Shown here: one piece after another, positions 1 to 64,000 of the stretch | How the letters are laid out: the number at the start of each line of letters is the position of its first letter | How positions within the stretch are numbered: position 1 is the first letter of the stretch | Assembly (NCBI RefSeq): GCF_004135975.1 | Contig: NZ_CP026538.1 | Span: forward strand, 124,001-188,000 | Source: Solidesulfovibrio carbinolicus | GTDB lineage: Bacteria > Desulfobacterota > Desulfovibrionia > Desulfovibrionales > Desulfovibrionaceae | Reading direction: 5' to 3' | Length of the DNA: 64,000 bases | The notes under the pieces: generated by a model | The model's database searches: none | Told to the model about the DNA's origin: nothing | Seen by the model: only the letters and a program-made list of their open reading frames with translations | Program-made: the position numbers and the translations under genes

Positions 1-440
1 GCTTTGCCCAGTACCTGGCCGGCATGGCGTTCAACAACGCCTCCCTGGGTCATGTCCACGCCATGGCCCACCAGCTGGGCGGCTTCTATGACCTGCCGCA
101 CGGCGAATGCAACGCCATCCTGCTGCCCCACGTCGAGAAGTTCAACCTGATCGCCAAGGCCGAGAAGTTCGCCGCCATGGCCGAGATCATGGGCGAAAAC
201 ACCGCCGGCCTGTCCACCCGCGACGCCGCCGAACTGGCGCTCAAGGCCATCCGTCAGCTGTCCGCCGACGTCGGCATCCCGGCCGGCCTCATCGAGCTTG
301 GCAAGAAGTACGGCAAGGACGTCAAGGCCTCCGACATCCCGACCATGACCGGCAACGCCCAGAAGGACGCCTGCGGGTTCACCAACCCCCGCTGCCCGAC
401 CGACAAGGACGTGACCGACATCTACACCGCCGCCCTGTAA
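1..440 (+). CDS. Iron-containing alcohol dehydrogenase, C-terminal part (cut by window start)
   Basis: Only the last ~145 codons are present; the reading frame is open from base 3 and no start is visible. The fragment carries the metal-binding end of the Fe-dependent alcohol dehydrogenase family: a histidine-rich stretch (GHVHAMAHQLGG) followed by PHGECNAILLPHV, where the histidines bind the catalytic metal. The usual family length is about 380-390 residues. In Desulfovibrio such an enzyme sits directly upstream of hdr-flx and oxidises ethanol to acetaldehyde with NAD+; that role here is inferred from the fragment and from the hdr-flx genes that follow at 907. A strong terminator follows at 465-484, so the downstream operon probably has its own promoter. 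A second, full-length relative lies at 53403-54545 but is clearly diverged. Confidence 0.93.
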   Translation, partial: FAQYLAGMAFNNASLGHVHAMAHQLGGFYDLPHGECNAILLPHVEKFNLIAKAEKFAAMAEIMGENTAGLSTRDAAELALKAIRQLSADVGIPAGLIELGKKYGKDVKASDIPTMTGNAQKDACGFTNPRCPTDKDVTDIYTAAL

Positions 441-464
441 CAATCAGGAACGCGGGATGCGAAA

Positions 465-489
465 GGGGGGCCTTCGGGCCCCCCTCTTG
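465..489 (+). terminator. Intrinsic terminator after the alcohol dehydrogenase
   Basis: A perfect 8-bp GC stem (GGGGGGCC, 465-472) closes on the stable TTCG tetraloop and pairs with GGCCCCCC (477-484), followed by TCTTG. It begins 25 bases after the stop codon. The U-tract is poor, but stem strength and position fit a terminator separating the dehydrogenase from the hdr-flx operon. Confidence 0.75.
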
Positions 490-598
490 ACGAGCGGCCC
501 CGGGGATTTTCCCGGGCGGCACGTCACGCGGCAAACGATGATAACGGCAATCCGGCATGGCCCACGGCCGTGGCAGCGACCCGGCCATGCCTTCTTGC

Positions 599-741
599 GG
601 ACGCATTCTCAGGCCGAAAATGCGTCCGAACGGACCGAAAATGCGGCCCATGACGGCCGAAATTTTCCGACTTTGTACCAAAACGGCACAAGGTCACTAT
701 GCCAAAAATCTGGAGCTTTGGCATAACCACGCGACTACAAT
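599..741 (+). promoter_or_regulatory. Operator-rich control region upstream of hdrC
   Basis: Several inverted repeats are packed into this stretch. GGACGCATT (599-607) pairs with AATGCGTCC (619-627), spacer 11. CCGAAAATGCG occurs at 614-624 and again at 635-645, 21 bp apart (two helical turns), with a weaker CCGAAATTT at 657. TTGTACC (673-679) faces GGCACAA (685-691). TATGCCAAA (698-706) faces TTTGGCATA (717-725), a perfect 9-bp pair with spacer 10. A TACAAT at 736-741 could be a -10 box but lacks a good -35. A GG-N10-GC pair (844-845/856-857) is the best sigma54-like candidate but is otherwise a poor match. The repeats are seen directly; which proteins bind is unknown, with the NtrC-type regulator at 10658 an obvious candidate for some of them. 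Confidence 0.55.
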
Positions 742-906
742 CGGTTTTTTCCTCCAGGCTCGACGCCCGGTCCGGGGTGGCAAACACCTGACCGCCGTGC
801 TATCCACCCCGGACTGCGGTCGTCGTGCCCGCCGGGGGGGTCTGGGCGTCTGGGCGCTCCGCTAGCGATAGTGTCGTCACCTTTCACGTCAACCGGATAG
901 GATCGA

Positions 907-1467
907 ATGAACATCATCAATCTCACCCGCGATTATGACGAGGATTTCGTTCACAGGGTGGAGGAGGAGTCCGGTCAGAACGTCAGCCTGTGCTACCAGT
1001 GCGGGAACTGCACGGCCGGCTGTCCGTACACCTTTGCCTACGACATCCCCGTCAGCCAGATCATGCGCCTCGTCCAGGCCGGCCAGAAAAAGACCGTGCT
1101 TTCCAGCAAGTCCATCTGGCTGTGCGCCACCTGCGAATCCTGCACCACCCGCTGCCCCAACATGATCGACGTCGCCTGCGTCATGGACGTGCTGCGCCAC
1201 ATGGCCCGCCGCGAGGGCCTGGCCGCCGTGCCGCAGGTCAAGACGTTCTGGGACAGCTTCCTGGATTCCGTGCGCGCCCACGGCCGGGTTTTCGAACTCG
1301 GGCTGCTCATCAACTACGTCGCCAAGACCGGCCGGTTCTGGACCGACATGGACCTCGGCCCCAAGATCCTGCCCAAGGGCAAGCTCGGCTTCACGCCCCA
1401 CGACATTCAGGGCAAGGAGCACGTGGCCCGGATTTTCGAGCGTTTCGAGAGGGAGTCCAACTCATGA
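907..1467 (+). CDS. hdrC: Heterodisulfide reductase-like subunit C (HdrC)
   Basis: Small electron-transfer subunit of the cytoplasmic HdrABC-Flx complex. The 186-residue protein has two classic [4Fe-4S] motifs: C29-x2-C-x2-C-x3-C (CYQCGNCTAGCP) and C73-x2-C-x2-C-x3-C (CATCESCTTRCP), which relay electrons between HdrA and HdrB. The ATG at 907 follows a GGATAGGA-type ribosome site. It is the first gene of a tightly packed operon, and its stop overlaps the hdrB start (ATGA). In Desulfovibrio vulgaris the equivalent cluster is linked to ethanol formation and oxidation. The natural disulfide substrate in sulfate reducers is not CoM-S-S-CoB; DsrC has been proposed. Confidence 0.93.
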   Translation: MNIINLTRDYDEDFVHRVEEESGQNVSLCYQCGNCTAGCPYTFAYDIPVSQIMRLVQAGQKKTVLSSKSIWLCATCESCTTRCPNMIDVACVMDVLRHMARREGLAAVPQVKTFWDSFLDSVRAHGRVFELGLLINYVAKTGRFWTDMDLGPKILPKGKLGFTPHDIQGKEHVARIFERFERESNS

Positions 1468-2345
1468 GCGAAGCCATCGCCTACTACCCGGGCTGTTCGG
1501 GCCTGGGCACGTCCAAAGAGTACGACACCTCCACCCGGGCGGTGTGCGCCGCCCTGGGACTGTCCCTGGTGGACATCCCGGACTGGAGCTGTTGCGGCTC
1601 GTCTCCGGCCCACACCAAGGACCATGTGCTCTCCGCCGCCCTGGCCGCCCGCAACCTGCAGCTCGTGTCCGACATGGGGCTTAAGGCCGCGGCCACGCCC
1701 TGCCCGAGCTGCCTGACCAACCTGCGCACGGCCAACCACCGCTGCGAGGCCGCGCCCTTTAAGGCCAAGGTCGACAAGCTCCTGGACGACCCCTACGCCG
1801 GCGGCGTCAATGCCGTGTCCGTGCTCCAGGCCCTCACCGAGATGGTCGGGCTGGACGCCGTGAAATCGGCCGTCCGCACGCCGCTTAAAGGCCTCAAGGT
1901 GGCCTGCTACTACGGCTGCATCATGAACCGGCCGCCCGAGCTCATGGCCTTTGACGACTGCGAAAACCCCATGGCCATGGACAACATCCTGGCGGCCATG
2001 GGGGCCGAGGTCGTGCCCTTTCCGCTCAAGGTCGAGTGCTGCGGGGCCTCCTACGGCATCCCCCGGCCCGACGTGGTGGCCAAACTCTCCGGCAAGCTCC
2101 TGGACGTCGCCCAAAGCGTCGGCGCGGACATGGTCGCCGTGGCCTGCCCCTTGTGCCAGATGAACCTGGATCTGCGCCAGGGCCAGATCAACCGCGCCGG
2201 CGGCACCAACTACCGGATGCCGGTCCCTTACTTCACCCAGCTCATGGCCGTGGCCCTGAACATCGCGGACGAGGACATCGGGTTTGGCAAGCTCTGCGTG
2301 GACCCCAGGCCCGTCCTTTCCAAGGCCCTTGCGGTCGCGGACTAA
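1464..2345 (+). CDS. hdrB: Heterodisulfide reductase-like subunit B (HdrB)
   Basis: Catalytic subunit with two CCG domains, 293 residues. The first domain shows YYPGCSGLG, then DWSCCGSSPAH (C43-C44) and CPSC; the second shows CYYGCIMNRP, VECCGASYG and CPLCQMN. In methanogen HdrB these cysteines hold two non-cubane [4Fe-4S] clusters that cleave a disulfide. The start was set at ATG 1464, which overlaps the hdrC stop; the frame is open further upstream, but that part is shadow of hdrC. It is presumed to form the disulfide- (or DsrC trisulfide-) reducing end of the complex. Confidence 0.93.
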   Translation: MSEAIAYYPGCSGLGTSKEYDTSTRAVCAALGLSLVDIPDWSCCGSSPAHTKDHVLSAALAARNLQLVSDMGLKAAATPCPSCLTNLRTANHRCEAAPFKAKVDKLLDDPYAGGVNAVSVLQALTEMVGLDAVKSAVRTPLKGLKVACYYGCIMNRPPELMAFDDCENPMAMDNILAAMGAEVVPFPLKVECCGASYGIPRPDVVAKLSGKLLDVAQSVGADMVAVACPLCQMNLDLRQGQINRAGGTNYRMPVPYFTQLMAVALNIADEDIGFGKLCVDPRPVLSKALAVAD

Positions 2346-2364
2346 CAGCGAGGGAGCATAGGCA

Positions 2365-4323
2365 ATGCGAATCGGCGTTTTCGTCTGCCACTGCGGCAGC
2401 AACATCGAAGGCACGGTGGACACCGCGACCGTGGCCAAGGCGTCCCTGGATTTTCCCGAGGTCGTCTACGCCACGGACACCATGTACGCCTGCTCGGAAC
2501 CCGGCCAGGACGGCATCATCCAGGCCATCAAAGACAAAAACCTTACCGGCGTGGTGGTGGCTTCCTGCACCCCGCGCATGCACGAGCCCACCTTCCGCAA
2601 GGCCGTCGAACGGGCGGGGCTTAACCGCTTCATGTTCGAAATGGCCAACATCCGCGAGCACGTCTCCTGGATCGGCCGGGACCGCGAGGCCAATACCAAC
2701 AAGTCCGTGGATCTGGTGCGCATCGCCGTGGAAAAGCTGCGCCGCGACGCGCCGCTGATCCCCAGCAAGTTCTCGGTCAACAAGCGCGTCATGGTCATCG
2801 GCGGCGGCGTGGCCGGCATCCAGGCGGCCCTGGACTGCGCCGACGGCGGCCTTGAGGTCGTGCTGGTCGAGCGCGAATCCTCCATCGGCGGCAAGATGGC
2901 CAAGCTCGACAAGACCTTCCCCACGGTCGACTGTTCGAGCTGCATCCTGGGCCCCAAGATGGTCGACGTGGCCCAGCACCCCAACATCACGCTCCACGCC
3001 TACGCCGAAGTCGATTCCATCGGCGGCTACGTGGGCAACTTCCAGGTGCAGGTCAAAAAACGCGCCACCTACGTCGATTGGGAACTGTGCACCGGCTGCG
3101 GGGCCTGCATGGAGAAGTGTCCGAGCAAGAAAAACCCGGACGCCTTCAACGAAAAGATCGGTCCCTGCACCTCCATCAACATTCCCTTTCCCCAGGCCAT
3201 CCCGAAAAAAGCGGTCATCGACCCCACCACCTGCCGCCAGTTCGTCAAGGGCAAGTGCGGCGTGTGCGCCAAGGTCTGCCCGACCAAGGCCATCCGCTAC
3301 GACATGACCGATGAGATCGTCACCGAGGACGTCGGCGCCATCGTGGCCGCCACCGGCTACGACCTCTTCGACATCTCCAAGGTGACCGAGTACGGCGGCG
3401 GGCGCTACCCCGACGTCATCACCGGCCTGCAGTACGAACGCCTGCTGTCGGCCTCCGGCCCCACCGGCGGCCACATCAAGCGGCCCTCGGACGGCAAGGA
3501 ACCCAAAAACGTCGTCTTCATCCAGTGCGTGGGTTCGCGCGACAAGTCCCTGGACCGGCCGTACTGCTCGGGCTTCTGCTGCATGTACACGGCCAAGCAG
3601 ACCATCCTGACCAAGGACCATATCCCGGATTCCCAGTCCTACGTCTTCTACATGGACATCCGCTCTCCCGGCAAAATGTACGACGAGTTCACCCGCCGGG
3701 CCATGGAAGAGTATGGCGCGCGCTACATCCGGGGCCGCGTGGCCATGGTCTACCCCAAGGGCGACAAGATGATCGTGCGCGGGGCCGACACCCTGGCCGG
3801 CACCCAGGTCGAGATCGAAGCCGACCTGGTCGTCCTGGCCGCCGGCGCCGAAGCCGCCAAGGGCGCGCCCCAGCTGGCCGAGAAGCTGCGCATCTCCTAC
3901 GACAAGTACGGCTTTTTCATGGAAAGCCATCCCAAGCTCAAGCCCGTGGAGACCAACACCGCCGGCGTCTATCTGGCCGGTTCCTGCCAGGGTCCCAAGG
4001 ACATTCCCCAGTCCGTGGGCCAGGGCAGCGCCGCCGCCGCCAAGGTTTTGGCCCTGTTCTCCAAGGACATGCTGGAAAGCGATCCGCAGATCAGCCGCGT
4101 GGACATCAAGCGCTGCGTGGGCTGCGGCAAGTGCATCATGACCTGCCCGTTCAAGGCCATCAAGGAAGTCGAATTCCGGGGCCAGAAAAAGGCCGAGGTC
4201 ATCGAGACCGTCTGCCAGGGCTGCGGCATCTGCACCTCCACCTGCCCCCAGGGGGCCATCCAGCTGTCGCACTTCACGGACAACCAAATCCTCGCGGAGG
4301 TCAACGCCTTATGCCAGTCCTGA
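2365..4323 (+). CDS. hdrA: Heterodisulfide reductase-like subunit A (HdrA), FAD-dependent bifurcating core
   Basis: The 652-residue flavoprotein is the electron-bifurcating core of the complex. Visible features: an N-terminal CHCGSN cysteine motif (C8, C10), the FAD-binding GGGVAG at about 146-151, two central cluster motifs (CTGCGACMEKCP at 242-253, CGVCAKVCP at 298-306) and two C-terminal ferredoxin motifs (CVGCGKCIMTCP at 584-595, CQGCGICTSTCP at 617-628). In the family, HdrA splits an NADH or H2 electron pair between ferredoxin and the disulfide. SD-like GAGGGAGCATAGGC precedes the ATG. Its last 13 bases overlap flxD, indicating translational coupling. Length and motifs are typical. Confidence 0.95.
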   Translation: MRIGVFVCHCGSNIEGTVDTATVAKASLDFPEVVYATDTMYACSEPGQDGIIQAIKDKNLTGVVVASCTPRMHEPTFRKAVERAGLNRFMFEMANIREHVSWIGRDREANTNKSVDLVRIAVEKLRRDAPLIPSKFSVNKRVMVIGGGVAGIQAALDCADGGLEVVLVERESSIGGKMAKLDKTFPTVDCSSCILGPKMVDVAQHPNITLHAYAEVDSIGGYVGNFQVQVKKRATYVDWELCTGCGACMEKCPSKKNPDAFNEKIGPCTSINIPFPQAIPKKAVIDPTTCRQFVKGKCGVCAKVCPTKAIRYDMTDEIVTEDVGAIVAATGYDLFDISKVTEYGGGRYPDVITGLQYERLLSASGPTGGHIKRPSDGKEPKNVVFIQCVGSRDKSLDRPYCSGFCCMYTAKQTILTKDHIPDSQSYVFYMDIRSPGKMYDEFTRRAMEEYGARYIRGRVAMVYPKGDKMIVRGADTLAGTQVEIEADLVVLAAGAEAAKGAPQLAEKLRISYDKYGFFMESHPKLKPVETNTAGVYLAGSCQGPKDIPQSVGQGSAAAAKVLALFSKDMLESDPQISRVDIKRCVGCGKCIMTCPFKAIKEVEFRGQKKAEVIETVCQGCGICTSTCPQGAIQLSHFTDNQILAEVNALCQS

Positions 4324-4796
4324 CCGGCAAGGAACTGCGGATCGTCGGATTCCTGTGCAACTGGTGCTCCTACGGCGGCGCGGACACGGCAGGCGTTGGG
4401 CGGTTCAATCAGCCCACGGACCTGCGGATCATCCGCGTGCCCTGCTCCGGGCGCATTGATCCCCTGTTCATCGCCAAAACGCTCATTAACGGCGCCGACG
4501 GCGTCCTCGTCTCCGGCTGCCACCCGCGCGACTGCCACTACGCCGAGGGCAACTTCTACGCCCGCCGGCGTCTGGAAGTCCTCAAGCGCTTCCTGCCTAT
4601 CCTGGGCATCGACCCGGCCCGGTTCGACTACACCTGGGTCTCGGCCTCGGAAGGCCAGCGCTGGCAGAAGGTGGTGACGGTCTTTACCGAACAGATTCAC
4701 GCCCTGGGACCGGCGACGCGCCACGAGAACGTGTCCCCGGAACTGTTGGCCAAGGTCGCTTCGGCCATCCAAGGAGGCAACCGTGTCGCGGCTTGA
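4311..4796 (+). CDS. flxD: FlxD / MvhD-type iron-sulfur subunit
   Basis: Of 161 residues, with the MvhD-family cysteines C16-x2-C19 (FLCNWCSYGG), C45 (PCSGRID) and C70-x4-C75 (GCHPRDC). MvhD carries a [2Fe-2S] cluster that connects the electron-input module to HdrA. Here the input module is the flavin enzyme FlxA rather than a NiFe hydrogenase. The start at 4311 lies inside the hdrA 3' end (13-base overlap), and the stop overlaps the start of flxC by 14 bases, so the three genes are translationally linked. The symbol follows the published flxABCD-hdrABC naming in D. vulgaris. Confidence 0.9.
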   Translation: MPVLTGKELRIVGFLCNWCSYGGADTAGVGRFNQPTDLRIIRVPCSGRIDPLFIAKTLINGADGVLVSGCHPRDCHYAEGNFYARRRLEVLKRFLPILGIDPARFDYTWVSASEGQRWQKVVTVFTEQIHALGPATRHENVSPELLAKVASAIQGGNRVAA

Positions 4797-5754
4797 CGCT
4801 CTTAAAACCCGCATCAAGGAGGCTTTGCCCGGCCTTGAATGCGTCATCGGTTGGCAGAAAGGCTACGACGCCCTGCACAACACGCCGCTGTTCATCCGCG
4901 GCGAGGCCGACGTGGACAAGCTGGAGTGGGGGGCGCTCAACGTCCACAATCCGGCCGTCTACCTGCCGAGCTTTGCCGGCAAGAAGGTCGGCGTGGTGGT
5001 CAAGGGCTGCGACTCCCGCTCGGTGGTCGAACTGCTCCAGGAAAAACTCATTGACCGCGACAACGTCGTGATCTTCTCCGCCGGCTGCGACGGCGTGGTG
5101 GACATCGCCAAGGTGCGGGCCAAGCTGGCTGCCGCCGGATTAAACGCCGGCAACGCCGAAAAGGTGGCCGTGGACGGCAAGACCGTCACCGTCACCGCCG
5201 CCGGCAAGGCCGTGTCCATGCCCATGGCCGAGGTGGCCGCCGACAAGTGCCTGCGCTGCCAGTTCCCCAACGCCGTGCTGGCCGACGCCTTTGTGGGCGA
5301 CCCGGCTCCCCAGGTCCAGGCCGCGCCGGCCGCCGACGCCGACCTGGCCGCCCTGGACGCCATGAGCGTGCCCGAGCGCATGGCTTTCTGGCGCTACCAC
5401 ATGGACCGCTGCATCCGCTGCTACGCCTGCCGCAACGCCTGCCCCATGTGCGTGTGCCGCGACCACTGCATCGCCCAGAGCCGCGAGCCTCACTGGCTGA
5501 GCCAGGAAGACTCGGTGACGGAAAAGCTGATGTTCCAGGTGGTCCACGCCATGCACCTGGCCGGCCGGTGCACGGAATGCGGCGAATGCCAGCGGGCCTG
5601 CCCCATGGATATCCCGGTTCTGGCGCTCAAGAAGCACCTCAACCGCACCATCCACGACCTGTTCAACTACCAGGCCGGTGTTGACGTTGCCGCGATCCCG
5701 CCGCTTTTGCAGTTTAAGCTCGAGGAAGACAACATCAAGGAGCGAAGCTGGTAA
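4783..5754 (+). CDS. flxC: FlxC-like iron-sulfur protein of the Flx-Hdr complex
   Basis: A 323-residue cytoplasmic protein. The N-terminal half resembles FrhB/HdrA-accessory ferredoxin proteins (VVKGCDSRSVVELLQ, and a lone CLRCQFPN motif). The C-terminal half has two ferredoxin motifs, CIRCYACRNACPMC with a further C-x-C, and CTECGECQRACPMDIP. Members of this family pass electrons between FlxA and FlxB/D. The assignment of C rather than B is by position between flxD and flxB and could be swapped. Overlaps flxD by 14 bases and flxB by one base (TAATG). Confidence 0.82.
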   Translation: MSRLDALKTRIKEALPGLECVIGWQKGYDALHNTPLFIRGEADVDKLEWGALNVHNPAVYLPSFAGKKVGVVVKGCDSRSVVELLQEKLIDRDNVVIFSAGCDGVVDIAKVRAKLAAAGLNAGNAEKVAVDGKTVTVTAAGKAVSMPMAEVAADKCLRCQFPNAVLADAFVGDPAPQVQAAPAADADLAALDAMSVPERMAFWRYHMDRCIRCYACRNACPMCVCRDHCIAQSREPHWLSQEDSVTEKLMFQVVHAMHLAGRCTECGECQRACPMDIPVLALKKHLNRTIHDLFNYQAGVDVAAIPPLLQFKLEEDNIKERSW

Positions 5755-6800
5755 TGGCCGCCGTCAAATACATCCCCCGGGAGAAACTCCCCGAGTGGCT
5801 CAAGGCCCTGGCCGCCCAAAGCCGGGTGCTCGTCCCCGTCGAGGAAGGCGGCAGCGTGGTGTTCCGGCAATACGACCCGGCCCGCGCTCCGGTCTTCGGT
5901 TCCGACGCCACGGCCCCGCCCAAGGGCGCGGTCTTCCCGGCCAGCCAGGAGCTTTTCAGCTACGCCTACGGCAAGGAAGGCGAGGACCACGCCCCGACCC
6001 TCAAACTTGATCCCAAGACCGAAGCCCAGCCCACGGTGGTCTTCGGCTCCAAGCCCTGCGGCGCGCGCGGATTTCTCATCTTCGACCGCGTCTACATGGG
6101 CAAGAAGTTCCCGGACCCGTATTACATCGCCGCCCGTGAAGCCACGGTGTTCGTGACCATGGCCTGCGCCACGGTGGAGAACACCTGCTTTTGCCACTGG
6201 GTCGGCTCCGGCCCGGCCGACGCGGCCGGCTCGGATGTGCTCTTAACCCCGGTCGAAGGCGGCTACACCGTCGAGGCCGTAAGCGAGAAGGGCGCGAAGT
6301 TCCTGGACAACCCGGCCCTGGCCGACGGCGCGGCCAAGGCCGCCGAGGCCGAGGCCGTGAAAAAGGCCAGCCGCGACGCCCTGGGCGAAGCCCCGGACAT
6401 CGCCTCCTCGCCGGCGGCGCTTTTGGCGCTCTTCGACGACATGGAGTTCTGGCGCGACCAGTCCGACAAGTGCGTGAGCTGCGGGGCCTGCACCTACCTG
6501 TGCCCCACCTGCTACTGCTTCTCCATCACCGACGAAGGCACGGGCACGGCCGGCCGGCGGATGCGCTCCTGGGACGCCTGCATGCACTTCCAGTTCACCC
6601 TGGAAGCCTCGGGCCACAACCCGCGTCCGACCAAGGCCCATCGCCTCAAAAACCGCGTCGGCCACAAGTTCAGCTACTACCCGACCCTGCACGACGGGCT
6701 TATCGCCTGCTGCGGCTGCGGGCGCTGCGTGAAAAGCTGCCCGGTCTCGGTGGACATCCGCGAGATCGTGCAAAACGCCGTGGCCAAGGCCAAGGGCTAG
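5754..6800 (+). CDS. flxB: FlxB-like iron-sulfur protein (anaerobic sulfite reductase A-like)
   Basis: A 348-residue protein of the AsrA-like 4Fe-4S family, predicted soluble. Motifs: GSKPCGARGF in the N-terminal part, then CVSCGACTYLCPTCYC and a C-terminal CCGCGRCVKSCPVSVDI. AsrA/AsrB-like pairs couple an FeS protein to a flavin NAD(P)H reductase, which here is flxA (6811). The gene starts within the flxC stop codon (TAATG), so the whole hdrC-to-flxB run is translationally coupled except for the 19-base gap before hdrA. Expected role: an electron wire from the FAD of FlxA to HdrA. Confidence 0.85.
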   Translation: MAAVKYIPREKLPEWLKALAAQSRVLVPVEEGGSVVFRQYDPARAPVFGSDATAPPKGAVFPASQELFSYAYGKEGEDHAPTLKLDPKTEAQPTVVFGSKPCGARGFLIFDRVYMGKKFPDPYYIAAREATVFVTMACATVENTCFCHWVGSGPADAAGSDVLLTPVEGGYTVEAVSEKGAKFLDNPALADGAAKAAEAEAVKKASRDALGEAPDIASSPAALLALFDDMEFWRDQSDKCVSCGACTYLCPTCYCFSITDEGTGTAGRRMRSWDACMHFQFTLEASGHNPRPTKAHRLKNRVGHKFSYYPTLHDGLIACCGCGRCVKSCPVSVDIREIVQNAVAKAKG

Positions 6801-6810
6801 AGGTTTACCC

Positions 6811-7647
6811 ATGACCGATCCATTCAATCCCTATCTGCCGGAAGTGGCCACCATCCTGGAGACCGTCCAGGAGACCCACAACATCATGACCTTCCGGGTG
6901 CGTTTCGACGACGAAGCCAAGATGAAGGCCTTCACCTTCGAGCCGGGGCAGGTGGGCCAGCTGTCCGCCCCGGGCATCGGCGAATCGACCTTCGTCATCA
7001 ACTCGCCCCCCACCCGCATGGACTACCTCCAGTTCTCGGTCATGCGGGCCGGCGAAGTGACGGCCAAGCTGCATACGCTCACGGCCGGCGACAAGATCGG
7101 CGTGCGCGCGCCCCTGGGGAATTCCTTCCCCGTGGCCGACATGAAGGGCAAGGACATCGTGTTCGTCGGCGGCGGCATCGGCATGGCCCCGCTGCGCACG
7201 CTGTTCCTCTACATGCTCGACAACCGGGCCGACTTCGGCAAGATCCGCCTGCTCTACGGCGCGCGTTCGCCCCTGGACATGGCCTTTTCCGCCGAACTGC
7301 CCGAGTGGACCGGACGCAGCGACATCGAAACCACGCTGACCATCGACCGCGAGGCCGAGGGCTGGCAGCACAAGGTGGGCCTTATCCCCAACGTACTGCT
7401 GGAAATGGCCCCGGCGGCCGACAACTGCGTGGCCATCACCTGCGGCCCGCCCATCATGATCAAGTTCACCCTGGAAGCTCTCAAAAAGCTGGGCTTTGCC
7501 GATGAACAGATCGTGACCACGCTGGAAAAGCGCATGAAGTGCGGCATCGGCATCTGCGGCCGTTGCAACATCGGCACCAGCTACGTCTGCGTGGACGGCC
7601 CGGTGTACACCTACGCCCAGCTCAAACAGCTCCCCAACGAACTGTAA
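6811..7647 (+). CDS. flxA: FlxA, NAD(P)H-oxidising FAD/[2Fe-2S] subunit
   Basis: A 278-residue ferredoxin-NADP reductase-fold protein (PyrK/AsrB type). The N-terminal flavin domain contains STFVINSPP; a nucleotide-binding GGGIGMAPLRTL follows near residues 117-128; four C-terminal cysteines (C244-x4-C249-x2-C252, then one in SYVC) match the [2Fe-2S] site of this family. It should oxidise NADH in the cytosol and feed HdrA, allowing bifurcation or, in reverse, NADH formation from ferredoxin and a thiol. Last recognisable gene of the hdr-flx operon; a repeat hairpin at 7702-7724 separates it from the next gene. Confidence 0.9.
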   Translation: MTDPFNPYLPEVATILETVQETHNIMTFRVRFDDEAKMKAFTFEPGQVGQLSAPGIGESTFVINSPPTRMDYLQFSVMRAGEVTAKLHTLTAGDKIGVRAPLGNSFPVADMKGKDIVFVGGGIGMAPLRTLFLYMLDNRADFGKIRLLYGARSPLDMAFSAELPEWTGRSDIETTLTIDREAEGWQHKVGLIPNVLLEMAPAADNCVAITCGPPIMIKFTLEALKKLGFADEQIVTTLEKRMKCGIGICGRCNIGTSYVCVDGPVYTYAQLKQLPNEL

Positions 7648-7691
7648 GAGTCCACGCACGAAGACAAAGACGGGAGCCGACACGCTCCCAT

Positions 7692-7742
7692 TCCGGGGGG
7701 ACCGGGGGGGATGATCCCCCCCCGGCCGCCGGAGGCCTCTTC
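7692..7742 (-). repeat. REP-like intergenic hairpin repeat, copy 1
   Basis: Reads, on the minus strand, as the block GAGGCCTCCGGCGGCC followed by a hairpin (CCCCCCC-AT/AT-GGGGGGG) and a C-rich/G-rich tail, matching the other family members at 12001, 14359, 15136, 28688, 37024, 42043, 48972 and 62041. It lies between flxA and the ferritin-like gene and may also attenuate transcription there. Confidence 0.7.
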
Positions 7743-7757
7743 AAAAGGAGACGCGAC

Positions 7758-8249
7758 ATGGCTCGTTTTTTCAGCGCCAGCGACATTGTCGGCACGGCCA
7801 TCGAGATCGAGCGCCGGGGCCGCAACGTTTACAGCAAGGCGGCGGCTGCCGCCACGAATCCCGACGTCAAAAGCTTCCTGGAGTTCTTTGCCGGCGAGGA
7901 AGCCCGCCATCAGGCCATTTTCGAGGCCATGGCCGGGCGCATCGCCAAGATCGAGGTGCCGGCCGGCAGCGATGAGGAAGAGTACATGGACTATGTCCAG
8001 GCCCTGCTCGACTCCCACGCGCTTTTCTGCGGCGGAGCCCCCGAAAAGGATCTGGCCAACGCTTCCGACGCCATTGCCGCCATTGAGCTGGCCGCCCGCT
8101 TCGAAAAAGACACCATCCTCTACTTCCGCGAGATGATGGACCTGCTGCCGCCGGCTGAGTCCGGCATCGTCAAGCAGTGTCTGGACGAAGAGCGCGGCCA
8201 CCTGCGCCAGTTGACCAAGATGCTGGCCACCCTTCGCCGCAGCGCCTAA
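7758..8249 (+). CDS. Ferritin-like diiron protein (rubrerythrin domain only)
   Basis: A 163-residue, all-helical protein with the spacing of the ferritin/rubrerythrin family: EIERRGRNVY, then EEARHQAIFEAM (ExxH), then ARFEKDTILYF and DEERGHLRQL (ExxxH). These glutamates and histidines form a diiron site that, in the family, reduces peroxide or O2. The rubredoxin domain of classical rubrerythrin is absent, so it needs an outside electron donor. ATG 7758 is chosen because AAAAGGAG sits 9 bases upstream. It follows the Flx operon on the same strand and could be read through. Function as peroxide defence is inferred from family only. Confidence 0.88.
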   Translation: MARFFSASDIVGTAIEIERRGRNVYSKAAAAATNPDVKSFLEFFAGEEARHQAIFEAMAGRIAKIEVPAGSDEEEYMDYVQALLDSHALFCGGAPEKDLANASDAIAAIELAARFEKDTILYFREMMDLLPPAESGIVKQCLDEERGHLRQLTKMLATLRRSA

Positions 8250-8364
8250 CCGTCCGAGACGGGACGGCCGGCTTGGGCCGGGCGTCCCGAAACCGCGCGT
8301 TTGGGGCCGGCGGCAGGTGATTGCCGCGTCGCCGGCCCAAACGCCAGCCGGGGGGAGGACGATC

Positions 8365-9207
8365 ATGTACCACGATGTGTTCGGCTTTGACGCCATGCCT
8401 CTGGCCAGCCCCCTGGACAGCGCCCCTGGCACCCGGGCCGCCGAAGCCCTGGAGCAGGGACTGTCCGCCCGATTGCTTGGCCTTGTGCTCGCTTCCGATC
8501 TGTTCGCCGCCCGCACGGGTTCGCCCCGCCAGTCCCGGCATAACGTCCCGGTGGCCGCCTGCTGGCCCGGCGCGGCCATCGTTGTCTCCGGCGAGGCCCT
8601 GGACCAGGACGACCTCGACGCCTTTCTCGGCTGCCTGCTGCTGGCCCTGCGCAGCCCCATGCGCGGTTCGGCCCGTTTTCCCCTGCGCGATCTGGCCCGG
8701 CTGATCCGGCCCAAGGCCCGGCGTTTCGACGTCCGCCGCCTGGAACGCTCGCTGTGGCGTCTGGCCGCCTGCCGCCTCAACGTGGAAGAAGCCGGCGGCG
8801 GCTACGCCCTGCAGCTGCGCCTGCTCGACGCCGTCCTGTGCGACCGCCGGGCCGGGCTGTGCGCCGTGGACGTCGGCCCGCGCATGCTGGCCGCCTGCGG
8901 CGACCCGGAACGCATGGAGCGCCTCCTCGCCGCCCGTGCCCCCCTGGCTGACGGCTTTGCCCGCTGGCTGGCCGGTTTCCTGTCCTACGGCCCGGCCGCC
9001 CTGCGGCTGGATTTCACCGCCCTTCGCCGCTTGTCCGGGTTGTCGCGCCAGCCCATGGCCGCCTTCCGGGTCCGGGCCGTGGCCGCGCTGCAGGATTTTC
9101 TGGGCCTTGGGGCCATTGCCGCCATAGAGTCCGCCGGTCCCGACCGGCTCATCGTCTCCCGGCCCGCCGCCAGGGGCGAGGAGCCGGCCTGTCTGCTGCT
9201 GTCGTAA
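8365..9207 (+). CDS. TrfA/RepA-type plasmid replication initiator-like protein
   Basis: A 280-residue protein whose order of blocks resembles the TrfA/RepA initiators of broad-host-range plasmids. After a variable N-terminus comes LDQDDLDAFLGCLLLA, then LRDLARLIRPKARRFDVRRLERSLWRL and, near the C-terminus, a second winged-helix-like region (ALRLDFTALRRLSGLSRQP). TrfA binds iterons and opens the plasmid origin. Here no iterons and no partition genes are seen nearby, and the neighbours are chromosomal metabolism and two-component genes. It may be a domesticated initiator or a DNA-binding regulator of the same fold. ATG 8365 is preferred over 8317 because GGGGGAGGA lies just upstream. The recognition is by pattern, not by search. 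Confidence 0.6.
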   Translation: MYHDVFGFDAMPLASPLDSAPGTRAAEALEQGLSARLLGLVLASDLFAARTGSPRQSRHNVPVAACWPGAAIVVSGEALDQDDLDAFLGCLLLALRSPMRGSARFPLRDLARLIRPKARRFDVRRLERSLWRLAACRLNVEEAGGGYALQLRLLDAVLCDRRAGLCAVDVGPRMLAACGDPERMERLLAARAPLADGFARWLAGFLSYGPAALRLDFTALRRLSGLSRQPMAAFRVRAVAALQDFLGLGAIAAIESAGPDRLIVSRPAARGEEPACLLLS

Positions 9208-9387
9208 CGCCAGACCCCATGGAACGGCATGATGTCCGCGGCCGCCGGTGAGGATGAAAAATCCTGGGACGCATCGCAAAAGGCTCCCCAGCGTCTACGA
9301 TTGGACCGGCTTGTGCCCGGTCCGGCGCGCACCTTGCCGCTGCGGCGGCTGACCCTGGACGTGCTCCGCGACGGGCGGGAATCCTTC

Positions 9388-10657
9388 ATGACGCCATCGC
9401 GCTTGCGCACCCCCCTGCCCAGACGCTCCATGGAACCCCTGGCCGCCGACGTCCTGCCCCATCCGCCAAGCCTGGAAGACCTCATCGGCATTGAGCACAG
9501 CAAGCTCGGGTTCTATCAGGAGCTGCGCCAGAAGGTCGAAGAACTCCAGGACGCCCACCAGGAATCGGAGCTGCGCCGCCAGGAGATCGCCGCCATCCTC
9601 GACGGCATCACCGACGTCATGATGGTGCTCACCAAGGACCTGCGCATCATCTCCGTCAACCACGTCTTCCACGAACTTTTCGACGTGCCGCGCCCCGAGG
9701 GCCAGCACTGCTACAAGCTGTTCCGGGCCTCGGCCTCGCCCTGCCCGGAATGCCCGGCCCATCGCTCCTTTCGCTCCAACGCCGTGTGCCGGTGCATGGG
9801 CACGTTCAAGATCCACGGCCTCAGCCGCCGCTTTGAGATGGTGGCCTCGCCCATCCACAATCCCGACAGCCCGGAATCGCGCATCCTCATCTTCAAGCGC
9901 GACGTCACCCTGGAAAACGAATACCAGGCCAAGTATTATCAGGCCGAAAAAATGGCCACCATCGGCATGTTGGCCGCCGGCGTGGCCCATGAGATCAACA
10001 ATCCCCTCACCGCCGTCTACGGCCTGGCCGAGGGCATCCGCCGCCGGCTGCCGGCCATCCGCGCGGCCGTGGACGACGACCTCTACGTCGACGTGGCCGA
10101 ATACACCGAAACCATCCTCATGGAATGCCGCCGCTGCCGCGACATCGTGCGCTCCATGCTGTCCTTTTCCCGGCCCCACACCCTGGCCTTCTCGCCGGTG
10201 TGCTTAAACGAAGTCGTCACCGACACGTTGAGCATCCTGCGCAGCCGGCTGGAGGACCGGGCCGCCGCCGGCCTGCGCCTCACCGTCAACCTGCACCAGG
10301 GTTTGCCCACGGTGGCCGGCGACGAGGCCCAGCTCAAGCAGGTGCTTCTCAACATCCTGGTCAATTCCATGGACGCCATCGAGGGCGAAGGCGAGATCAC
10401 CGTCACCACCCATCCCGAGAACGACAACACCGTGAACCTCTCGGTGGAGGACACCGGTCGGGGCATCCCGCCGGACAACATGGACAAGCTTTTCAATCCA
10501 TTTTTCACCACCAAGCCCGTGGGCCAAGGCCTGGGCATCGGACTTTCCACTTGCTACAGCATCGTGCGCGAACACCACGGGGTCATCGAGGTGGCCAGCG
10601 AAGTGGGCATCGGCACGCACTTTACCGTGAAACTTCCCCTCGACAGCGGGCATCCCA

Positions 10658-10665
<8 letters not shown>
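9388..10665 (+). CDS. PAS-domain sensor histidine kinase (NtrB type), paralogue 1
   Basis: Soluble kinase without membrane segments. Order: a short helix (SLEDLIGIEHSK), a PAS domain with a cysteine pattern (QHCYKLF, then CPECPAH), the phospho-acceptor H-box GVAHEINNPLTA (H near residue 201), then the HATPase with N, G1 (DTGRGIPP) and G2 (GQGLGIGLST) boxes. The same architecture and the opening SLEDLIGIEHSKLGF recur at 54545-55759. The frame is open from ATG 9229, but codon choice before about 9300 looks non-coding and the paralogue starts close to SLED, so 9388 (or 9430) is the likelier start. It overlaps the regulator gene by 8 bases, so the two form a cognate pair. Signal unknown; the PAS cysteines suggest metal or redox. 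Confidence 0.9.
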
Positions 10666-11989
<1,324 letters not shown>

Positions 11990-12000
11990 GTCGTTTTTTT

Positions 12001-12047
12001 GCCTCCGGCGGCCGGGGGCCTGAGGCCCCCGGACCCCCCACATGGGG
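12001..12047 (+). repeat. REP-like intergenic hairpin repeat, copy 2
   Basis: GCCTCCGGCGG block, then the hairpin CCGGGGGCC-TGA-GGCCCCCGG (12012-12032), then CCCC-ACAT-GGGG as a second small hairpin. It directly follows the regulator stop and a T7 run (11994-12000). One of the most complete copies of the family. Confidence 0.8.
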
Positions 12048-12229
12048 AAAAGGGTTAAGGGGGTTCTCTGTCGGTCGGCGCGCCCAGGCGGTCGGCAATG
12101 GCGCATGGGCGCAAACGCCGTTGCCTCTGGCGGGGCGGCGGCACTTGCGCTAGGCTGGTCGCCGTCCAGGCGGCATCGGCCCGGCCCGTTTGGCGCGCCC
12201 ATGCTGTTATCCCAACCATCGGAGGCTCC

Positions 12230-12556
12230 ATGCGCACCATTCCCGCCTGCGTCCTTGCCTTGGCCCTGTGTCTGGCGGCCGCGACCCCGGCCTTGGCCAA
12301 GAAACAGCAACAACCCCAGAATATCGACTTCGGGGCCGTCACCTGCAAGGAATTCATCGCCGAGATCGCCGCCGGCGACGAGGAATCGGCCGGCATCATC
12401 CTCATGTGGATCGACGGCTACTTGAGCGGCGTGTCCGGAGACGCCGTGCTCAATTGGAAGAATCTCGAAGCGTTCTCCGGTTCTCTCATGGAAGCCTGCG
12501 CCAAAAAACCCGGCAAGAAGGTTCTGGATGTGGCCAAGGACATCGGCATTAACTGA
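12230..12556 (+). CDS. HdeA/HdeB-like small periplasmic protein
   Basis: A 108-residue exported protein. Residues 1-22 form a signal peptide (MRTIPACVLALALCLAAATPALA). The mature part matches the HdeA pattern: IDFGAVTCKEF, then ILMWIDGYLSG, then MEACAKKP, with the two cysteines that form the single disulfide of HdeA. In enterics HdeA is an acid-activated chaperone; here an acid role is only a family inference. ATG 12230 is set by GGAGG five bases upstream; the frame is open from 12098 but that part is not coding-like. Stands alone between a repeat element and the channel gene. Confidence 0.8.
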   Translation: MRTIPACVLALALCLAAATPALAKKQQQPQNIDFGAVTCKEFIAEIAAGDEESAGIILMWIDGYLSGVSGDAVLNWKNLEAFSGSLMEACAKKPGKKVLDVAKDIGIN

Positions 12557-12619
12557 TCCGCAACGGCTCGCAAACACGGCGCGGGGGCCAAGGCCCCTCG
12601 CCGTGACGGCCCACCGCCC

Positions 12620-13816
12620 GTGAACGCCCCCACCGCCTTCCTGCGCCATCTGTTCGCCTCCACCCTGGCCACGGCCACGGCCCTGGTGGCCGCTATTCTG
12701 CTGTTGGCCAGTCTGGGGTTTTATTTCGTCGAACTGCGCGACATCCCCGGCCGGACCCTGTTCGATGCCCTGTGGTGGGCCATGACCACCCTGTCCACCG
12801 TGGGTTACGGCGACATCGTGCCCGCCACCGTGCCGGGCCGGCTCATCGGCATGGGCATCATGGGCGCGGGCATCGGCATCATGGCCGCCCTGACCGGCAA
12901 CCTGGCCTCGGCCCTTATTGAGCGCCGCAACCGCAAACGCCTGGGGTTACTGCCCGTGAAAACCGCCGGACACAGCATCGTGCTGGGCTGCAACGCCCAT
13001 GCTCCGGGGCTGATCAAAGCCCTGGCCGCCGCTGCGCCGCCCACGCGCGGCCCGGCCGTGGCTCTGGTCGCCCAGCTCACCCCCGAAGCTTTTGCCGAAC
13101 TGGCCGCCGACCTGGGCCTGGAGGAACGCCTGACTTTTTGCCGGGGCAACCCGGCCCAGGAGAGCGTCGTGGCCCGGGCCGCCCCGGCCGCCGCCCGGGC
13201 CGCCTACATCCTGTCCCAGGACGGGCTGTCGCCGGAAGAGGCCGACCAGCAAACGCTGCTCACCGCGCTGACCTTTCGGAGCCTGGCCCCCAAGGTCCAG
13301 CTCTACGCCGAGGCCCTGCTCGAAACCAACCGCAAGCATCTGGCCCGGGCCGGCGTGGACGTGACCCTGGTGCGCGGCGACCTCACCGAACGCGCCCTGG
13401 AAACCATGGGCGAGCACCCGGCTCTGTGGCATTTTCTCGAACGCCTGCTCGGCACGTCCGGCCATCGGGCCATGCGCGCCCGGGCCATGAGCCACGACGA
13501 AAAAGCCCTGCGCTGGTCGGCCCTGGTCGGCCAGGCCCTGGCCGCCGGCGACGGCCTGCCCGTGGCCGTCTTCCGCCTGCGCCGCGACATCACCATCAAG
13601 GAACTCCTGGACGCCGACTCGGCCCTGGACCAGTTCATCCTGGAAATGTTTGCCGCCTACGGCCAGGAAGGCCGCCTGGGCCGCCAGGGGCCGGCCGTGG
13701 CCGTCAATCCCGGCGACGGCCTGGATCTGGCCGATTTCGACGGCCTGATACTCCTGGAAACCCAGGCCCCGCCGGCCAAGGCCCATGCTCCGGCCGGCGA
13801 CGGAGAACAGCCGTGA
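12620..13816 (+). CDS. Two-TM potassium channel with TrkA-N/RCK domain
   Basis: A 398-residue membrane protein. A first membrane helix (about 11-34), a pore loop with the K+ selectivity filter TVGYGD (about 58-63) and a second helix (about 72-92) precede a cytoplasmic RCK/TrkA-N region (HSIVLGCNAHAPGLIKAL), in which the usual GxGxxG is degenerate, then an RCK-C-like tail. This is the MthK-type layout, giving ligand-gated K+ flux. GTG start at 12620. The gene ends in a GTGA overlap with a cyclic-nucleotide-binding protein, so the two are made together. Confidence 0.88.
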   Translation: MNAPTAFLRHLFASTLATATALVAAILLLASLGFYFVELRDIPGRTLFDALWWAMTTLSTVGYGDIVPATVPGRLIGMGIMGAGIGIMAALTGNLASALIERRNRKRLGLLPVKTAGHSIVLGCNAHAPGLIKALAAAAPPTRGPAVALVAQLTPEAFAELAADLGLEERLTFCRGNPAQESVVARAAPAAARAAYILSQDGLSPEEADQQTLLTALTFRSLAPKVQLYAEALLETNRKHLARAGVDVTLVRGDLTERALETMGEHPALWHFLERLLGTSGHRAMRARAMSHDEKALRWSALVGQALAAGDGLPVAVFRLRRDITIKELLDADSALDQFILEMFAAYGQEGRLGRQGPAVAVNPGDGLDLADFDGLILLETQAPPAKAHAPAGDGEQP

Positions 13817-14340
13817 ACGGCGAGGCCCTGAAAAAAGCCGCCCTGTTCGCCGACCTCGCCGACGACGAACGCGACCGGCTCGTGCCCGCGTTCACGCCCT
13901 TGTCCCTGGCCGCCGGCCAGGCGGTCATCGTCGAAGGACAGCCCGGAGACGAGATGTTTTTGCTCACCTCCGGCCGGGTGCGCGTCACCAAGGCCATGCT
14001 GCTTAAGGGCATCGTCGCCCCGGGCCTGGACGGCGCTGCCGCCGAGAAAACCCTGGTGGAGCTCTCCGACGCCCAAAGCCCCTTTTTCGGGGAAATGGCG
14101 CTGCTGGATCGCGACATCCGTTCGGCCACCGTCACCTGCCTCACCGACTGCCGCTTTTTGCGCATCGACCGCGACGCCTTTTTTGCATGCCTCCAGGCCC
14201 ATCCGGCCCTGGGCGTCAAGGTGCTCGCCGCCCTGGCCAAACGCCTGGCCGGGCTTGTGCGCAAAAACAACGTCGAAGTGGTCAAGCTCACCACCGCCCT
14301 GGCCCTGGTCTTAAGCCGGCGGGGGGCGGAGAGAAGATAG
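13813..14340 (+). CDS. Cyclic nucleotide-binding domain protein, coupled to the K+ channel
   Basis: A 175-residue single-domain protein of the CAP_ED/cNMP family. The beta-roll contains VIVEGQPGDEMFLLTSGRV and the phosphate-binding cassette FGEMALLDRDIRSATV, with the glutamate and arginine needed for cAMP/cGMP contact. No helix-turn-helix follows, so it is not a CRP-type regulator. Its GTG start overlaps the channel stop (GTGA), suggesting it is a detachable gating subunit of that channel. A 40-residue insertion within the roll (around LLKGIVAPGLDG) is a little unusual. Confidence 0.85.
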   Translation: MNGEALKKAALFADLADDERDRLVPAFTPLSLAAGQAVIVEGQPGDEMFLLTSGRVRVTKAMLLKGIVAPGLDGAAAEKTLVELSDAQSPFFGEMALLDRDIRSATVTCLTDCRFLRIDRDAFFACLQAHPALGVKVLAALAKRLAGLVRKNNVEVVKLTTALALVLSRRGAERR

Positions 14341-14358
14341 AGCAGGGAAGAGCAAGAA

Positions 14359-14405
14359 GCCTCCGGCGGCCGGGGCCTGAGGCCCCGGACACCCAAAAGG
14401 GGGGA
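14359..14405 (+). repeat. REP-like intergenic hairpin repeat, copy 3
   Basis: GCCTCCGGCGGCC block followed by the hairpin CCGGGGCC-TGA-GGCCCCGG. The stem is one pair shorter than at 12001 on both arms, so pairing is kept. Lies after the cNMP protein gene. Confidence 0.75.
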
Positions 14406-14439
14406 AGGTCCAAGGGGGGCGGCGCAGCAGTGAGGAACC

Positions 14440-15114
14440 ATGCCTACGGATCGCACAAAAATCGAAAAAGCCCTCTTCATCGCCAAGAAAAATCTGGCCG
14501 GGCTGGTCTATGACTTCCAAACCCTGGAAGGCATGCCGTTCACCCTGCCGGAAGTGCAGACCTACCTGCAGGGCATTACGGTCGGCGGCCATAAGATCGA
14601 AGACGAAGACAAGCTCAAGCAACAGGCCCTGGCCTGGAAGCAGCTCATTGTCTTGGTGGAAACAAACAGCTTTGTGTTTTCCAAGGCCACGGCCTGCGCG
14701 CTCCAGGCCATCGTCGCCAAGGACGAGGCCCTGGAAATCGGGAGGTTTCGCCAAGGGCAAGTATGGATCAAAGGGGCTGACTACCTGCCCCCGGACCACG
14801 AAACCCTTGACGCCCGTTTCCAGGCCTTGTGCGAAAGAATCAGCGCCCTGGAAGATCCCTTCGAACAAGGCGGCGTCGCGGCCCTGGACATGGCGCGTAA
14901 TCAGTACTTTTACGACGGCAACAAGCGAACCGGTTTTCTCATGATGAACGGCTTGTTCCTGACAAACGGCCTTTTGCCTTTCAGCGTCCCGTCTAAGCAC
15001 GTCCTGGACTACAATATCATGGTGTTGGAGTATTATGCTACGGGTAACGAAAGGCCCATGCGCCGTTTTTTCGAAGAACAGTACGCGGCCCAGTATCCTG
15101 GTTTCCATAGGTGA
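14440..15114 (+). CDS. Fic-family protein with Gln in place of the motif histidine
   Basis: A 224-residue protein. The N-terminal part has TLEGMPFTLPEVQTYLQGITVGG; the Fic core shows ARNQYFYDGNKRTGF. The Fic active-site motif is HxFx(D/E)GNGRxxR; here the first histidine is glutamine and GNGR is GNKR. Fic enzymes AMPylate or otherwise modify proteins, and the histidine is the general base, so this protein may be inactive, use other chemistry, or act by binding. The TLEG segment near the N-terminus resembles the inhibitory S/TxxxE(G/N) helix. It sits between two repeat elements, and no toxin or antitoxin partner is seen. Confidence 0.8.
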   Translation: MPTDRTKIEKALFIAKKNLAGLVYDFQTLEGMPFTLPEVQTYLQGITVGGHKIEDEDKLKQQALAWKQLIVLVETNSFVFSKATACALQAIVAKDEALEIGRFRQGQVWIKGADYLPPDHETLDARFQALCERISALEDPFEQGGVAALDMARNQYFYDGNKRTGFLMMNGLFLTNGLLPFSVPSKHVLDYNIMVLEYYATGNERPMRRFFEEQYAAQYPGFHR

Positions 15115-15135
15115 GCGTTGAGGAGAGAAAGAGGG

Positions 15136-15180
15136 TCTCCGGCGGCCGACCGCCCCCCGGACCCCCGAAATGGGGGAAGG
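15136..15180 (+). repeat. REP-like intergenic hairpin repeat, copy 4 (degenerate)
   Basis: CTCCGGCGGCC, then a decayed core (GACCGCCCCCCGG) without the full palindrome, then CCCCC-GAAAT-GGGGG. Lies between the converging Fic and BPL_N genes, where the C5/G5 hairpin could end transcription. Confidence 0.65.
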
Positions 15181-15200
15181 AGCAAAGGGGGAGCGGCGGA

Positions 15201-16454
15201 TCAGGAGAGTAGGCGCAGCAGCAGGGCGTCGAGGGTCGCGGCCAGCTCGCCGCACAAGCCGCCGCCGCCGGGCGAGGCCCCGAACAGCTCCCGCCGCTCG
15301 GCCGCCAGACCCGGATCGGCCCCGGCCTGGCGCTCCACCAGGGACAAGGTGATCTCCAGCCGCTGGGCCGGAAAAAAGACCTCCAAGCGCCGGGCAAAGG
15401 CCGCCGCCCGCTGGGCGAAATCCGGCCCGGCCTGCCGCCAGTAGGCCACGGCCGCCTCCGTCGGCGGCAGGGCCGAGGCCCCGGCCAGCAGGGCCGAGAG
15501 GTTGGACAGCGAAAACCCCGGCATCCCCGGCCGCCAGCCCAGCAGCCAGTCGCTGCGGCGCATGAGCAGCCGCGCCTCGATACCGGCCGCGATCACCGAT
15601 TCGATGTCGCGCCGGGCCGCCTCCAGATGGGCGTCGTCAAAGCGCCGCGTCTCCTTAGCCGGATGCCAGGCCGGCACCAGCCGCCCGGCGATTTCCCCGC
15701 CCGGATCGAAAAGCCCCAGCAGATGAGCCAGCCAGGCGTTGGCCTGGGGCGAATCCGGCGTCTCCAGATGGGCATGGGACAGCACGTAGCGCCCCCGGCC
15801 ATAGGCCCCGGCGATGACGCAGGCCCCGCCGTCCAGAAAGGCCGGGGCAAGCGTCAGGCCGAAACGCGCCTGACAGGCCCCGAGCAACGCCCCGGGCATG
15901 GCCCCCAGGGCGATGTCGGCCAGCATGAAATCCTCGCCCGGACCGGCATAGGCGGCCACCACCGCCGTGCCGTCCCCGCCGCCCGCGCCCGGCGGCGGCA
16001 CGAAGCCGGCCGGCCACCAGACCGGGGCCTGGAAATCCTCGGGCAGCTCCGCCGGCAGATAGGGCGAGGCGGCGTCGCCGCGAAGGCGCACATGGCCGCT
16101 GGCCAGATGCTCCAGCCGGTCGGCGAAGGGCCGGCGCGTCCAATCGCAAAGGCCCAGGCCGGCGTCATGGGAAAGGGCCAGGCCGCAGCCGCCGCACACG
16201 CCGAAATAATTGCCCCCGCCGGCCACATAGTCGCGCACGGCCCGCTGTCCGGCCGGCCCCAGGGCCGCGAACTTGGGCCGGGAGAATCCGCCCGGCACCA
16301 GTAGCGCCTTGGGCGGATGGGCGGCCAGTGCGCCGCCGGCCACCGCGGCGCAGGTCACGGGGCGGCACGGCGCGCCCAGGGCGGCCAGCCCCCGGCACAA
16401 AAGCAGCCCCCACACATGGGCATGGTCCCACAACACAGCGAATGGCGCGGTCAT
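15201..16454 (-). CDS. BPL_N (biotin-protein-ligase N-terminal/GATase-like) domain protein
   Basis: A 417-residue cytoplasmic protein. The N-terminal ~250 residues resemble the glutamine-amidotransferase-like BPL_N domain: KALLVPGGFSRPKF, then the nucleophile elbow-like GNYFGVCGGCGLAL with a Cys at the expected site, and later GAYGRGRYVLSHAHLE. No biotin ligase catalytic domain follows; the C-terminal ~170 residues are unrecognised and leucine/alanine rich. It is divergent from valS. Function unknown; a hydrolase-like or regulatory role is possible. Alternative: an uncharacterised class I glutamine-amidotransferase relative. Confidence 0.75.
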   Translation of the reverse strand: MTAPFAVLWDHAHVWGLLLCRGLAALGAPCRPVTCAAVAGGALAAHPPKALLVPGGFSRPKFAALGPAGQRAVRDYVAGGGNYFGVCGGCGLALSHDAGLGLCDWTRRPFADRLEHLASGHVRLRGDAASPYLPAELPEDFQAPVWWPAGFVPPPGAGGGDGTAVVAAYAGPGEDFMLADIALGAMPGALLGACQARFGLTLAPAFLDGGACVIAGAYGRGRYVLSHAHLETPDSPQANAWLAHLLGLFDPGGEIAGRLVPAWHPAKETRRFDDAHLEAARRDIESVIAAGIEARLLMRRSDWLLGWRPGMPGFSLSNLSALLAGASALPPTEAAVAYWRQAGPDFAQRAAAFARRLEVFFPAQRLEITLSLVERQAGADPGLAAERRELFGASPGGGGLCGELAATLDALLLRLLS

Positions 16455-16687
16455 GGCCCTGTCCTACAACCTCGACCGGCCGCCGGCAAGAAGCGCCTTG
16501 TATTTCAAGGGGGGGCGCAGTATTGGGGCCTATCGTCAGCCATGCCGCCAAGGTGCGACGGCTTGGCCGGGAGCGGTGCGCGCTCCGGCCGGCCGGCCCT
16601 GCCGCCGGCTCGTGACATTGCGGCCGAACTTTTGTATCCAGGGCCGCTTGGCGGCGCATTGCGCCGCAGCTATTTCAAGGAGCGCAT

Positions 16688-19354
16688 ATGACCAGCGAGG
16701 CCCTTTCCAAGGGATATGAGCCGGCCGACGTCGAGGCGAAATGGATCGCCTACTGGCAGGACGAAAAGACCTTCACCCCGGACCCCGACGGCCCGGGCGA
16801 ACCCTATTCCATCGTCATCCCGCCGCCCAACGTCACCGGCGCCCTGCACATGGGCCATGCCCTCAACATCACCATCCAGGACATTCTGTGCCGCTATCAC
16901 CGCCAGCTCGGCCGCAAGGTGCTGTGGGTGCCGGGCACGGACCATGCCGGCATCGCCACGCAAAACGTGGTGGAACGGTCGCTCGCCGCCGCCGGAACCT
17001 CTCGCGAGGAGCTCGGCCGCGAGGCGTTCATTGAGCGCGTCTGGAAATGGCGCGAGGAGTACGGCGGCAAGATCCTCAACCAGATAAGCCGTCTGGGCGC
17101 GTCCGTGGACTGGAGCCGGGAACGCTTCACCATGGACGAGGGCCTGTCCAAGGCCGTGCGCGAAGTCTTCGTGCGCCTTTACGAAGACGGGCTCATTTAC
17201 CAGGGCGATTACATCATCAACTGGTGCCCACGCTGCCACACCGCCCTGGCCGATCTGGAAGTGGAGTACGCCCCGCACATCGGCAAGCTCTACCACATCC
17301 GCTATCCCGTGGAAGGCACGGATACGTTCGTCACCGTGGCCACCACCCGCCCCGAGACGCTCCTTGGCGACACCGCCGTGGCCGTGCATCCCGAGGACGA
17401 GCGCTACAAGGACGTGGTCGGCAAGTTCGCCATCCTGCCCCTGGTGGGCCGGCGTATCCCGATCATCGCCGACGCCTACGTCGAGCGCGAATTCGGCACG
17501 GGCTGCCTCAAGGTCACCCCGGCCCACGACATGAACGACTTTGAGCTTGGCCGCAAACACGACCTGGAGGTCATCGCCGTCCAGGACGCGGCCGGGCGCA
17601 TCAACGAAAACGCCCCCGAGAAGTACCGGGGCCTGGACCGGCTGGCCGCCCGCAAGGCCGTGGTCGAGGATTTGAAGGAACTGACGCTGCTCGACGACAT
17701 CCGCGACTACGAGCACAACGTGGGCGAATGCTACCGTTGCCGCACGGTCATCGAGCCCTTCGTGTCCAAGCAGTGGTTCGTCAAAACCGCCCCCCTGGCC
17801 AAGGTGGCCCGCAAGGCCGTGGAAGACGGCCGCACCGTCATCCTGCCCGACCAGTGGACCAAGACCTATTACGACTGGCTCGACAACATCCGCGACTGGT
17901 GCGTGTCGCGCCAGATCTGGTGGGGACATCGCATCCCGGCCTGGACCTGCGATTCCTGCGGCGAACTTATTGTTTCCCGCGAGACGCCGACGTCCTGCCC
18001 GGCCTGCGGCGGCTCGCGCCTCACCCAAGACCCCGACGTCCTGGACACCTGGTTTTCCTCGGCCCTGTGGCCGTTTACCACCATGGGCTGGCCGGACCAG
18101 ACCAAAGAACTGGCCACGTTCTATCCCACCTCGGTGCTCAGCACCGCTTTCGACATCCTCTTTTTCTGGGTGGCCCGCATGATGATGATGGGCCTGCACT
18201 TCATGGACGAGGTGCCGTTCAGGCACGTCTACATCCACGCCCTGGTGCGCGACGCCGAGGGCCGCAAGATGAGCAAGTCGCTGGGCAACGGCATCGATCC
18301 CCTGGCCATGATGGAACGCTACGGCACCGACGCCCTGCGCTTCACCCTGGCCGCCTTCGCCGCCATGGGCCGCGACATCAAGCTGGCCGAGGAGCGCATC
18401 GAAGGCTACCGCCACTTCATCAACAAGCTGTGGAACGCGGCCCGGTTTGCGCTCATGCACGTGGCCGACGGCGCGCCGGAGATGGAGCTGTCCCAGGCGG
18501 CCAAGGCCGGGTTGTGCCACGCCATGATCCTCTCGCGCCTGGAGCGCCTCAAGGGCACGGTGTCCCGGGCTATCGAGGGCTACCAGTTCAACGAGGCGGC
18601 CCAGGAGCTGTACGGCTTTTTCTGGCGCGAATTCTGCGACTGGTACCTGGAAATGGCCAAGGTGGACCTGGGCGGCGAGGACGAGTTCAAGAAGGGCGCG
18701 GCCAAGCGCGTGCTTTTAACCGTGTTGTCCGAGACGCTCACCCTTATGCATCCCATCGTGCCATTCGTCACCCAGGAGATCTGGAGCAAGCTGCCGGGCA
18801 TGGCCGAACCCAACCTGGCCAAGGTTCCCTATCCGCCGCTGCGCACCGAACTCATCAGCGACGAGGCCGAGGCGTCCATGGAGCTGCTGCGGGCCGTGGT
18901 CGTCGGGGTGCGCAACATCCGGGCCGAGCTCAACATCAACCCGGGTGTGAAACTGACCGCCCTGGTCCATGCCGAGGACGCCGCCCAGGCCGCCTCGCTG
19001 ACGGCCAACGCGGCCATGATCAGCTTTTTGGCTAAGCTCGAACGCTTCGAGGCCGGCCCGGACGTGGCCGCGCCCAAGGCCTCGGCTTCGGCCGCCTGCG
19101 GCTCGTGCGCCCTTTTCGTGCCGCTCTCTGGCGCGGTGGACTTCGACGTGGAGTTCCTGCGCCTGTCCAAGGAAGAAGTGAAGACGGTCAAGGAACTGAC
19201 CGTGGTGGAAAAAAAGCTCGGCAACGAGGACTTCGTGTCCCGCGCCCCGGCCGAGGTGGTGGCCAAGGAGCGGGAGAAGCAGGACGCGCTGAGCGAAAAG
19301 CTGGCCCGGCTGCGGGAACTCAAGGACCGCATCCGCAAGCTCATGGCCGAATAG
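16688..19354 (+). CDS. valS: Valyl-tRNA synthetase
   Basis: The 888-residue class I synthetase charges tRNA-Val. Signature sequences are the HIGH motif (HMGH within [13 protein letters not shown]) and KMSKS ([14 protein letters not shown]). The editing (CP1) domain includes [19 protein letters not shown]-terminal coiled coil of about 65 residues (from [12 protein letters not shown]) ends the protein, as in other bacterial ValRS. ATG 16688 follows AAGGAGCG. Housekeeping gene with its own strong terminator downstream. Confidence 0.98.
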
Positions 19355-19384
19355 GCCGGCGGCGGACTAGCGTTGAAAGACAAA

Positions 19385-19424
19385 GGCGGGCGGCTCCGAG
19401 AGGGGCCGCCCGCCTGATTGTTGT
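19385..19424. terminator. Bidirectional terminator between valS and a converging GGDEF-EAL gene
   Basis: A perfect 10-bp stem (GGCGGGCGGC, 19385-19394; GCCGCCCGCC, 19405-19414) with a 10-base loop, followed by TGATTGTTGTGTT. It lies between the valS stop and the stop of the converging gene. Confidence 0.85.
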
Positions 19425-19443
19425 GTTGGCGCTGTCGCGCCGC

Positions 19444-21858
19444 CTACCCCCCCTCCCCCTTGCCGAACATCCGTTCCACGTCTTCCCGGCACACCGGCCG
19501 CGAAAACAAAAACCCCTGGCCGGCCTCGCAGGCAAAGCCCGTCAGCACATCGGACTGGGTCTCCAGCTCCACGCCCTCGGCCACCACGTCCAGGCCCAGG
19601 CTGTGGGCCAAGGCCACCACCGCGCCCACGATCTTGCGGTTTTCGCTGGTGTCCAGGTCGCTGACAAAGGCCCGGTCCACCTTCAGGGTGTCGATGGGGA
19701 AGCGCTGCAAATAGGACAGGGACGAATAGCCCGTGCCGAAATCGTCGACGGAGAGGCGTACGCCCAGGGCCTTGAGGCGCTTTAGGCGCAGGATGGACAC
19801 TTCCGGGTTGTCCATGATCACCGTTTCGGTGATTTCGAGCTTGAGCGCCCTGGGGTCCATGCCCGTGTCGCGCAGGATGCGCTCCACATCCTCGACCAGG
19901 CTCGGCTGGGACAGCTGCTTGGCCGAGAGGTTCACGCTCATGGACATGCCGGCCGTCTCGGGAAAACGGTCCTGCCAGGAGGCCATGGTGCGGCAGGCTT
20001 CGGTCAAGACCCACAGCCCAAGGGGCACGATGAGCCCCGTGTCCTCGCATACCGGGATAAATTCCCCAGGCGGCGCGATGCCCTTGCCCGGCCGCCGCCA
20101 GCGTACCAAGGCCTCGAACCCCGTCACCCGCCGGTCGCGCAGGGCCAGGATGGGCTGGTAGTCGAGATAGAACTCGCCGCGCTTAAGCGCCGTGCGCAGA
20201 TCGCTTTCCAGGTCCATGAGCCGGATGGCGTCTTCGAGCATCCGGGTGTTGAAGACCTTGAAGCGGTTTCGCCCCTCGTCCTTGGCCCGGTGCAGGGCGA
20301 TGTTGGCGTTTCGCAGCAGCTCCTCGGGCTTTTCGTAGATGGCCGGGCTGACCACGATGCCCATGGAGGCCGAGACGTGGACGTCGTGGTCGGACAGCGG
20401 GAACACCTCGCTCATGGCGTCGCGGATGCGTTTGACGATGCGCACCACCTCCCGGTACGAGCCGGTCTCTTCCAGGACCACCACGAACTCGTCGCCGCCA
20501 AGCCGGGCCACGGTGTCCAGGCTGCGCACGCAGTCGCGAAGCCGCCGGGCCACGCTTTCCAGCAGCCGGTCGCCCACATGGTGGCCCAGACTGTCGTTGA
20601 CGATCTTGAAGCGGTCGAGGTCGAGGAAAATGACGGCGTACTGGTAGTTGTCGCGCCGTTTCGAGCGCTCCAGGGCCTGGCGGATGCGGTCCAGGCACAG
20701 GCTGCGGTTGGGCAGGCCCGTCAGGGGATCGTGGAAGGCCATGTGGGCCAGCTGGCTTTCGAGCTGCTTGCGGTCGGTGATGTCCGTGACGATGCCGCCG
20801 GCCAGCCGCCGGGATTCGTCCAGGCCCATGGGAAAAAGCGACACGAGCAGGGTCTTGTCCTGACCGCCGATGGTGAAGGTGGTTTCCTTTTTCACCGGCT
20901 CGTTCCAGGCGATGACCCGGGAGGCGTCCCGGACCAAGGAGGCGGCCAGCTCCTGAGGCAGCGCGTCCGACAGCGGCGTGCCCGGTTCGGGCAGCCCCGG
21001 CAACCCGAACATGCGGGCGGCGCTGGCGTTTAAAAACCGCAGCCGGTCCTCGGCGTCGATGACGCAAAAGCCCTCGGCCGAAAGGCCCAGATCGATTTCC
21101 GGCACGTCGGGCCGCGCCCCCTGGATCTGGCAGGGCCGCACTTCAAGGAGCACCTGGCCGACCCCGGCCGCCTCGGGCAGGGGCGAGGCGGCCACGGCCG
21201 CCGGGAACACTCCGCCTTCAGGCCGCAGGCCGCTTAAGCGCACATGGCCGGCCTCGCCGTTGGCCGCGGCGTCGATGACGGAAAGCAGCGCGGCCGCGTC
21301 GCGGGCGGCGAAAAAATCCTGGGCCGGCTGGCCCCGCAAGGCCTCGGCGCAGTGACCGAACAGGCGGGTGGCGGCCGGATTGACGTCGGCGATGAGATTG
21401 CGGCCGTCCACCAGGCAAAGGGGCGTAGGGGAGGCGGCGAAAATTACCCGGGAGCGCGCTTCGCTTTGGTGCAGCGCCTCTTCGGCCCGCTTTCGGGCCA
21501 GACTGCTCTCAATGGCCACGATGAGCGCCTGGCTGTCGATGGGCAGGGGCAGGCAGCAGCACGGCGGGGACTTCTTGAGGCGCGCGGCGAGGCCGGGTTC
21601 ACCGCCCGGAGCCAGCAGGATGACCGGGATGCCATGGCCTTCGCGCAACAGCTCGGCCGCGTCCAGGCCGTCGCAAGCGCCGGTCAACAGCAGCTCCAGC
21701 ACGGCGATGTCCGGCCGAAGCCGGTCCACGGTCTCCAGGGCCTCGCGGCAGGAAGCCGCCGGGCCAACGGCCTCGTAGCCGTGCTCGCCAAGCAGGCGGG
21801 CCAGGGCGTTGGCCGAGGCCTGGTCCTTGTCAACGATGAGGATGCGGGGTTGCGTCAT
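19444..21858 (-). CDS. REC-PAS-PAS-GGDEF-EAL signalling protein
   Basis: An 804-residue cytoplasmic c-di-GMP protein. Order: receiver domain (ILIVDKDQAS; the usual phospho-acceptor Asp is replaced in IAVLELLLTG, so it is probably not phosphorylated), two PAS regions (about 140-240, 260-365), GGDEF (RLGGDEFVVV, with the RSLD inhibitory site five residues before) and EAL (EALVRW, ITETVIM, DDFGTGYSSL). Both catalytic motifs are intact, so it may make and degrade c-di-GMP. Start set at 21858 because a GGGGGC site lies upstream and the frame before it is not coding-like. It is very similar in layout to the gene at 23063. Confidence 0.92.
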   Translation of the reverse strand: MTQPRILIVDKDQASANALARLLGEHGYEAVGPAASCREALETVDRLRPDIAVLELLLTGACDGLDAAELLREGHGIPVILLAPGGEPGLAARLKKSPPCCCLPLPIDSQALIVAIESSLARKRAEEALHQSEARSRVIFAASPTPLCLVDGRNLIADVNPAATRLFGHCAEALRGQPAQDFFAARDAAALLSVIDAAANGEAGHVRLSGLRPEGGVFPAAVAASPLPEAAGVGQVLLEVRPCQIQGARPDVPEIDLGLSAEGFCVIDAEDRLRFLNASAARMFGLPGLPEPGTPLSDALPQELAASLVRDASRVIAWNEPVKKETTFTIGGQDKTLLVSLFPMGLDESRRLAGGIVTDITDRKQLESQLAHMAFHDPLTGLPNRSLCLDRIRQALERSKRRDNYQYAVIFLDLDRFKIVNDSLGHHVGDRLLESVARRLRDCVRSLDTVARLGGDEFVVVLEETGSYREVVRIVKRIRDAMSEVFPLSDHDVHVSASMGIVVSPAIYEKPEELLRNANIALHRAKDEGRNRFKVFNTRMLEDAIRLMDLESDLRTALKRGEFYLDYQPILALRDRRVTGFEALVRWRRPGKGIAPPGEFIPVCEDTGLIVPLGLWVLTEACRTMASWQDRFPETAGMSMSVNLSAKQLSQPSLVEDVERILRDTGMDPRALKLEITETVIMDNPEVSILRLKRLKALGVRLSVDDFGTGYSSLSYLQRFPIDTLKVDRAFVSDLDTSENRKIVGAVVALAHSLGLDVVAEGVELETQSDVLTGFACEAGQGFLFSRPVCREDVERMFGKGEGG

Positions 21859-22087
21859 GAGGCCCCCTTGGCCGGACGCGCGGGCGCGACCGACTTCGTC
21901 CACCGCTATTTCCAGTGGTTGGACGATACGCAAGGCGGTTACGATACGCAACCATTGCCGTTGCAGTCATGTGACGCAACGGGCGTTGCGCCGCGAATTT
22001 CTTTTCGGAATAAAATCAATACGGTTTTCGTGGAAAATACCATCGTCTTTCCACGGAACGCAACTGGCGGAATACAACGAAGAAGGA

Positions 22088-22591
22088 CTACTTCGTGGGT
22101 ACCCAGAGCTTGATGGCCGAGCCCTTGTCGCCCTGGGGCTGGACCATGCGAAATTCGTAGCGGGCGGTTCCCGGCTCCAGACGGAACGTGGTGGTGCCGA
22201 TATTGCCGCGCACAAAGCTTTGAAACTTAAAGGCCTGGCAGGTATCGTCCAGGGCCTTGCCGGCGCTGTCGAAGGGAGTCATGCAGATGCGCAAAAACGG
22301 CTGGTTGGACTCGCCGCCGAACATGGTGTCCATGTTGCTGGGCGGCTTCTGGGACAGTTCGGCCGTGACCAGCACTTCCTTGTAGGGAACCTTTTGCAGG
22401 GTCACCTTGCCGCCGGCGTCCATGTAGCGTTCCTCGGTGCGCTCCCGTTCCTTGATGTCCGTGACCTTGACGTAGTCGTTGCGCAACTCCTTGTACGCCC
22501 CAAGGCTGAGGGACTGGCCGGCCCCCCGGGCCGGAGCGGCGGCGAAAACGGTCAGGGCCAGACACAGGACCAGGGCGCGGGGCAGGAACAT
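22088..22591 (-). CDS. Exported protein of unknown function
   Basis: A 167-residue protein with a clear signal peptide (residues 1-23, ending PARGAG). The mature part is polar and beta-rich (VKVTDIKERERTEERYM, FRLEPGTARYEFRMVQ), with two cysteines (RICMTPF, DDTCQAF) that could pair. No family recognised. It lies between a GGDEF-EAL gene and a CBS gene, 21 bases downstream of the CBS gene stop and on the same strand, so the pair may be co-transcribed. Periplasmic location is inferred from the signal. Confidence 0.8.
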   Translation of the reverse strand: MFLPRALVLCLALTVFAAAPARGAGQSLSLGAYKELRNDYVKVTDIKERERTEERYMDAGGKVTLQKVPYKEVLVTAELSQKPPSNMDTMFGGESNQPFLRICMTPFDSAGKALDDTCQAFKFQSFVRGNIGTTTFRLEPGTARYEFRMVQPQGDKGSAIKLWVPTK

Positions 22592-22612
22592 GGGCGGTGT
22601 CCTTGTGGTCGC

Positions 22613-23002
22613 CTATTCCTCGCGCCGGGGCGCGATGGGAAAAATGGCGAGCTTCAAAAAATCGGTTTCCGTGATGATGCCGACGAGATTGCCCGCGGCG
22701 ACCACGGGCAGGCAGCCGTACTTATGGAAAATCATGGTCTCGGCCGCCGTGCGCAGCGGCGTGTCCGGGGTCACGGTGGCGACGTCGGTGCGCATGATGT
22801 CGCGCAGCGGCGCGCCCGGATCTTTCCTATGCTCCAGGGCCAGCACGTCGCGCTGGGTGACCAGCCCGGCCAGACGGCCGTCGGCGTCCAGCACCGGGAT
22901 ATGGCGGACAAACAGTTCCTGCATGGCCGCCACGGCGTCGGCCAGGCTGTCGGTTTCCTTGAGGCAGCGCAACTGGCTGGTCATGAGGTCGGCTACGAAC
23001 AT
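22613..23002 (-). CDS. Tandem CBS-domain protein
   Basis: A 129-residue protein made only of two CBS repeats (MTSQLRCLKETDSLADAVAAM and MRTDVATVTPDTPLRTAAETM, each ending in an I/V-G-I/L-V/I-T motif). Such stand-alone pairs (Bateman modules) bind adenosine nucleotides and act as energy or ligand sensors for a partner protein. The partner is not evident; the flanking GGDEF-EAL proteins are candidates. Complete and typical length. Confidence 0.9.
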   Translation of the reverse strand: MFVADLMTSQLRCLKETDSLADAVAAMQELFVRHIPVLDADGRLAGLVTQRDVLALEHRKDPGAPLRDIMRTDVATVTPDTPLRTAAETMIFHKYGCLPVVAAGNLVGIITETDFLKLAIFPIAPRREE

Positions 23003-23062
23003 GCCGTGTCTCCTGTCGGCGCGAAAGCCGCGCCATTGTCAAATCCTTGCCCAATCGTCCCG

Positions 23063-25240
23063 TCAAGTCAAGGCGGGCGGGGCCTGCCGGCCAAGCAGCG
23101 CCACGAGGCCCGGCTCCTCCATGGGCCGGGCAAAAAGAAACCCCTGGCCCATGTCGCAGCTAAGTTGCGACAGGTCGTCCAGCTGGGCCGCCGTCTCAAT
23201 GCCCTCGGCCACCACGTCGTAGCCCAGGTTGTGGGCCAGGCTCACCACCGAGCGCACAATGACCCGGTTGCCCTGCTCTTCCATGCCCGAGACAAAGGCC
23301 CGGTCCACCTTGAGGGTGTCGATGGGAAAGCGCTGGAGGTAGGACAGGGACGAATAACCGGTGCCGAAGTCGTCGATGCCGATGGACACGCCCAGTTCCC
23401 GCAGCCCCCGGAGTTTGAGCATGGCCGATTCCGGGTGCTCCATGAGCACGCTTTCGGTGATTTCGAGCTTGAGGTCGGCCGGGTCCATGCCCTCCCGGCG
23501 CAACGCCGTGACCACCTGCTTGACCAGATCGGGCTGGGTGAACTGCCGGGCCGAGAGGTTGACGGCCATGAAAAACGGCTGGTCTCCCAGGCTGCCGGCC
23601 CGCCAGCGGGCCAACGCCCGGCAGGCCTCGGTCAGGACCGCCGCGCCCAGGGGAATAATCAGCCCGCTTTGCTCGGCGGCCGGAATGAACTCCCCAGGCG
23701 CGACAAGCTCCCCGTCCGGCCGACGCCAGCGCACCAGGGCCTCCACCCCGCGAAGACGTTTGGTGGCCAGGTCCAGGATGGGCTGGTAGTGCAGCACGAA
23801 TTCGTCGCGCGCCAAGCCTTCGCGCAGGTTGGTCTCCAGATCCATGACCCGCTCGGCCCGCTCGCGCATGGACCACTCGAACACCCGCACCCGGCCGCAG
23901 CCGGCCGACCGGGCCGCGTTCATGGCAATGGCCGCGTTTTGCAGCAGCTCCTCGGGACGTTCGTAGTCGGCCGGCCCGAGCACCACGCCCAGGCTGGCCG
24001 TGACGTAGATCTGCCGGCCTTCCACCACAAAGGGCACGCGCAAACGTTCACGCACGGCCTTGACGATGCGCAGGGCGTCGCCCGGCGAGGCGATTTCCTC
24101 GAGCAAGACCACAAACTCGTCCCCGCCCACCCGGGCCACGGTGTCGAGCTGGCGCACTTCCCGGCGCAGCCGGTCGGCCACCCGGCGCAGCAGCCCGTCG
24201 CCGGCCAGATGGCCCAGGCTGTCGTTGACGAGCTTGAACCGGTCGAGGTCCAGAAAGAGCAGGGCGTAAATATAGTTGGAGCGGCGCTTGGCCCGTTCAA
24301 TGGCCCGGGCGATGCGGTCCAGGCACAGCGCCCGGTTGGGCAGGCCGGTTAAGGCATCGTGGAAGGTGCGGTAGCGCAGCCGTTCCTCGCCACGCTTGTG
24401 TTCGGTGACGTCTTCCAGGGCCACGGCCACCTGTCCGGGTTGGGGGCTGTAGGCCTGGGCCAGGAAATACATGTTGAGGTCGGACAGGTAGTTCTCGAAG
24501 CGCACCGGCCGGCCGGTGGCGGCCACGGCGGCCAGGGTGTCGATCCAGAAGGGTTCGATGCCGGGCAGGGTCTGGCGCAGGGTCTGGCCGACGATCTCGT
24601 CGCAGACAAGCGAGGTGGCCCGCTCAAAGGCCGGGTTGGCCCCGAGGATCTCGAAATCGTCCTGGCCCTGGCTGCTCCCGGGACAATGGCGCAGCAGCAA
24701 AAAGGCATTTAACATGGCGCTGAAAAGCTCACGGTAGCGCTTTTCGCTGCGCCGCAGTTCCTGCTCGGTGTGGTGCTTGAAAAGCGCCACTTCCACGGCC
24801 GTGCGCAGCCAGTTTTCGTCCACGGGCTTGAGCACGTAGCCGTAAGGCGCGGTGCGCTTGGCCCGTTGCAAAGTCACCTGGTCGGTATGGGAAGTGAGAT
24901 AAATGACGGGGATGCCGCACTCGGTCTGGATGACGCAGGCGGCCTGGACGCCGTCCATTTCCCCGCTGAGAAAGATGTCCATGAGCACGAGATCCGGGCC
25001 AAGCGACTCGCACAGTTCCACAGCCTCGACCCCGGAAGCCGTGACCCCGGCCAGGGTGTAGCCCAGGCGGCGCAGGATGTTTTTGAGGTCCAGGGCCACC
25101 ACGCGCTCGTCTTCGACGATGAGCAGGCGGGGCGGACGGCCGTTCAGGCCGTTTTCCACCGGGGCCTCGCCGCGGCAGGCGATTTTTTGGTGCGAGGCGC
25201 TCACGTCGTCTCCGGAAAGGCACGAGTTTGCAGAGGCCAT
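23063..25240 (-). CDS. REC-PAS-GGDEF-EAL signalling protein
   Basis: A 725-residue cytoplasmic protein. Receiver domain (LLIVEDERVVALDLKNIL, with phospho-acceptor Asp in LVLMDIFLSG and lysine in VLKPVD), a PAS segment (about 170-290), GGDEF (RVGGDEFVVL with RQLD inhibitory site) and EAL (EALVRW, ITESVLM, DDFGTGYSSL). Unlike its neighbour at 19444, the receiver keeps its Asp and so can be phosphorylated; the receiver resembles the MtrA/KdpE-like type often paired with hybrid kinases. No cognate kinase is adjacent. It is probably a duplicate of the same ancestor as the 19444 gene. Confidence 0.92.
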   Translation of the reverse strand: MASANSCLSGDDVSASHQKIACRGEAPVENGLNGRPPRLLIVEDERVVALDLKNILRRLGYTLAGVTASGVEAVELCESLGPDLVLMDIFLSGEMDGVQAACVIQTECGIPVIYLTSHTDQVTLQRAKRTAPYGYVLKPVDENWLRTAVEVALFKHHTEQELRRSEKRYRELFSAMLNAFLLLRHCPGSSQGQDDFEILGANPAFERATSLVCDEIVGQTLRQTLPGIEPFWIDTLAAVAATGRPVRFENYLSDLNMYFLAQAYSPQPGQVAVALEDVTEHKRGEERLRYRTFHDALTGLPNRALCLDRIARAIERAKRRSNYIYALLFLDLDRFKLVNDSLGHLAGDGLLRRVADRLRREVRQLDTVARVGGDEFVVLLEEIASPGDALRIVKAVRERLRVPFVVEGRQIYVTASLGVVLGPADYERPEELLQNAAIAMNAARSAGCGRVRVFEWSMRERAERVMDLETNLREGLARDEFVLHYQPILDLATKRLRGVEALVRWRRPDGELVAPGEFIPAAEQSGLIIPLGAAVLTEACRALARWRAGSLGDQPFFMAVNLSARQFTQPDLVKQVVTALRREGMDPADLKLEITESVLMEHPESAMLKLRGLRELGVSIGIDDFGTGYSSLSYLQRFPIDTLKVDRAFVSGMEEQGNRVIVRSVVSLAHNLGYDVVAEGIETAAQLDDLSQLSCDMGQGFLFARPMEEPGLVALLGRQAPPALT

Positions 25241-25352
25241 AACCCTCTGTGACGCTTTTTATCGGCCGTGTAAAGGTCTGCGAAGGCGTCAAAAAAGAAG
25301 CTCGTGCCTTTTTTCACGACACGACGGGGGCGCGGCTTGTTCGGGCGTGGCC

Positions 25353-25964
25353 CTAAGCGCGCAGCCGGCGAGTCACGTCGGCGATGTGCCGCCCCTGGAA
25401 ACGGGCCGCGTCAAGTTCGTTTTCGCTGGGCATGCGCGAGCCGTCGCCGCCGGCGATGGTGGTCGCGCCGTACGGCGAACCGCCCGTCACCTCGTCCAGG
25501 CGCATCTGGCCAGCGAAGGAATACGGCAGGCCGACCACGATCATGCCCTGGTGGAGCAGGGTCTGGATAAACGACATCAGCGTCGTCTCCTGGCCGCCGT
25601 GCTGGGTGGCCGTGGAGCAAAAAACGCCGCCAGGCTTGCCGACCAGGCCCCCGCGCATCCAGATCTGGCCGGTGGCGTCCAGGAACTGGCGCATCTGGCC
25701 GCACATGTTGCCAAAGCGGGTGGGCGTGCCAAAGACGATGGCGTCGGCGTCCTCCAGCTCCTCCAGCGTACAGGCCGGCACATGGGACAGGGCCTTTTGG
25801 GCCTCGGTCGCGCCCATTTTCCCGATGACCTCCTCGGAAAGGGTCTCGGGAACCCGGCGCAGGGTCGCGGTCATGCCCGGAACCTGATGCACGCCTTCGG
25901 CCACGGCCTGGGCCATGGCCGCCACATGCCCATAGAGCGAGTAGTAGACAATCAGCACGTTCAT
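25353..25964 (-). CDS. wrbA: NAD(P)H:quinone oxidoreductase, WrbA type
   Basis: A 203-residue flavodoxin-fold enzyme with the FMN-phosphate loop [12 protein letters not shown], the [18 protein letters not shown] active-site stretch, and the WrbA C-terminal signature [17 protein letters not shown]. It reduces quinones by two electrons and guards against redox cycling. The start at 25964 has GGGAGC upstream; a longer frame to 26150 is open but not supported. It is single and divergent from the ABC transporter gene. Confidence 0.95.
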
Positions 25965-26124
25965 ACGACTTGTGCTCCCTGGAAGGGTTGATGATAGCCA
26001 TTGTCTACGCTCGCCAAGGGGAAAGGGCAAGGGCGCGGCGGCCTTGTTGCCGCCAGTCGGCATTTGCCCTAAACCGGATGCCGATTCAAACCGATCGCCA
26101 GCCGCCTCAGGGCAACGAGAGTCC

Positions 26125-28674
26125 ATGCAGACAGCGCTGACCTGCCTCAAGGCCGTGGCCGACGCCTACGGCCTGCCCTTCGACCCGGCCGCCGCCGCCG
26201 ACCGCCTCGGTCTCGGCCAGGCCGAACCGGACCTCGACGCCTTGCTCGCCCTGGCTTCCGGCGCTGGGCTTACCGCCCGCGTCGAGCACTTGGACGTCCC
26301 GGCCATGGCCGCCCTGGGCCGGTTTCCGCTCCTGTGCGTGCTTTCCAACGGCAACAGCGTGGTGGTGCTGGGCGTGCGCGACACGCCAGAGGGCCTCGTC
26401 GCGCGCGTGGCCGACCCCTTGGCCCAGACCCCAGGCTCCTTCGAAGTTGACTGCGAAAGTTTCGAGAAAAGCCACGGCGGCGTCACCGTCGTCGCCATCC
26501 CGACCCTGGCCCGGGCCGGGCTGCGCGCCCTGGCCCTTGTAGGCCGCCACCACGGCCTGCCCCTGGCCCATGAAACCCTGGCCGCCCAGCACGGTTTCGC
26601 CGCCGCCGAACCCACGCCAACCGAGCTTTGCGCCCTGGCCGCCGCCTCGGGCCTGAAAGCCGAGCTGCGCCGCCTGGCCCCGGCCGAGCTGCCGCTTCTG
26701 GCCGGGGCCTACCCGGTGATCCTTTTTCTGCAGGGCGGCGCGGCCCTGGTCGCCGCCGGCTGCCGCCAGGTAGACGGCCGGGATGTCCTGGACGTGGTGG
26801 ACCCGACTAGGTTGCCGCCCAGCCGCGACCCCCTGCCCGTGGCCGATCTGGCCCAGCGTTGGGACGGGCAAACGCTGCTGCTCAAACGCCAGCGCCGCCT
26901 CACCGATGAAAACCAGCCCTTTGGCCTGGCCTGGTTCGTCCCGGAAATCCTGCGCTGCCGCAAGGAATTCACCGACGCGGCCATTGCCGCCTTCATGCTC
27001 TACGCCCTGGCCCTGGCCATGCCGATCTATTTCCAGATCGTCATCGACAAGGTGCTCACCCACAAGGGGCTGGCCACCCTGCAGGTCTTAAGCTTCGGGA
27101 TGCTGGCCGCCCTGGCCTTCGAGGCCGGCTTTTCCTATCTGCGCGGCATCGTGCTGCTCCACGCCGCCGCCCGCATCGACGTGCGGGTGGCCGCCCGCAC
27201 CTTTGCCCGCCTGACCGCCCTGCCCCTGCGGTTTTTCGGCCACAGCCGGGTGGGCGTGCTCATCCAGCACATGCAGCAGGCCGACAAGATTCGCGAATTT
27301 CTCAGCGGCAAGCTCTTTTTCACGCTGTTGGACGGCGCGGCCCTGGTGGTCTTCATCCCGGTCCTTTTCCTCTACAGCGTGCCGCTCACCTTCCTGGTGC
27401 TGGCCCTGAGCCTCGCCCTCGGGCTGCTTTTGGCCGTCATCATACCCTTTTTCCGCAAACGTCTGGCCGCCCTCTACGCCGCCGAGGGCGAGCGCCAGTC
27501 CTATCTGGTCGAGACCATCCGGGGCATGGAGACGGTCAAGGCCCTGTCCCTGGAGCCGGCCCGGCGGCGCGGCTGGGAAGACGCCGCCGCCCGGGCCGTG
27601 GCCATGCGCTTTGGCGTGGGCAAGATCGGCAACGCGGCCACGGCCGGGGTCGGGTTCCTGGAAAAGGTCATGATCCTGTGCATCCCCTGGATCGGCGTGT
27701 CGCTGGTCTTCGACGGCAGCCTGTCCGTGGGGGCGCTTATTGCCTTCCAGATGCTGGCCGGCCGCGTCACCCAGCCGCTTGTGCAGTTCGTTTCGCTGCT
27801 CCAGGAATATCAGGAAAAGGCCTTGGCCGTGGACATGCTGGCCGCCATCATGAACGAGCCGCCCGAGCGGGCCGGCTCGGGCGAAGGCCTGCGCCCGACG
27901 CTGGTTGGCGAGGTGGTCCTGGATCACGTCACCTTCCGCTACGGCCAAGCCGCCGAGGCGCCGGCCGCCCTGTCCGGCGTGTCGGCCCGGTTCGCCGCCG
28001 GAGCCATGATCGGCGTGGCCGGGCGCAGCGGCTCGGGCAAATCGACCCTGGCCCGGCTGCTCCAGGGACTGTACCTGCCCACGGACGGAAGCCTGCGCCT
28101 GGACGGCCACGACCTGCGCGAACTGGACCTCGCCCACGTGCGCCGCCAGATCGGCGTGGTCCTGCAGGAAAGCTTCCTTTTTACCGGCACGGTGCGCGAC
28201 AACATCGCCATGGCCCGGCCCACGGCCGCCCTGGAGGAAGTCGTCTGGGCGGCCAGACTGGCCGGTGCCGAGGAATTCATCCGGCGGCTGCCGCGCGGCT
28301 ACGACACGCCCCTTGAGGAAAACGGCTCCAACCTGTCCGGCGGCCAGCGCCAGCGTCTGGCCATCGCCCGGGCGCTTCTGGCCAATCCGCGCATCCTCAT
28401 CCTCGACGAGGCCACCAGCGCCCTGGACGCCGAGTCCGAAGCCATCGTCCAGGACAACATGGCCCGCATCGGCCGGCAGCGCACCACCATCGTCATCAGC
28501 CACCGCCTGTCCATGCTGGCCGGTGCCGACGCCATCCTCGTCCTCGACGCCGGCCGGGCCGTGGATTTCGCGCCCCACGCCGAACTGCTCAAACGCTGCG
28601 CCGTCTACCGCGACCTCTGGAACAGCCAGAATCGGCATGTGGCGGCGGGCGGCGGGACGCCGCAGGTACGTTGA
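26125..28674 (+). CDS. Type I secretion ABC transporter with two degenerate C39 domains
   Basis: An 849-residue membrane ATPase of the HlyB/LapB type. Residues 1-125 and again about 130-258 each resemble the C39-peptidase-like domain (pattern: hydrophobic helix, P-x-L/hG, GL-x-A, LP-x-I/LL, ending in a D-P motif). Neither has a catalytic Cys/His pair, so they are substrate-binding CLD-like, in tandem. Then come six membrane helices (about 285-550) and the ATPase: Walker [10 protein letters not shown] (about 632), signature LSGGQRQR (about 738), Walker B LILDEATS. The HlyD-type partner is 7 kb away at 35611. No RTX substrate or TolC is seen. ATG 26125 fits the domain start. Confidence 0.88.
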
Positions 28675-28687
28675 CGGGGAGGAAGAT

Positions 28688-28731
28688 GCCTCCGGCGGCC
28701 GGGGGCCTGAGGCCCCCGGACCCCCCATATG
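28688..28731 (+). repeat. REP-like intergenic hairpin repeat, copy 5
   Basis: GCCTCCGGCGG, then CCGGGGGCC-TGA-GGCCCCCGG, then CCCCCCATATG. It is identical to copy 2 through the core but lacks the terminal GGGG arm. It follows the ABC transporter gene and precedes trmFO. Confidence 0.8.
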
Positions 28732-28753
28732 TTAAGAAGGGAGTAATATAGTC

Positions 28754-30070
28754 ATGGCTATTGGTATTATTGGCGGGGGGTTGGCCGGGTGCGAATGCGC
28801 CTTGGCCCTGGCCCGGGCCGGCGTCGCTTCGACGATTTTCGAGTGCAAGCCGGCGCTGTATTCTCCGGCCCACCTGATCCCCGGGCTGGCCGAACTCGTG
28901 TGCTCCAACTCCCTGCGCTCCGACGAGCCGGTGACGGCCGTGGGCCTGCTCAAGGTCGAGATGGCCGAGCTGGGCAGCGCGGTCATCGCCGCCGCCCGGG
29001 AAACCGCCGTGCCGGCCGGCAAGGCCCTGGCCGTGGACCGCGACCGCTTCAGCGAAAACATGACCGCCCGCATCGAGGCCGAGCCGCTGGTGACGCTTGT
29101 GCGCCGCGAGATCATGGGCCTTTCCGACCCGGCCCTGGCCGGTTTCGAGGCCATCGTGGTGGCGGCCGGCCCCCTGGCCTCGGACCGGATGGCTGCCAGC
29201 CTGCTTGAGACCATCGGCGGCGAGGGGCTCTATTTCTACGACGCCATTGCCCCCATCGTGACCACCGAATCCGTGGACATGGACAAGGCCTTCTGGGCCT
29301 CGCGCTGGCAGGATGGCGAAGGTGACTACCTCAACTGCCCCATGGATAAAGACGAATACCTGGCTTTCTGGAACGCCCTTTTGACCGCCCGCAAGGTCCC
29401 CAGCCGCGAATTCGAGAAGGAAATCCATTTCGAGGGCTGCCTGCCCATCGAGGCCATGGCCGAGCGCGGCGAGCGCACCCTGACCTTTGGCCCCATGAAG
29501 CCCGTGGGCCTCACCGATCCGCGCACCGGCCGCTGGCCCTATGCCGTGGTGCAGCTGCGCCCGGAAAACGTGGCCCGCTCCACCATGAATCTGGTGGGGT
29601 TCCAGACCAAGCTGGTCTACGGCGAACAGGAGCGGGTGTTTCGCATGATCCCGGCCCTGCACGCCGCCGAGTTCACGCGCCTGGGCAGCATCCACCGCAA
29701 CACCTTTGTCAACGCGCCCAAGGTGTTAAGCGAGCGGCTGGAGCTTGTCGCCCGGCCGGGCGTCTACTTGGCCGGCCAGATCACCGGGGTGGAGGGCTAT
29801 GTGGAGTCGGCGGCCTGCGGCCTGTGGCTGGGCACTCAGCTCGGGGCGAGGCTGGCGCGCGGGGAGGAACTGCCGCCGCCGCCGGTGGTCACGTCCCTGG
29901 GGGCGCTGCTGGGCCACCTGCGCACCCCAGCCAAGAAATTCCAGCCCAGCAACGTCAATTTCGGGCTGACCCCGCCCCTGGAAGAGAAAATGAAAAAGGC
30001 CAACCGCAAGATGGCCTACCCCGAGCGGGCCCGCAAAGCCTGGGGGGAGTGGACGGCCTCACGCCCGTAA
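28754..30070 (+). CDS. trmFO: Folate/FAD-dependent tRNA m5U54 methyltransferase TrmFO
   Basis: A 438-residue flavoprotein that methylates U54 of tRNA using methylene-tetrahydrofolate. N-terminal FAD-binding GGGLAGCECA; the family stretch ELVCSNSLRSDE; and GPMKPVGLTDPRTG; near the end GYVESAACGLWLG. Length matches the family. Housekeeping role in the cytoplasm. It starts 23 bases after a repeat element and is followed 27 bases later by lhgO, perhaps in one transcript. Confidence 0.96.
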   Translation: MAIGIIGGGLAGCECALALARAGVASTIFECKPALYSPAHLIPGLAELVCSNSLRSDEPVTAVGLLKVEMAELGSAVIAAARETAVPAGKALAVDRDRFSENMTARIEAEPLVTLVRREIMGLSDPALAGFEAIVVAAGPLASDRMAASLLETIGGEGLYFYDAIAPIVTTESVDMDKAFWASRWQDGEGDYLNCPMDKDEYLAFWNALLTARKVPSREFEKEIHFEGCLPIEAMAERGERTLTFGPMKPVGLTDPRTGRWPYAVVQLRPENVARSTMNLVGFQTKLVYGEQERVFRMIPALHAAEFTRLGSIHRNTFVNAPKVLSERLELVARPGVYLAGQITGVEGYVESAACGLWLGTQLGARLARGEELPPPPVVTSLGALLGHLRTPAKKFQPSNVNFGLTPPLEEKMKKANRKMAYPERARKAWGEWTASRP

Positions 30071-30097
30071 CCGGCCCCAGCAACGCGGGAATCCGCT

Positions 30098-31300
30098 ATG
30101 CAACACTTCGACTTCATCATCGCCGGGGCCGGCATCGTCGGCCTGACCACGGCCTACGAAATCCTGAACCGCGCGCCTTCCGCCCGGGTGGCCGTGGTGG
30201 AAAAGGAAGACGCCCCGGGACGCCATGCCAGCGGCCGCAACAGCGGTGTGCTGCACTGCGGCCTGTACTACGGCAGCGACACCTTAAAGGCCCAGGTCTG
30301 CGCCGTCGGCGGCAGGGCCATGAAGGACTTTGCCGATGCCCACGGCATCCCCTGGCGAAATACCGGCAAGGTGCTGGTGGCCACCGAGCCGGACCAGCTG
30401 CCGGCCGTGGACCGGCTGCTCCAAAACGCCGCCGACAACGCCATACGGGCCGAGCGCATCGACAACCAAACCTTGCTCGAACTGGAGCCGGCCGCGCCGC
30501 CCCACGCCGTGGCCGCCATCCACTGCCCGGACACCTCGGTCATCGACGCCAAGGCCGTGCTGGAGACCCTGCGCCGCTTGCTGGCCGAGCGCGGGGCGCG
30601 GTTTTTCTTCCAGCGCCGCGTCCTCGGCCCGGCCGCCGACGGGGCGCTGCAAACCACCAGCGGCCCCATCCGGGGCGGGTTTCTTTTCAACTGCTGCGGG
30701 GCCTACGCCGACGTGCTGGCCAAGGCTTGCAACTTTGGCCGGCAATACGCGCTCGTCCCCTTCAAGGGCATTTACTGGAAGCTCTCGCCCCAAAAAAACC
30801 ATTTGGTGCGCGGCAACATCTACCCCGTGCCCGACCCGGCCATGCCGTTTCTGGGCGTGCATTTCACGCGGGGCTTAAGCGGCGAGGTCTATGTGGGGCC
30901 AACGGCCATCCCGGCCCTGGGCCGTGAGAACTACGGGTTGGTCTCCGGCGCGAAATGGGGCGAGGCCACGACCATTCTCGGCCGCCTGGCCCGGCTCTAT
31001 TTGGCCGGTCAGAACAACTTCCGGCTCCTGGCCCACACGGAGATACGCAAGTATTCCAAACGCTTTTTTCACCAGTGCGCCAAGCGCCTCTTTCCCGGGC
31101 TGGAACTGGACGATCTCGTGCCCACAGCCAAGGCGGGCATCCGGCCCCAGCTCGTAAGCGTCGCCGCCAAGCGCCTGGAAATGGACTACATCCTGGAAGG
31201 CGACAGGAACTCCCTGCACGTGCTCAACGCCATTTCCCCGGCCTTCACCGGCAGCTTCGCCTTTGCCCGGATGATCATTGACCGCAGCGGCGCGCTGTAG
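30098..31300 (+). CDS. lhgO: L-2-hydroxyglutarate oxidase (LhgO-like FAD oxidoreductase)
   Basis: A 400-residue FAD enzyme of the DAO superfamily. N-terminal GAGIVGLTTAYE dinucleotide motif, ASGRNSGVLHCGLYY, and later PFKGIYWKL and HVLNAISPAFTGSFAFA. LhgO oxidises L-2-hydroxyglutarate to 2-oxoglutarate and passes electrons to the quinone pool in other bacteria. In an anaerobe, this would drain into menaquinone. The call relies on motif order and length; related glycerol-3-phosphate-dehydrogenase-like oxidases are the alternative. Confidence 0.9.
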   Translation: MQHFDFIIAGAGIVGLTTAYEILNRAPSARVAVVEKEDAPGRHASGRNSGVLHCGLYYGSDTLKAQVCAVGGRAMKDFADAHGIPWRNTGKVLVATEPDQLPAVDRLLQNAADNAIRAERIDNQTLLELEPAAPPHAVAAIHCPDTSVIDAKAVLETLRRLLAERGARFFFQRRVLGPAADGALQTTSGPIRGGFLFNCCGAYADVLAKACNFGRQYALVPFKGIYWKLSPQKNHLVRGNIYPVPDPAMPFLGVHFTRGLSGEVYVGPTAIPALGRENYGLVSGAKWGEATTILGRLARLYLAGQNNFRLLAHTEIRKYSKRFFHQCAKRLFPGLELDDLVPTAKAGIRPQLVSVAAKRLEMDYILEGDRNSLHVLNAISPAFTGSFAFARMIIDRSGAL

Positions 31301-31388
31301 CAGTTATTTGCCGGCCGCCTCCACGCGTCGCCTCCACGACACGAGCCGGGCGGGCCAAACGGCCGCACAGGCGGCAGGACGGATCACC

Positions 31389-31925
31389 ATGACGATAATA
31401 ATCCGGCCGGCTGTCTTTTTTGACCGTGACGGCGTGCTCAATCACGACGCCGGCTACGTGCACACGCCCGAGGCCTTTGTCTGGACCGACGAGGCCGTGG
31501 AAGCCGTCCGCCACGTCAACGACGCCGGCTGGCTGGCCTTTGTCGTCACCAACCAGTCCGGCATCGCCCGGGGCTATTACGGCCCCGAGGACGTCGCCCG
31601 CCTGCACCGGTGGATGCAGGGCGAGCTGGGCCGCCACGGGGCGCATATCGACGCCTATTACTACTGCCCGCACCATGTGGACGGCTGCAAAGCCGAACTG
31701 GCGGTGGAGTGCTCCTGCCGCAAGCCCCAGCCGGGGATGCTCCTGGCGGCCATGGACGACTGGAGCGTGGACCGGGGGCGCAGCCTGCTTATTGGCGACA
31801 AGCCGTCCGACCTCGAAGCCGCCCGGCGGGCCGGCATTCGGGGCTGTCTGTACCAGGGCGGCAGCCTGCTGCGTCTGGTCCGGGAAGCCATGGCGGCAGC
31901 CGGGCCGCCGGCCGGCGAGAGTTGA
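31389..31925 (+). CDS. gmhB: HAD phosphatase, heptose-bisphosphate phosphatase GmhB-like
   Basis: A 178-residue HAD hydrolase with the nucleophile motif FFDRDGVLN (DxD), motif II TNQSG and motif III/IV (K in RKPQPGM, GDKPSDLEAARRAG). The HisB-N/GmhB subfamily shows the zinc-binding CPH...C...CSCRKP pattern present here (YYCPHHVDGC, CSCRKP). It removes the C7 phosphate of D-glycero-manno-heptose bisphosphate for LPS core synthesis. The start at 31389 is preferred; the frame is open earlier, but the signature begins right after it. The specificity versus histidinol phosphate is not certain. Confidence 0.88.
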   Translation: MTIIIRPAVFFDRDGVLNHDAGYVHTPEAFVWTDEAVEAVRHVNDAGWLAFVVTNQSGIARGYYGPEDVARLHRWMQGELGRHGAHIDAYYYCPHHVDGCKAELAVECSCRKPQPGMLLAAMDDWSVDRGRSLLIGDKPSDLEAARRAGIRGCLYQGGSLLRLVREAMAAAGPPAGES

Positions 31926-32003
31926 CGCCGCCTGGGGAGAAAGCCCCAGCCCGGCTGGCCAAAGGCCATCAGTAGCGACTGTGCGGGCGCGCCGGCCGCC
32001 GTG

Positions 32004-32873
32004 TCACACCACCACCTGCTCCAAAACCAGCTCCACGCCGTAGCGCTGCCAGGCCGCGCGCCGCATGACCTCGATGACGGCCAGGATGTCGGCTCCGGTC
32101 GCGCCGCCGGCGTTGACGATGATGCCGGCGTGGCGCGGGGATATTTGCGCGCCGCCGATCCGAAAGCCCTTGAGTCCCGCCTCTTCCATGATCTGCCCCA
32201 CCGGCGGCCCGCCGTCGGGGCGGCGAAACACGCTGCCGGCGCTGGGAAAGTCGTAGGGCAGCCTGGAGCGGCGCAGCTTCCCGATGCGCCCCATCTCGGC
32301 CAGAACGGCGGCCGGATCGGCCGGCGTCAGTTTGAGGCCCACGCCCAGGATCACCGTGTCCGTGCCCTGAAAGGCCGTCATCCGGTAGGCCGGCCGGCAC
32401 TGCTCCCGGGACAGGACCGCGCGTTGCCCCGTGCCCGGGGCATAGACGTCCACCGACTCCACCACGTCATAGAAGGACGCGCCATAGGCGCCGGCGTTCA
32501 TGTGGGCCGCGCCGCCGACGCTGCCGGGGATGTCCCACAGCCGCTCCAGCCCGGACAGGCCGCAGCGGGCCGCCAGCCGACAAACGTCGCGAAGCCGCGC
32601 CCCGGCCCCGGCCCGCAAGCGCTCTCCGGCAACCGCAAGGGCCGGCTCCAGGCGCGACGTGGCGATAAAATGCAAGGAACTGTCGTAATGATTCCGGGAG
32701 AGTATGACGTTGCAGCCATGGCCGAGGAGCACGACCCGGACTCCAACGGACTGCCGCAAAGCCGCAACCAGATCGTCTGCTGTTTCGGGAAAACAGCAGG
32801 CTTCGGCCCAGGCCGCCACACGGTAGGAATTGTCTTCGGTGAGCCAGGCCGGGCTGAAGCGGACAACGCTCAT
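32004..32873 (-). CDS. murB: UDP-N-acetylenolpyruvoylglucosamine reductase MurB
   Basis: A 289-residue cytoplasmic FAD enzyme that makes UDP-MurNAc for peptidoglycan. FAD/substrate motifs visible: LLGHGCNVILS, SGLERLWDIPGSVGGAAHMNAGAYG, YRMTAFQG and the catalytic region PSAGSVFRRPDGG. The C-terminal glutamate region VELVLEQVVV ends the protein. It stands outside any mur/fts cluster. Standard length for MurB. Confidence 0.96.
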   Translation of the reverse strand: MSVVRFSPAWLTEDNSYRVAAWAEACCFPETADDLVAALRQSVGVRVVLLGHGCNVILSRNHYDSSLHFIATSRLEPALAVAGERLRAGAGARLRDVCRLAARCGLSGLERLWDIPGSVGGAAHMNAGAYGASFYDVVESVDVYAPGTGQRAVLSREQCRPAYRMTAFQGTDTVILGVGLKLTPADPAAVLAEMGRIGKLRRSRLPYDFPSAGSVFRRPDGGPPVGQIMEEAGLKGFRIGGAQISPRHAGIIVNAGGATGADILAVIEVMRRAAWQRYGVELVLEQVVV

Positions 32874-32990
32874 GGCCGGCTCATTCTCCTGCTGCCGTCT
32901 GACGGACTGCGCCGCACCGGGGCCAAGGCGCTTTCCGTCCCTGGCCGGGCGCGGACTGGCGACCGGCTGGCCGGACCATGGAGCAGGCCG

Positions 32991-33581
32991 CTACTGGCCG
33001 CACTGGCGGCGCAGTTCCTGGTTTTCCCGGGTCAGTTCCAGGATGCGGCGTTCCAGGTCGCGCACCCTGGCGTTGACGCCGGCCAGGGCCGAGGCGGCCA
33101 TGGCCAGATCGCGGCGCAGGGCGGCGGCGTCGAGGTTGGCCCGGGACAGACGGTCGTGGACCACGTCGGTGATGAGCTCCTCGAAAAGCCGGCTGGCCGC
33201 CCGGCGTTCGTCCGGGGGCAGTCGGTCGAGGATGGACAGATCAATGGCCAGGCAGGACACGGGCGAGTCGGCCACCACCGAGGCGTTGCGCGGACGGCCC
33301 CGCAGCGGCCCCATCTCGCCGAAGATGTCGCCGTAATCGGCCAACCGGGCAACCTGCGCCTCCTGGGCCAGCACCCGGGCCTGGCCCGAGATGAGGTAGT
33401 AGACCCAGCTGTCGTGGTCGCCCTCGCGAATGATGGTCTCGCCGGGACGGTACTCGCGGTAGCGCAGCCCCTTATCGGCGAAAAGGGCAATGATCTGGCC
33501 GTCGGACAGGTCGGCGAAGGCGGGCATCCGGCGCACCAGACCCAGCACCCGTTCGGAGATGGTGATTTCGCGTTCTTCCAT
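32991..33581 (-). CDS. Cyclic nucleotide-binding protein with C-terminal coiled coil
   Basis: A 196-residue protein. A cNMP beta-roll occupies about residues 15-135 (YREYRPGETIIREGDHD, then phosphate cassette FGEMGPLRGRPRNASV with intact Glu and Arg). A helix from about 145 on ends in a leucine-heptad coiled coil (RRILELTRENQELRRQ), suggesting dimerisation. No DNA-binding motif is visible. ATG 33581 is chosen because GGAGGG lies upstream. Its target is unknown; the unknown genes at 33659 and 34435 follow the same orientation. Confidence 0.85.
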   Translation of the reverse strand: MEEREITISERVLGLVRRMPAFADLSDGQIIALFADKGLRYREYRPGETIIREGDHDSWVYYLISGQARVLAQEAQVARLADYGDIFGEMGPLRGRPRNASVVADSPVSCLAIDLSILDRLPPDERRAASRLFEELITDVVHDRLSRANLDAAALRRDLAMAASALAGVNARVRDLERRILELTRENQELRRQCGQ

Positions 33582-33658
33582 GCCGCCGTTTGCCCTCCGC
33601 GCTTCGTGTCCCTGCCGTCCTGCATAAGGCGCGGCGCGGGCGGTGGTCCAGAAAAATC

Positions 33659-34276
33659 CTAGCCGGCAGACCCTGGTTGCGGCCGCCAATCGCTGAGCTG
33701 CCCGGTTTCGTTGGCCGCTTTCCAGTCCATAAGCCCCTGGGCGTCGCGTACGCCGCCTGAAACCACCGCCCGGTACAGGTCGATGGACAGGCAGTCGAAG
33801 CCGGCCTGGGCGCGCCAAGCCTTGAGTTCCAGGATGGCCCGGCGGATTTCCGGGGTCAGCGCCCGACCCAGCGGGCCAACCAAATGTTCGCCGCGAGGCA
33901 GGGCGTAGTCGACGGCGGCGGACCACATGTCGATTTTCCAGATTTCGCCGTCGGAAGCGGCGTAGCGGATACGCCAGTAATAGGCTCCGTCCGGGCCGTC
34001 CAGATGGTTCTGGAACAGGGTTTCCTTGACGGCCGGGTTGCTGGCGGCCTGGGCCAGCACCGCGAAACCATGGTCCGGCGACAGCGTCGGACAATACACT
34101 TCCAGGTCGATGTCCGGGTCCAGGCCCAGGTTGTTGGCCACGGCCCCGACCAGTACCGGACGGCCGTAGCGGCTCCAGGCCGCGACAAGCCCAAGCTCGT
34201 CCAAAATCCCCCGGGCGGCCGCGCCACGAGCCTTGGCCCGGGCGATGAGATCATCCAACGGTGTTTCGTGGGTCAT
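33659..34276 (-). CDS. Nucleotidyltransferase-fold protein of unknown role
   Basis: A 205-residue protein. The pattern LVGAVANNLGLDPDIDLEVY fits the GS...DxD core of the nucleotidyltransferase superfamily, with two aspartates in the DID triad; a third acidic residue may be in KIDMWSAAVDY. No toxin/antitoxin partner such as HEPN was found next to it. The upstream (33581) and downstream (34435) genes are on the same strand. Possible roles include RNA or antibiotic modification; none is supported. Confidence 0.65.
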   Translation of the reverse strand: MTHETPLDDLIARAKARGAAARGILDELGLVAAWSRYGRPVLVGAVANNLGLDPDIDLEVYCPTLSPDHGFAVLAQAASNPAVKETLFQNHLDGPDGAYYWRIRYAASDGEIWKIDMWSAAVDYALPRGEHLVGPLGRALTPEIRRAILELKAWRAQAGFDCLSIDLYRAVVSGGVRDAQGLMDWKAANETGQLSDWRPQPGSAG

Positions 34277-34434
34277 ATATCACCTGTCGCATTGGCCTAC
34301 CGCACAAGGCCGCGTCAGGCAAGACGCGCCGCGTCTCCCGAGACGTTCCCGTTCAACAGACGCAAACTCCAGGCGCAGGGATGCAACGTCTGATCGGCAG
34401 GCCGGCGGCCGCTGTTGCGTCGCCAGAAGCGATT

Positions 34435-34740
34435 TCAGAAATTCGGGCTGGGACTGCCGGAGGCCGGCGTCTGGTCCTTGCCGGCTTTGTCCGGGGCGGC
34501 CGCGCCCGGGCCTTGGCGTCGCACCAGGCCTTGGGCCTGCAACTTTTCCATGACGCCCGACAGCATGGCGTAGGCTTCAACGAAGCCCTCGGTGGTCATG
34601 ACGATGCGCTGGCGGCGCTCCTTGGCCGGCTGGCCCTTGGCGTCCGTGGTCTCAGCGGACAGGGCGAAGAAATCGATGCGCACGGCCCCTTTGCCAAAGC
34701 CGACGCCTAATATGCCGTCGGCGAACACTTCCTCGCTCAT
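34435..34740 (-). CDS. Small protein of unknown function
   Basis: A 101-residue protein, no signal or membrane helix. The first half is beta-like (GILGVGFGKGAVRIDFFAL); the second half is helical (GFVEAYAMLSGVMEKLQAQGL); the last 20 residues are a polar tail (KAGKDQTPASGSPS). Codon use is in line with neighbours. No family recognised. It lies between an unknown NTase-like gene and a divergent racemase. ATG 34740 is preferred by the conserved-looking opening; a longer frame exists to 34833. Confidence 0.6.
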   Translation of the reverse strand: MSEEVFADGILGVGFGKGAVRIDFFALSAETTDAKGQPAKERRQRIVMTTEGFVEAYAMLSGVMEKLQAQGLVRRQGPGAAAPDKAGKDQTPASGSPSPNF

Positions 34741-34910
34741 GGGATTTGCTCCGTGATCCGGTATGGTTGCGGCCATCCTACCGCCATCGGCCGCCAAGCG
34801 GAAGAACCATCTGTGCTGTTTTCGCGCCGACACAGTTCAAAAATCTGTCCATTGACCCGGGCCACGGATTTCCCGAAACCATGGGCAACCTTGTCTCCGG
34901 AGGAATCCCC

Positions 34911-35600
34911 ATGAAGACCCTTGGACTGCTGGGCGGCACGAGCTGGACCTCGACGGTGGAATATTACCGCTATCTCAACGAGGAGGTCGCCGCGCGCCTG
35001 GGCGGGCTGCACTCGGCCAGGCTGGTGCTGGCCAGCATCGACTTCGCCGAACTCGAACAGGCCATGCGCGCCGACGACCGGCCCGGGGCCGAGGCCATCC
35101 TGGCCGGCGCGGCCCGGCAATTGGAACGGGCCGGGGCGGACGGCGTCATGCTGTGCTCCAACCTCATCCATCGCTACCACGACGCCGTGGCCCAGGCGAT
35201 TGGCGTGCCCATCCTGCACATCGGCGACGCCGTGGCCGCGGCGGTCAAGGATGCCGGCTACGCCGCCGTGGCCCTGCTCGGGGCGCGGCCGCTCATGGAA
35301 GAGGCCTTTTACCGCGACCGCATCCGGGAGAAAGGCGGCGTCACGGTGCTGACCCCGGACCAGCCCGACCGGGAGTACATCAACGCCGCCATTTTCGAGC
35401 GCATGTGCCGCAACGTCTACACCGACGAGGACCGGACGAAGTTCAGCGCCATTCTGGATGGCCTCAAGGCCCGGGGCGCGCAGTGCGCGCTGTTGTGCTG
35501 CACCGAGCTGCCCATCCTGCTGCCGACGGGGCCGTTGCCGCTTTTAAGCAGCACCCTGGTGCATAGCCGCTACGGCACGGACTGGGCGCTTTCGGCCTGA
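34911..35600 (+). CDS. Aspartate/glutamate racemase family protein
   Basis: A 229-residue PLP-independent racemase. The two catalytic cysteines of the family are seen in MLCSNLIHR and LLCCTELPIL; the N-terminal GGTSWTSTVEYYRYLN is typical. The family interconverts L- and D-Asp/Glu for cell wall or signalling. The CSNL instead of CTNT is a mild change. ATG 34911 with CGGAGGAA upstream. Similar in length to E. coli YgeA (230). Substrate not determinable. Confidence 0.92.
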   Translation: MKTLGLLGGTSWTSTVEYYRYLNEEVAARLGGLHSARLVLASIDFAELEQAMRADDRPGAEAILAGAARQLERAGADGVMLCSNLIHRYHDAVAQAIGVPILHIGDAVAAAVKDAGYAAVALLGARPLMEEAFYRDRIREKGGVTVLTPDQPDREYINAAIFERMCRNVYTDEDRTKFSAILDGLKARGAQCALLCCTELPILLPTGPLPLLSSTLVHSRYGTDWALSA

Positions 35601-35610
35601 CGGCCGCGCG

Positions 35611-36978
35611 TCAGGGTTCGCGCAGGCTTTCGTCAAAGGTCTTGAGCAACGGATAGAGCAGGTAGGTGATGACGCGGCGGCTGCCCACCCGGATTTCGGC
35701 GGTGAGGCTCAGGCCGGGGATGAGGCGGAAGTCCGGGGGGACGGCGGTCAGGCGCACCGCGCCGAGCGTCGCGCGCACCCGGTAGAACAGACGCTGGCCT
35801 TCGGGCGTGGTTTTCTCCAGGGCGTCGGGGCTGATGGTGGCGAGCATGGCCTCGGCCACGCCGTGGCGCTGGTAGGGGAAGGCCTCTAACTTGACGCGCA
35901 CCGGGTCGCCGGGGCGCAAGAGTCCAATGTCCTGGGCCGCCGCCTCGGCCTCCACCACCAGCTCCTCGCCGGCCGGCACGATGGTGAGCAGCGTCTCCCC
36001 GGCCTGGGCCACGGCCCCGGCCGACTTGGCGGCCACGTCCAGCACCGTGCCGGACTCCGGGGCGCGCAACACGACCAGATCGCGCAGCCGCTCGGCCTTT
36101 TTTTGGCGCTCCTCGGCTCCGGACAGCTCGCGCGAGGCGTCGGCCAGCTCCTTGGCCGCGCCGGCTTTCCAGTTCTCCACGAAATCGCGTTTTTCGGCCT
36201 CGGCCCGGGCCAGGGACTCGCGCAGTTCGCCGGCTTCGTTTTGCAGCCTGGCCAGCTGCCCCTCGGCCTCGATGCGGCTGCTTTGGGCCTTCATGTACTC
36301 GACCTTGGAGCTGGCCCCCTGGTTGTAGATGTCGCCGTACATGCGCTCCAGGTCCTTGGCCAGGGCGATCTGCTTCTTGTGCTTGGCGGCTTCGGCGGCA
36401 TTGGTGGCGAGCTTGGCGGACAGCTCCCGCTGGCGCTGGGTCAGGGCATCGACCTTGGCCGCGAATTCCCGACGGCGGGCAGTAAGGACATCGCGCTCCA
36501 GGGCCAGCTCGGCCGGCGGCGCGACCAACGGCGCGTCGGCCGGCTGGGCGCACTGGTCCGAAACCTCGCAGCGCAGCCGCCAGACCTTGGCGGCCAGCGC
36601 CGCCCGGTCCTTGTCGCGCTCGGCCAGCCCGGCCTCGGCAAAGGCCGGGTCCAGGGCAATGAGCGCGTCGCCGCGCGTGACCGGCTGGCCGGCCGAGACG
36701 TAGACCTCGCGCACGGTGGCGGTTTCCAGCGGCGCGACAGTGAGATTCTTGCGGGCCGAGACGAGCTTGCCTGGAGCCACGACGATGCGGTCCACCTCGG
36801 CCAGGCAGGCAAAGGCCAGGGCGGCCAGACAGAAGGCCAGGAGCAGATAGAGGGTCAGCCGATAGCGCACGGGCGTGGGCGTGGCCGCGATCTCCAGGGC
36901 GTCGGGCTGAAAAGCGGCGAACCGGGCCGGCGGCGGGCCGGCCGGCGTCGCGTTTTCGTCTCGTTTTTTGGGAAACAC
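35611..36978 (-). CDS. HlyD-family type I secretion membrane fusion protein
   Basis: A 455-residue adaptor with one membrane helix (about 42-64) and a large periplasmic part: a lipoyl-like half motif (VAPGKLVSARKNLTVAPLE), a long coiled-coil hairpin (about 150-310, heptads of A/L/E/K) and the HlyD C-terminal domain (VVLRAPESGTVLDV, then PGDPVRVKLEAFPYQRHG). It bridges an inner-membrane ABC ATPase and an outer-membrane TolC channel. It presumably works with the ABC transporter at 26125, though the two are split by eight unrelated genes. Confidence 0.92.
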   Translation of the reverse strand: MFPKKRDENATPAGPPPARFAAFQPDALEIAATPTPVRYRLTLYLLLAFCLAALAFACLAEVDRIVVAPGKLVSARKNLTVAPLETATVREVYVSAGQPVTRGDALIALDPAFAEAGLAERDKDRAALAAKVWRLRCEVSDQCAQPADAPLVAPPAELALERDVLTARRREFAAKVDALTQRQRELSAKLATNAAEAAKHKKQIALAKDLERMYGDIYNQGASSKVEYMKAQSSRIEAEGQLARLQNEAGELRESLARAEAEKRDFVENWKAGAAKELADASRELSGAEERQKKAERLRDLVVLRAPESGTVLDVAAKSAGAVAQAGETLLTIVPAGEELVVEAEAAAQDIGLLRPGDPVRVKLEAFPYQRHGVAEAMLATISPDALEKTTPEGQRLFYRVRATLGAVRLTAVPPDFRLIPGLSLTAEIRVGSRRVITYLLYPLLKTFDESLREP

Positions 36979-37023
36979 CGCGCACCTGCCTGCCGCCCAT
37001 TCGGGCGCTCAATCCCATACCGG

Positions 37024-37069
37024 CCCCCCAACTTGGGGGTCCGGGGGGCTAAGCCCCCCGGCGGAGAGG
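37024..37069 (-). repeat. REP-like intergenic hairpin repeat, copy 6
   Basis: On the minus strand it reads as CTCCGCCGGGGGGC-TTA-GCCCCCCGGACCCCC-AAGT-TGGGGGG. The stem sequence differs from copies 2 and 5 but pairs fully. It lies downstream of hemL in sense orientation. Next to it (37071-37095) is a perfect CCAGGAGAGGC / GCCTCTCCTGG hairpin. Confidence 0.72.
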
Positions 37070-37120
37070 TCCAGGAGAGGCAGCGCCTCTCCTGGCGGGG
37101 CGCGGGGCAGCGCCCCGCTT

Positions 37121-38386
37121 TTAAAACTTCACGCCGCGCACGGCGTCGAGGGTGCGGGCGTAGTCGTCCTCGGAGTGGGCGAAGGAGGTGAAGGCGCATT
37201 CATAGGCCGAGGGGGCCAGGATGACGCCGGCTTCGCGCATCTGGTTATAGAAGCTGGCGTAGCGCGCGGCGTCGCCTTTTTTGGCCTCGTCGAAGTTGGT
37301 GACCGGGCCGTCGCAGAAAAAGAGCGTAAAAAGCGACGCGACGCGGGTGAGCGTCACGGGCGCGCCCTTGTCCCGCAGGATGGCGGCCATTTCCTCGGCC
37401 AGGGCCTTGGTGCGCTGGGCCAGGGCGTCGTAATCGGATGCCTTGAGCTTGGTGAGCGTAGCCAGACCGGCGGCCATGGCCAGGGGATTACCGGACAGGG
37501 TGCCGGCCTGGTAGACGTCGCCGCAGGGGGCGATGCGCTCCATGATGTGGCGCTTGCCGCCGTAAGCCCCAACAGGCAGGCCGCCGCCGATGATCTTGCC
37601 CAGGCAGGTGAGGTCCGGGTCGATGCCGAACACGCTCTGGGCGCCGCCGTAGGCCAGGCGGAAGCCGGTGATGACTTCGTCGAAAATGAGCAGCGCGCCG
37701 TGGGCGGCGGTCAGTTCGCGCAGGCCTTCCAGGAAGCCGGGCTTGGGCAGCACCAGCCCCATGTTGCCGGCCACGGGTTCGACGATGACGGCGGCGATGT
37801 CGGGCCGGGTCTCGAAGAGGGCCTTGACCGCGTCCAGATCGTTGTAGGGGGCGAGCAGGGTGTGGCGCACGGTGTCGGCGGGCACGCCCGGGGTGCCGGG
37901 GATGCAAAAGGTGGCCAGTCCCGAACCGGCGGCGGCCAGGAAGGCGTCGGAGTGGCCGTGGTAGCAGCCCTCGAACTTCACGATCATGGATTTGCCGGTG
38001 TAGCCCCGGGCCAGGCGCACGGCGCTCATGGTGGCTTCGGTGCCGGAGTTGACCATGCGCACCATGTCGATGCCGGGCACGGCGTCCACCACGGCCTCGG
38101 CCAGGGCGACCTCGCCGGGGCAGGGCGCGCCGTAGCTGACGCCGGCTTCCACGGCGGCTCGGATGGCGGCGGTGACGTCGGGGTCTTTATGGCCAAGGAG
38201 CATGGGACCCCAGGACATGACGTAGTCGAGCATCTCCCGGCCTTCGACGGTGGTCATCTTGGAGCCGGCGGCGGAAGCGATGAACAGCGGATCGCAGCCC
38301 ACGCTGCGGCAGGCGCGCACGGGGCTGTTGACGCCGCCGGGGATGAGCGTCTGGGCCTTGGCGAACAGGTCGGCGGACAGGGTCAT
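37121..38386 (-). CDS. hemL: Glutamate-1-semialdehyde 2,1-aminomutase HemL
   Basis: A 421-residue PLP enzyme that makes 5-aminolevulinate for heme, siroheme and cobalamin. Signatures are [27 protein letters not shown] and the PLP lysine in [13 protein letters not shown]. In sulfate reducers the product also feeds heme via siroheme. The start was set at 38386, where GGAGAC lies upstream; its ATG overlaps the stop (TGA) of the VOC gene, so both are co-translated. No other heme gene is nearby. Confidence 0.97.
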
Positions 38387-38835
38387 GGGGCAGTCTCCGG
38401 GGTTGGCGATGGTTTTTCGAGGCGCTGGGCAAAGGTGAGGACGTAACCGTTGGGGTCCTCGATGCTGCACTCGCGGGTTCCGTAAAAGGTGGCATGGGGC
38501 GCTTTAAGAAATGGAGCGTGTTCGCTTAAGCGCTCGTAAAGCGCGTCGAGGTCGTCGCATTCGAGATAGAGGATCAGCGAGCCGCCGCGTTTGGCTTCGG
38601 CGAAGCGCGGCAGATCGGCGGCCATGGAGGATCGCGTCTCGAACATGAGCCGGGCCTGGCCGCTTTCGATCATAGCGAAGACCAGCGGTCCGGGGGGCGG
38701 CCAATCGACGACGGTCTCCCGGCCGGCCTCGATGACGCCGGCCAGGAAGGCAAAGCCCAGGACGTCGCGGTAAAAGGCGACGGTGCGGGCGACGTCGTCG
38801 ACCATGAGCACGGGGGCGAGGCGGGTGATGGTCAT
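38383..38835 (-). CDS. VOC (glyoxalase/bleomycin-resistance) superfamily protein
   Basis: A 150-residue single-unit VOC protein ([22 protein letters not shown], then [19 protein letters not shown] and [16 protein letters not shown]). Metal ligands of the fold can be placed at the expected E and H positions. VOC members include lyases, isomerases and binding proteins; the substrate is unknown. The gene overlaps hemL by four bases (ATGA). ATG 38835 is preferred over 38964, since the N-terminal extension is not coding-like. Confidence 0.85.
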
Positions 38836-39329
38836 GGATTTTCCTTGGCCGCGCCGCTCGAAACGACCTTCGGCGCGTCCCGCAAGGTAGCCTTGCGCCG
38901 CCCCGGACGCAAGAGGGCAGGCCGTCTTTGTCCACAGGCTGTAATCATTGATTTTTTTGAACAATCGCCGACTGGCGCGGTATGAAAAAAAACCAGCAGA
39001 AGAGGGATTGGAAACGCTAAAATGAAGCGATAAGATACTGATATATCACGATAAAAATCAAAGTATAAAATAAATTTCAGACAGGCCGAAACCGCCGGTT
39101 TCGGGTTGACATCCCGCCCGGGCTTCACTAGGAAGCGCCCCTCACAACGGCCAAAGAATCACTCCGCATCATCCTCGCGGCTCGCTTCATCTCCGAGAGG
39201 ATTCTTCACAGCGCCAACTTCCCCCTGATCCATGTCCGCCGCCATCTGGATCATGCACCCGGGACGCCTGCCCGGTGTCTTTGCCCACACCGGAAGCAGC
39301 GCGAAACACTACATGGAGGACGTGCATCC
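38836..39329. promoter_or_regulatory. AT-rich intergenic region and leader of the 3D-domain gene
   Basis: No gene is seen in this 494-base stretch. From about 38940 to 39090 the sequence is markedly AT-rich compared with the rest of the window (runs such as AAAAAAAA, ATAAAATAAA). A good promoter candidate follows: TTGACA at 39106-39111, 17-base spacer, TAGGAA. If used, it would give a long leader of about 190 bases, in which AAGAATC and GATTCTT at about 39155-39211 could pair. A GGAGGA ribosome site precedes the gene start. Confidence 0.5.
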
Positions 39330-39755
39330 ATGAGAGTTTTTGCAGTCGTTTTTGCTTTGCTTGTCAGCGTCGTAGCGGCGCAGGCCTCAACCCACAAAAA
39401 CATTTCCATCAGCAACCTTTCCAACAAACAGCGCATCGCCGCCACGGTCACCGCCTACACCCCCGATCCTCGGGAAAACGGCGGCAAAGGCAAAAAATCC
39501 GGCACCGCCATCGGCACCCGCATCCGGCCCGGCATCGTGGCCGTGTCCCGGGATCTGCTCAAATCCGGTTGGAATTTCGGCGACAAGGTCCACATCGAGG
39601 GCCTGGGCGTTTTTACCATCGAAGACACCATGCACCAGCGCCACCGCCGCACCATTGACGTGGCCGTGCCGGACAGGAAGGCAGCGGAAAAGATCGGCAA
39701 GCGCCGGGCCATTGTGGTAACCCTGCTGGAAGGCCGGCCCGAGGCCGAGGCCTGA
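39330..39755 (+). CDS. Exported 3D-domain protein
   Basis: A 141-residue protein with a signal peptide (about 1-20, FALLVSVVAAQAS). The rest matches the 3D domain (three conserved aspartates): VTAYTPDPRENGGKGKKSG, then IRPGIVAVSRDLL, VHIEGLGVFTIEDTMHQRHRRTIDVAVPD. The fold is shared with the MltA double-psi barrel and is found in peptidoglycan-active enzymes, but here no lytic partner domain is attached. Periplasmic cell wall role is a family inference. Confidence 0.88.
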   Translation: MRVFAVVFALLVSVVAAQASTHKNISISNLSNKQRIAATVTAYTPDPRENGGKGKKSGTAIGTRIRPGIVAVSRDLLKSGWNFGDKVHIEGLGVFTIEDTMHQRHRRTIDVAVPDRKAAEKIGKRRAIVVTLLEGRPEAEA

Positions 39756-39816
39756 AGGGAACGGGGGCTGTAGCCGGCCCCGCCAAAGACAGCGGATTTC
39801 CCGCCGCCGCGCGACG

Positions 39817-41862
39817 CTACAGCCGCTTGACCACCACCAGCGTCACGTCGTCTTCCTGGCGGCGGGAGCCGCGAAATTCCACCAGATCATCCAGCACGGC
39901 GGCCACGATACCGGCGGCGGACAGCCTCGAAGCGCCAGCCACCACCTCCCGGAACCGGGCCTTGCCGTACATGTCGCCGGCCTCGTTTCGCGCTTCCCAG
40001 ATGCCGTCGGTGCCAAGGACCAGCACCGCCCCGGGCGCGGCAAAGGGCATGACGTATTCGGCGTAGGCGTAGTCCGGGTCGATGCCCAGAGGGATGCCCG
40101 TGCCCGGCCATTCCTCGAAGACGCCCCGGGCCGGATCGTAGCACAGGGCCGGGTCGTGGCCGGCCCGCACGTAGCGGGCGATGCCTTCCCCGGGCCGGAT
40201 TTCCATGGCGAGTAGCGTCATGAACCGGCCGGAATCGGCCACGTCGCGGCACAGGAGCCTGTTGGCCCGGCGCACCCGGCCGGCCGGCGTTTCGGAGTCT
40301 TCGGTGGCCAGCAAAAGCGCCCGGGCCGTGGCCATGAGCAGGGCCGAGGGCACCCCATGGCCGGTGACGTCGCCCACGGCCGTGTCCAGGCAGACCGCGC
40401 CGCCGCGCGACACCACACGGTAGTCGAAGTAATCCCCGCCGGTCTCGTCGCAGGAAATCGACACCCCGGCCACGTCCAGCCCGTCAATGTCCGGCGGTGC
40501 GGCCGGCAGAAGGTTTTGTTGCACCTCCTGGGCCAGCTCCAGGGAGCGCTGGAGCCGCACATGGTCGGCCAGGACCGGCACGGTCTCGTTGAAGGCGTCA
40601 ACAAGGGCTTGGCGCTCGTCACTCAATCGCTCGTCCAGGCGCACGGTAAAATCGCCCACGCCCAGGCGCTTCCAGGCCTCGATCATGCGCACCATGGGCC
40701 GGACAAAGGCTTTGGTGCTGAAAAAGGCGGCCAGGGCCACGGCCAAAAGCGCGGCGGCCATGACCGCGCCGGACAGGCGCACGATCTGGTCCGTGGCCGC
40801 GAGGATCTCCTGGCGGCTCTGTTCGGCCATGGGATCAAGCATGGAGGTTGGCACCACGATGACCAGGGAAGCCCCGCGCATGAGGCGGGCGTAGGCCCAA
40901 AAGGACGGCACGCCGTCAAGGGGCAGTTCGGCCGTGCCCGAGGCGTTACGCTCCATGGCGGCCAGCAGGGCGTCAAAGCCGGCGGCGTCGGACGAGGTCA
41001 GGGGCTCGAAATTGACGGCGCTTTTCCAGTCCCGGGCCGTGGCGCCGTCATCCCGGCGGGCCCAGACGTACAGGACGCGCCTGCCCGTGGCCGGATCGCG
41101 GACCGGCGCGGCCAGATAGGCGTGCATGGCCTGGGACCACTGGGAGGCGATCTCCTGTTCCTGGAGCACCCGCTCCAGAGGCACGTCCAGGCTGGCCACG
41201 CCGACAAATCGCCCGCCCGGCCCCACGACCGCCCGAGACAGCGTCAGCGTCAGGCGGCCGGTGGCCGGGTCCACGGCCGGATCGTTCCAGACCACCTCGC
41301 GGGCGGTTGGGCGTTTGGGGTCGAAGGCGGCCTTGGCCGCCTTGTACCAGGGGCGCTGGCGCGGGTCGTAGTCGGGTGGCAGGCCTTCCCGGGCGGGAAA
41401 GGTGACGGAGCTTCCGTCTTCCAGTGAGACGGCTACAAAAAGCACGGTGTTGTCGAGTTCATGGCGCAGCAGGCCGGCCGTGGGGGCCAGGCCGGCCAAC
41501 CGGGACAGGGCAACGGTGTCCGGGCGTACGCCCATGGGGACATGGAAGCCCACGGACGGCGTCTCGTGCCCGCCCTGGTCCTGACGGGGCAACGGCGGGG
41601 CGAAAAGCAGCCGTTCGGTCTCGGCGACGGTCATGGACAGGCTGAAGTCCAGGGCGCTTTTGGAGCGGCGGATGACCAGGGAGAAGTCTTCGGCGGTCTG
41701 GCGCAGCTCATTTTTGACCACCTCGCTGATGACGGCGTTGCCCTCGGCGGCAATGGCCCGGCCCAGGCGCTCCACATGTCGCCGATTGGCGTGGGTGAGC
41801 ACCAGCATGGGGACCAGGGCGAACCCGAGCAGAACCAAGAAGAATTTCCAGCGAAGGCGCAT
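39817..41862 (-). CDS. Membrane SpoIIE/PP2C-family phosphatase with Cache sensor and HAMP
   Basis: A 681-residue sensor protein. TM1 at about 8-24, a periplasmic double-Cache domain (about 30-345, with DYDPRQRPWYKAAKA, a typical Cache motif), TM2 (about 355-378), HAMP (to about 435) and a C-terminal SpoIIE phosphatase: DETGGDYFDY, AVGDVTGHGVPSALLMA and LVLGTDGIWEARN with the metal aspartates. Such proteins (RsbU type) dephosphorylate an anti-anti-sigma protein. No STAS or HPK kinase is next to it, so its partner must be elsewhere. Confidence 0.92.
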   Translation of the reverse strand: MRLRWKFFLVLLGFALVPMLVLTHANRRHVERLGRAIAAEGNAVISEVVKNELRQTAEDFSLVIRRSKSALDFSLSMTVAETERLLFAPPLPRQDQGGHETPSVGFHVPMGVRPDTVALSRLAGLAPTAGLLRHELDNTVLFVAVSLEDGSSVTFPAREGLPPDYDPRQRPWYKAAKAAFDPKRPTAREVVWNDPAVDPATGRLTLTLSRAVVGPGGRFVGVASLDVPLERVLQEQEIASQWSQAMHAYLAAPVRDPATGRRVLYVWARRDDGATARDWKSAVNFEPLTSSDAAGFDALLAAMERNASGTAELPLDGVPSFWAYARLMRGASLVIVVPTSMLDPMAEQSRQEILAATDQIVRLSGAVMAAALLAVALAAFFSTKAFVRPMVRMIEAWKRLGVGDFTVRLDERLSDERQALVDAFNETVPVLADHVRLQRSLELAQEVQQNLLPAAPPDIDGLDVAGVSISCDETGGDYFDYRVVSRGGAVCLDTAVGDVTGHGVPSALLMATARALLLATEDSETPAGRVRRANRLLCRDVADSGRFMTLLAMEIRPGEGIARYVRAGHDPALCYDPARGVFEEWPGTGIPLGIDPDYAYAEYVMPFAAPGAVLVLGTDGIWEARNEAGDMYGKARFREVVAGASRLSAAGIVAAVLDDLVEFRGSRRQEDDVTLVVVKRL

Positions 41863-42042
41863 ACGCTCTCCCGTTAGGCCACCCTACGAAACCGGCGGCC
41901 AGGCCGCAAGGGCTAGTCGCCGGGGACGCGCCCCCGGCGACATCCTTCAAAGCCCTGCGCGCTGCCGCCTTGTCCTGCCTCCGCTTATGCACGACCGACC
42001 AGTTCACCGGAAGCAGCCCCAACCCCCTAAACCCGTTCTCCA

Positions 42043-42085
42043 GGAGGGGGGGCTGGGGGCCTCAGGCCCCCAGCCGCCGGAGGCC
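42043..42085 (-). repeat. REP-like intergenic hairpin repeat, copy 7
   Basis: CTGGGGGCCT-C-AGGCCCCCAG (42053-42073) flanked by GCCGCCGGAGGC on one side and GGAGGGGGGG on the other, in minus-strand orientation relative to copy 2. It lies between the divergent SpoIIE and rlpA genes. Confidence 0.75.
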
Positions 42086-42139
42086 TCCTCCGCTTCCTCC
42101 ATGGTTGCCAGGGGCGGGCGCGCCGGCTACCTTGGGGGC

Positions 42140-42883
42140 ATGTTGCGCCTCTTCCGACGTGCCGGGCCTGCGGCTTTTCGGCTTCTGGCCGCCCTGGCCG
42201 CGGCGCTTTTCCTGGCCGGCTGCGCGTCCAAGGCTCCGGTTCCCGGCCCCACCGGCCGCGAACCGGCCACCCTGCGGCCGTATACCATAAAAGGCGTCAC
42301 CTATGTGCCGCTACGTTCGGCCAAGGGCTACCGCGAGGAAGGCATTGCTTCGTGGTACGGCCCGGGCTTTCACGGCAAGCGCACCTCCAACGGCGAAGTC
42401 TACGACCAATACCAGCTCACCTGCGCCCACAAGCTGTTGCCCATGCACACCAAGGTGCGGGTGACCAATCTGGAGAACGGCCGCTCCATGACGCTTCGGG
42501 TCAACGACCGGGGGCCGTTCGTGGCCGGGCGCATCATTGATTTGTCCCAGGCCGGGGCGCGGGAACTCGGGGTCCATGCCCGGGGCACGGCCAGGGTGCG
42601 GGTGGAGGTGGAGGGCGAAGCGCCGGGGGCGGGCCCCGCCGGCGAGCTGCCGGGACCGTTTTACGTGCAAGTGGGGGCTTTTGCCCTGCGGGGCAACGCG
42701 GAACGGCTCTATGCCCGGCTGCAGGCGGCCGGGTACGCCGGGTCGCGCATCCAGACCCGGGAGATCGATGGGGCGACGCTCAATCTGGTCCACGCCGGGA
42801 CGTTCCCGACGTCGGCGGTGGCGGACGAGGCGCGGCTGCGCCTGGGCGAGCGGTTTGCCGGGGCTTTTATCATCGCGCAGTAA
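42140..42883 (+). CDS. rlpA: RlpA-like lipoprotein (septal ring lytic transglycosylase family, SPOR domain)
   Basis: A 247-residue outer-membrane-type lipoprotein. Signal and lipobox: LAALAAALFLAGC (the Cys is lipidated). The RlpA double-psi barrel (GIASWYGPGFHGKRTSNGE, then NDRGPFVAGRIIDLSQAGARELG) carries the conserved D and H of lytic RlpA. A SPOR domain closes the protein (PFYVQVGAFALRGNAERLYARLQAAGY), binding denuded glycan at the septum. ATG 42140 with the GGGGGC upstream fits the signal peptide start; ATG 42101 would add 13 residues. Confidence 0.92.
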   Translation: MLRLFRRAGPAAFRLLAALAAALFLAGCASKAPVPGPTGREPATLRPYTIKGVTYVPLRSAKGYREEGIASWYGPGFHGKRTSNGEVYDQYQLTCAHKLLPMHTKVRVTNLENGRSMTLRVNDRGPFVAGRIIDLSQAGARELGVHARGTARVRVEVEGEAPGAGPAGELPGPFYVQVGAFALRGNAERLYARLQAAGYAGSRIQTREIDGATLNLVHAGTFPTSAVADEARLRLGERFAGAFIIAQ

Positions 42884-43273
42884 CGCCGTTGTCGCGGCGA
42901 CGACGGGCGGTATCGTCGGGAGTCCCCGTGCGGAAGCGCGGCCGGGCGGCGCGTTGACAGTGCCGCTGCGGGCACCTGCGCGGTGGCCCATGCCTCGTGC
43001 GATGGGAGGCGCGTCGCCGCGCCGCATCTCCGGCATGGGCGCGGCTCGGGCCGGACGCATGCCGGCATGTGTCGCTGGCCGCCATGGAGGAAAAGCCCAG
43101 GCAGAAAGGTCGGGCGGATTGGGCAAGCCTTCAGGCCGGACCATGACGGACCGCTGGGGCGGACGCCAAGTCGACCACGGATTGTCGGTCGCCGGCCGGG
43201 CGGCCGCCGCCCGGGCCGACAACCGAAATTTCCGGGCTGCCTGGAGCGGTCGCCAGCCCGGCCCCGGCCGGGG
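42884..43273. other. 390-base intergenic stretch without a recognised gene
   Basis: Very GC-rich. The open frames that cross it lack coding-like signatures. It lies between the converging rlpA and IHF-like genes. No terminator hairpin with a U-tract and no repeat family member was found; short self-complementary GC stretches are frequent. Confidence 0.5.
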
Positions 43274-43576
43274 CTACAGCACTTCGTCGGGGTTGAGCTC
43301 GGCCCGGAACTTGCGGGACAGGCGGAACACCACCACCTTGCGCGGCGGCAGCATGATGGAAGCGTTGGTCTGGGGATTGCGTCCCTTGCGGGCCTTCTTG
43401 TCGTAGGACTCGAACTTGCCGAAGCCGCTGACGAGCAGGGAGTTGTCCCGCTTGATGGACTGTTTCATGAGTTCGAGGAGATGGTCCACCAGGACCTTGA
43501 CCTCGGCCCGGTTGCGCTCGGTCTTTTCGTAGATGTAGTCGACGATGTCGGCCTTGGTGAGGGTTTTCCCGTTCAT
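43274..43576 (-). CDS. HU/IHF-family DNA-binding protein (IHF-alpha-like)
   Basis: A 100-residue DNA-bending protein with the family core LTKADIVDYIYEK, LVSGFGKFESYDKKARKGRNPQT, and VVVFRLSRKFRAELN. The beta-arm RNPQT contains the Pro that intercalates DNA. IHF-alpha-type residues predominate, but HU cannot be excluded. Sigma54 promoters, such as the one upstream of aor, often need such a bender, though this is only a general link. Start 43576 fits the standard family N-terminus. Confidence 0.93.
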   Translation of the reverse strand: MNGKTLTKADIVDYIYEKTERNRAEVKVLVDHLLELMKQSIKRDNSLLVSGFGKFESYDKKARKGRNPQTNASIMLPPRKVVVFRLSRKFRAELNPDEVL

Positions 43577-43656
43577 GACGTTCTCCGGCGCGTTGCGTTT
43601 GGTGAGCCGGGCGGGCAGGCCCGGCCGGCGGATTGCACAAGTTGAGAAATCGGGCG

Positions 43657-44079
43657 CTACTTGGCCAGGGCGGCGCGCACCGCCTCGGCCACGGCGGCCA
43701 CGGCGGCGGCGTCGGGGTAGGGCGTGCCCGGCCATAAGGCCAGACCGTCGCCTTCCCGGCGCGGAATCAGATGATAGTGGGCGTGAAACACCATCTGGCC
43801 GGCGCTTTTGGCGTTGTTTTGCTGGACATTGAGGCCGGTTGCGCCCATGGCCGCCATGACGGCCCGGCCCACCCGTTGCTGGGCGGCCAGCAGGGCCGCG
43901 CCCAGTTCGGCCGGCAGCGCGAACAGGTCGGGGTGATGGGCCTTGGGAATGACCAGGGCATGGCCGGGGGCCACCGGGGCGATGTCGAGAAAAGCCAGCG
44001 TCAGCTCGTCTTCGTAGAGCTTGGCGCAGGGGATCTCTCCCTTGACGATTTTGCAAAAAATACAGTCGGCGGCATCCAT
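43657..44079 (-). CDS. HIT-family nucleotide hydrolase
   Basis: A 140-residue cytoplasmic protein. The N-terminal zinc-like CIFCKIVKGEIP and the histidine triad FHAHYHLIPR (HxHxH) are clear. HIT (HINT) enzymes hydrolyse AMP-lysine or AMP-linked substrates. Complete, near the typical length of 110-150. Divergent from the radical SAM gene; the short region between them holds both promoters. Confidence 0.95.
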   Translation of the reverse strand: MDAADCIFCKIVKGEIPCAKLYEDELTLAFLDIAPVAPGHALVIPKAHHPDLFALPAELGAALLAAQQRVGRAVMAAMGATGLNVQQNNAKSAGQMVFHAHYHLIPRREGDGLALWPGTPYPDAAAVAAVAEAVRAALAK

Positions 44080-44192
44080 GAATGATCCCCTCTCTGCCCA
44101 GGCGAAACAGCCCGGCCACGGGCCGGCCCATCGCCTTGGTTCAATCTATAAAAAAGGAAAGGCATTTTTTCAAGTGGCTTAGGAGAAAAATA

Positions 44193-45287
44193 ATGGCCTC
44201 CACGCATATCGTTCGCCATCTTCGCCAAAATGTCATTTCCGAGGCCAGCTCCCAGGGGCGGTTTTTTCGGCATCCCGAGCCGCCAAGGGCGCATGCGCGG
44301 GTGTGGCCGGTCTACATCAGTTTTCAAGGATGTCCGGGACGTTGCGTGTTTTGCGCCCAGGCCGTGCAGGCCGGCGCGCCGCCTGTTTCCCTGGGTGAAA
44401 CCCTGGCCGCCATGGAGGGGGGGCTTGCCCAGGCCGCCCGGGACGGACGCGGGCCCTATGAGTTGGCTTTTTACGGTGGCGTGTTCACGGCCCTGCCCGA
44501 ACCCTGGCCCAGGCGCTTTCTGGAAGCGGCCTTACGGTTTCGCCGGGCCGGACTCATTGGGCGCATCCGCTGCTCCACCCGGCCCGACGCCTGCCCGCCC
44601 GGGCTTCTGGCCGAACTGGCTTCCCTGGGGCTTGATCTGGTCGAAATCGGGGCCCAGACCTTTGAGGACGCCGTGCTTATCGCCTCGGGCCGGGGCCATG
44701 ACGCGAAGGCCTCGCGCCAGGCCGCCCGGGCCGTTCGCCAAGCCGGCCTGGATCTGGGCCTGCAGCTCCTGCCCGGCCTGCCCGGCCACGATCCGGCAGC
44801 CCTGGCCCGGGACGTGGCCGAAACCTGCGCCCTGGCTCCGTCCCTGGTCCGCATCCACCCCTGTCTGGTGGTTGCGGGCACGGAACTGGCCGCCCTCTAC
44901 CAGGGGGGGCGGTACGCGCCCTGGGCCTTGGAAGAAACCATCGATGCCCTGGCCCGGGCGTTGCCTCCCTTGTGGCGGGCCGGCGCGACCGTGGCCCGCC
45001 TGGGGCTGGCCCCGCAGCCGGAGCTGGAAGCGGCGATCATCGCCGGACCGCGCCATCCGGCCCTGGGGGATCGGGCCAGGGGGAGGGCGCTTTTGGCCCT
45101 GGTGCGGGAGGAAGTGGCCGCCCTGGGCGGCGCGCCAGCCGGCCTTTGCGCGCCGCGCCGGTTCGCCGGGCAGCTCTTTGGCCACGCCGGCGAGCTGGCC
45201 CCGGCCTACGCCGCACTGGGGCTGCCCCGGGAGCTGGTGCGCTTTACCCGGGACGAGGATTTTTTTCTTGCCGCGAAAGCTGTTTGA
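44193..45287 (+). CDS. Radical SAM protein (ELP3-like, oxidoreductase of unknown substrate)
   Basis: A 364-residue radical SAM enzyme with the [4Fe-4S] motif C-x3-C-x2-C in GCPGRCVFC; then FYGGVFTALP and GAQTFEDAVLIASGRGH (SAM-binding region), followed by LGLQLLPGLPGHD. It is similar to the N-terminal part of Elp3-type/oxygen-independent coproporphyrinogen oxidase-like proteins (YHCC family) but lacks the acetyltransferase domain. ATG 44193 is preceded by AGGAGAAAAA. Substrate unknown. Confidence 0.88.
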   Translation: MASTHIVRHLRQNVISEASSQGRFFRHPEPPRAHARVWPVYISFQGCPGRCVFCAQAVQAGAPPVSLGETLAAMEGGLAQAARDGRGPYELAFYGGVFTALPEPWPRRFLEAALRFRRAGLIGRIRCSTRPDACPPGLLAELASLGLDLVEIGAQTFEDAVLIASGRGHDAKASRQAARAVRQAGLDLGLQLLPGLPGHDPAALARDVAETCALAPSLVRIHPCLVVAGTELAALYQGGRYAPWALEETIDALARALPPLWRAGATVARLGLAPQPELEAAIIAGPRHPALGDRARGRALLALVREEVAALGGAPAGLCAPRRFAGQLFGHAGELAPAYAALGLPRELVRFTRDEDFFLAAKAV

Positions 45288-45362
45288 CTTGGCCGCGCCC
45301 TCGTGCCAAACCGGACAAGGGACACGCCCCCCGACAACCTTCAAACCGTCTGGTGAACAACC

Positions 45363-45872
45363 ATGAAGCGATTTTTTGCGCCCCTGGCCTGCCTCGTCTG
45401 TCTGGCCCTGGCCGCGCCGGCCGCGGCGGAAACGCCCAACATGCGCCAAAGCATCAACTACTTCATGAACTACTTCAACGAGGCGGTGGTCCAGGCCATC
45501 CAGATCAAAGAACAGGAAGACCGGGACGGGCTGACCGAAAAACGTCCGTATACCGACGAATTCGTCTTCTATCAGGATCTCAAGGCCCGGATCGAGAAAT
45601 CGCTGGGACTGGCGCTCAACCTCTGCGACCTCTACTACATCTACAATAAGACGACCTACTGTTTCACCAAGGACGAAAAGAACTACCTTTTCGACCGTCT
45701 GGACAACATCATGGACGCCTTGCAGAAAATCAAGGACACGCCCTACGTCGGCGGCGATGTCGCGCTGGAGAACAAGTCCGGCGCAGCCGCCCGGCAACTG
45801 GCCGCCTTCAACGAACGGGTGGACAAGCTGCGGGCCTTCGTCAAGTCCTCCCTGGTCGTGTTTCAACGCTAA
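45363..45872 (+). CDS. Exported helical protein of unknown function
   Basis: A 169-residue protein. A signal peptide (residues 1-22, ending APAAAE) precedes a fully helical mature region rich in charged and aromatic residues (INYFMNYFNEAVVQAIQIKEQE; DLYYIYNKTTYCFTKDEKN). Two cysteines. No family recognised. It lies after the radical SAM gene and just before an amidohydrolase gene on the same strand, without close coupling. Confidence 0.75.
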   Translation: MKRFFAPLACLVCLALAAPAAAETPNMRQSINYFMNYFNEAVVQAIQIKEQEDRDGLTEKRPYTDEFVFYQDLKARIEKSLGLALNLCDLYYIYNKTTYCFTKDEKNYLFDRLDNIMDALQKIKDTPYVGGDVALENKSGAAARQLAAFNERVDKLRAFVKSSLVVFQR

Positions 45873-45874
45873 TA

Positions 45875-47029
45875 TTGCGCCCGCCTCCGACTCTGCGCGC
45901 CGTGCGGGCCGCCCGGGCCTTGACCATGGTTCCCGGGGCCGCGCCTCTGGATGACCCCGCCCTGGTCCTGGCCGGCCGGCGCATCCTGGACGTCGGCCCG
46001 GCCCGCCGGGTGCTGGCCGGGTTTCACGGCCCCGTGGACGATCTCGGCGACGTCGTTCTCGTGCCGGGACTCGTCAACGCTCACGCCCATCTGGAACTTT
46101 CCCATCTGCGCGGCCAGGCTCCGCCGCCGGCCGGCTTTTGCGCCTGGGCGGGCTGGCTTTTCGCCGCCGCCCGGGACACCGCGCCGCCGGACGTGCTGGC
46201 CGCCGCCGTGGCCGAGGCGGCCGCGACGGGCACGGCCGCCGTCATCGACGTGGCCGGCCGGGCCGGGCCGGCCGTGGCCCGGGCCCTGCGGGAAGCCGGC
46301 CTGTCCGGGCTCGTGTGCCGCGAGATCCTGGGCCGCCGGGCCGGCCTCTCCCTGGACCTGCCGCCGCAGCTGGTCGAAGCGGCCGGCGACGGCGTGACGG
46401 CAACCGTCTGCGGCCATGCCCTGTATTCCACCGCCCCGGAGCTGCTGCGCCGGGTGCGGGCCGCCTGCCGGGCGCACGGCGCGCCCTTTGGCCTGCATCT
46501 GGCCGAACATGCCGGCGAAATGGAGCTTTTCACCACCGGCCGGGGCGAATTCGCGGCCATGCTGGCCGGCCGGCTGCTGCCAAAGGACTGGCAGGCCCCG
46601 GGCCGGTCGCCCGTGGCCGAGGCGGCGGCCCTGGGGCTGCTGGGGCCTGACGCCCTGGCTGTCCATGTGGTCCACCTCGCCCCGGGCGATGCGGACATCC
46701 TGGCCCGGTCCGGGGCCACGGCCTGCCTGTGTCCGCGCAGCAACGCCCGCATCGGCGTCGGCGTCGCCGACGCTCCGGCCCTGGCGGCGGCCGGCGTGCG
46801 ACTCGCGCTTGGCACGGACAGCCTGGCTTCCAACGACGACCTCGACCTGTGGAACGAAGCCCGGGCGCTTTTGGCCGCCCATCCGGGCCTCCCGGGCCGG
46901 ACCGTGCTTGAGGCCATGACCATTAACCCGGCCAGGCTGCTGGGCCGGGCCGATCTCGGCCGGCTGGTCCCGGGAAGCAGCGGCGGCTGGGCCGAGCTGC
47001 CGGCCGATCTGGCCGCGCTACTGGCCTGA
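45875..47029 (+). CDS. Amidohydrolase-superfamily deaminase (chlorohydrolase/aminofutalosine-deaminase-like)
   Basis: A 384-residue metal-dependent hydrolase. Metal-binding motifs: NAHAHLELSHL (HxH), GLHLAEHAGEM (second His), and GTDSLASNDDLDLWNEA (Asp). The VNAHAHLELS segment is shared with the TrzN/SAH-deaminase and aminofutalosine-deaminase groups; the latter act in the futalosine route to menaquinone used by many sulfate reducers. The link is an inference and no other mqn gene is nearby. The TTG start at 45875 overlaps nothing and lacks a clear SD; a later GTG is possible. Confidence 0.82.
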   Translation: MRPPPTLRAVRAARALTMVPGAAPLDDPALVLAGRRILDVGPARRVLAGFHGPVDDLGDVVLVPGLVNAHAHLELSHLRGQAPPPAGFCAWAGWLFAAARDTAPPDVLAAAVAEAAATGTAAVIDVAGRAGPAVARALREAGLSGLVCREILGRRAGLSLDLPPQLVEAAGDGVTATVCGHALYSTAPELLRRVRAACRAHGAPFGLHLAEHAGEMELFTTGRGEFAAMLAGRLLPKDWQAPGRSPVAEAAALGLLGPDALAVHVVHLAPGDADILARSGATACLCPRSNARIGVGVADAPALAAAGVRLALGTDSLASNDDLDLWNEARALLAAHPGLPGRTVLEAMTINPARLLGRADLGRLVPGSSGGWAELPADLAALLA

Positions 47030-47202
47030 TTTCGCCTTCGTGCTTGAAGGCCCTGCCCCGGCGAGGTATAGAAAAGATGCCTGATCCTTTTCTTGTTGCC
47101 TTGGCAGCAGGCAGGGATTTTTTTCAGGCCCAGGCTTTGCCCCGCCAGGACAACGCCTGATCAGCAACTTTTCAGCAGTACGCCAGACGCGTTCCAAACA
47201 GC

Positions 47203-48450
47203 ATGTCTTCCAATACAGACGCCAATTACGCCGTAGCCAGACACCCCATCTATCGCATCGACGGCGACGTGTTCGGCTATGAGCTGCTCTATCGCACCGT
47301 GGGCGGCTCCAACGCGGCCGCCTTTCCCTCGGACGCCGAGGCGACCCTGGCCGTGCTGGCCAACGGCGTCCACGCCATCTCCCAGGACATCGACCCCCAA
47401 AAGAAGATCTTCATCAACTTTTCCAAGGAAATCCTGGAATCCGGCCACCATAAATTCCTGGACCCGGGACGCTTCGTCATCGAGATCCTGGAGCATGTGG
47501 CTTGCGACGCGGCTTTTGTGGAGCTGGTGCGCGGCATCCATGAGGCCGGCTTCGTGCTGGCCCTGGACGACTACGTGGGCGACCCGGCCTTTGATCCGCT
47601 CTTGCCCTACGCGACCTACATCAAGGTGGATTTCCTGGCCCTGGCCGGCGATCCGGCCCGGCTTGGGGCCGTGGTGGACCGCTGTCTGGCCCTGGGCAAG
47701 ACCGTGCTGGCCGAAAAGGTGGAGACCGAGGCCGACGTGGCCTGGTGCCGTAACCGGGGCGTGCCCCTGGCCCAGGGCTATTTCTACAGCCGGCCCATGA
47801 TCGTCACAGCCAAGATTCTCGAACCCAACCAGGCGGTGAAGCTCAATCTGCTGGCCGAGGTGAGCCAGCCCGAACTCGACGTGCGCCGGGTGCGCGAGAT
47901 CATCGGTTCGGACGTGTCGCTGACCTACAAGCTTTTGCGCTACGTCAACACGGCCAGTTTCTACCGGGGCCAGCCCATCGAGTCGGTGGATTTCGCGGTC
48001 ACGCGCCTGGGCCGTAACGCCCTGTCCAGCTGGGTGGCCGTCAACATGCTGGCCACGCTTGGGGCCTCGGCCCGCGACCGGGAGCTGGCCTTTGCCTCGG
48101 CCGTGCGCGGCCGGTTTCTGGCCTTGGCCGACGGCCGCCGCATTCCGGGCCGCGCGACCTGCCACGACGGCCAAAGCATCTGCCTGACCGGGTTGTTGTC
48201 GCTGCTCGACGCCATGCTCGGGATGCCCATGGTCCAGGCCCTGGCCGGGCTGTCCATCGACGAGGGCACCCGGACGGCGCTGCTTGGCGGGACAAGTTCC
48301 TGTTCGCCCTGCCTGGCCCTGGCCGGCTGCTACGACGCCGGCGGCGAGAGGGTCATGGCGGCGCTTCGCGCCTACGGCGTGGCCCCCAGCGACGCCTCGG
48401 CCGCCTATTTCGAGGCCCTGGCCTGGGCGGCGGACATGTTTCGGCCGTAG
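47203..48450 (+). CDS. EAL-HDOD (YuxH-type) signalling protein, degenerate EAL
   Basis: A 415-residue cytoplasmic protein. The N-terminal domain (residues 1-200) is EAL-like: ARHPIYRIDGDVFGYELLYR carries ELL instead of EAL, and FVIEILEHV, ALDDYVGDPAF, IKVDFL follow. Missing some metal ligands, so c-di-GMP hydrolysis is doubtful; binding is possible. The C-terminal HDOD domain (from about 205, VREIIGSDVSLTYKLLRYVN) is typical of signalling scaffold proteins. Two cysteine pairs in CSPCLALAGC near the C-terminus are unusual. Confidence 0.9.
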   Translation: MSSNTDANYAVARHPIYRIDGDVFGYELLYRTVGGSNAAAFPSDAEATLAVLANGVHAISQDIDPQKKIFINFSKEILESGHHKFLDPGRFVIEILEHVACDAAFVELVRGIHEAGFVLALDDYVGDPAFDPLLPYATYIKVDFLALAGDPARLGAVVDRCLALGKTVLAEKVETEADVAWCRNRGVPLAQGYFYSRPMIVTAKILEPNQAVKLNLLAEVSQPELDVRRVREIIGSDVSLTYKLLRYVNTASFYRGQPIESVDFAVTRLGRNALSSWVAVNMLATLGASARDRELAFASAVRGRFLALADGRRIPGRATCHDGQSICLTGLLSLLDAMLGMPMVQALAGLSIDEGTRTALLGGTSSCSPCLALAGCYDAGGERVMAALRAYGVAPSDASAAYFEALAWAADMFRP

Positions 48451-48460
48451 GGAACGTTTA

Positions 48461-48913
48461 TCAGATGACGTAGTCGGCGGTCTTGGCCGCCCGGCGCATG
48501 CGCCGGTCCTCGGCCACGAGGTCGGCCAGGCTGCGGGTGTCGTAGACCCGCTCCAGGGCGTCGCGGGCCTCGTCCCAGAGTCCCCGAAAGACGCAGCCCC
48601 CTTGCAGGGGGCAGTCGTGGCCCGGGCGCTCCCGGTGGCAGTCCACCGGGCTGATGGGGCCGTCCATGAAGCGGATCACCGCGCCGACGGTCACTTCCGA
48701 GGCCGGCCGGGCCAGGTAGAAGCCGCCTTCCTTGCCGCGTTGGGAGGCCACGAAGCCGCCCTGGCGCAGCTGGTTGAGGATCACTTCCAGGAAGCGTTTG
48801 GGGATGGCCTGGCGGTCGGCGATCTCGCCGGCCGGGGCTGCCCCGGTTCCCTCGCGCAGGGCCAGTTCGAGCAGGGCGCGCAGGGCGTATTGGCATTTCT
48901 GGGTCACGGCCAC
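48461..48913 (-). CDS. Rrf2-family transcription regulator with Fe-S-type cysteines
   Basis: A 150-residue regulator. N-terminal winged helix (QKCQYALRALLELA, then RFLEVILNQLRQGGFVASQRGKEGGFYLARP) and three cysteines C-x8-C-x5-C (VDCHRERPGHDCPLQGGC), the spacing being looser than in IscR but of the same kind. Such proteins sense Fe-S status, nitrosative stress or cysteine. The GTG start at 48913 is preferred, with GAGGAG upstream; the longer ATG frame to 48943 is possible. The 3' end meets the EAL-HDOD gene tail to tail. Confidence 0.9.
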   Translation of the reverse strand: MAVTQKCQYALRALLELALREGTGAAPAGEIADRQAIPKRFLEVILNQLRQGGFVASQRGKEGGFYLARPASEVTVGAVIRFMDGPISPVDCHRERPGHDCPLQGGCVFRGLWDEARDALERVYDTRSLADLVAEDRRMRRAAKTADYVI

Positions 48914-48971
48914 GTCTGTCTCCTCGCCGCCCAGAGGGCGCAATTCACGTTGCCCAATCGCCCCCGTCCCT

Positions 48972-49023
48972 CCCCATGTGGGGTTTCCAAAGGGGCTCAG
49001 CCCCTTTGGCCGCCGGAGGCCTC
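48972..49023 (-). repeat. REP-like intergenic hairpin repeat, copy 8
   Basis: Core palindrome CCAAAGGGGCT-C-AGCCCCTTTGG (48987-49009), flanked by CCCC-ATGT-GGGG on the left and GCCGCCGGAGGC on the right. The stem here is AAAGGGGCT, not GGGGGCC as in copy 2, while the flanking blocks are the same. It lies downstream of the MOSC gene. Confidence 0.75.
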
Positions 49024-49037
49024 TTCCCTCTTGTCTC

Positions 49038-49493
49038 CTACTCCCCCTCCACCACCGCCACTACGTCGCCGGCCGTGACTTCGCCGCCGACGAGCACCTT
49101 GGCGAACACGCCTTCCCGGGGCATGACGCAGGTTCCGGCCGCTTTTTTGATGGCGCAGCCAGCGTCGTGGCAGACCTTGCCGATGGCCGTGACTTCCAGC
49201 ACCACGTCCGCGCCGACCCGCAGGCGCCGCCCCACGGCGATGTCGAGGGTTTCCAGGCCGTCCACGTTGAGGTTCTCGGCAAAATCCCCGGGGGCCAGCC
49301 AGTCGAGCTTTTGGCGCATCCGGGTGAGCGCATCCAGGGATAAAAGGCTCACCTGTCGGGGCGAGCCGGCATGGGCGTCGCCGTCGATGCCGTGGTCGGC
49401 GACCAGGGTCGCCTGGCGCACGGCGGTCTTGCGTTCTCCTTTTTTGAGGCTCAAACATACGCTATTGACGACGGCCATGGGCTCGTTCTCCAT
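49038..49493 (-). CDS. MOSC-domain protein
   Basis: A 151-residue stand-alone MOSC domain: LVADHGIDGDAHAGSPRQVSLL, DFAENLNVDGLETLD, and the conserved cysteine region GKVCHDAGCAIKKAAGTCVMPREGVFA, which includes the sulfur-binding Cys. MOSC proteins carry sulfur for metal cofactors such as the molybdenum cofactor. In this window the tungsten-dependent AOR (51064) is a conceivable user, but no linkage is shown. Initiation at 49493 or 49478 (second Met). Confidence 0.92.
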   Translation of the reverse strand: MENEPMAVVNSVCLSLKKGERKTAVRQATLVADHGIDGDAHAGSPRQVSLLSLDALTRMRQKLDWLAPGDFAENLNVDGLETLDIAVGRRLRVGADVVLEVTAIGKVCHDAGCAIKKAAGTCVMPREGVFAKVLVGGEVTAGDVVAVVEGE

Positions 49494-49632
49494 AAAGCGA
49501 CCGGCCCCTGGATTGGGGGCGATAGTCGATTAAACCGATCAATTCGATGATACCACTTGCCAAAGGAACCGGACGCGCGTCAAGGCCCGTCCGCAAACCC
49601 GGGCCAAGGCCCGGCCAGCCCCGGAGGCGGCC

Positions 49633-50199
49633 ATGCCGACCAGCTCCCAAACGGCGCAAACAAGCGCCCTTGTCCTAATCGACATCCAAAACGACTATTT
49701 TCCGGGCGGGGCCATGGCCCTGGCCGAACCCGAGGCCGCCGGCCGCAACGCCGCCGCCCTGCTGGCCCGGTTCCGGGCCGCCGGCCGGCCGGTCTTCCAC
49801 ATCCGCCACGAGGCCGCCCATCCCGGGGCCACGTTTTTCCTGCCCGGCACGCCCGGGGCCGACATCCATGCCTGTGTGGCCCCGCTGCCCGGCGAGACCG
49901 TCATCCTCAAGCACTGGCCCAACAGCTTCCGCGACACCGGCCTGGGCGCGGCCCTTGAGGCCAGCGGCGCCAAGCGCCTGGCGGTGGCCGGCATGATGAC
50001 CCACATGTGCGTGGACGCCACGGTCCGGGCGGCCTTTGACCTGGGCTACGCCGTCACCGTGGCCGCCGACGCCTGCGCCACCCGCGAGCTGGCTTACGGC
50101 GGCCGGACCGTGGCCCCGGCCGATGTCCAGGCCGCCTTCCTGGCCGCCCTGGGCGCGGTTTACGCCGAGGTCGTGGCCGCAGGGGCGGTTGCCGTCTAG
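49633..50199 (+). CDS. Isochorismatase/nicotinamidase-like cysteine hydrolase
   Basis: A 188-residue hydrolase. The catalytic triad is D17 (LVLIDIQNDYF), a lysine in VILKHWPNSF and the nucleophile Cys in MMTHMCVDATVRAA, with the cis-peptide VAGMMTHMC typical of the family. Members act on isochorismate, nicotinamide or N-carbamoyl compounds; substrate not decidable. Located between the divergent MOSC gene and a long gene-poor stretch. Confidence 0.93.
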   Translation: MPTSSQTAQTSALVLIDIQNDYFPGGAMALAEPEAAGRNAAALLARFRAAGRPVFHIRHEAAHPGATFFLPGTPGADIHACVAPLPGETVILKHWPNSFRDTGLGAALEASGAKRLAVAGMMTHMCVDATVRAAFDLGYAVTVAADACATRELAYGGRTVAPADVQAAFLAALGAVYAEVVAAGAVAV

Positions 50200-50606
50200 G
50201 CCATGCAAAAAGCGGAGCAATCGCGTAGGAAATAACGCCGCACGTCGCGCCAAGGCCGGGCGGCGGCCGCAAACCCAGGCTAGGCCGAGTTTAACGGGCG
50301 GGGCGGGAGATGCTGCGGCCCGGCGTGCTGTCCGTCGTCAGCGGCGGCGAGGCGGAGAACGTGGCGCATTTTGACCCAAAGCCGTCGTCGGCCGGGGCGT
50401 TTCGATGCGCAGGCCGGGAGCCACGCCCGTTGTCCCGGCGGCCAAGGGCCGGCCGGCAGCGGCAATGGCGTAGCACCTTGAAGGATCAAACACCGCGAAG
50501 GATCAAACACCGCGCGCCCACAGTCGGAGCCGGACGAAACCGGGCCGGCAGGCAGGCGGCGGAGCGGGAGCGGTTGAACGCGGCGCGCGGCCGCTGGCCC
50601 GTCCCG
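50200..50606. other. 407-base intergenic stretch with a 17-bp tandem repeat
   Basis: Two exact, adjacent 17-bp copies of GAAGGATCAAACACCGC lie at 50480-50496 and 50497-50513. The word GCATTTTGACCCA at 50366-50378 recurs at 62235-62247. No coding-like frame and no terminator were found. The region separates the cysteine hydrolase from the MoaD-like gene. Confidence 0.5.
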
Positions 50607-50891
50607 TCAGCCCATCTTCTTGAAACCCAGCAGCACGCGGTACGGTCCGGGCACGCCCGGCGGAGCCAGGGCGACCCGGTCGCCGTCGGCGACCACCGCC
50701 GCCTCGGGGCTCGTCGCCTTGCCGTTGACGAAAATCACCTCGACCCGCTCCCGCCCGACGTCAAGCAGGGCCAGCAACTCCGGCCCGGTCATCGTGTCCG
50801 GGACAGCGACCTCGTGGGGCGTGTTCCAGCCCCGTTCCCGGAATAGCTCGGAAAGTTCCATAAAACCACGCAATTCAATGGACTTCGCCAT
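50607..50891 (-). CDS. MoaD/ThiS-like beta-grasp protein next to aor
   Basis: A 94-residue beta-grasp protein. The region VEVIFVNGKATSPEAAVVADGDRVALAPPGVPG resembles the MoaD/ThiS fold. In aor clusters a MoaD-like protein supplies sulfur or assists tungsten cofactor assembly. The family normally ends in Gly-Gly, which is activated and thiocarboxylated; this protein ends KKMG, so it could not be activated in the usual way unless processed. ATG 50891 has GGAGGAA upstream. A terminator lies between it and aor. Confidence 0.72.
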   Translation of the reverse strand: MAKSIELRGFMELSELFRERGWNTPHEVAVPDTMTGPELLALLDVGRERVEVIFVNGKATSPEAAVVADGDRVALAPPGVPGPYRVLLGFKKMG

Positions 50892-50941
50892 GGACGGTTC
50901 CTCCAACGGCAGGTTTGGTCGTAGGCAATTCTGGCGAGGAT

Positions 50942-50994
50942 AACAAAAATCCCCTTGTCCTGGCGAGGCCTTGGCTCGACGCGGCAAGGGGATG
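50942..50994 (-). terminator. Intrinsic terminator downstream of aor (minus strand)
   Basis: Minus-strand reading: a stem ATCCCCTTG / CAAGGGGAT (50985-50993 and 50949-50957 on the plus strand) with an inner hairpin, followed directly by TTTTTGTTA. It lies about 70 bases beyond the aor stop and just before the MoaD-like gene. Confidence 0.75.
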
Positions 50995-51001
50995 TCCAGG
51001 T

Positions 51002-51035
51002 CCCGGGAGGGACGGCAGGGGCCGTCCCTCCCGGG
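51002..51035 (-). terminator. Strong hairpin after aor
   Basis: A perfect 14-bp inverted repeat (CCCGGGAGGGACGG, 51002-51015; CCGTCCCTCCCGGG, 51022-51035) extended by one more pair, with a four-base loop. It lies 28 bases downstream of the aor stop on the minus strand. No U-tract follows it, so it may be an RNA-stabilising or processing hairpin, with the terminator at 50942-50994. Confidence 0.6.
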
Positions 51036-51063
51036 CGGAGCAGCGAAGCCTTGCGGCGACGCC

Positions 51064-52791
51064 CTAGAAGTTGAAGACCTCGTCGATCTCTTCGTCGGTG
51101 AAGTCCCAGGTCACATTGTGCGGGGCGCAGGGCTCCTCGAAGAACTCCGGCAGCCGGTCGTGGGCCTTGGTGAAGCCGGCGCGCTCGTTGAAGCCGCGTT
51201 CGGCCTTGAGGATGGTCTTGCCCAGGGCCACGACGTCGTCGCCGGTAAGCGACAGGTTGTAGCGGGCGTTGATCATCTCCACCAGGGCGTTGAAGCCGTC
51301 GGCGATGTCCAGGATGGCAAAGGCAATAAACAGGCACATGCCGGTGCTGTCCACGGCGGCGGTGGCGATCTGCAGGTTGCGCGACAGCTCGACCTGGCCT
51401 TCCTTGCCCAGCGGATCGACGAAGCCGCCGACCTTGAGGATGTTGGTGGCCACGGCGTAGCCGGCGGTGTGGTCGGCGCCCATGGGGGTGGTGGCGTAGG
51501 TCAGGCCAACGCCCTTGACGGCGCGCGGATCGTAGGCCGGGATGGCCTGGTTTTTCACCGTGGGCACGCGGCTTAAGCCATACATCTGGCCCAGCGCGCC
51601 GGCGCCGCTGCCCAGGATGCGGCCAAGGGGGGTGCCTTTGCGGATTTCCAGGATGAGGTTCAGCATGGCCTTGGCGTCGCCCCAGGGGATGATGCCGGCT
51701 TCCATGGCCACGCCCACGGTGACGGCGGTCTCGATGGAGTCCACGCCCACATCGTCGAACTCGCGGTCGGCGTAGGCGATGGCGTCGAGGTCGTCCACGC
51801 AGGCGTTGGCGCCAAGGGCCCAGATGGTCTCATACTCGAAACCGCTGGTCAGGTACTTCTCGTCCTTGTCGTTGTAGTGCTGGGAGCAGCGGATGATGCA
51901 GCCGGCATGGCAGCCGTGGGTGGTCTTGCCCTTGCGGGACTCGATGACGGCGGCCATGGTTTCGCCGCCGACGTTGTTGGCCCACTCGTTGCGTCCGGTG
52001 CGGAAGTTCTTGGTGGGCAGGCCGCCGGCTTCGTTAAGGATGTTGATGAGGATGTTGGTGCCGTACTTGGGCAGGGCCTGGCCGGTGACCGGGTGGGTGG
52101 TCAGGGCGTTGGTGAAGCGCTTGGACGCATCCTTGAAGGCCTCGGGATTGGCGATGGTCACGCCGGGCGCGCCGGTGTCGTCGATGACCACGGCTTTGAT
52201 CTTTTTCGCGCCCATGACCGCGCCAAGGCCGCCCCGGCCGGCGCTGCGGATGTTGCTCTGGGGATCGGCAAACGAGATGTTGGCGGCGGTCAGGCGCATT
52301 TCGCCGGCCGGTCCGATGATGGCCACGCCGACCTTGGGGCCGTACTTGGCTTGCAGCACCTTGATGGCTTCGTAGTTGCCCATGCCGATGATTTCGGCCG
52401 GGGCCTCTTCAATGGTCGCGCCGTCCATGGTGACCTTGACGACGTAAAAGCCGTCGCCCTCGGGCAGGCCTTCAAAGACCAGGGCCTTGATGTCCATTTT
52501 GGACATGCGCTGGGCGAAGGTGCCGCCGGTGTTGCTTTCCTTGATGCCGCCGGTGAGCGGGCTCTTGGCCCCGCAGGACAGGCGGCCGGAGTTGGCGGCG
52601 CTGGTGCCGGTCAGGTAGCCGGGGGCGAAGATCAGCTTGTTGTTCTTGCCCAGCGGATGGCAGGTCGGCTTCACTTCATCGGCGACGAAAATGGAGGTCA
52701 GCCCGCGGCCGGCCAGGCCAGCGTACTTTTCGGGGCATTCCTCGATCTTCACCGCTTTCGCGCCCATGTCGATACGAATGAACTTTGGCAT
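51064..52791 (-). CDS. aor: Tungsten-dependent aldehyde:ferredoxin oxidoreductase
   Basis: A 575-residue cytoplasmic enzyme oxidising aldehydes to acids with ferredoxin as acceptor. N-terminal bis-pterin-binding stretch LIFAPGYLTGTSAANSGRLSCGAKSPLTGG. The [4Fe-4S] ligands are GCHAGCIIRC (C-x3-C-x3-C) plus a C-terminal Cys (STGMCLFIAF). TTPMGADHTAGYAVATNILK is typical of the cofactor site. ATG 52791 is set by GGAGGGTATA; the extension to 52872 is not supported. It would turn acetaldehyde from the nearby alcohol dehydrogenases into acetate. A sigma54-like promoter is at 52962-52977. Confidence 0.96.
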   Translation of the reverse strand: MPKFIRIDMGAKAVKIEECPEKYAGLAGRGLTSIFVADEVKPTCHPLGKNNKLIFAPGYLTGTSAANSGRLSCGAKSPLTGGIKESNTGGTFAQRMSKMDIKALVFEGLPEGDGFYVVKVTMDGATIEEAPAEIIGMGNYEAIKVLQAKYGPKVGVAIIGPAGEMRLTAANISFADPQSNIRSAGRGGLGAVMGAKKIKAVVIDDTGAPGVTIANPEAFKDASKRFTNALTTHPVTGQALPKYGTNILINILNEAGGLPTKNFRTGRNEWANNVGGETMAAVIESRKGKTTHGCHAGCIIRCSQHYNDKDEKYLTSGFEYETIWALGANACVDDLDAIAYADREFDDVGVDSIETAVTVGVAMEAGIIPWGDAKAMLNLILEIRKGTPLGRILGSGAGALGQMYGLSRVPTVKNQAIPAYDPRAVKGVGLTYATTPMGADHTAGYAVATNILKVGGFVDPLGKEGQVELSRNLQIATAAVDSTGMCLFIAFAILDIADGFNALVEMINARYNLSLTGDDVVALGKTILKAERGFNERAGFTKAHDRLPEFFEEPCAPHNVTWDFTDEEIDEVFNF

Positions 52792-53402
52792 TATACCCTC
52801 CAACCATGGTGTTTTCTTGGCCCAACCGGCCTTGCATGCCACACGGCAACGAAACGCTTCGTGTCGCCCCATCGCCCGCCGCCGACCCCACGGGAGAGCC
52901 TTGGCGGCATACGGCCTTGACCGAAACGCAGGGACTGGACGGACACGTTTGTGTTAAAACTAGCAAGTATCACTCCACGCCGACAATATCAATGAAATAC
53001 AATGTGTTAATGTTTGAATGTGGAAAACGCGGCGTGTGTGCCGCGTCCCATCGTGACCGTGCGGGCGATCCCGAAATGGGCCAAAAGCCTCTGTGCGCTA
53101 TGTTACTTTAAATATTATAACGAGTTGTGAAGCTACCCCAAAAACGAAACACTCCTTGGGTCACTTGGGTCAAAAAGCTCCACAGCCCCAGCGAGCGAGA
53201 CAAAATTCGCCCGCAATGCCGTAGCCTTCCCCTCGGCTTGACCTTTTGCCGGGCGGCGGGCTACTTTCAAAAACGATATCCTGAAAGCGCCAGGGCTTCC
53301 CCAGGCGCGGCCGGCCGGCATGCGGCCCAGGGCCGCGCGGCGGGCCGGCGGTTTCGGCCCGCGTCGCGCGCGGCCGCCCCCGGGCGCGCGCCAAGGAGCC
53401 TC
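52792..53402. promoter_or_regulatory. Divergent control region between aor and the second alcohol dehydrogenase
   Basis: A 611-base gene-free region. It is AT-rich in the middle (about 52960-53130, for example TTACTTTAAATATTATAAC). The aor side holds the sigma54-like element at 52962-52977. On the alcohol dehydrogenase side, TTGACC (about 53238) with TACTTT 18 bases on is a weak sigma70-like pair. CGGCTTGACCTTTTGCC resembles sigma54 but its GG-GC spacing is 11, one too long. The copy of GGACGCATT seen upstream of hdrC is not present here. Confidence 0.5.
52962..52977 (-). promoter_or_regulatory. Sigma54-type -24/-12 element upstream of aor
   Basis: On the minus strand the sequence is TGGAGTGATACTTGCT: GG-N10-GC with an intact TTGC -12 box and TGG at -24. 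Transcription would begin near 52951 and give a leader of about 160 bases to the aor start at 52791. Two NtrC-family activators are encoded in this window, one 3 kb away. Confidence 0.6.
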
Positions 53403-54545
53403 ATGCGGATCAGCAAGTTCGCCATTCCCGAAATCATCTTCGGCCGGGGCAGCATCGTCCATCTGGCTTCCTGCGCCAAACGCGTGGGCGCGCGCCGCGT
53501 GCTCTTCGTCAGCGACAGCGGCCTGGCCAAGGCCGGCTGGGTTGACCGCATCCAGGAAATCCTGCGCGACAACGGCCTGGAGTGGGTCTACTTCGATGCC
53601 GTCAACTCCAACCCCCGCGACCACCAGATTCACGAAGGGGCCGACATCTACGTGCGCGAGCGGGCCGACGTCATCATCGCCGTGGGCGGCGGCAGCCCCA
53701 TGGACGCGGCCAAGGGCATCGGCACCATCGTCGGCAACGGCGGCAGCATCAGCGACTACGAAGGGGCCAACCGCATCATGCGGCCCCTGCCGCCCATGAT
53801 CTTCCTGCCCACCACCGCCGGCTCAAGCTCGGACATCTCCCAGTTTTGCATCATCACCGACGTGGCCCGACAGGTGAAGATGTCCATCATCAGCCGGTCG
53901 CTGGTGCCCAACGTCTCCATCATCGATCCGCTGGTCCTCTTGACCAAGAGCGAGGAACTCATCATTTCCTCGGCCGTGGACGCCTTTGCCCATGCCGTGG
54001 AATCCTATCTGTCGCTTCTGTCCTCGCCCTTCACCGAGCACCAGGCCTTAAAAGCCATCCGGCTCATCGCCCGCAACATCCGCCCGGCCCTGGAGAGCCG
54101 CTCCATCGAGGCCCTGGAAAATTTAAGCATCGCCTCCACCTGCGCCGGCATGTCCTTTTCCAACGCCGGCCTGGGCATCGGCCACTCCCTGGCCCACAGC
54201 CTGGGCGGCATGTTCGACGTGCTCCACGGTCTGGTCCACCCGATCCTCTTGCCGCCGGTCATGCGCTTCAACTTGGCTGTGAGCGTGGACAAGCTCGCCA
54301 ACATCGGCCGCATCCTGTGCGGACCGCGCATGTGTTCCAACGAGTATCTGGCCCAGGCCGGCATCGCCTGGCTGGAACACTTTTTCGCCGATCTGCGCGT
54401 GCCCGTGCGGCTGCGCGACATCCTGCCCGACAGCAACTGCCTGGAAACCATCGCCAAAGCGGCGGTCAACGACGCCTGCACCCTGACCAATCCCCGCCCG
54501 GTCAGCTGGGAATCGCTGCTTGGCGTGTGCCAGGAGGCTTGGTGA
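53403..54545 (+). CDS. Iron-containing alcohol dehydrogenase (full length)
   Basis: A 380-residue group III alcohol dehydrogenase. Nucleotide-binding GGGSPMDAAKGIG near residues 98-110 and LPTTAGSSSD, and the iron-binding DAFAHAVE (D and H) with GHSLAHSLGGMFDVLHGLVHPILLP (two H). It should interconvert a primary alcohol and an aldehyde with NAD(H). ATG 53403 is preceded by AAGGAG. Its stop codon overlaps the kinase start by one base, so dehydrogenase, kinase and regulator form an operon. Most similar in layout to the fragment at 1-440, but clearly not identical in the shared C-terminus. Confidence 0.95.
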   Translation: MRISKFAIPEIIFGRGSIVHLASCAKRVGARRVLFVSDSGLAKAGWVDRIQEILRDNGLEWVYFDAVNSNPRDHQIHEGADIYVRERADVIIAVGGGSPMDAAKGIGTIVGNGGSISDYEGANRIMRPLPPMIFLPTTAGSSSDISQFCIITDVARQVKMSIISRSLVPNVSIIDPLVLLTKSEELIISSAVDAFAHAVESYLSLLSSPFTEHQALKAIRLIARNIRPALESRSIEALENLSIASTCAGMSFSNAGLGIGHSLAHSLGGMFDVLHGLVHPILLPPVMRFNLAVSVDKLANIGRILCGPRMCSNEYLAQAGIAWLEHFFADLRVPVRLRDILPDSNCLETIAKAAVNDACTLTNPRPVSWESLLGVCQEAW

Positions 54546-55755
54546 TGCCCGGGAAGGGGCCTTCCCTGGAAGACCTCATCGGCATCGAGCACAGCAAGCT
54601 GGGGTTTTTCCAGGAGCTGCGCCAGACCATCGAGGCGCTCAAGGACGCCAACGCCCAGTCGGCCCAGCGACGCCGGGAGATCGCCGCCATTCTCGACGGC
54701 ATCACCGACATCATGATGGTGCTCACAAGTGACCTGCGCATCCTCTCGGTCAACCACGTCTTTCGCCAGACCTTCCCCGACGTGCCCCGGCCAGAGGGCA
54801 TGTTCTGCCACCAGATCTTTCGCGGCGAGGACGCGCCCTGCCCCGGCTGCCCGGCCAGCGCCTCGTTTGCCGCCGGCGACATCTGCCGCGAGACGGCCAT
54901 CTTCAAGATCGGCGGCCGAAACGCCCAGTTCGAGATGGTGGCCTCGCCCATCAATCGTCCCGACGCCCCGGAACGCCACATCCTGGTCTTCAAGCGCGAC
55001 GTCAGCCGGGAAAAGGAATACCAGGCCAAGTTCTACCAGGCCGAGAAGATGGCCACCATCGGCATGCTGGCCACGGGCGTGGCCCATGAGGTCAACAATC
55101 CGCTCACCGCCATCTTCGGCTTTGCCGAGGGCCTGCGCCGCCGCCTGCCGGCGCTCAAGGAAAAGGTCGATCCCCGGGTCATGGAGGATGTGGAGGACTA
55201 TGTCGCCACCATCTTGCGCGAATGCCGGCGTTGTCAGGACATCGTCACCACGCTGTTGACGTTTAGTCGCCAAAAGACCGTCAGCTTCTCGGCCGTGAGC
55301 TTAAACGCCGTGGTCAACGACACCCTCAAGCTCCTGCGCAGCCACCTCAAGCAGCGCAACCAGGCGAAAATCACCGTGCGGGTGGATTTGAGCGAAAACC
55401 TGCCCATGGTCCACGGCGACGAACATCAAATCAAGCAGGTCATGCTCAATTTGCTCGTCAACGCCATGGACGCCATCACCGGACCGGGCCGCATCGTCAT
55501 CACCACCTACCAGTCGTCCAAGGGGGCGGTGTGCCTGTCCGTGGAAGATTCCGGCTGCGGCGTGCCGCCGGAGAACGTGGACAAGCTCTTCGAACCCTTT
55601 TTCACCACCAAGCGTTCCGGCAAGGGCATCGGCATCGGGCTTTCCACCTGCATGTCCATCGTGAAAAAACACCAGGGCGACATCACCCTGAAGAGCACCC
55701 CCGGCCAGGGGGCGATCTTCACCGTGAGCCTGCCCGTCAACCCGGAAAAGACCAC

Positions 55756-55759
<4 letters not shown>
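54545..55759 (+). CDS. PAS-domain sensor histidine kinase, paralogue 2
   Basis: A 404-residue soluble NtrB-type kinase. Opening GPSLEDLIGIEHSKLGF, PAS domain with CPGCPAS and MFCHQIF cysteines, H-box GVAHEVNNPLTA (H near 181), and an HATPase with DSGCGVPPENVDKLFEPFF and GKGIGIGLST. It is the partner of the regulator at 55756 (overlap GTGA) and a paralogue of the kinase at 9388, sharing long identical stretches such as REIAAILDGITD. Co-transcription with the alcohol dehydrogenase suggests it senses an alcohol, aldehyde or redox signal; this is an inference. Confidence 0.93.
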
Positions 55760-57084
<1,325 letters not shown>

Positions 57085-57183
57085 GCGAGCGAACCCCTGT
57101 AAAGGCATCTGGCCGAGGCAACCGTCGCCGCCGCTTGCGCAAGCGGCCAACCTCTCTCCAAGCCGTACCCGAGAGTTGCCGCC

Positions 57184-59265
57184 ATGATCTCGAGCATTGA
57201 CGTCGTCACGCTGGCCATCTGCCTGGGGATTGTCAATCTCCTGCAGTTCGTCGCTTTTTTCATCCAGTACCGCATCGACCCGGCCCGGCCGGGGCCGGGG
57301 TGCTGGACCGTGGCCAGCGCCCTGGGCTGCGTCGGATTGGTCGTCAATTTCCTGCGCGACTTCCCCAGCATCCAAACCGCGTCCGTCGTCGCCTACAATC
57401 TGTCCCTTATCGGCGGGCAACTCCTTGTCTACGTCGGCATCCTACGCTTCCTTGGGCGCAGGGAGCGACGCGGCCCCCTTTGGGTCCTGGCCGGCCTGGC
57501 CGCCGCCGCCGCCCTGACCTTCACCACCGTCCACGACGACATCGTCGCCCGCCGCGTCTGCGGCTCGGTCCTCTACGCCTTGCTCTGCTTCGCCTCCAGC
57601 CGGGCTCTGCTGCGGTACAACACCCCGGACATCGCCGTCGGCGCGCGCGCCGTGGCCGCCCTTTTTACGGCAAACGGCCTGGCCCTGGCCGCCCTGGCCG
57701 CCGTCCCCGCCCTGCCCCCCCTGGGACTTCCGCAGCTTTCGCCCCCTCTGCCCATGACCCTGACCTTTCTCGTTCTCCTGGTGGCCGGCCCCCTCGGCAG
57801 CATCGGGCTCATCGTTCTTGGCAACCAGAAGCTCGCCGCCGAAAACCGGAAAAGCCATGAACGCGTGCGGACCTCCAAGCTGTTCTTGCAATCGGTCCTG
57901 GACAGCCTCACCGCCCACATCGCGCTCATCGACGCCGACGGCGGCATCCTTCTGGTCAACAGGGCCTGGCGCGACTTCGCCCGGCAAAACGGCCTGGACC
58001 CGGCACTGGTCAGCGAAGGGACCAACTACCTCTGCGCCTGCGACAACGCCGCCTGCCGCAACGCCCCCGAGGCCGACTCCTTTGCCAACGGCATCCGCAA
58101 GGTTCTGGCCGGCGAACTGCAACAATTCGCCATGGAATATCCCTGCCACGCCCCCCACGAACGGCGCTGGTTCGTGGGCCGGGTCACGCCTTTTCCCGGC
58201 GACGGCCCGTCCCGGGTGGTGGTGGCCCACGAGGACATCACCGCCCGAAAGCTCATGGAAATCGCCCTGGCCGAGTCCAACCGCAAGCTCGAAGCCTTAA
58301 GCGCCACCGATCCGCTCACCGGCATCGCCAACCGCCGCCGTTTCGATGAGGCCCTGGCCGGCGAATACGCCCGCCATGCCCGCACCGGCGCGCCCCTGTC
58401 CCTGGTCATGCTCGACATCGACCATTTCAAAAAGTTCAACGACGCCTACGGCCACGCCCAGGGCGACGCCTGCCTGGCCGCCGTGGCCCGGGCCATGGCC
58501 GGCTGTCTCCACCGGCCGGGCGACCTGGCCGCCCGCTACGGCGGCGAAGAATTCATCTGCCTGCTGCCCGACACCAGCTCCCAGGGCGCCCGGGCCGTGG
58601 CCGAAACCATCCGCGAGGCCGTGGCCGCCCTGGCCATCCCCCACGCCCATTCCTCGGCCGCGGCCGTGGTCACCGTCAGCATCGGCGCCCTGACCGCCGC
58701 CTGTCCCCCCGACGCCGACCCCGGCGACCTCTTCAGGCAGGTCGATGCCCTGCTGTATAAAGCCAAGGACCACGGCCGCAACCGGGTTGAAGCCGGGGGC
58801 GATGGCCCGCCGGCCCAAAGCGGCGGCCCGGAGAAAGGCATTGTCCGCCTTTTTTGGGATGAAGCCTTTGAAAGCGGCAACCCGGCCATCGACCGCCAGC
58901 ACCAGCTGCTTATCGCTAAGGGCAACGATCTGCTGCTGCTGCTGACCACCCAAGCTGCTGACTGCGAAACCCTGGCCGCCGCCGTGGACGACGCCTTCTT
59001 CCATGTCGCCGAGCACTTCCGCGACGAGGAACGCCTGCTGCGCGAAGCCGGCTTTGCCGGCCTGGACGAACACGCCGCCGAACACGAGCGCCTGTTGCAA
59101 CAAGGGCTGGCTCTGGCCCGGGAGTGCAAAGAGGGCGTCTCCCCGGCCGACGCCATCATCCGCTTCATCGTCCACGATCTGGTCATGGTGCACATGCTGG
59201 CCGCTGACGTGCTTTATCACGCCTGCTTTGCGGATCCGGCCGGGCCTTGCTCCGCCCGGGATTGA
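57184..59265 (+). CDS. Membrane diguanylate cyclase with PAS and C-terminal hemerythrin domain
   Basis: A 693-residue protein. About seven N-terminal membrane helices (1-215), a PAS domain (about 235-355), a GGDEF domain with the active motif RYGGEEF and an inhibitory RPGD exactly five residues before it, and a C-terminal hemerythrin domain (about 560-680): GNPAIDRQHQLL, HVAEHFRDEERLL, LDEHAAEHERLL, VHDLVMVHMLAADV carry the His/Glu/Asp diiron ligands. In Vibrio a cyclase with a hemerythrin domain changes activity with O2 or iron redox state. Here the same is expected, from domain content. Confidence 0.92.
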   Translation: MISSIDVVTLAICLGIVNLLQFVAFFIQYRIDPARPGPGCWTVASALGCVGLVVNFLRDFPSIQTASVVAYNLSLIGGQLLVYVGILRFLGRRERRGPLWVLAGLAAAAALTFTTVHDDIVARRVCGSVLYALLCFASSRALLRYNTPDIAVGARAVAALFTANGLALAALAAVPALPPLGLPQLSPPLPMTLTFLVLLVAGPLGSIGLIVLGNQKLAAENRKSHERVRTSKLFLQSVLDSLTAHIALIDADGGILLVNRAWRDFARQNGLDPALVSEGTNYLCACDNAACRNAPEADSFANGIRKVLAGELQQFAMEYPCHAPHERRWFVGRVTPFPGDGPSRVVVAHEDITARKLMEIALAESNRKLEALSATDPLTGIANRRRFDEALAGEYARHARTGAPLSLVMLDIDHFKKFNDAYGHAQGDACLAAVARAMAGCLHRPGDLAARYGGEEFICLLPDTSSQGARAVAETIREAVAALAIPHAHSSAAAVVTVSIGALTAACPPDADPGDLFRQVDALLYKAKDHGRNRVEAGGDGPPAQSGGPEKGIVRLFWDEAFESGNPAIDRQHQLLIAKGNDLLLLLTTQAADCETLAAAVDDAFFHVAEHFRDEERLLREAGFAGLDEHAAEHERLLQQGLALARECKEGVSPADAIIRFIVHDLVMVHMLAADVLYHACFADPAGPCSARD

Positions 59266-59637
59266 GTAAAAACGCGCCGCCCCTGGCGCATCCTGTCCCA
59301 GCCCTGGCCGAGGCCTGGTTGCCTTCCTGCCGGGCGCAGTCTTTTCCCGTCTAAAAGTTCCAGTAATAACGATTGGTTGAGGCAACATTTCCCGGGCGGC
59401 CTTGGTCTCCCTGGGCTGCCGTTTCTCTCGCCTGTCCGGTATGCAACTTGCTGTAGGTCACGAAAGCACTTTCACGGCGTGTGACCGGTTTCGGTTGGGG
59501 CGACGGCGGTTAGCGGCCGGGCCAGCCGGTTTGCCGGCGACGCGCGGCGTTTGGCACGAGCGGGTCGGGGCCATGATCCGGCGTTTTCCGGGTCGAAAAG
59601 CCCCAGCCCTGCGCCTGGCTCAGGCAAGGAGTCCGTA
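59266..59637. promoter_or_regulatory. Intergenic region with nested palindrome before the tetraheme cytochrome
   Basis: In this 372-base region the outer pair GGTCAC (59456-59461) and GTGACC (59481-59486) encloses the perfect 12-bp palindrome GAAAGCACTTTC (59462-59473). This could be an operator or a small stem. The region is otherwise GC-rich, without a recognised gene. Confidence 0.45.
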
Positions 59638-60114
59638 ATGGGAAGGGCAATGTCGCGTTCGCGCCTCCCGGCCATGCTGGTCGTCCTGGCGCTGCTCGCC
59701 GCCTGGGAGCCGTCGGCTTGGGCCGAAGCCCCGCGCTACGTTGGTTCGGCCGTATGCGCCGGCTGCCATCCCGGCCAGTACGAACGCTACCGGCAGTATT
59801 CCAAAAAGGCCCATTCCTCCCGGGGCGTCAAGCTCATGGCCAAGGGGCTGACGCCCGAGGAACTGGCCTCCTGCTACGGCTGCCACACCACCGGTTACGG
59901 CAAACCCGGGGGATTCACCGACTTTGCCGCCACCCCGGAGCTGGCCGACGCCGGCTGTGAAGTCTGCCACGGCCCGGGCGCGGAGCATGTCGCCACCAGC
60001 GACCCGGCCGCCATCAAGGGCAAGCTCACCGTGGCCGACTGCGCCCCCTGCCACGACGATCCCCGAGTGCGCTCCTTTGGCTACAAGCCCCTGCTCCAGG
60101 CCGGAGCCCACTGA
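59638..60114 (+). CDS. Periplasmic tetraheme cytochrome c (c554-like)
   Basis: A 158-residue exported cytochrome. Signal peptide to about residue 30 (LVVLALLAAWEPSAWAEA). Four heme c motifs: CAGCH, CYGCH, CEVCH and CAPCH. The sequence order AVCAGCHPGQYERY and GCEVCHGPGAEHV matches the cytochrome c554/NrfB-like multiheme group. Expected role: shuttling electrons in the periplasm. ATG 59638 has AAGGAG nine bases upstream. It lies 52 bases upstream of the heme-c chemoreceptor, suggesting a shared function. Confidence 0.93.
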   Translation: MGRAMSRSRLPAMLVVLALLAAWEPSAWAEAPRYVGSAVCAGCHPGQYERYRQYSKKAHSSRGVKLMAKGLTPEELASCYGCHTTGYGKPGGFTDFAATPELADAGCEVCHGPGAEHVATSDPAAIKGKLTVADCAPCHDDPRVRSFGYKPLLQAGAH

Positions 60115-60166
60115 CGCCGCCACCTTATGAATCGCGCCCGTCCAGTCGGCGCGCCGGAGAACCGCC

Positions 60167-62002
60167 ATGCGCCGCCCCGTTCGCTCCATTCGCGTCAAGG
60201 CCCTGGCCCTGGTCAGCCTCATCGCCGCCCTGGCGCTGGGCGGGCTTTTTTGGGCCAACGCCGCTTGGCAGCGCCAGACCGCGCTTGAGCGCATCCGCCA
60301 GGCCGGGGCGGCCGAGGCCGAACTGGTGCGGCTTATTGTCGATGAACCCATGCGCGTGGGCGACAACGCCGCCACCACCGCCCAGTTCGCCAAGATCGCC
60401 TCGGGCGGCTCGCGCCTGTCCGTGGCCCTGGCCGACTTCCGAGGCCAGGTCACTTACGCCACCGACGCCGCCAGCCTGCGCCGGCCGCTCACCGAGGCCA
60501 TGCCCGGCCCGGCCCTGGCCGGCCTGCTCCGGGCGGCCCTGGAGCAGGGCCGCGACGGCGACGGCCTGGAAACGGCCGGCGGCCGCACCGGCTACGCCAC
60601 GGTGCGGGCCGTGACCAACGCCGCCGAGTGCCACCATTGCCACGGCGCTTCCCGGGCCGTCCTGGGGGCGCTGGTCACCGTGGCCGACGTCAGCCCCGAC
60701 ATGGCCGCCCTGGCCGACAACCAGCTGCGCACGGGCTTTTTGTCCCTGGCCGGACTGGCCGGATTGGTGGCCGGGCTGCTCTTTTTCATGAAGCGCGCCA
60801 TCATCGACCGCCTGGCCTTCCTGGCCGGGGTGAGCCAGCAAATCGCCGGTGGCGACATGGAGGCCTGCCGGGCCGTGGCCGACCGCAACGCCCGACGTCG
60901 GTCCAGAAACGCCGCCGACGAGATCACCGTCCTTGGCGAATCCCTGTGCGACCTGGTGGACAATCTGCGAGCCAAGATCGCCGAGGCCGACGACAAGACC
61001 CGGGAAGCCGCCTGTCAGGCCGACCGGGCCGGAGTCTGCCTGGCCGAGGCCGAGGCCGCCCGGGAAGCGGCGGCCAGCGCCCGGCGCGAAGGCTCCACGG
61101 CGGCGGCCCGGACCCTGGAGGCCGTGGTGGACCATTTAAGCGAAGCTTCGGTGGCCTTGGCCGAGGCCGTGGCCCGGGCCGATTCCGGCGCGCGCACCCA
61201 GAAAGACGCGGCCCAGGAGACCTGCGCCGCCATCGGCGTCATGCAGAGCGTGGCCGCCGAGGCCGTGGCCACGGCCGGCAAGGCCGCCGCCGTTTCGGGC
61301 CAGGCCCGGGACCGGGCCGGCCTTGGGGCTGAGGCCGTGCGGGAGCTCTCCGCCTGCATCGAGGGCCTGCGCGCCCTGGCCGAGACCCTGCGCCGGGACA
61401 TCCTGGCCCTGGGGCGGGAGGCCGAGGGCATCGGGGCGATCATCACGGTCATTTCCGACATCGCCGACCAGACCAACCTGCTGGCCCTTAATGCCGCCAT
61501 TGAAGCGGCCCGGGCCGGCGACGCCGGGCGGGGCTTCGCCGTGGTGGCCGATGAGGTGCGCAAGCTGGCCGAAAAGACCATGACCGCCACCAAGGACGTG
61601 GAGCGGGCCGTCACCGGCATCCAGGCCGGGGCCAGGGACCATGTGGGCAGCGTGCAAAAGGCCGTGGCCGCCATTGGCGCGGCTTCGGAGCTGGCCGGCC
61701 GGTCTGGCGAGGCGCTTTCCGGGATCGTGGAGCTGGTGGCCGACGCCACGCATCAGGTGAAAGCCATTGCCGACTCCTGCGAGGAGCAGTCGGGCATCAT
61801 CGACGAGATCGGCCGGGCCCTGGAAGGGATCAGCGCCATCTCCCAAGAAACGGCCGAGGCCATGGCCACGGCCGACGCGGCGGTAAGCCGTCTGTCCGAC
61901 CAGGCCGAGCGCCTCACGCGCCTGACCGACGACATGCTGGCCGAGGAAACCCCGGCCGCGTCAGCCGTCCCGGGAACCTGCTCCGGCCGCGACCTCGGCT
62001 GA
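60167..62002 (+). CDS. Methyl-accepting chemotaxis protein with a periplasmic c-type heme site
   Basis: A 611-residue receptor. TM1 (about 10-32), periplasmic domain with a heme c motif C155-H-H-C158-H159 (AAECHHCHG), TM2 (about 188-208), a HAMP-like linker, a long coiled coil and the signalling tip [20 protein letters not shown] (about residues 440-460). This matches the DcrA type of Desulfovibrio, a redox-responsive receptor. The downstream part, [14 protein letters not shown], is standard. The neighbouring tetraheme cytochrome could be its electron partner. Confidence 0.93.
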
Positions 62003-62040
62003 CCGCCCCCGCCGTCGCCCACGGCTTCTTGACCCTTTCT

Positions 62041-62093
62041 CCCCGACGGGGTTTCCAAGGGGCTTAGCCCCTTTGGGCCGCCGCAAGGCTCTC
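62041..62093 (-). repeat. REP-like intergenic hairpin repeat, copy 9
   Basis: CCCC-GA-CGGGG, TTTCCAAGGGGCT-T-AGCCCCTTTGG, then GCCGCCGCAAGGC. It is closest to copy 8 (AAGGGGCT stem). It lies just after the chemoreceptor gene in antisense orientation relative to copy 2. Confidence 0.72.
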
Positions 62094-62527
62094 TCCTTCT
62101 TGCCCGCGGGCCGGCCATCCAGACCGCCACGGCGGAAAGGGGGGTGCACTCCCTTTTAAAACGTGCTACGCTTGTCCCAATCTCCCAAAGAGCGGCCCAA
62201 AGTCGAGTGGGCCAGCAGCAGGCGTGCAGGGGTGGCATTTTGACCCATTTTTCGCCGAAGGCTAGCGCACTTTGTCTTTCCGGACGTAACAGTCTGGTTT
62301 GTTTGATTTTTGATATTTTTTACAACGTCTGTCTCCTTTTCCCTCCTCTTCCGGTTCCCCCAAGGCTTCCCACCTGCGGCAGCCACTCGATCAGGGTTTT
62401 TCCCCAAGACACTGAAATTTCATCGTTTTCCAAAGTGGCCTGCTTTTTGCTCAGTAGAGGCCGACTGCGCGTGCAGCCGACCTTCGCGGGGGGACGCCCC
62501 AGGAGCATGGCCGGCTGTCGCAAACCC

Positions 62528-62559
62528 CCTTAATTTGTGAAAATAATCACAAATTAAGG
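62528..62559. promoter_or_regulatory. 13-bp perfect inverted repeat, Rex- or CRP/FNR-type operator, upstream of hndA
   Basis: CCTTAATTTGTGA (62528-62540), spacer AAATAA, TCACAAATTAAGG (62547-62559): a perfect 13-bp pair. The centre TGTGA-N6-TCACA is a perfect CRP-type consensus and the form TTGTGA-N6-TCACAA is close to sites of HcpR and of Rex in Desulfovibrionales. It lies 108 bases upstream of the hndA start. Rex would tie hnd expression to NADH/NAD+; the factor cannot be told from sequence alone. Confidence 0.7.
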
Positions 62560-62666
62560 CAACGAAACACAAGGGGGCCGCCCCGGCTGCCGGCCGACGT
62601 CCCGGCGCCGCATGCAGGCCCACAGGCACTCGACCCGCAAAACCCGTTAAGGAGAGGTGCTCGCGT

Positions 62667-63182
62667 ATGCAAACTTCAACATGTCAGGCGATTGGCGAAT
62701 GCCGGATGCCGGAGCACGCCGTGTTGCCCCAGCCGCTCTACCGGGAAGTCGTCCAGTTCATTGACGCGCTGCCCCAGAAAGAGGGCCATCTCGTCACCGT
62801 GCTGCACAAGGCCCAGAGCGTGTTTGGCTATCTGCCCATCGAAGTGCAGCAGTTCGTGGCCGACCACATGGAAGTGCCCCTGGCCCAGGTCTACGGCGTG
62901 GTGAGCTTTTACACCTTCTTCACCATGGTGCCCAAGGGCAAGCATCCCATTTCCATCTGCATGGGCACGGCCTGCTTCGTGAAGGGGGCCGACAAGGTGG
63001 TCCACGCCTTCAAGGAACAGCTCAAGATCGACATCGGCGACGTCACCCCGGACGGCAAGTTCTCCATCGACACCCTGCGTTGCGTCGGCGGCTGCGCCCT
63101 GGCCCCCATCGTCATGGTCGGCGAGAAGGTCTACGGCAACGTCACTCCGGGACAGGTGAAAAAGATCCTGGCCGACTTCTAG
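62667..63182 (+). CDS. hndA: NADP-reducing / electron-bifurcating hydrogenase subunit HndA
   Basis: A 171-residue NuoE-like subunit with a [2Fe-2S] cluster: C-x4-C in CMGTAC and C-x3-C in CVGGC. The length is the same as the subunit named HndA in D. fructosovorans. It is part of the four-subunit FeFe hydrogenase HndABCD that links H2 to NAD(P)H and ferredoxin in the cytoplasm. AAGGAGAGG precedes the ATG at 62667. Followed by hndB after 37 bases. Confidence 0.95.
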   Translation: MQTSTCQAIGECRMPEHAVLPQPLYREVVQFIDALPQKEGHLVTVLHKAQSVFGYLPIEVQQFVADHMEVPLAQVYGVVSFYTFFTMVPKGKHPISICMGTACFVKGADKVVHAFKEQLKIDIGDVTPDGKFSIDTLRCVGGCALAPIVMVGEKVYGNVTPGQVKKILADF

Positions 63183-63219
63183 CCCCGATCCTCACCCACA
63201 CACGCAAGGAGCGCCCCAT

Positions 63220-63600
63220 ATGAGCACCATCGCCAGTCTCGACGCCCTGCGGGCCCGGCGCGAGGACATCCTCGCCCGCCAAAAGGCGCGCAACGGCAAG
63301 ATCGTCATCAACGTTTCCCTGGCCACCTGCTCCATCGCCGCCGGCGGCAAGGTCGCCCTGGAGGCCATGCAGGACGAAGTCGCCTTAAACGGCATCGCCA
63401 ACGTCGAATTCATGCAGTCCGGCTGCATGACCTTCTGCTACGCCGAACCCACCGTGGAGATCACCCTGCCGGGCAAGGCCCCGGTGGTTTTTGGCGGCGT
63501 GGACGAGGCCAAGGCCCGCGAACTCGTCACCGAGTACGTCATGAAGGGCGAACCGGTGGAAGGCATCATTCCCGTGACCTACGAACGCGTGGTCCTTTAA
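63220..63600 (+). CDS. hndB: Hydrogenase subunit HndB
   Basis: A 126-residue thioredoxin-fold [2Fe-2S] protein: VSLATCSIAAGGKVALEA and SGCMTFCYAEPTVEI, with the cysteines expected for the fold, then VFGGVDEAKARELVTEYV. In the Hnd complex this ferredoxin-like subunit transfers electrons between HndA/C and HndD. The start at 63220 has AAGGAGCG upstream. Second gene in hndABC(D). Confidence 0.93.
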   Translation: MSTIASLDALRARREDILARQKARNGKIVINVSLATCSIAAGGKVALEAMQDEVALNGIANVEFMQSGCMTFCYAEPTVEITLPGKAPVVFGGVDEAKARELVTEYVMKGEPVEGIIPVTYERVVL

Positions 63601-63619
63601 GACGCCAGGAGACGCAGAC

Positions 63620-64000
63620 ATGGCAGCCACAACCGACATCAAGCAGCTTCGGATAGCCACCCGCAACTGCGGTTTCATCGATCCCGAGAGCCTCGACGAC
63701 TACATTGCCGTGCGCGGCTACGAGGCCCTGGCCAAGGCCCTGACCATGACCCCGGCCGAAGTCGTGGAAATCATCAAAGTCGCCGGCCTGCGCGGCCGCG
63801 GCGGCGGCGGCTTCCCCACCGGCGTCAAATGGGGCATCGCCCTGTCCAACGCGGCCGACCAGAAATACATCGTGTGCAACGCCGACGAAGGCGACCCGGG
63901 CGCTTTCATGGACCGCGCCGTGCTGGAAGGCGACCCCCATTCCGTGGTCGAGGCCATGGCCATTGGCGGCTACGCCATCGGGGCCACCCTGGGCGCGGTC
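63620..64000 (+). CDS. hndC: Hydrogenase subunit HndC, N-terminal part (cut by window end)
   Basis: The first 127 codons of a NuoF-like flavoprotein. The nucleotide and FMN-binding stretch LRGRGGGGFPTGVKWG and YIVCNADEGDPGAFMDR are clear. The full family subunit is about 490-600 residues; here only the start is visible and the frame is open to the last base. It is the NAD(P)H-binding, flavin-containing subunit of the Hnd complex. The catalytic hndD should lie just outside the window. Confidence 0.93.
   Translation, partial: MAATTDIKQLRIATRNCGFIDPESLDDYIAVRGYEALAKALTMTPAEVVEIIKVAGLRGRGGGGFPTGVKWGIALSNAADQKYIVCNADEGDPGAFMDRAVLEGDPHSVVEAMAIGGYAIGATLGAV

Follow-up and report, generated by a model that had tools for sequence, protein, structure and literature searches.

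Why should a bacterial chromosome carry a gene of plasmid replication-initiator type among the genes of electron metabolism? The question is raised by a reading frame in a 64,000-nucleotide stretch of the Solidesulfovibrio carbinolicus chromosome (the window; Table 1). A sequence-only reading had called its product a chromosomal relative of TrfA/RepA, and had proposed that it is either a domesticated initiator serving as a regulator or the trace of an integrated plasmid. The reading frame is intact: it begins with ATG at 8365, preceded by GGGGGGAGGA, a good ribosome-binding site, and its stop codon ends at 9207. The protein gives a single match in its own 4.69-Mb genome, and its closest named relatives are encoded by two metagenome-assembled genomes of Solidesulfovibrio magneticus (97% and 94% identity). 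Compared with six relatives in the genus, the gene has a dN/dS of 0.14-0.37, well below 1, which supports coding; in each of the six comparisons the value is higher than those of all five measured neighbours, and the gene is thus the faster-evolving one. It is under purifying selection.

Table 1. Features of the locus, in window coordinates. The hdr names follow the D. vulgaris cluster; the name floxD, the letter C of floxC and the letter B of floxB are our assumption.
Feature	Position	Strand	Remarks
Iron-type alcohol dehydrogenase (adh), 3' part	24..440	+	gene starts before the window
Candidate regulatory site before hdrC	599..648	.	11-mer, one inverted and two direct copies within 50 bases: GGACGCATTCT, AAAATGCGTCC, AAAATGCGGCC
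hdrC	907..1467	+	
hdrB	1464..2345	+	
hdrA	2365..4323	+	
floxD (MvhD-like)	4311..4796	+	
floxC (FrhB-like C-terminus, 4Fe-4S)	4783..5754	+	Pfam
floxB (Fer4_22)	5754..6800	+	Pfam
floxA (NAD/FAD-binding reductase)	6811..7647	+	Pfam; family distribution
Rubrerythrin-like protein, between floxA and the TrfA-like gene	7758..8249	+	Pfam
TrfA-type double winged-helix protein	8365..9207	+	280 aa, coordinates with stop; ORF, profile, AF2, Foldseek
Predicted first winged-helix domain	8533..8820	+	residues ~57-152; limits chosen by us from the model (DSSP, VIA alignments)
Cys90 codon	8632..8634	+	Cys in 40/43 chromosomal, 5/21 plasmid-type sequences
Cys166 codon	8860..8862	+	Cys in 30/43 chromosomal, 0/21 plasmid-type
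Predicted second winged-helix domain	8938..9162	+	residues ~192-266; limits chosen by us; recognition helix ~231-248
Cys276 codon, near the C-terminus	9190..9192	+	Cys in 37/43 chromosomal, 0/21 plasmid-type
PAS-containing histidine kinase	9229..10665	+	Pfam
NtrC-type sigma54 response regulator	10658..11989	+	Pfam

Homology and predicted fold

The protein is a homologue of TrfA, a relationship that is weak by single sequence and decisive by profile and predicted fold. As a single sequence, it matched zero families in Pfam and NCBIfam, its best PHROG match had an E-value of 0.26 and its best PDB sequence match one of 0.91; searched by sequence, whether single or as a profile, the PDB gave nothing meaningful. 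A tblastn search of 72,556 plasmids (E up to 1) returned six records, all of them TrfA of Arsenophonus nasoniae (best 27.2% identity, E 1e-8). We built a profile (A1) from 43 chromosomal homologues, representing 43 of 48 places (L032, L038 and L040 were left out as near copies, L062 for want of a chosen start and L078 for an in-frame TAG), and compared it with 21 TrfA proteins of plasmids and mobile elements (A2; 21 of 22, L127 being a near copy of L126); the sets A3 and A4 were made without L080 and L085. With hhalign, the two profiles aligned over 236 columns with a probability of 100 (E 3.3e-38), whereas five column-shuffled decoys and seven alignments of unrelated neighbours reached at most 0.5% probability.

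Among the A2 proteins, 20 of the 21 matched PF07042 at E up to 0.1. The curated cut-off of this family was reached in none of the 14 genus genomes, and one of the 43 chromosomal members matched it at E up to 1 (E 0.0092). Taken member by member at this same threshold, the weak Pfam matches of the 43 include the initiator families RPA (11 members, best 6.5e-4), RepC (four), Rep3_N (two) and TrfA (the one just mentioned); DUF3653 was matched by four members and nine families by one member each, and the best NCBIfam match was no better than E 0.015. The HMM search that the sequence-only reading had proposed as a check thus stays below the PF07042 cut-off with a single sequence and succeeds once profile is compared with profile.

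The AF2 model (pLDDT 83, pTM 0.82) comprises two winged-helix domains, and a second model, made with the plasmid-type sequences removed from the alignment, reached pLDDT 82 and pTM 0.81. Foldseek placed RctB first with both models (E 2.6e-7, and 5.0e-8 without the plasmid-type sequences), followed by RepE and pi. The VIA-align Z-scores were 14.7 for RctB, 11.9 for RepE, 10.3 for pi and 8.2 for the first domain of RepA, with 10-12% sequence identity in the structural alignments to RepE, pi and RepA. The solved TrfA structure (9a0w) ranked 11th (E 0.11) in Foldseek with the plasmid-free model and was not among the 50 Foldseek or VIA matches listed for the first model. Judged from these models, the double winged-helix initiator fold is present.

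A viral origin was rejected, given that a scan of viral contigs found no relative and that the PHROG match was so poor. A defence protein was likewise rejected, PADLOC having returned no match.

Distribution and gene order

Our sample of the taxonomic family, 199 genomes drawn from a larger group, contains 49 carriers of the TrfA-like protein in 15 of 44 genera, among them 14 of 14 genomes of the genus itself; absences are lower bounds, because the searches score only the best candidates per genome. A profile search of the same 199 genomes gave 52 carriers, the extra ones being G047 (E 3e-4), G050 (9e-19) and G154 (1e-26), which score far below the rest; the G154 locus has no hdr-flox. A draw of 395 genomes from the phylum produced 11 matches, two of them already counted in the taxonomic family. 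Eight outside relatives were scanned (L097, L098, L102 and L124-L128), and these adjoin ParA-type, TrbI, TraE or other type IV secretion genes, with no hdr-flox seen. In an unrooted tree, the 43 chromosomal sequences fall on one side of a branch with 100/100 support and the 21 plasmid-type sequences on the other; by sequence, then, the chromosomal TrfA-like proteins are one clade. Two further plasmid-type TrfA relatives (G181:C28, locus L079, and G181:C43) were seen in a genome of the same genus.

The placement of the TrfA-like gene between redox genes and a two-component pair had been recognized from the letters correctly: the redox genes lie upstream, the histidine kinase and the sigma54 response regulator downstream. 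The arrangement recurs in relatives. Distances to floxA and to the kinase were taken at 47 places, a set that omits the window itself, G136 and G055 (the regulator count given below covers 50 places). At 42 of the 47, floxA is encoded no more than 5 kb upstream, on the same strand. Four of the remaining five places are cut by contig ends and still have the rubrerythrin-like gene upstream; at the fifth (L070, genome G031), the upstream genes include adh, kinase and regulator, and floxA is on another contig. The rubrerythrin-like gene is found within 5 kb upstream at 38 of the 47 places, and G055 (L142) has both it and floxA upstream, at a contig end. At 26 of the 47, a kinase of at least 45% identity is encoded in the next 3 kb; in the genus, the kinase match starts 18-103 bases downstream in 13 of 13 loci, and in other loci (e.g., L052) the regulator stands about 10 kb off, on the adh side. 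Among the carrier loci, hdrC was seen in 36, and 34 of these have an adh gene within 1 kb upstream of it; among 12 non-carrier hdr-flox loci no such adh gene was seen, only five of them having more than 500 bases upstream of hdrC.

The gene has also evolved in step with its neighbours. In a Mantel test on 40 loci (without L062, L070, L078 and loci lacking an HdrA or FloxA of more than 150 aa), its pairwise distances correlated with those of HdrA at r 0.91, and at r 0.92 with one genus member retained (n = 30), with 0 of 2000 permutations reaching the observed value in each case; for FloxA the values were 0.85 and 0.83, respectively. Since its distances track those of HdrA and FloxA, and its dN/dS is well below 1, the TrfA-like gene is old, inherited with the cluster and selected. 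Its position in the adh-hdr-flox cluster is conserved at identities as low as ~25%, and no par or conjugation gene was found among the eight neighbouring proteins scanned, in agreement with the earlier remark that parA/parB and other plasmid genes are missing here. Presence in all 14 genus genomes and conserved synteny rule out a recent plasmid integration, and the proposal that the gene is the trace of an integrated plasmid is not supported. We conclude that the TrfA-type protein is real, conserved and domesticated, and that it has become a fixed member of an ethanol/electron-metabolism cluster on the chromosome of sulfate-reducing bacteria; profile, fold, tree and family-wide synteny all bear out both the kinship with TrfA/RepA and the domestication.

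Some features around the locus are recorded here in their own right. Downstream of the two-component pair, an HdeA/HdeB-family protein (12098-12556; Pfam E 5e-18) adjoins an ion channel, and a second response regulator, 72% identical to that of the locus, is encoded at 55759-57078 of the window (G000:C1:179759-181078). In two genomes of genus g8 without the TrfA-like gene, a 123-aa single-domain receiver lies directly downstream of floxA (L132:8860-9231 and L133:6978-7349), in the slot of the TrfA-like gene; a third locus (L131) has a receiver match there.

Which partner in the cluster does the protein serve? Matches to the response regulator (E up to 1e-130) occur in 76 of the 199 genomes, namely all 49 carriers and 27 of the 150 non-carriers, or, by genus, in 15 of 15 carrier versus five of 29 non-carrier genera (Fisher 7e-8, ignoring relatedness); this co-occurrence rests on related genomes, which need not represent independent events. 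At 47 of 50 places, the regulator and the TrfA-like gene are no more than 16 kb apart. In G032 and G055 the two are on different contigs; the third exception is a second gene copy in G051, which sits with hdr-flox and is accompanied by neither adh nor the regulator. A floxA is listed for 21 of the 27 non-carriers that have the regulator: in 11 it is on the same contig as the regulator, 83-913 kb away, in 10 on another contig (an assembly break being possible in all of these but G009 and G197, where we read the region around the regulator), and in none within 16 kb. All 10 of the non-carrier regulator regions that we read keep kinase, regulator and adh together, and nine have no hdr-flox there; in non-carrier G037, a kinase-regulator-adh-hdr run meets the contig end. 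From this co-occurrence and the adh linkage, it follows that the TrfA-like gene marks the joined adh-hdr-flox-regulator arrangement.

These counts bear on the idea that the protein has lost DNA binding and uses its fold as a platform for protein interactions, serving the Hdr-Flx complex in an accessory, assembly or allosteric role. Its same-strand position near floxA, the covariation with HdrA, the second G051 copy and the charge lost from the second recognition helix (see below) all agree with such a role. Against it, 118 of the 163 floxA-positive genomes have no TrfA-like protein by single-sequence search, and 12 floxA-positive, TrfA-negative loci were read without a homologue being found; moreover, the neighbours that the gene retains in G031 are adh, kinase and regulator, not floxA, and the protein occurs only in genomes with the response regulator. 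On balance, the linkage to the regulator favours a regulatory role over that of an Hdr-Flx subunit, with G031 speaking for this and the second G051 copy pointing the opposite way, and we regard the subunit role as unlikely. The exclusive occurrence in regulator genomes, together with the short distance to the kinase gene in the genus, could also be explained by a modulator or anti-activator that acts directly on the kinase or the response regulator instead of at DNA. A winged-helix fold points to DNA first, however, and we think such a modulator improbable.

Residues, repeats and origin features

Compared with plasmid TrfA, the chromosomal family has kept F47, G76, DQxD, R132-L133, R191 and W201-L202, and has lost the residues N and R from PN..RSALF and, in its second domain, SH..P.P..ET..LCGS. 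The QLSLF motif, which has a clamp-binding role in IncP TrfA, is present in none of the 43 chromosomal proteins and in four of the 21 plasmid-type ones, which are the four IncP-1 proteins. Charges and cysteines were compared in thinned sets of 22 chromosomal and 17 plasmid-type sequences, with p-values that ignore relatedness. The second recognition helix has a net charge of 0.82 in the chromosomal versus 2.76 in the plasmid-type proteins (p 0.001), that of the first does not differ (2.45 versus 2.29, p 0.52), and the whole first domain carries 4.27 versus 1.88 (p 0.05). The loss of positive charge from the second recognition helix means that DNA binding may be weakened. Taken together, the residue and charge changes would fit an altered binding of iterons, with the first domain kept for contacts with DNA or within a dimer.

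In the same thinned sets, Cys166 (15/22 versus 0/17) and Cys276 (16/22 versus 0/17) are confined to the chromosomal clade, and Cys90 (19/22 versus 5/17) is enriched there; none of the three is universal in the chromosomal family, and Cys90 is partly ancestral, given that five of the 21 plasmid-type proteins also have it. The added cysteines invite a redox or metal hypothesis, in which Cys90, Cys166 and Cys276 would switch dimerisation, or binding of DNA at the iteron-like repeat before hdrC, and the adh-hdr-flx locus would be set, along with the sigma54 two-component system, by the thiol/redox state that its own enzymes produce. We hold such a redox- or metal-responsive factor to be possible, though doubtful, the cysteine-based response being a further and weaker step than the regulatory role as such.

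The repeat in question, 7.7 kb upstream of the TrfA-like gene, is the candidate regulatory site of Table 1. In combining inverted with direct copies of one unit, it resembles the operators and iterons on which plasmid initiators act. When the units are joined into one pattern, the genome has a single match (0 for a reversed-pattern control). A single unit gives three matches in the window, all of them at this site, against 2.0 expected, and so is no commoner than chance. The outer two units, 39 bases apart from start to start and with at most one mismatch each, are conserved in nine of the 11 genus loci that have the gap (the window, L033-L036, L039-L041 and L043) and missing in L037 and L042; the middle unit was seen in five of these nine. 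In other carrier genera the repeat was not seen in the adh-hdrC gap, and single units elsewhere in carrier loci are scattered. We therefore consider 599-648 a genus-limited candidate site, which could equally belong to the response regulator.

A second element upstream of hdrC, at 670-694, is a dyad of the form ACTTTGT(A/T)CC-N8-ACAANGT (ACTTTGTACC-N8-ACAAGGT in the window), which is the only exact match in the genome. With two mismatches allowed there are nine hits, two of them the site itself, versus four for the reversed-pattern control, which is not far above. The dyad recurs with at most one half-site mismatch in eight of 10 genus loci besides the window; it was not found in the adh-hdrC gap of other carrier genera, where single matches lie elsewhere in the loci (L046, L065, L070, L076 and L077), and no operator conserved across carrier genera was found. 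We assign neither the repeat nor the dyad to the TrfA-like protein.

The adh-hdrC gap also holds, at 751-832 on the forward strand, a highly conserved, strongly foldable element (z -2.84 for 728-840), present in 13 of 14 genus genomes, with a possible pseudoknot GACCGC/GCGGTC (five sequences) and no family in Rfam, possibly an unnamed hdr-flox leader RNA. Ahead of adh, before the window (L115, upstream of 5260), nine aligned genus genomes share a sigma54-type -24/-12 sequence, TGGCCCGGGAATTGCT or a close variant; repeated GGACAA/TTGTCC half-sites occur in the same region.

No iteron array was found in the stretches searched around the TrfA-like gene, or by TRF on window positions 1-16000, and the window contains no tRNA. 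The remark that iterons are missing nearby thus holds for an array beside the gene and has to be amended for the short 11-mer repeat. In all 12 genomes compared, over 100 kb separates the gene from either DnaA_C match, and linkage to dnaA was not seen; nine of the 12 are single contigs of at least 99% completeness that carry the gene. Could the protein still initiate replication, either of a plasmid or from a cryptic origin on the chromosome? The retained fold and motifs (DQxD, R132-L133, W201-L202) and the small inverted and direct repeat would agree with this. The lack of an iteron array, the single-contig genomes with the gene far from DnaA_C, the lost second-domain features and the absence of QLSLF, though most of the plasmid TrfA proteins compared also lack that motif, make it very unlikely. 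Protection of the chromosome against incoming TrfA-type plasmids, by iteron binding or mixed dimers (incompatibility), seems even more far-fetched: the taxonomic family does contain plasmid-type TrfA genes (G181, G154), yet the tie to one metabolic-regulatory locus would be left unexplained and PADLOC gave no match.

Known systems and a probable regulatory role

The protein shares with TrfA of IncP-1 and related plasmids (PF07042) homology over the aligned columns, two winged-helix domains in the model and the F47, G76, DQxD, RL and WL motifs. It differs in that the family lies below the curated cut-off in the genus, forms a separate clade, is chromosomal, has neither an iteron array nor plasmid genes beside it, lacks QLSLF, has lost SH..P.P..ET..LCGS from its second domain and has gained cysteines. 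Domains 2-3 of RctB, the initiator of Vibrio chromosome 2, are the best structural match and offer a precedent for a plasmid-type initiator fixed in a genome, but RctB still replicates its chromosome, whereas the window protein lies in a metabolic cluster without recognized origin features. RctB represses its own promoter, according to the part of the source available (PMC6090056). RepE (F), pi (R6K) and RepA (pPS10) have the same double winged-helix fold, with RepE solved as a dimer on operator DNA (2z9o); these are plasmid-borne initiators of low sequence identity to the window protein.

In D. vulgaris, DVU2394 regulates the DVU2405-2397 operon of adh and hdr genes, as stated in the available text of PMC3333781. 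A table in a later paper, in the portion available, gives the target as DVU2405-DVU2399 (PMC4641369), in which case the TrfA-like gene would fall outside. DVU2394 also appears, in an excerpt of PMC8319347, as a recurrent mutation target in the evolution of syntrophy. In view of position and similarity, we take DVU2394 to correspond to the response regulator of our locus. With DVU2394 known to regulate the locus, the TrfA-like protein would be an additional member. From the assignments of FlxA to DVU2399 and Adh2 to DVU2396 in the accessible part of PMC10920352, the rubrerythrin-like protein should be DVU2398 and the TrfA-like protein DVU2397; on this numbering, and on the gene order in Desulfovibrio sp. 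A2 (L095), DVU2397 would be the D. vulgaris counterpart. Available extracts of other papers place the hdr-flox genes of D. vulgaris and D. alaskensis between two alcohol dehydrogenases (PMC4287179), name Dde_1214 of strain G20 a rubrerythrin beside hdr/flox-1 (Dde_1207-1213; PMC7376266, PMC4215793) and, for S. fructosivorans, describe a flx-hdr cluster downstream of adh while calling the role of the cluster and the regulation of adh unresolved (PMC10084766). In the portions of the literature available from a search on the locus and TrfA, we found no description of the TrfA-like gene.

The reading that we favour, and consider probable, is that of a domesticated initiator that has become a DNA-binding transcription regulator of the adh-hdr-flx locus. 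A plasmid TrfA-type initiator would have been captured in the ancestry of the Desulfovibrionaceae and retained by the chromosome, and would have abandoned the starting of replication. The double winged-helix protein would then bind a promoter of its own locus as a repressor or co-regulator, reusing the autorepressor activity already present in plasmid initiators of the same fold. The regulated set would comprise adh, hdrCBA and flox, in one cluster with the histidine kinase and the sigma54 response regulator. Linkage to the response regulator and co-occurrence with it make service as a regulator, suspected from the sequence alone, the best reading; within it, DNA binding, this locus as the target and the sign of the regulation are what we infer.

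The Hdr-Flx complex and the adjoining adh are central to the handling of NADH, ethanol and syntrophy in Desulfovibrio, and the TrfA-like gene is a direct knock-out target for studying how electron bifurcation is regulated. A chromosomal TrfA-like match need not signal an integrated plasmid, and a conserved, unnamed member of this locus that descends from a plasmid initiator would provide a clear example of an initiator that has taken on a different task.
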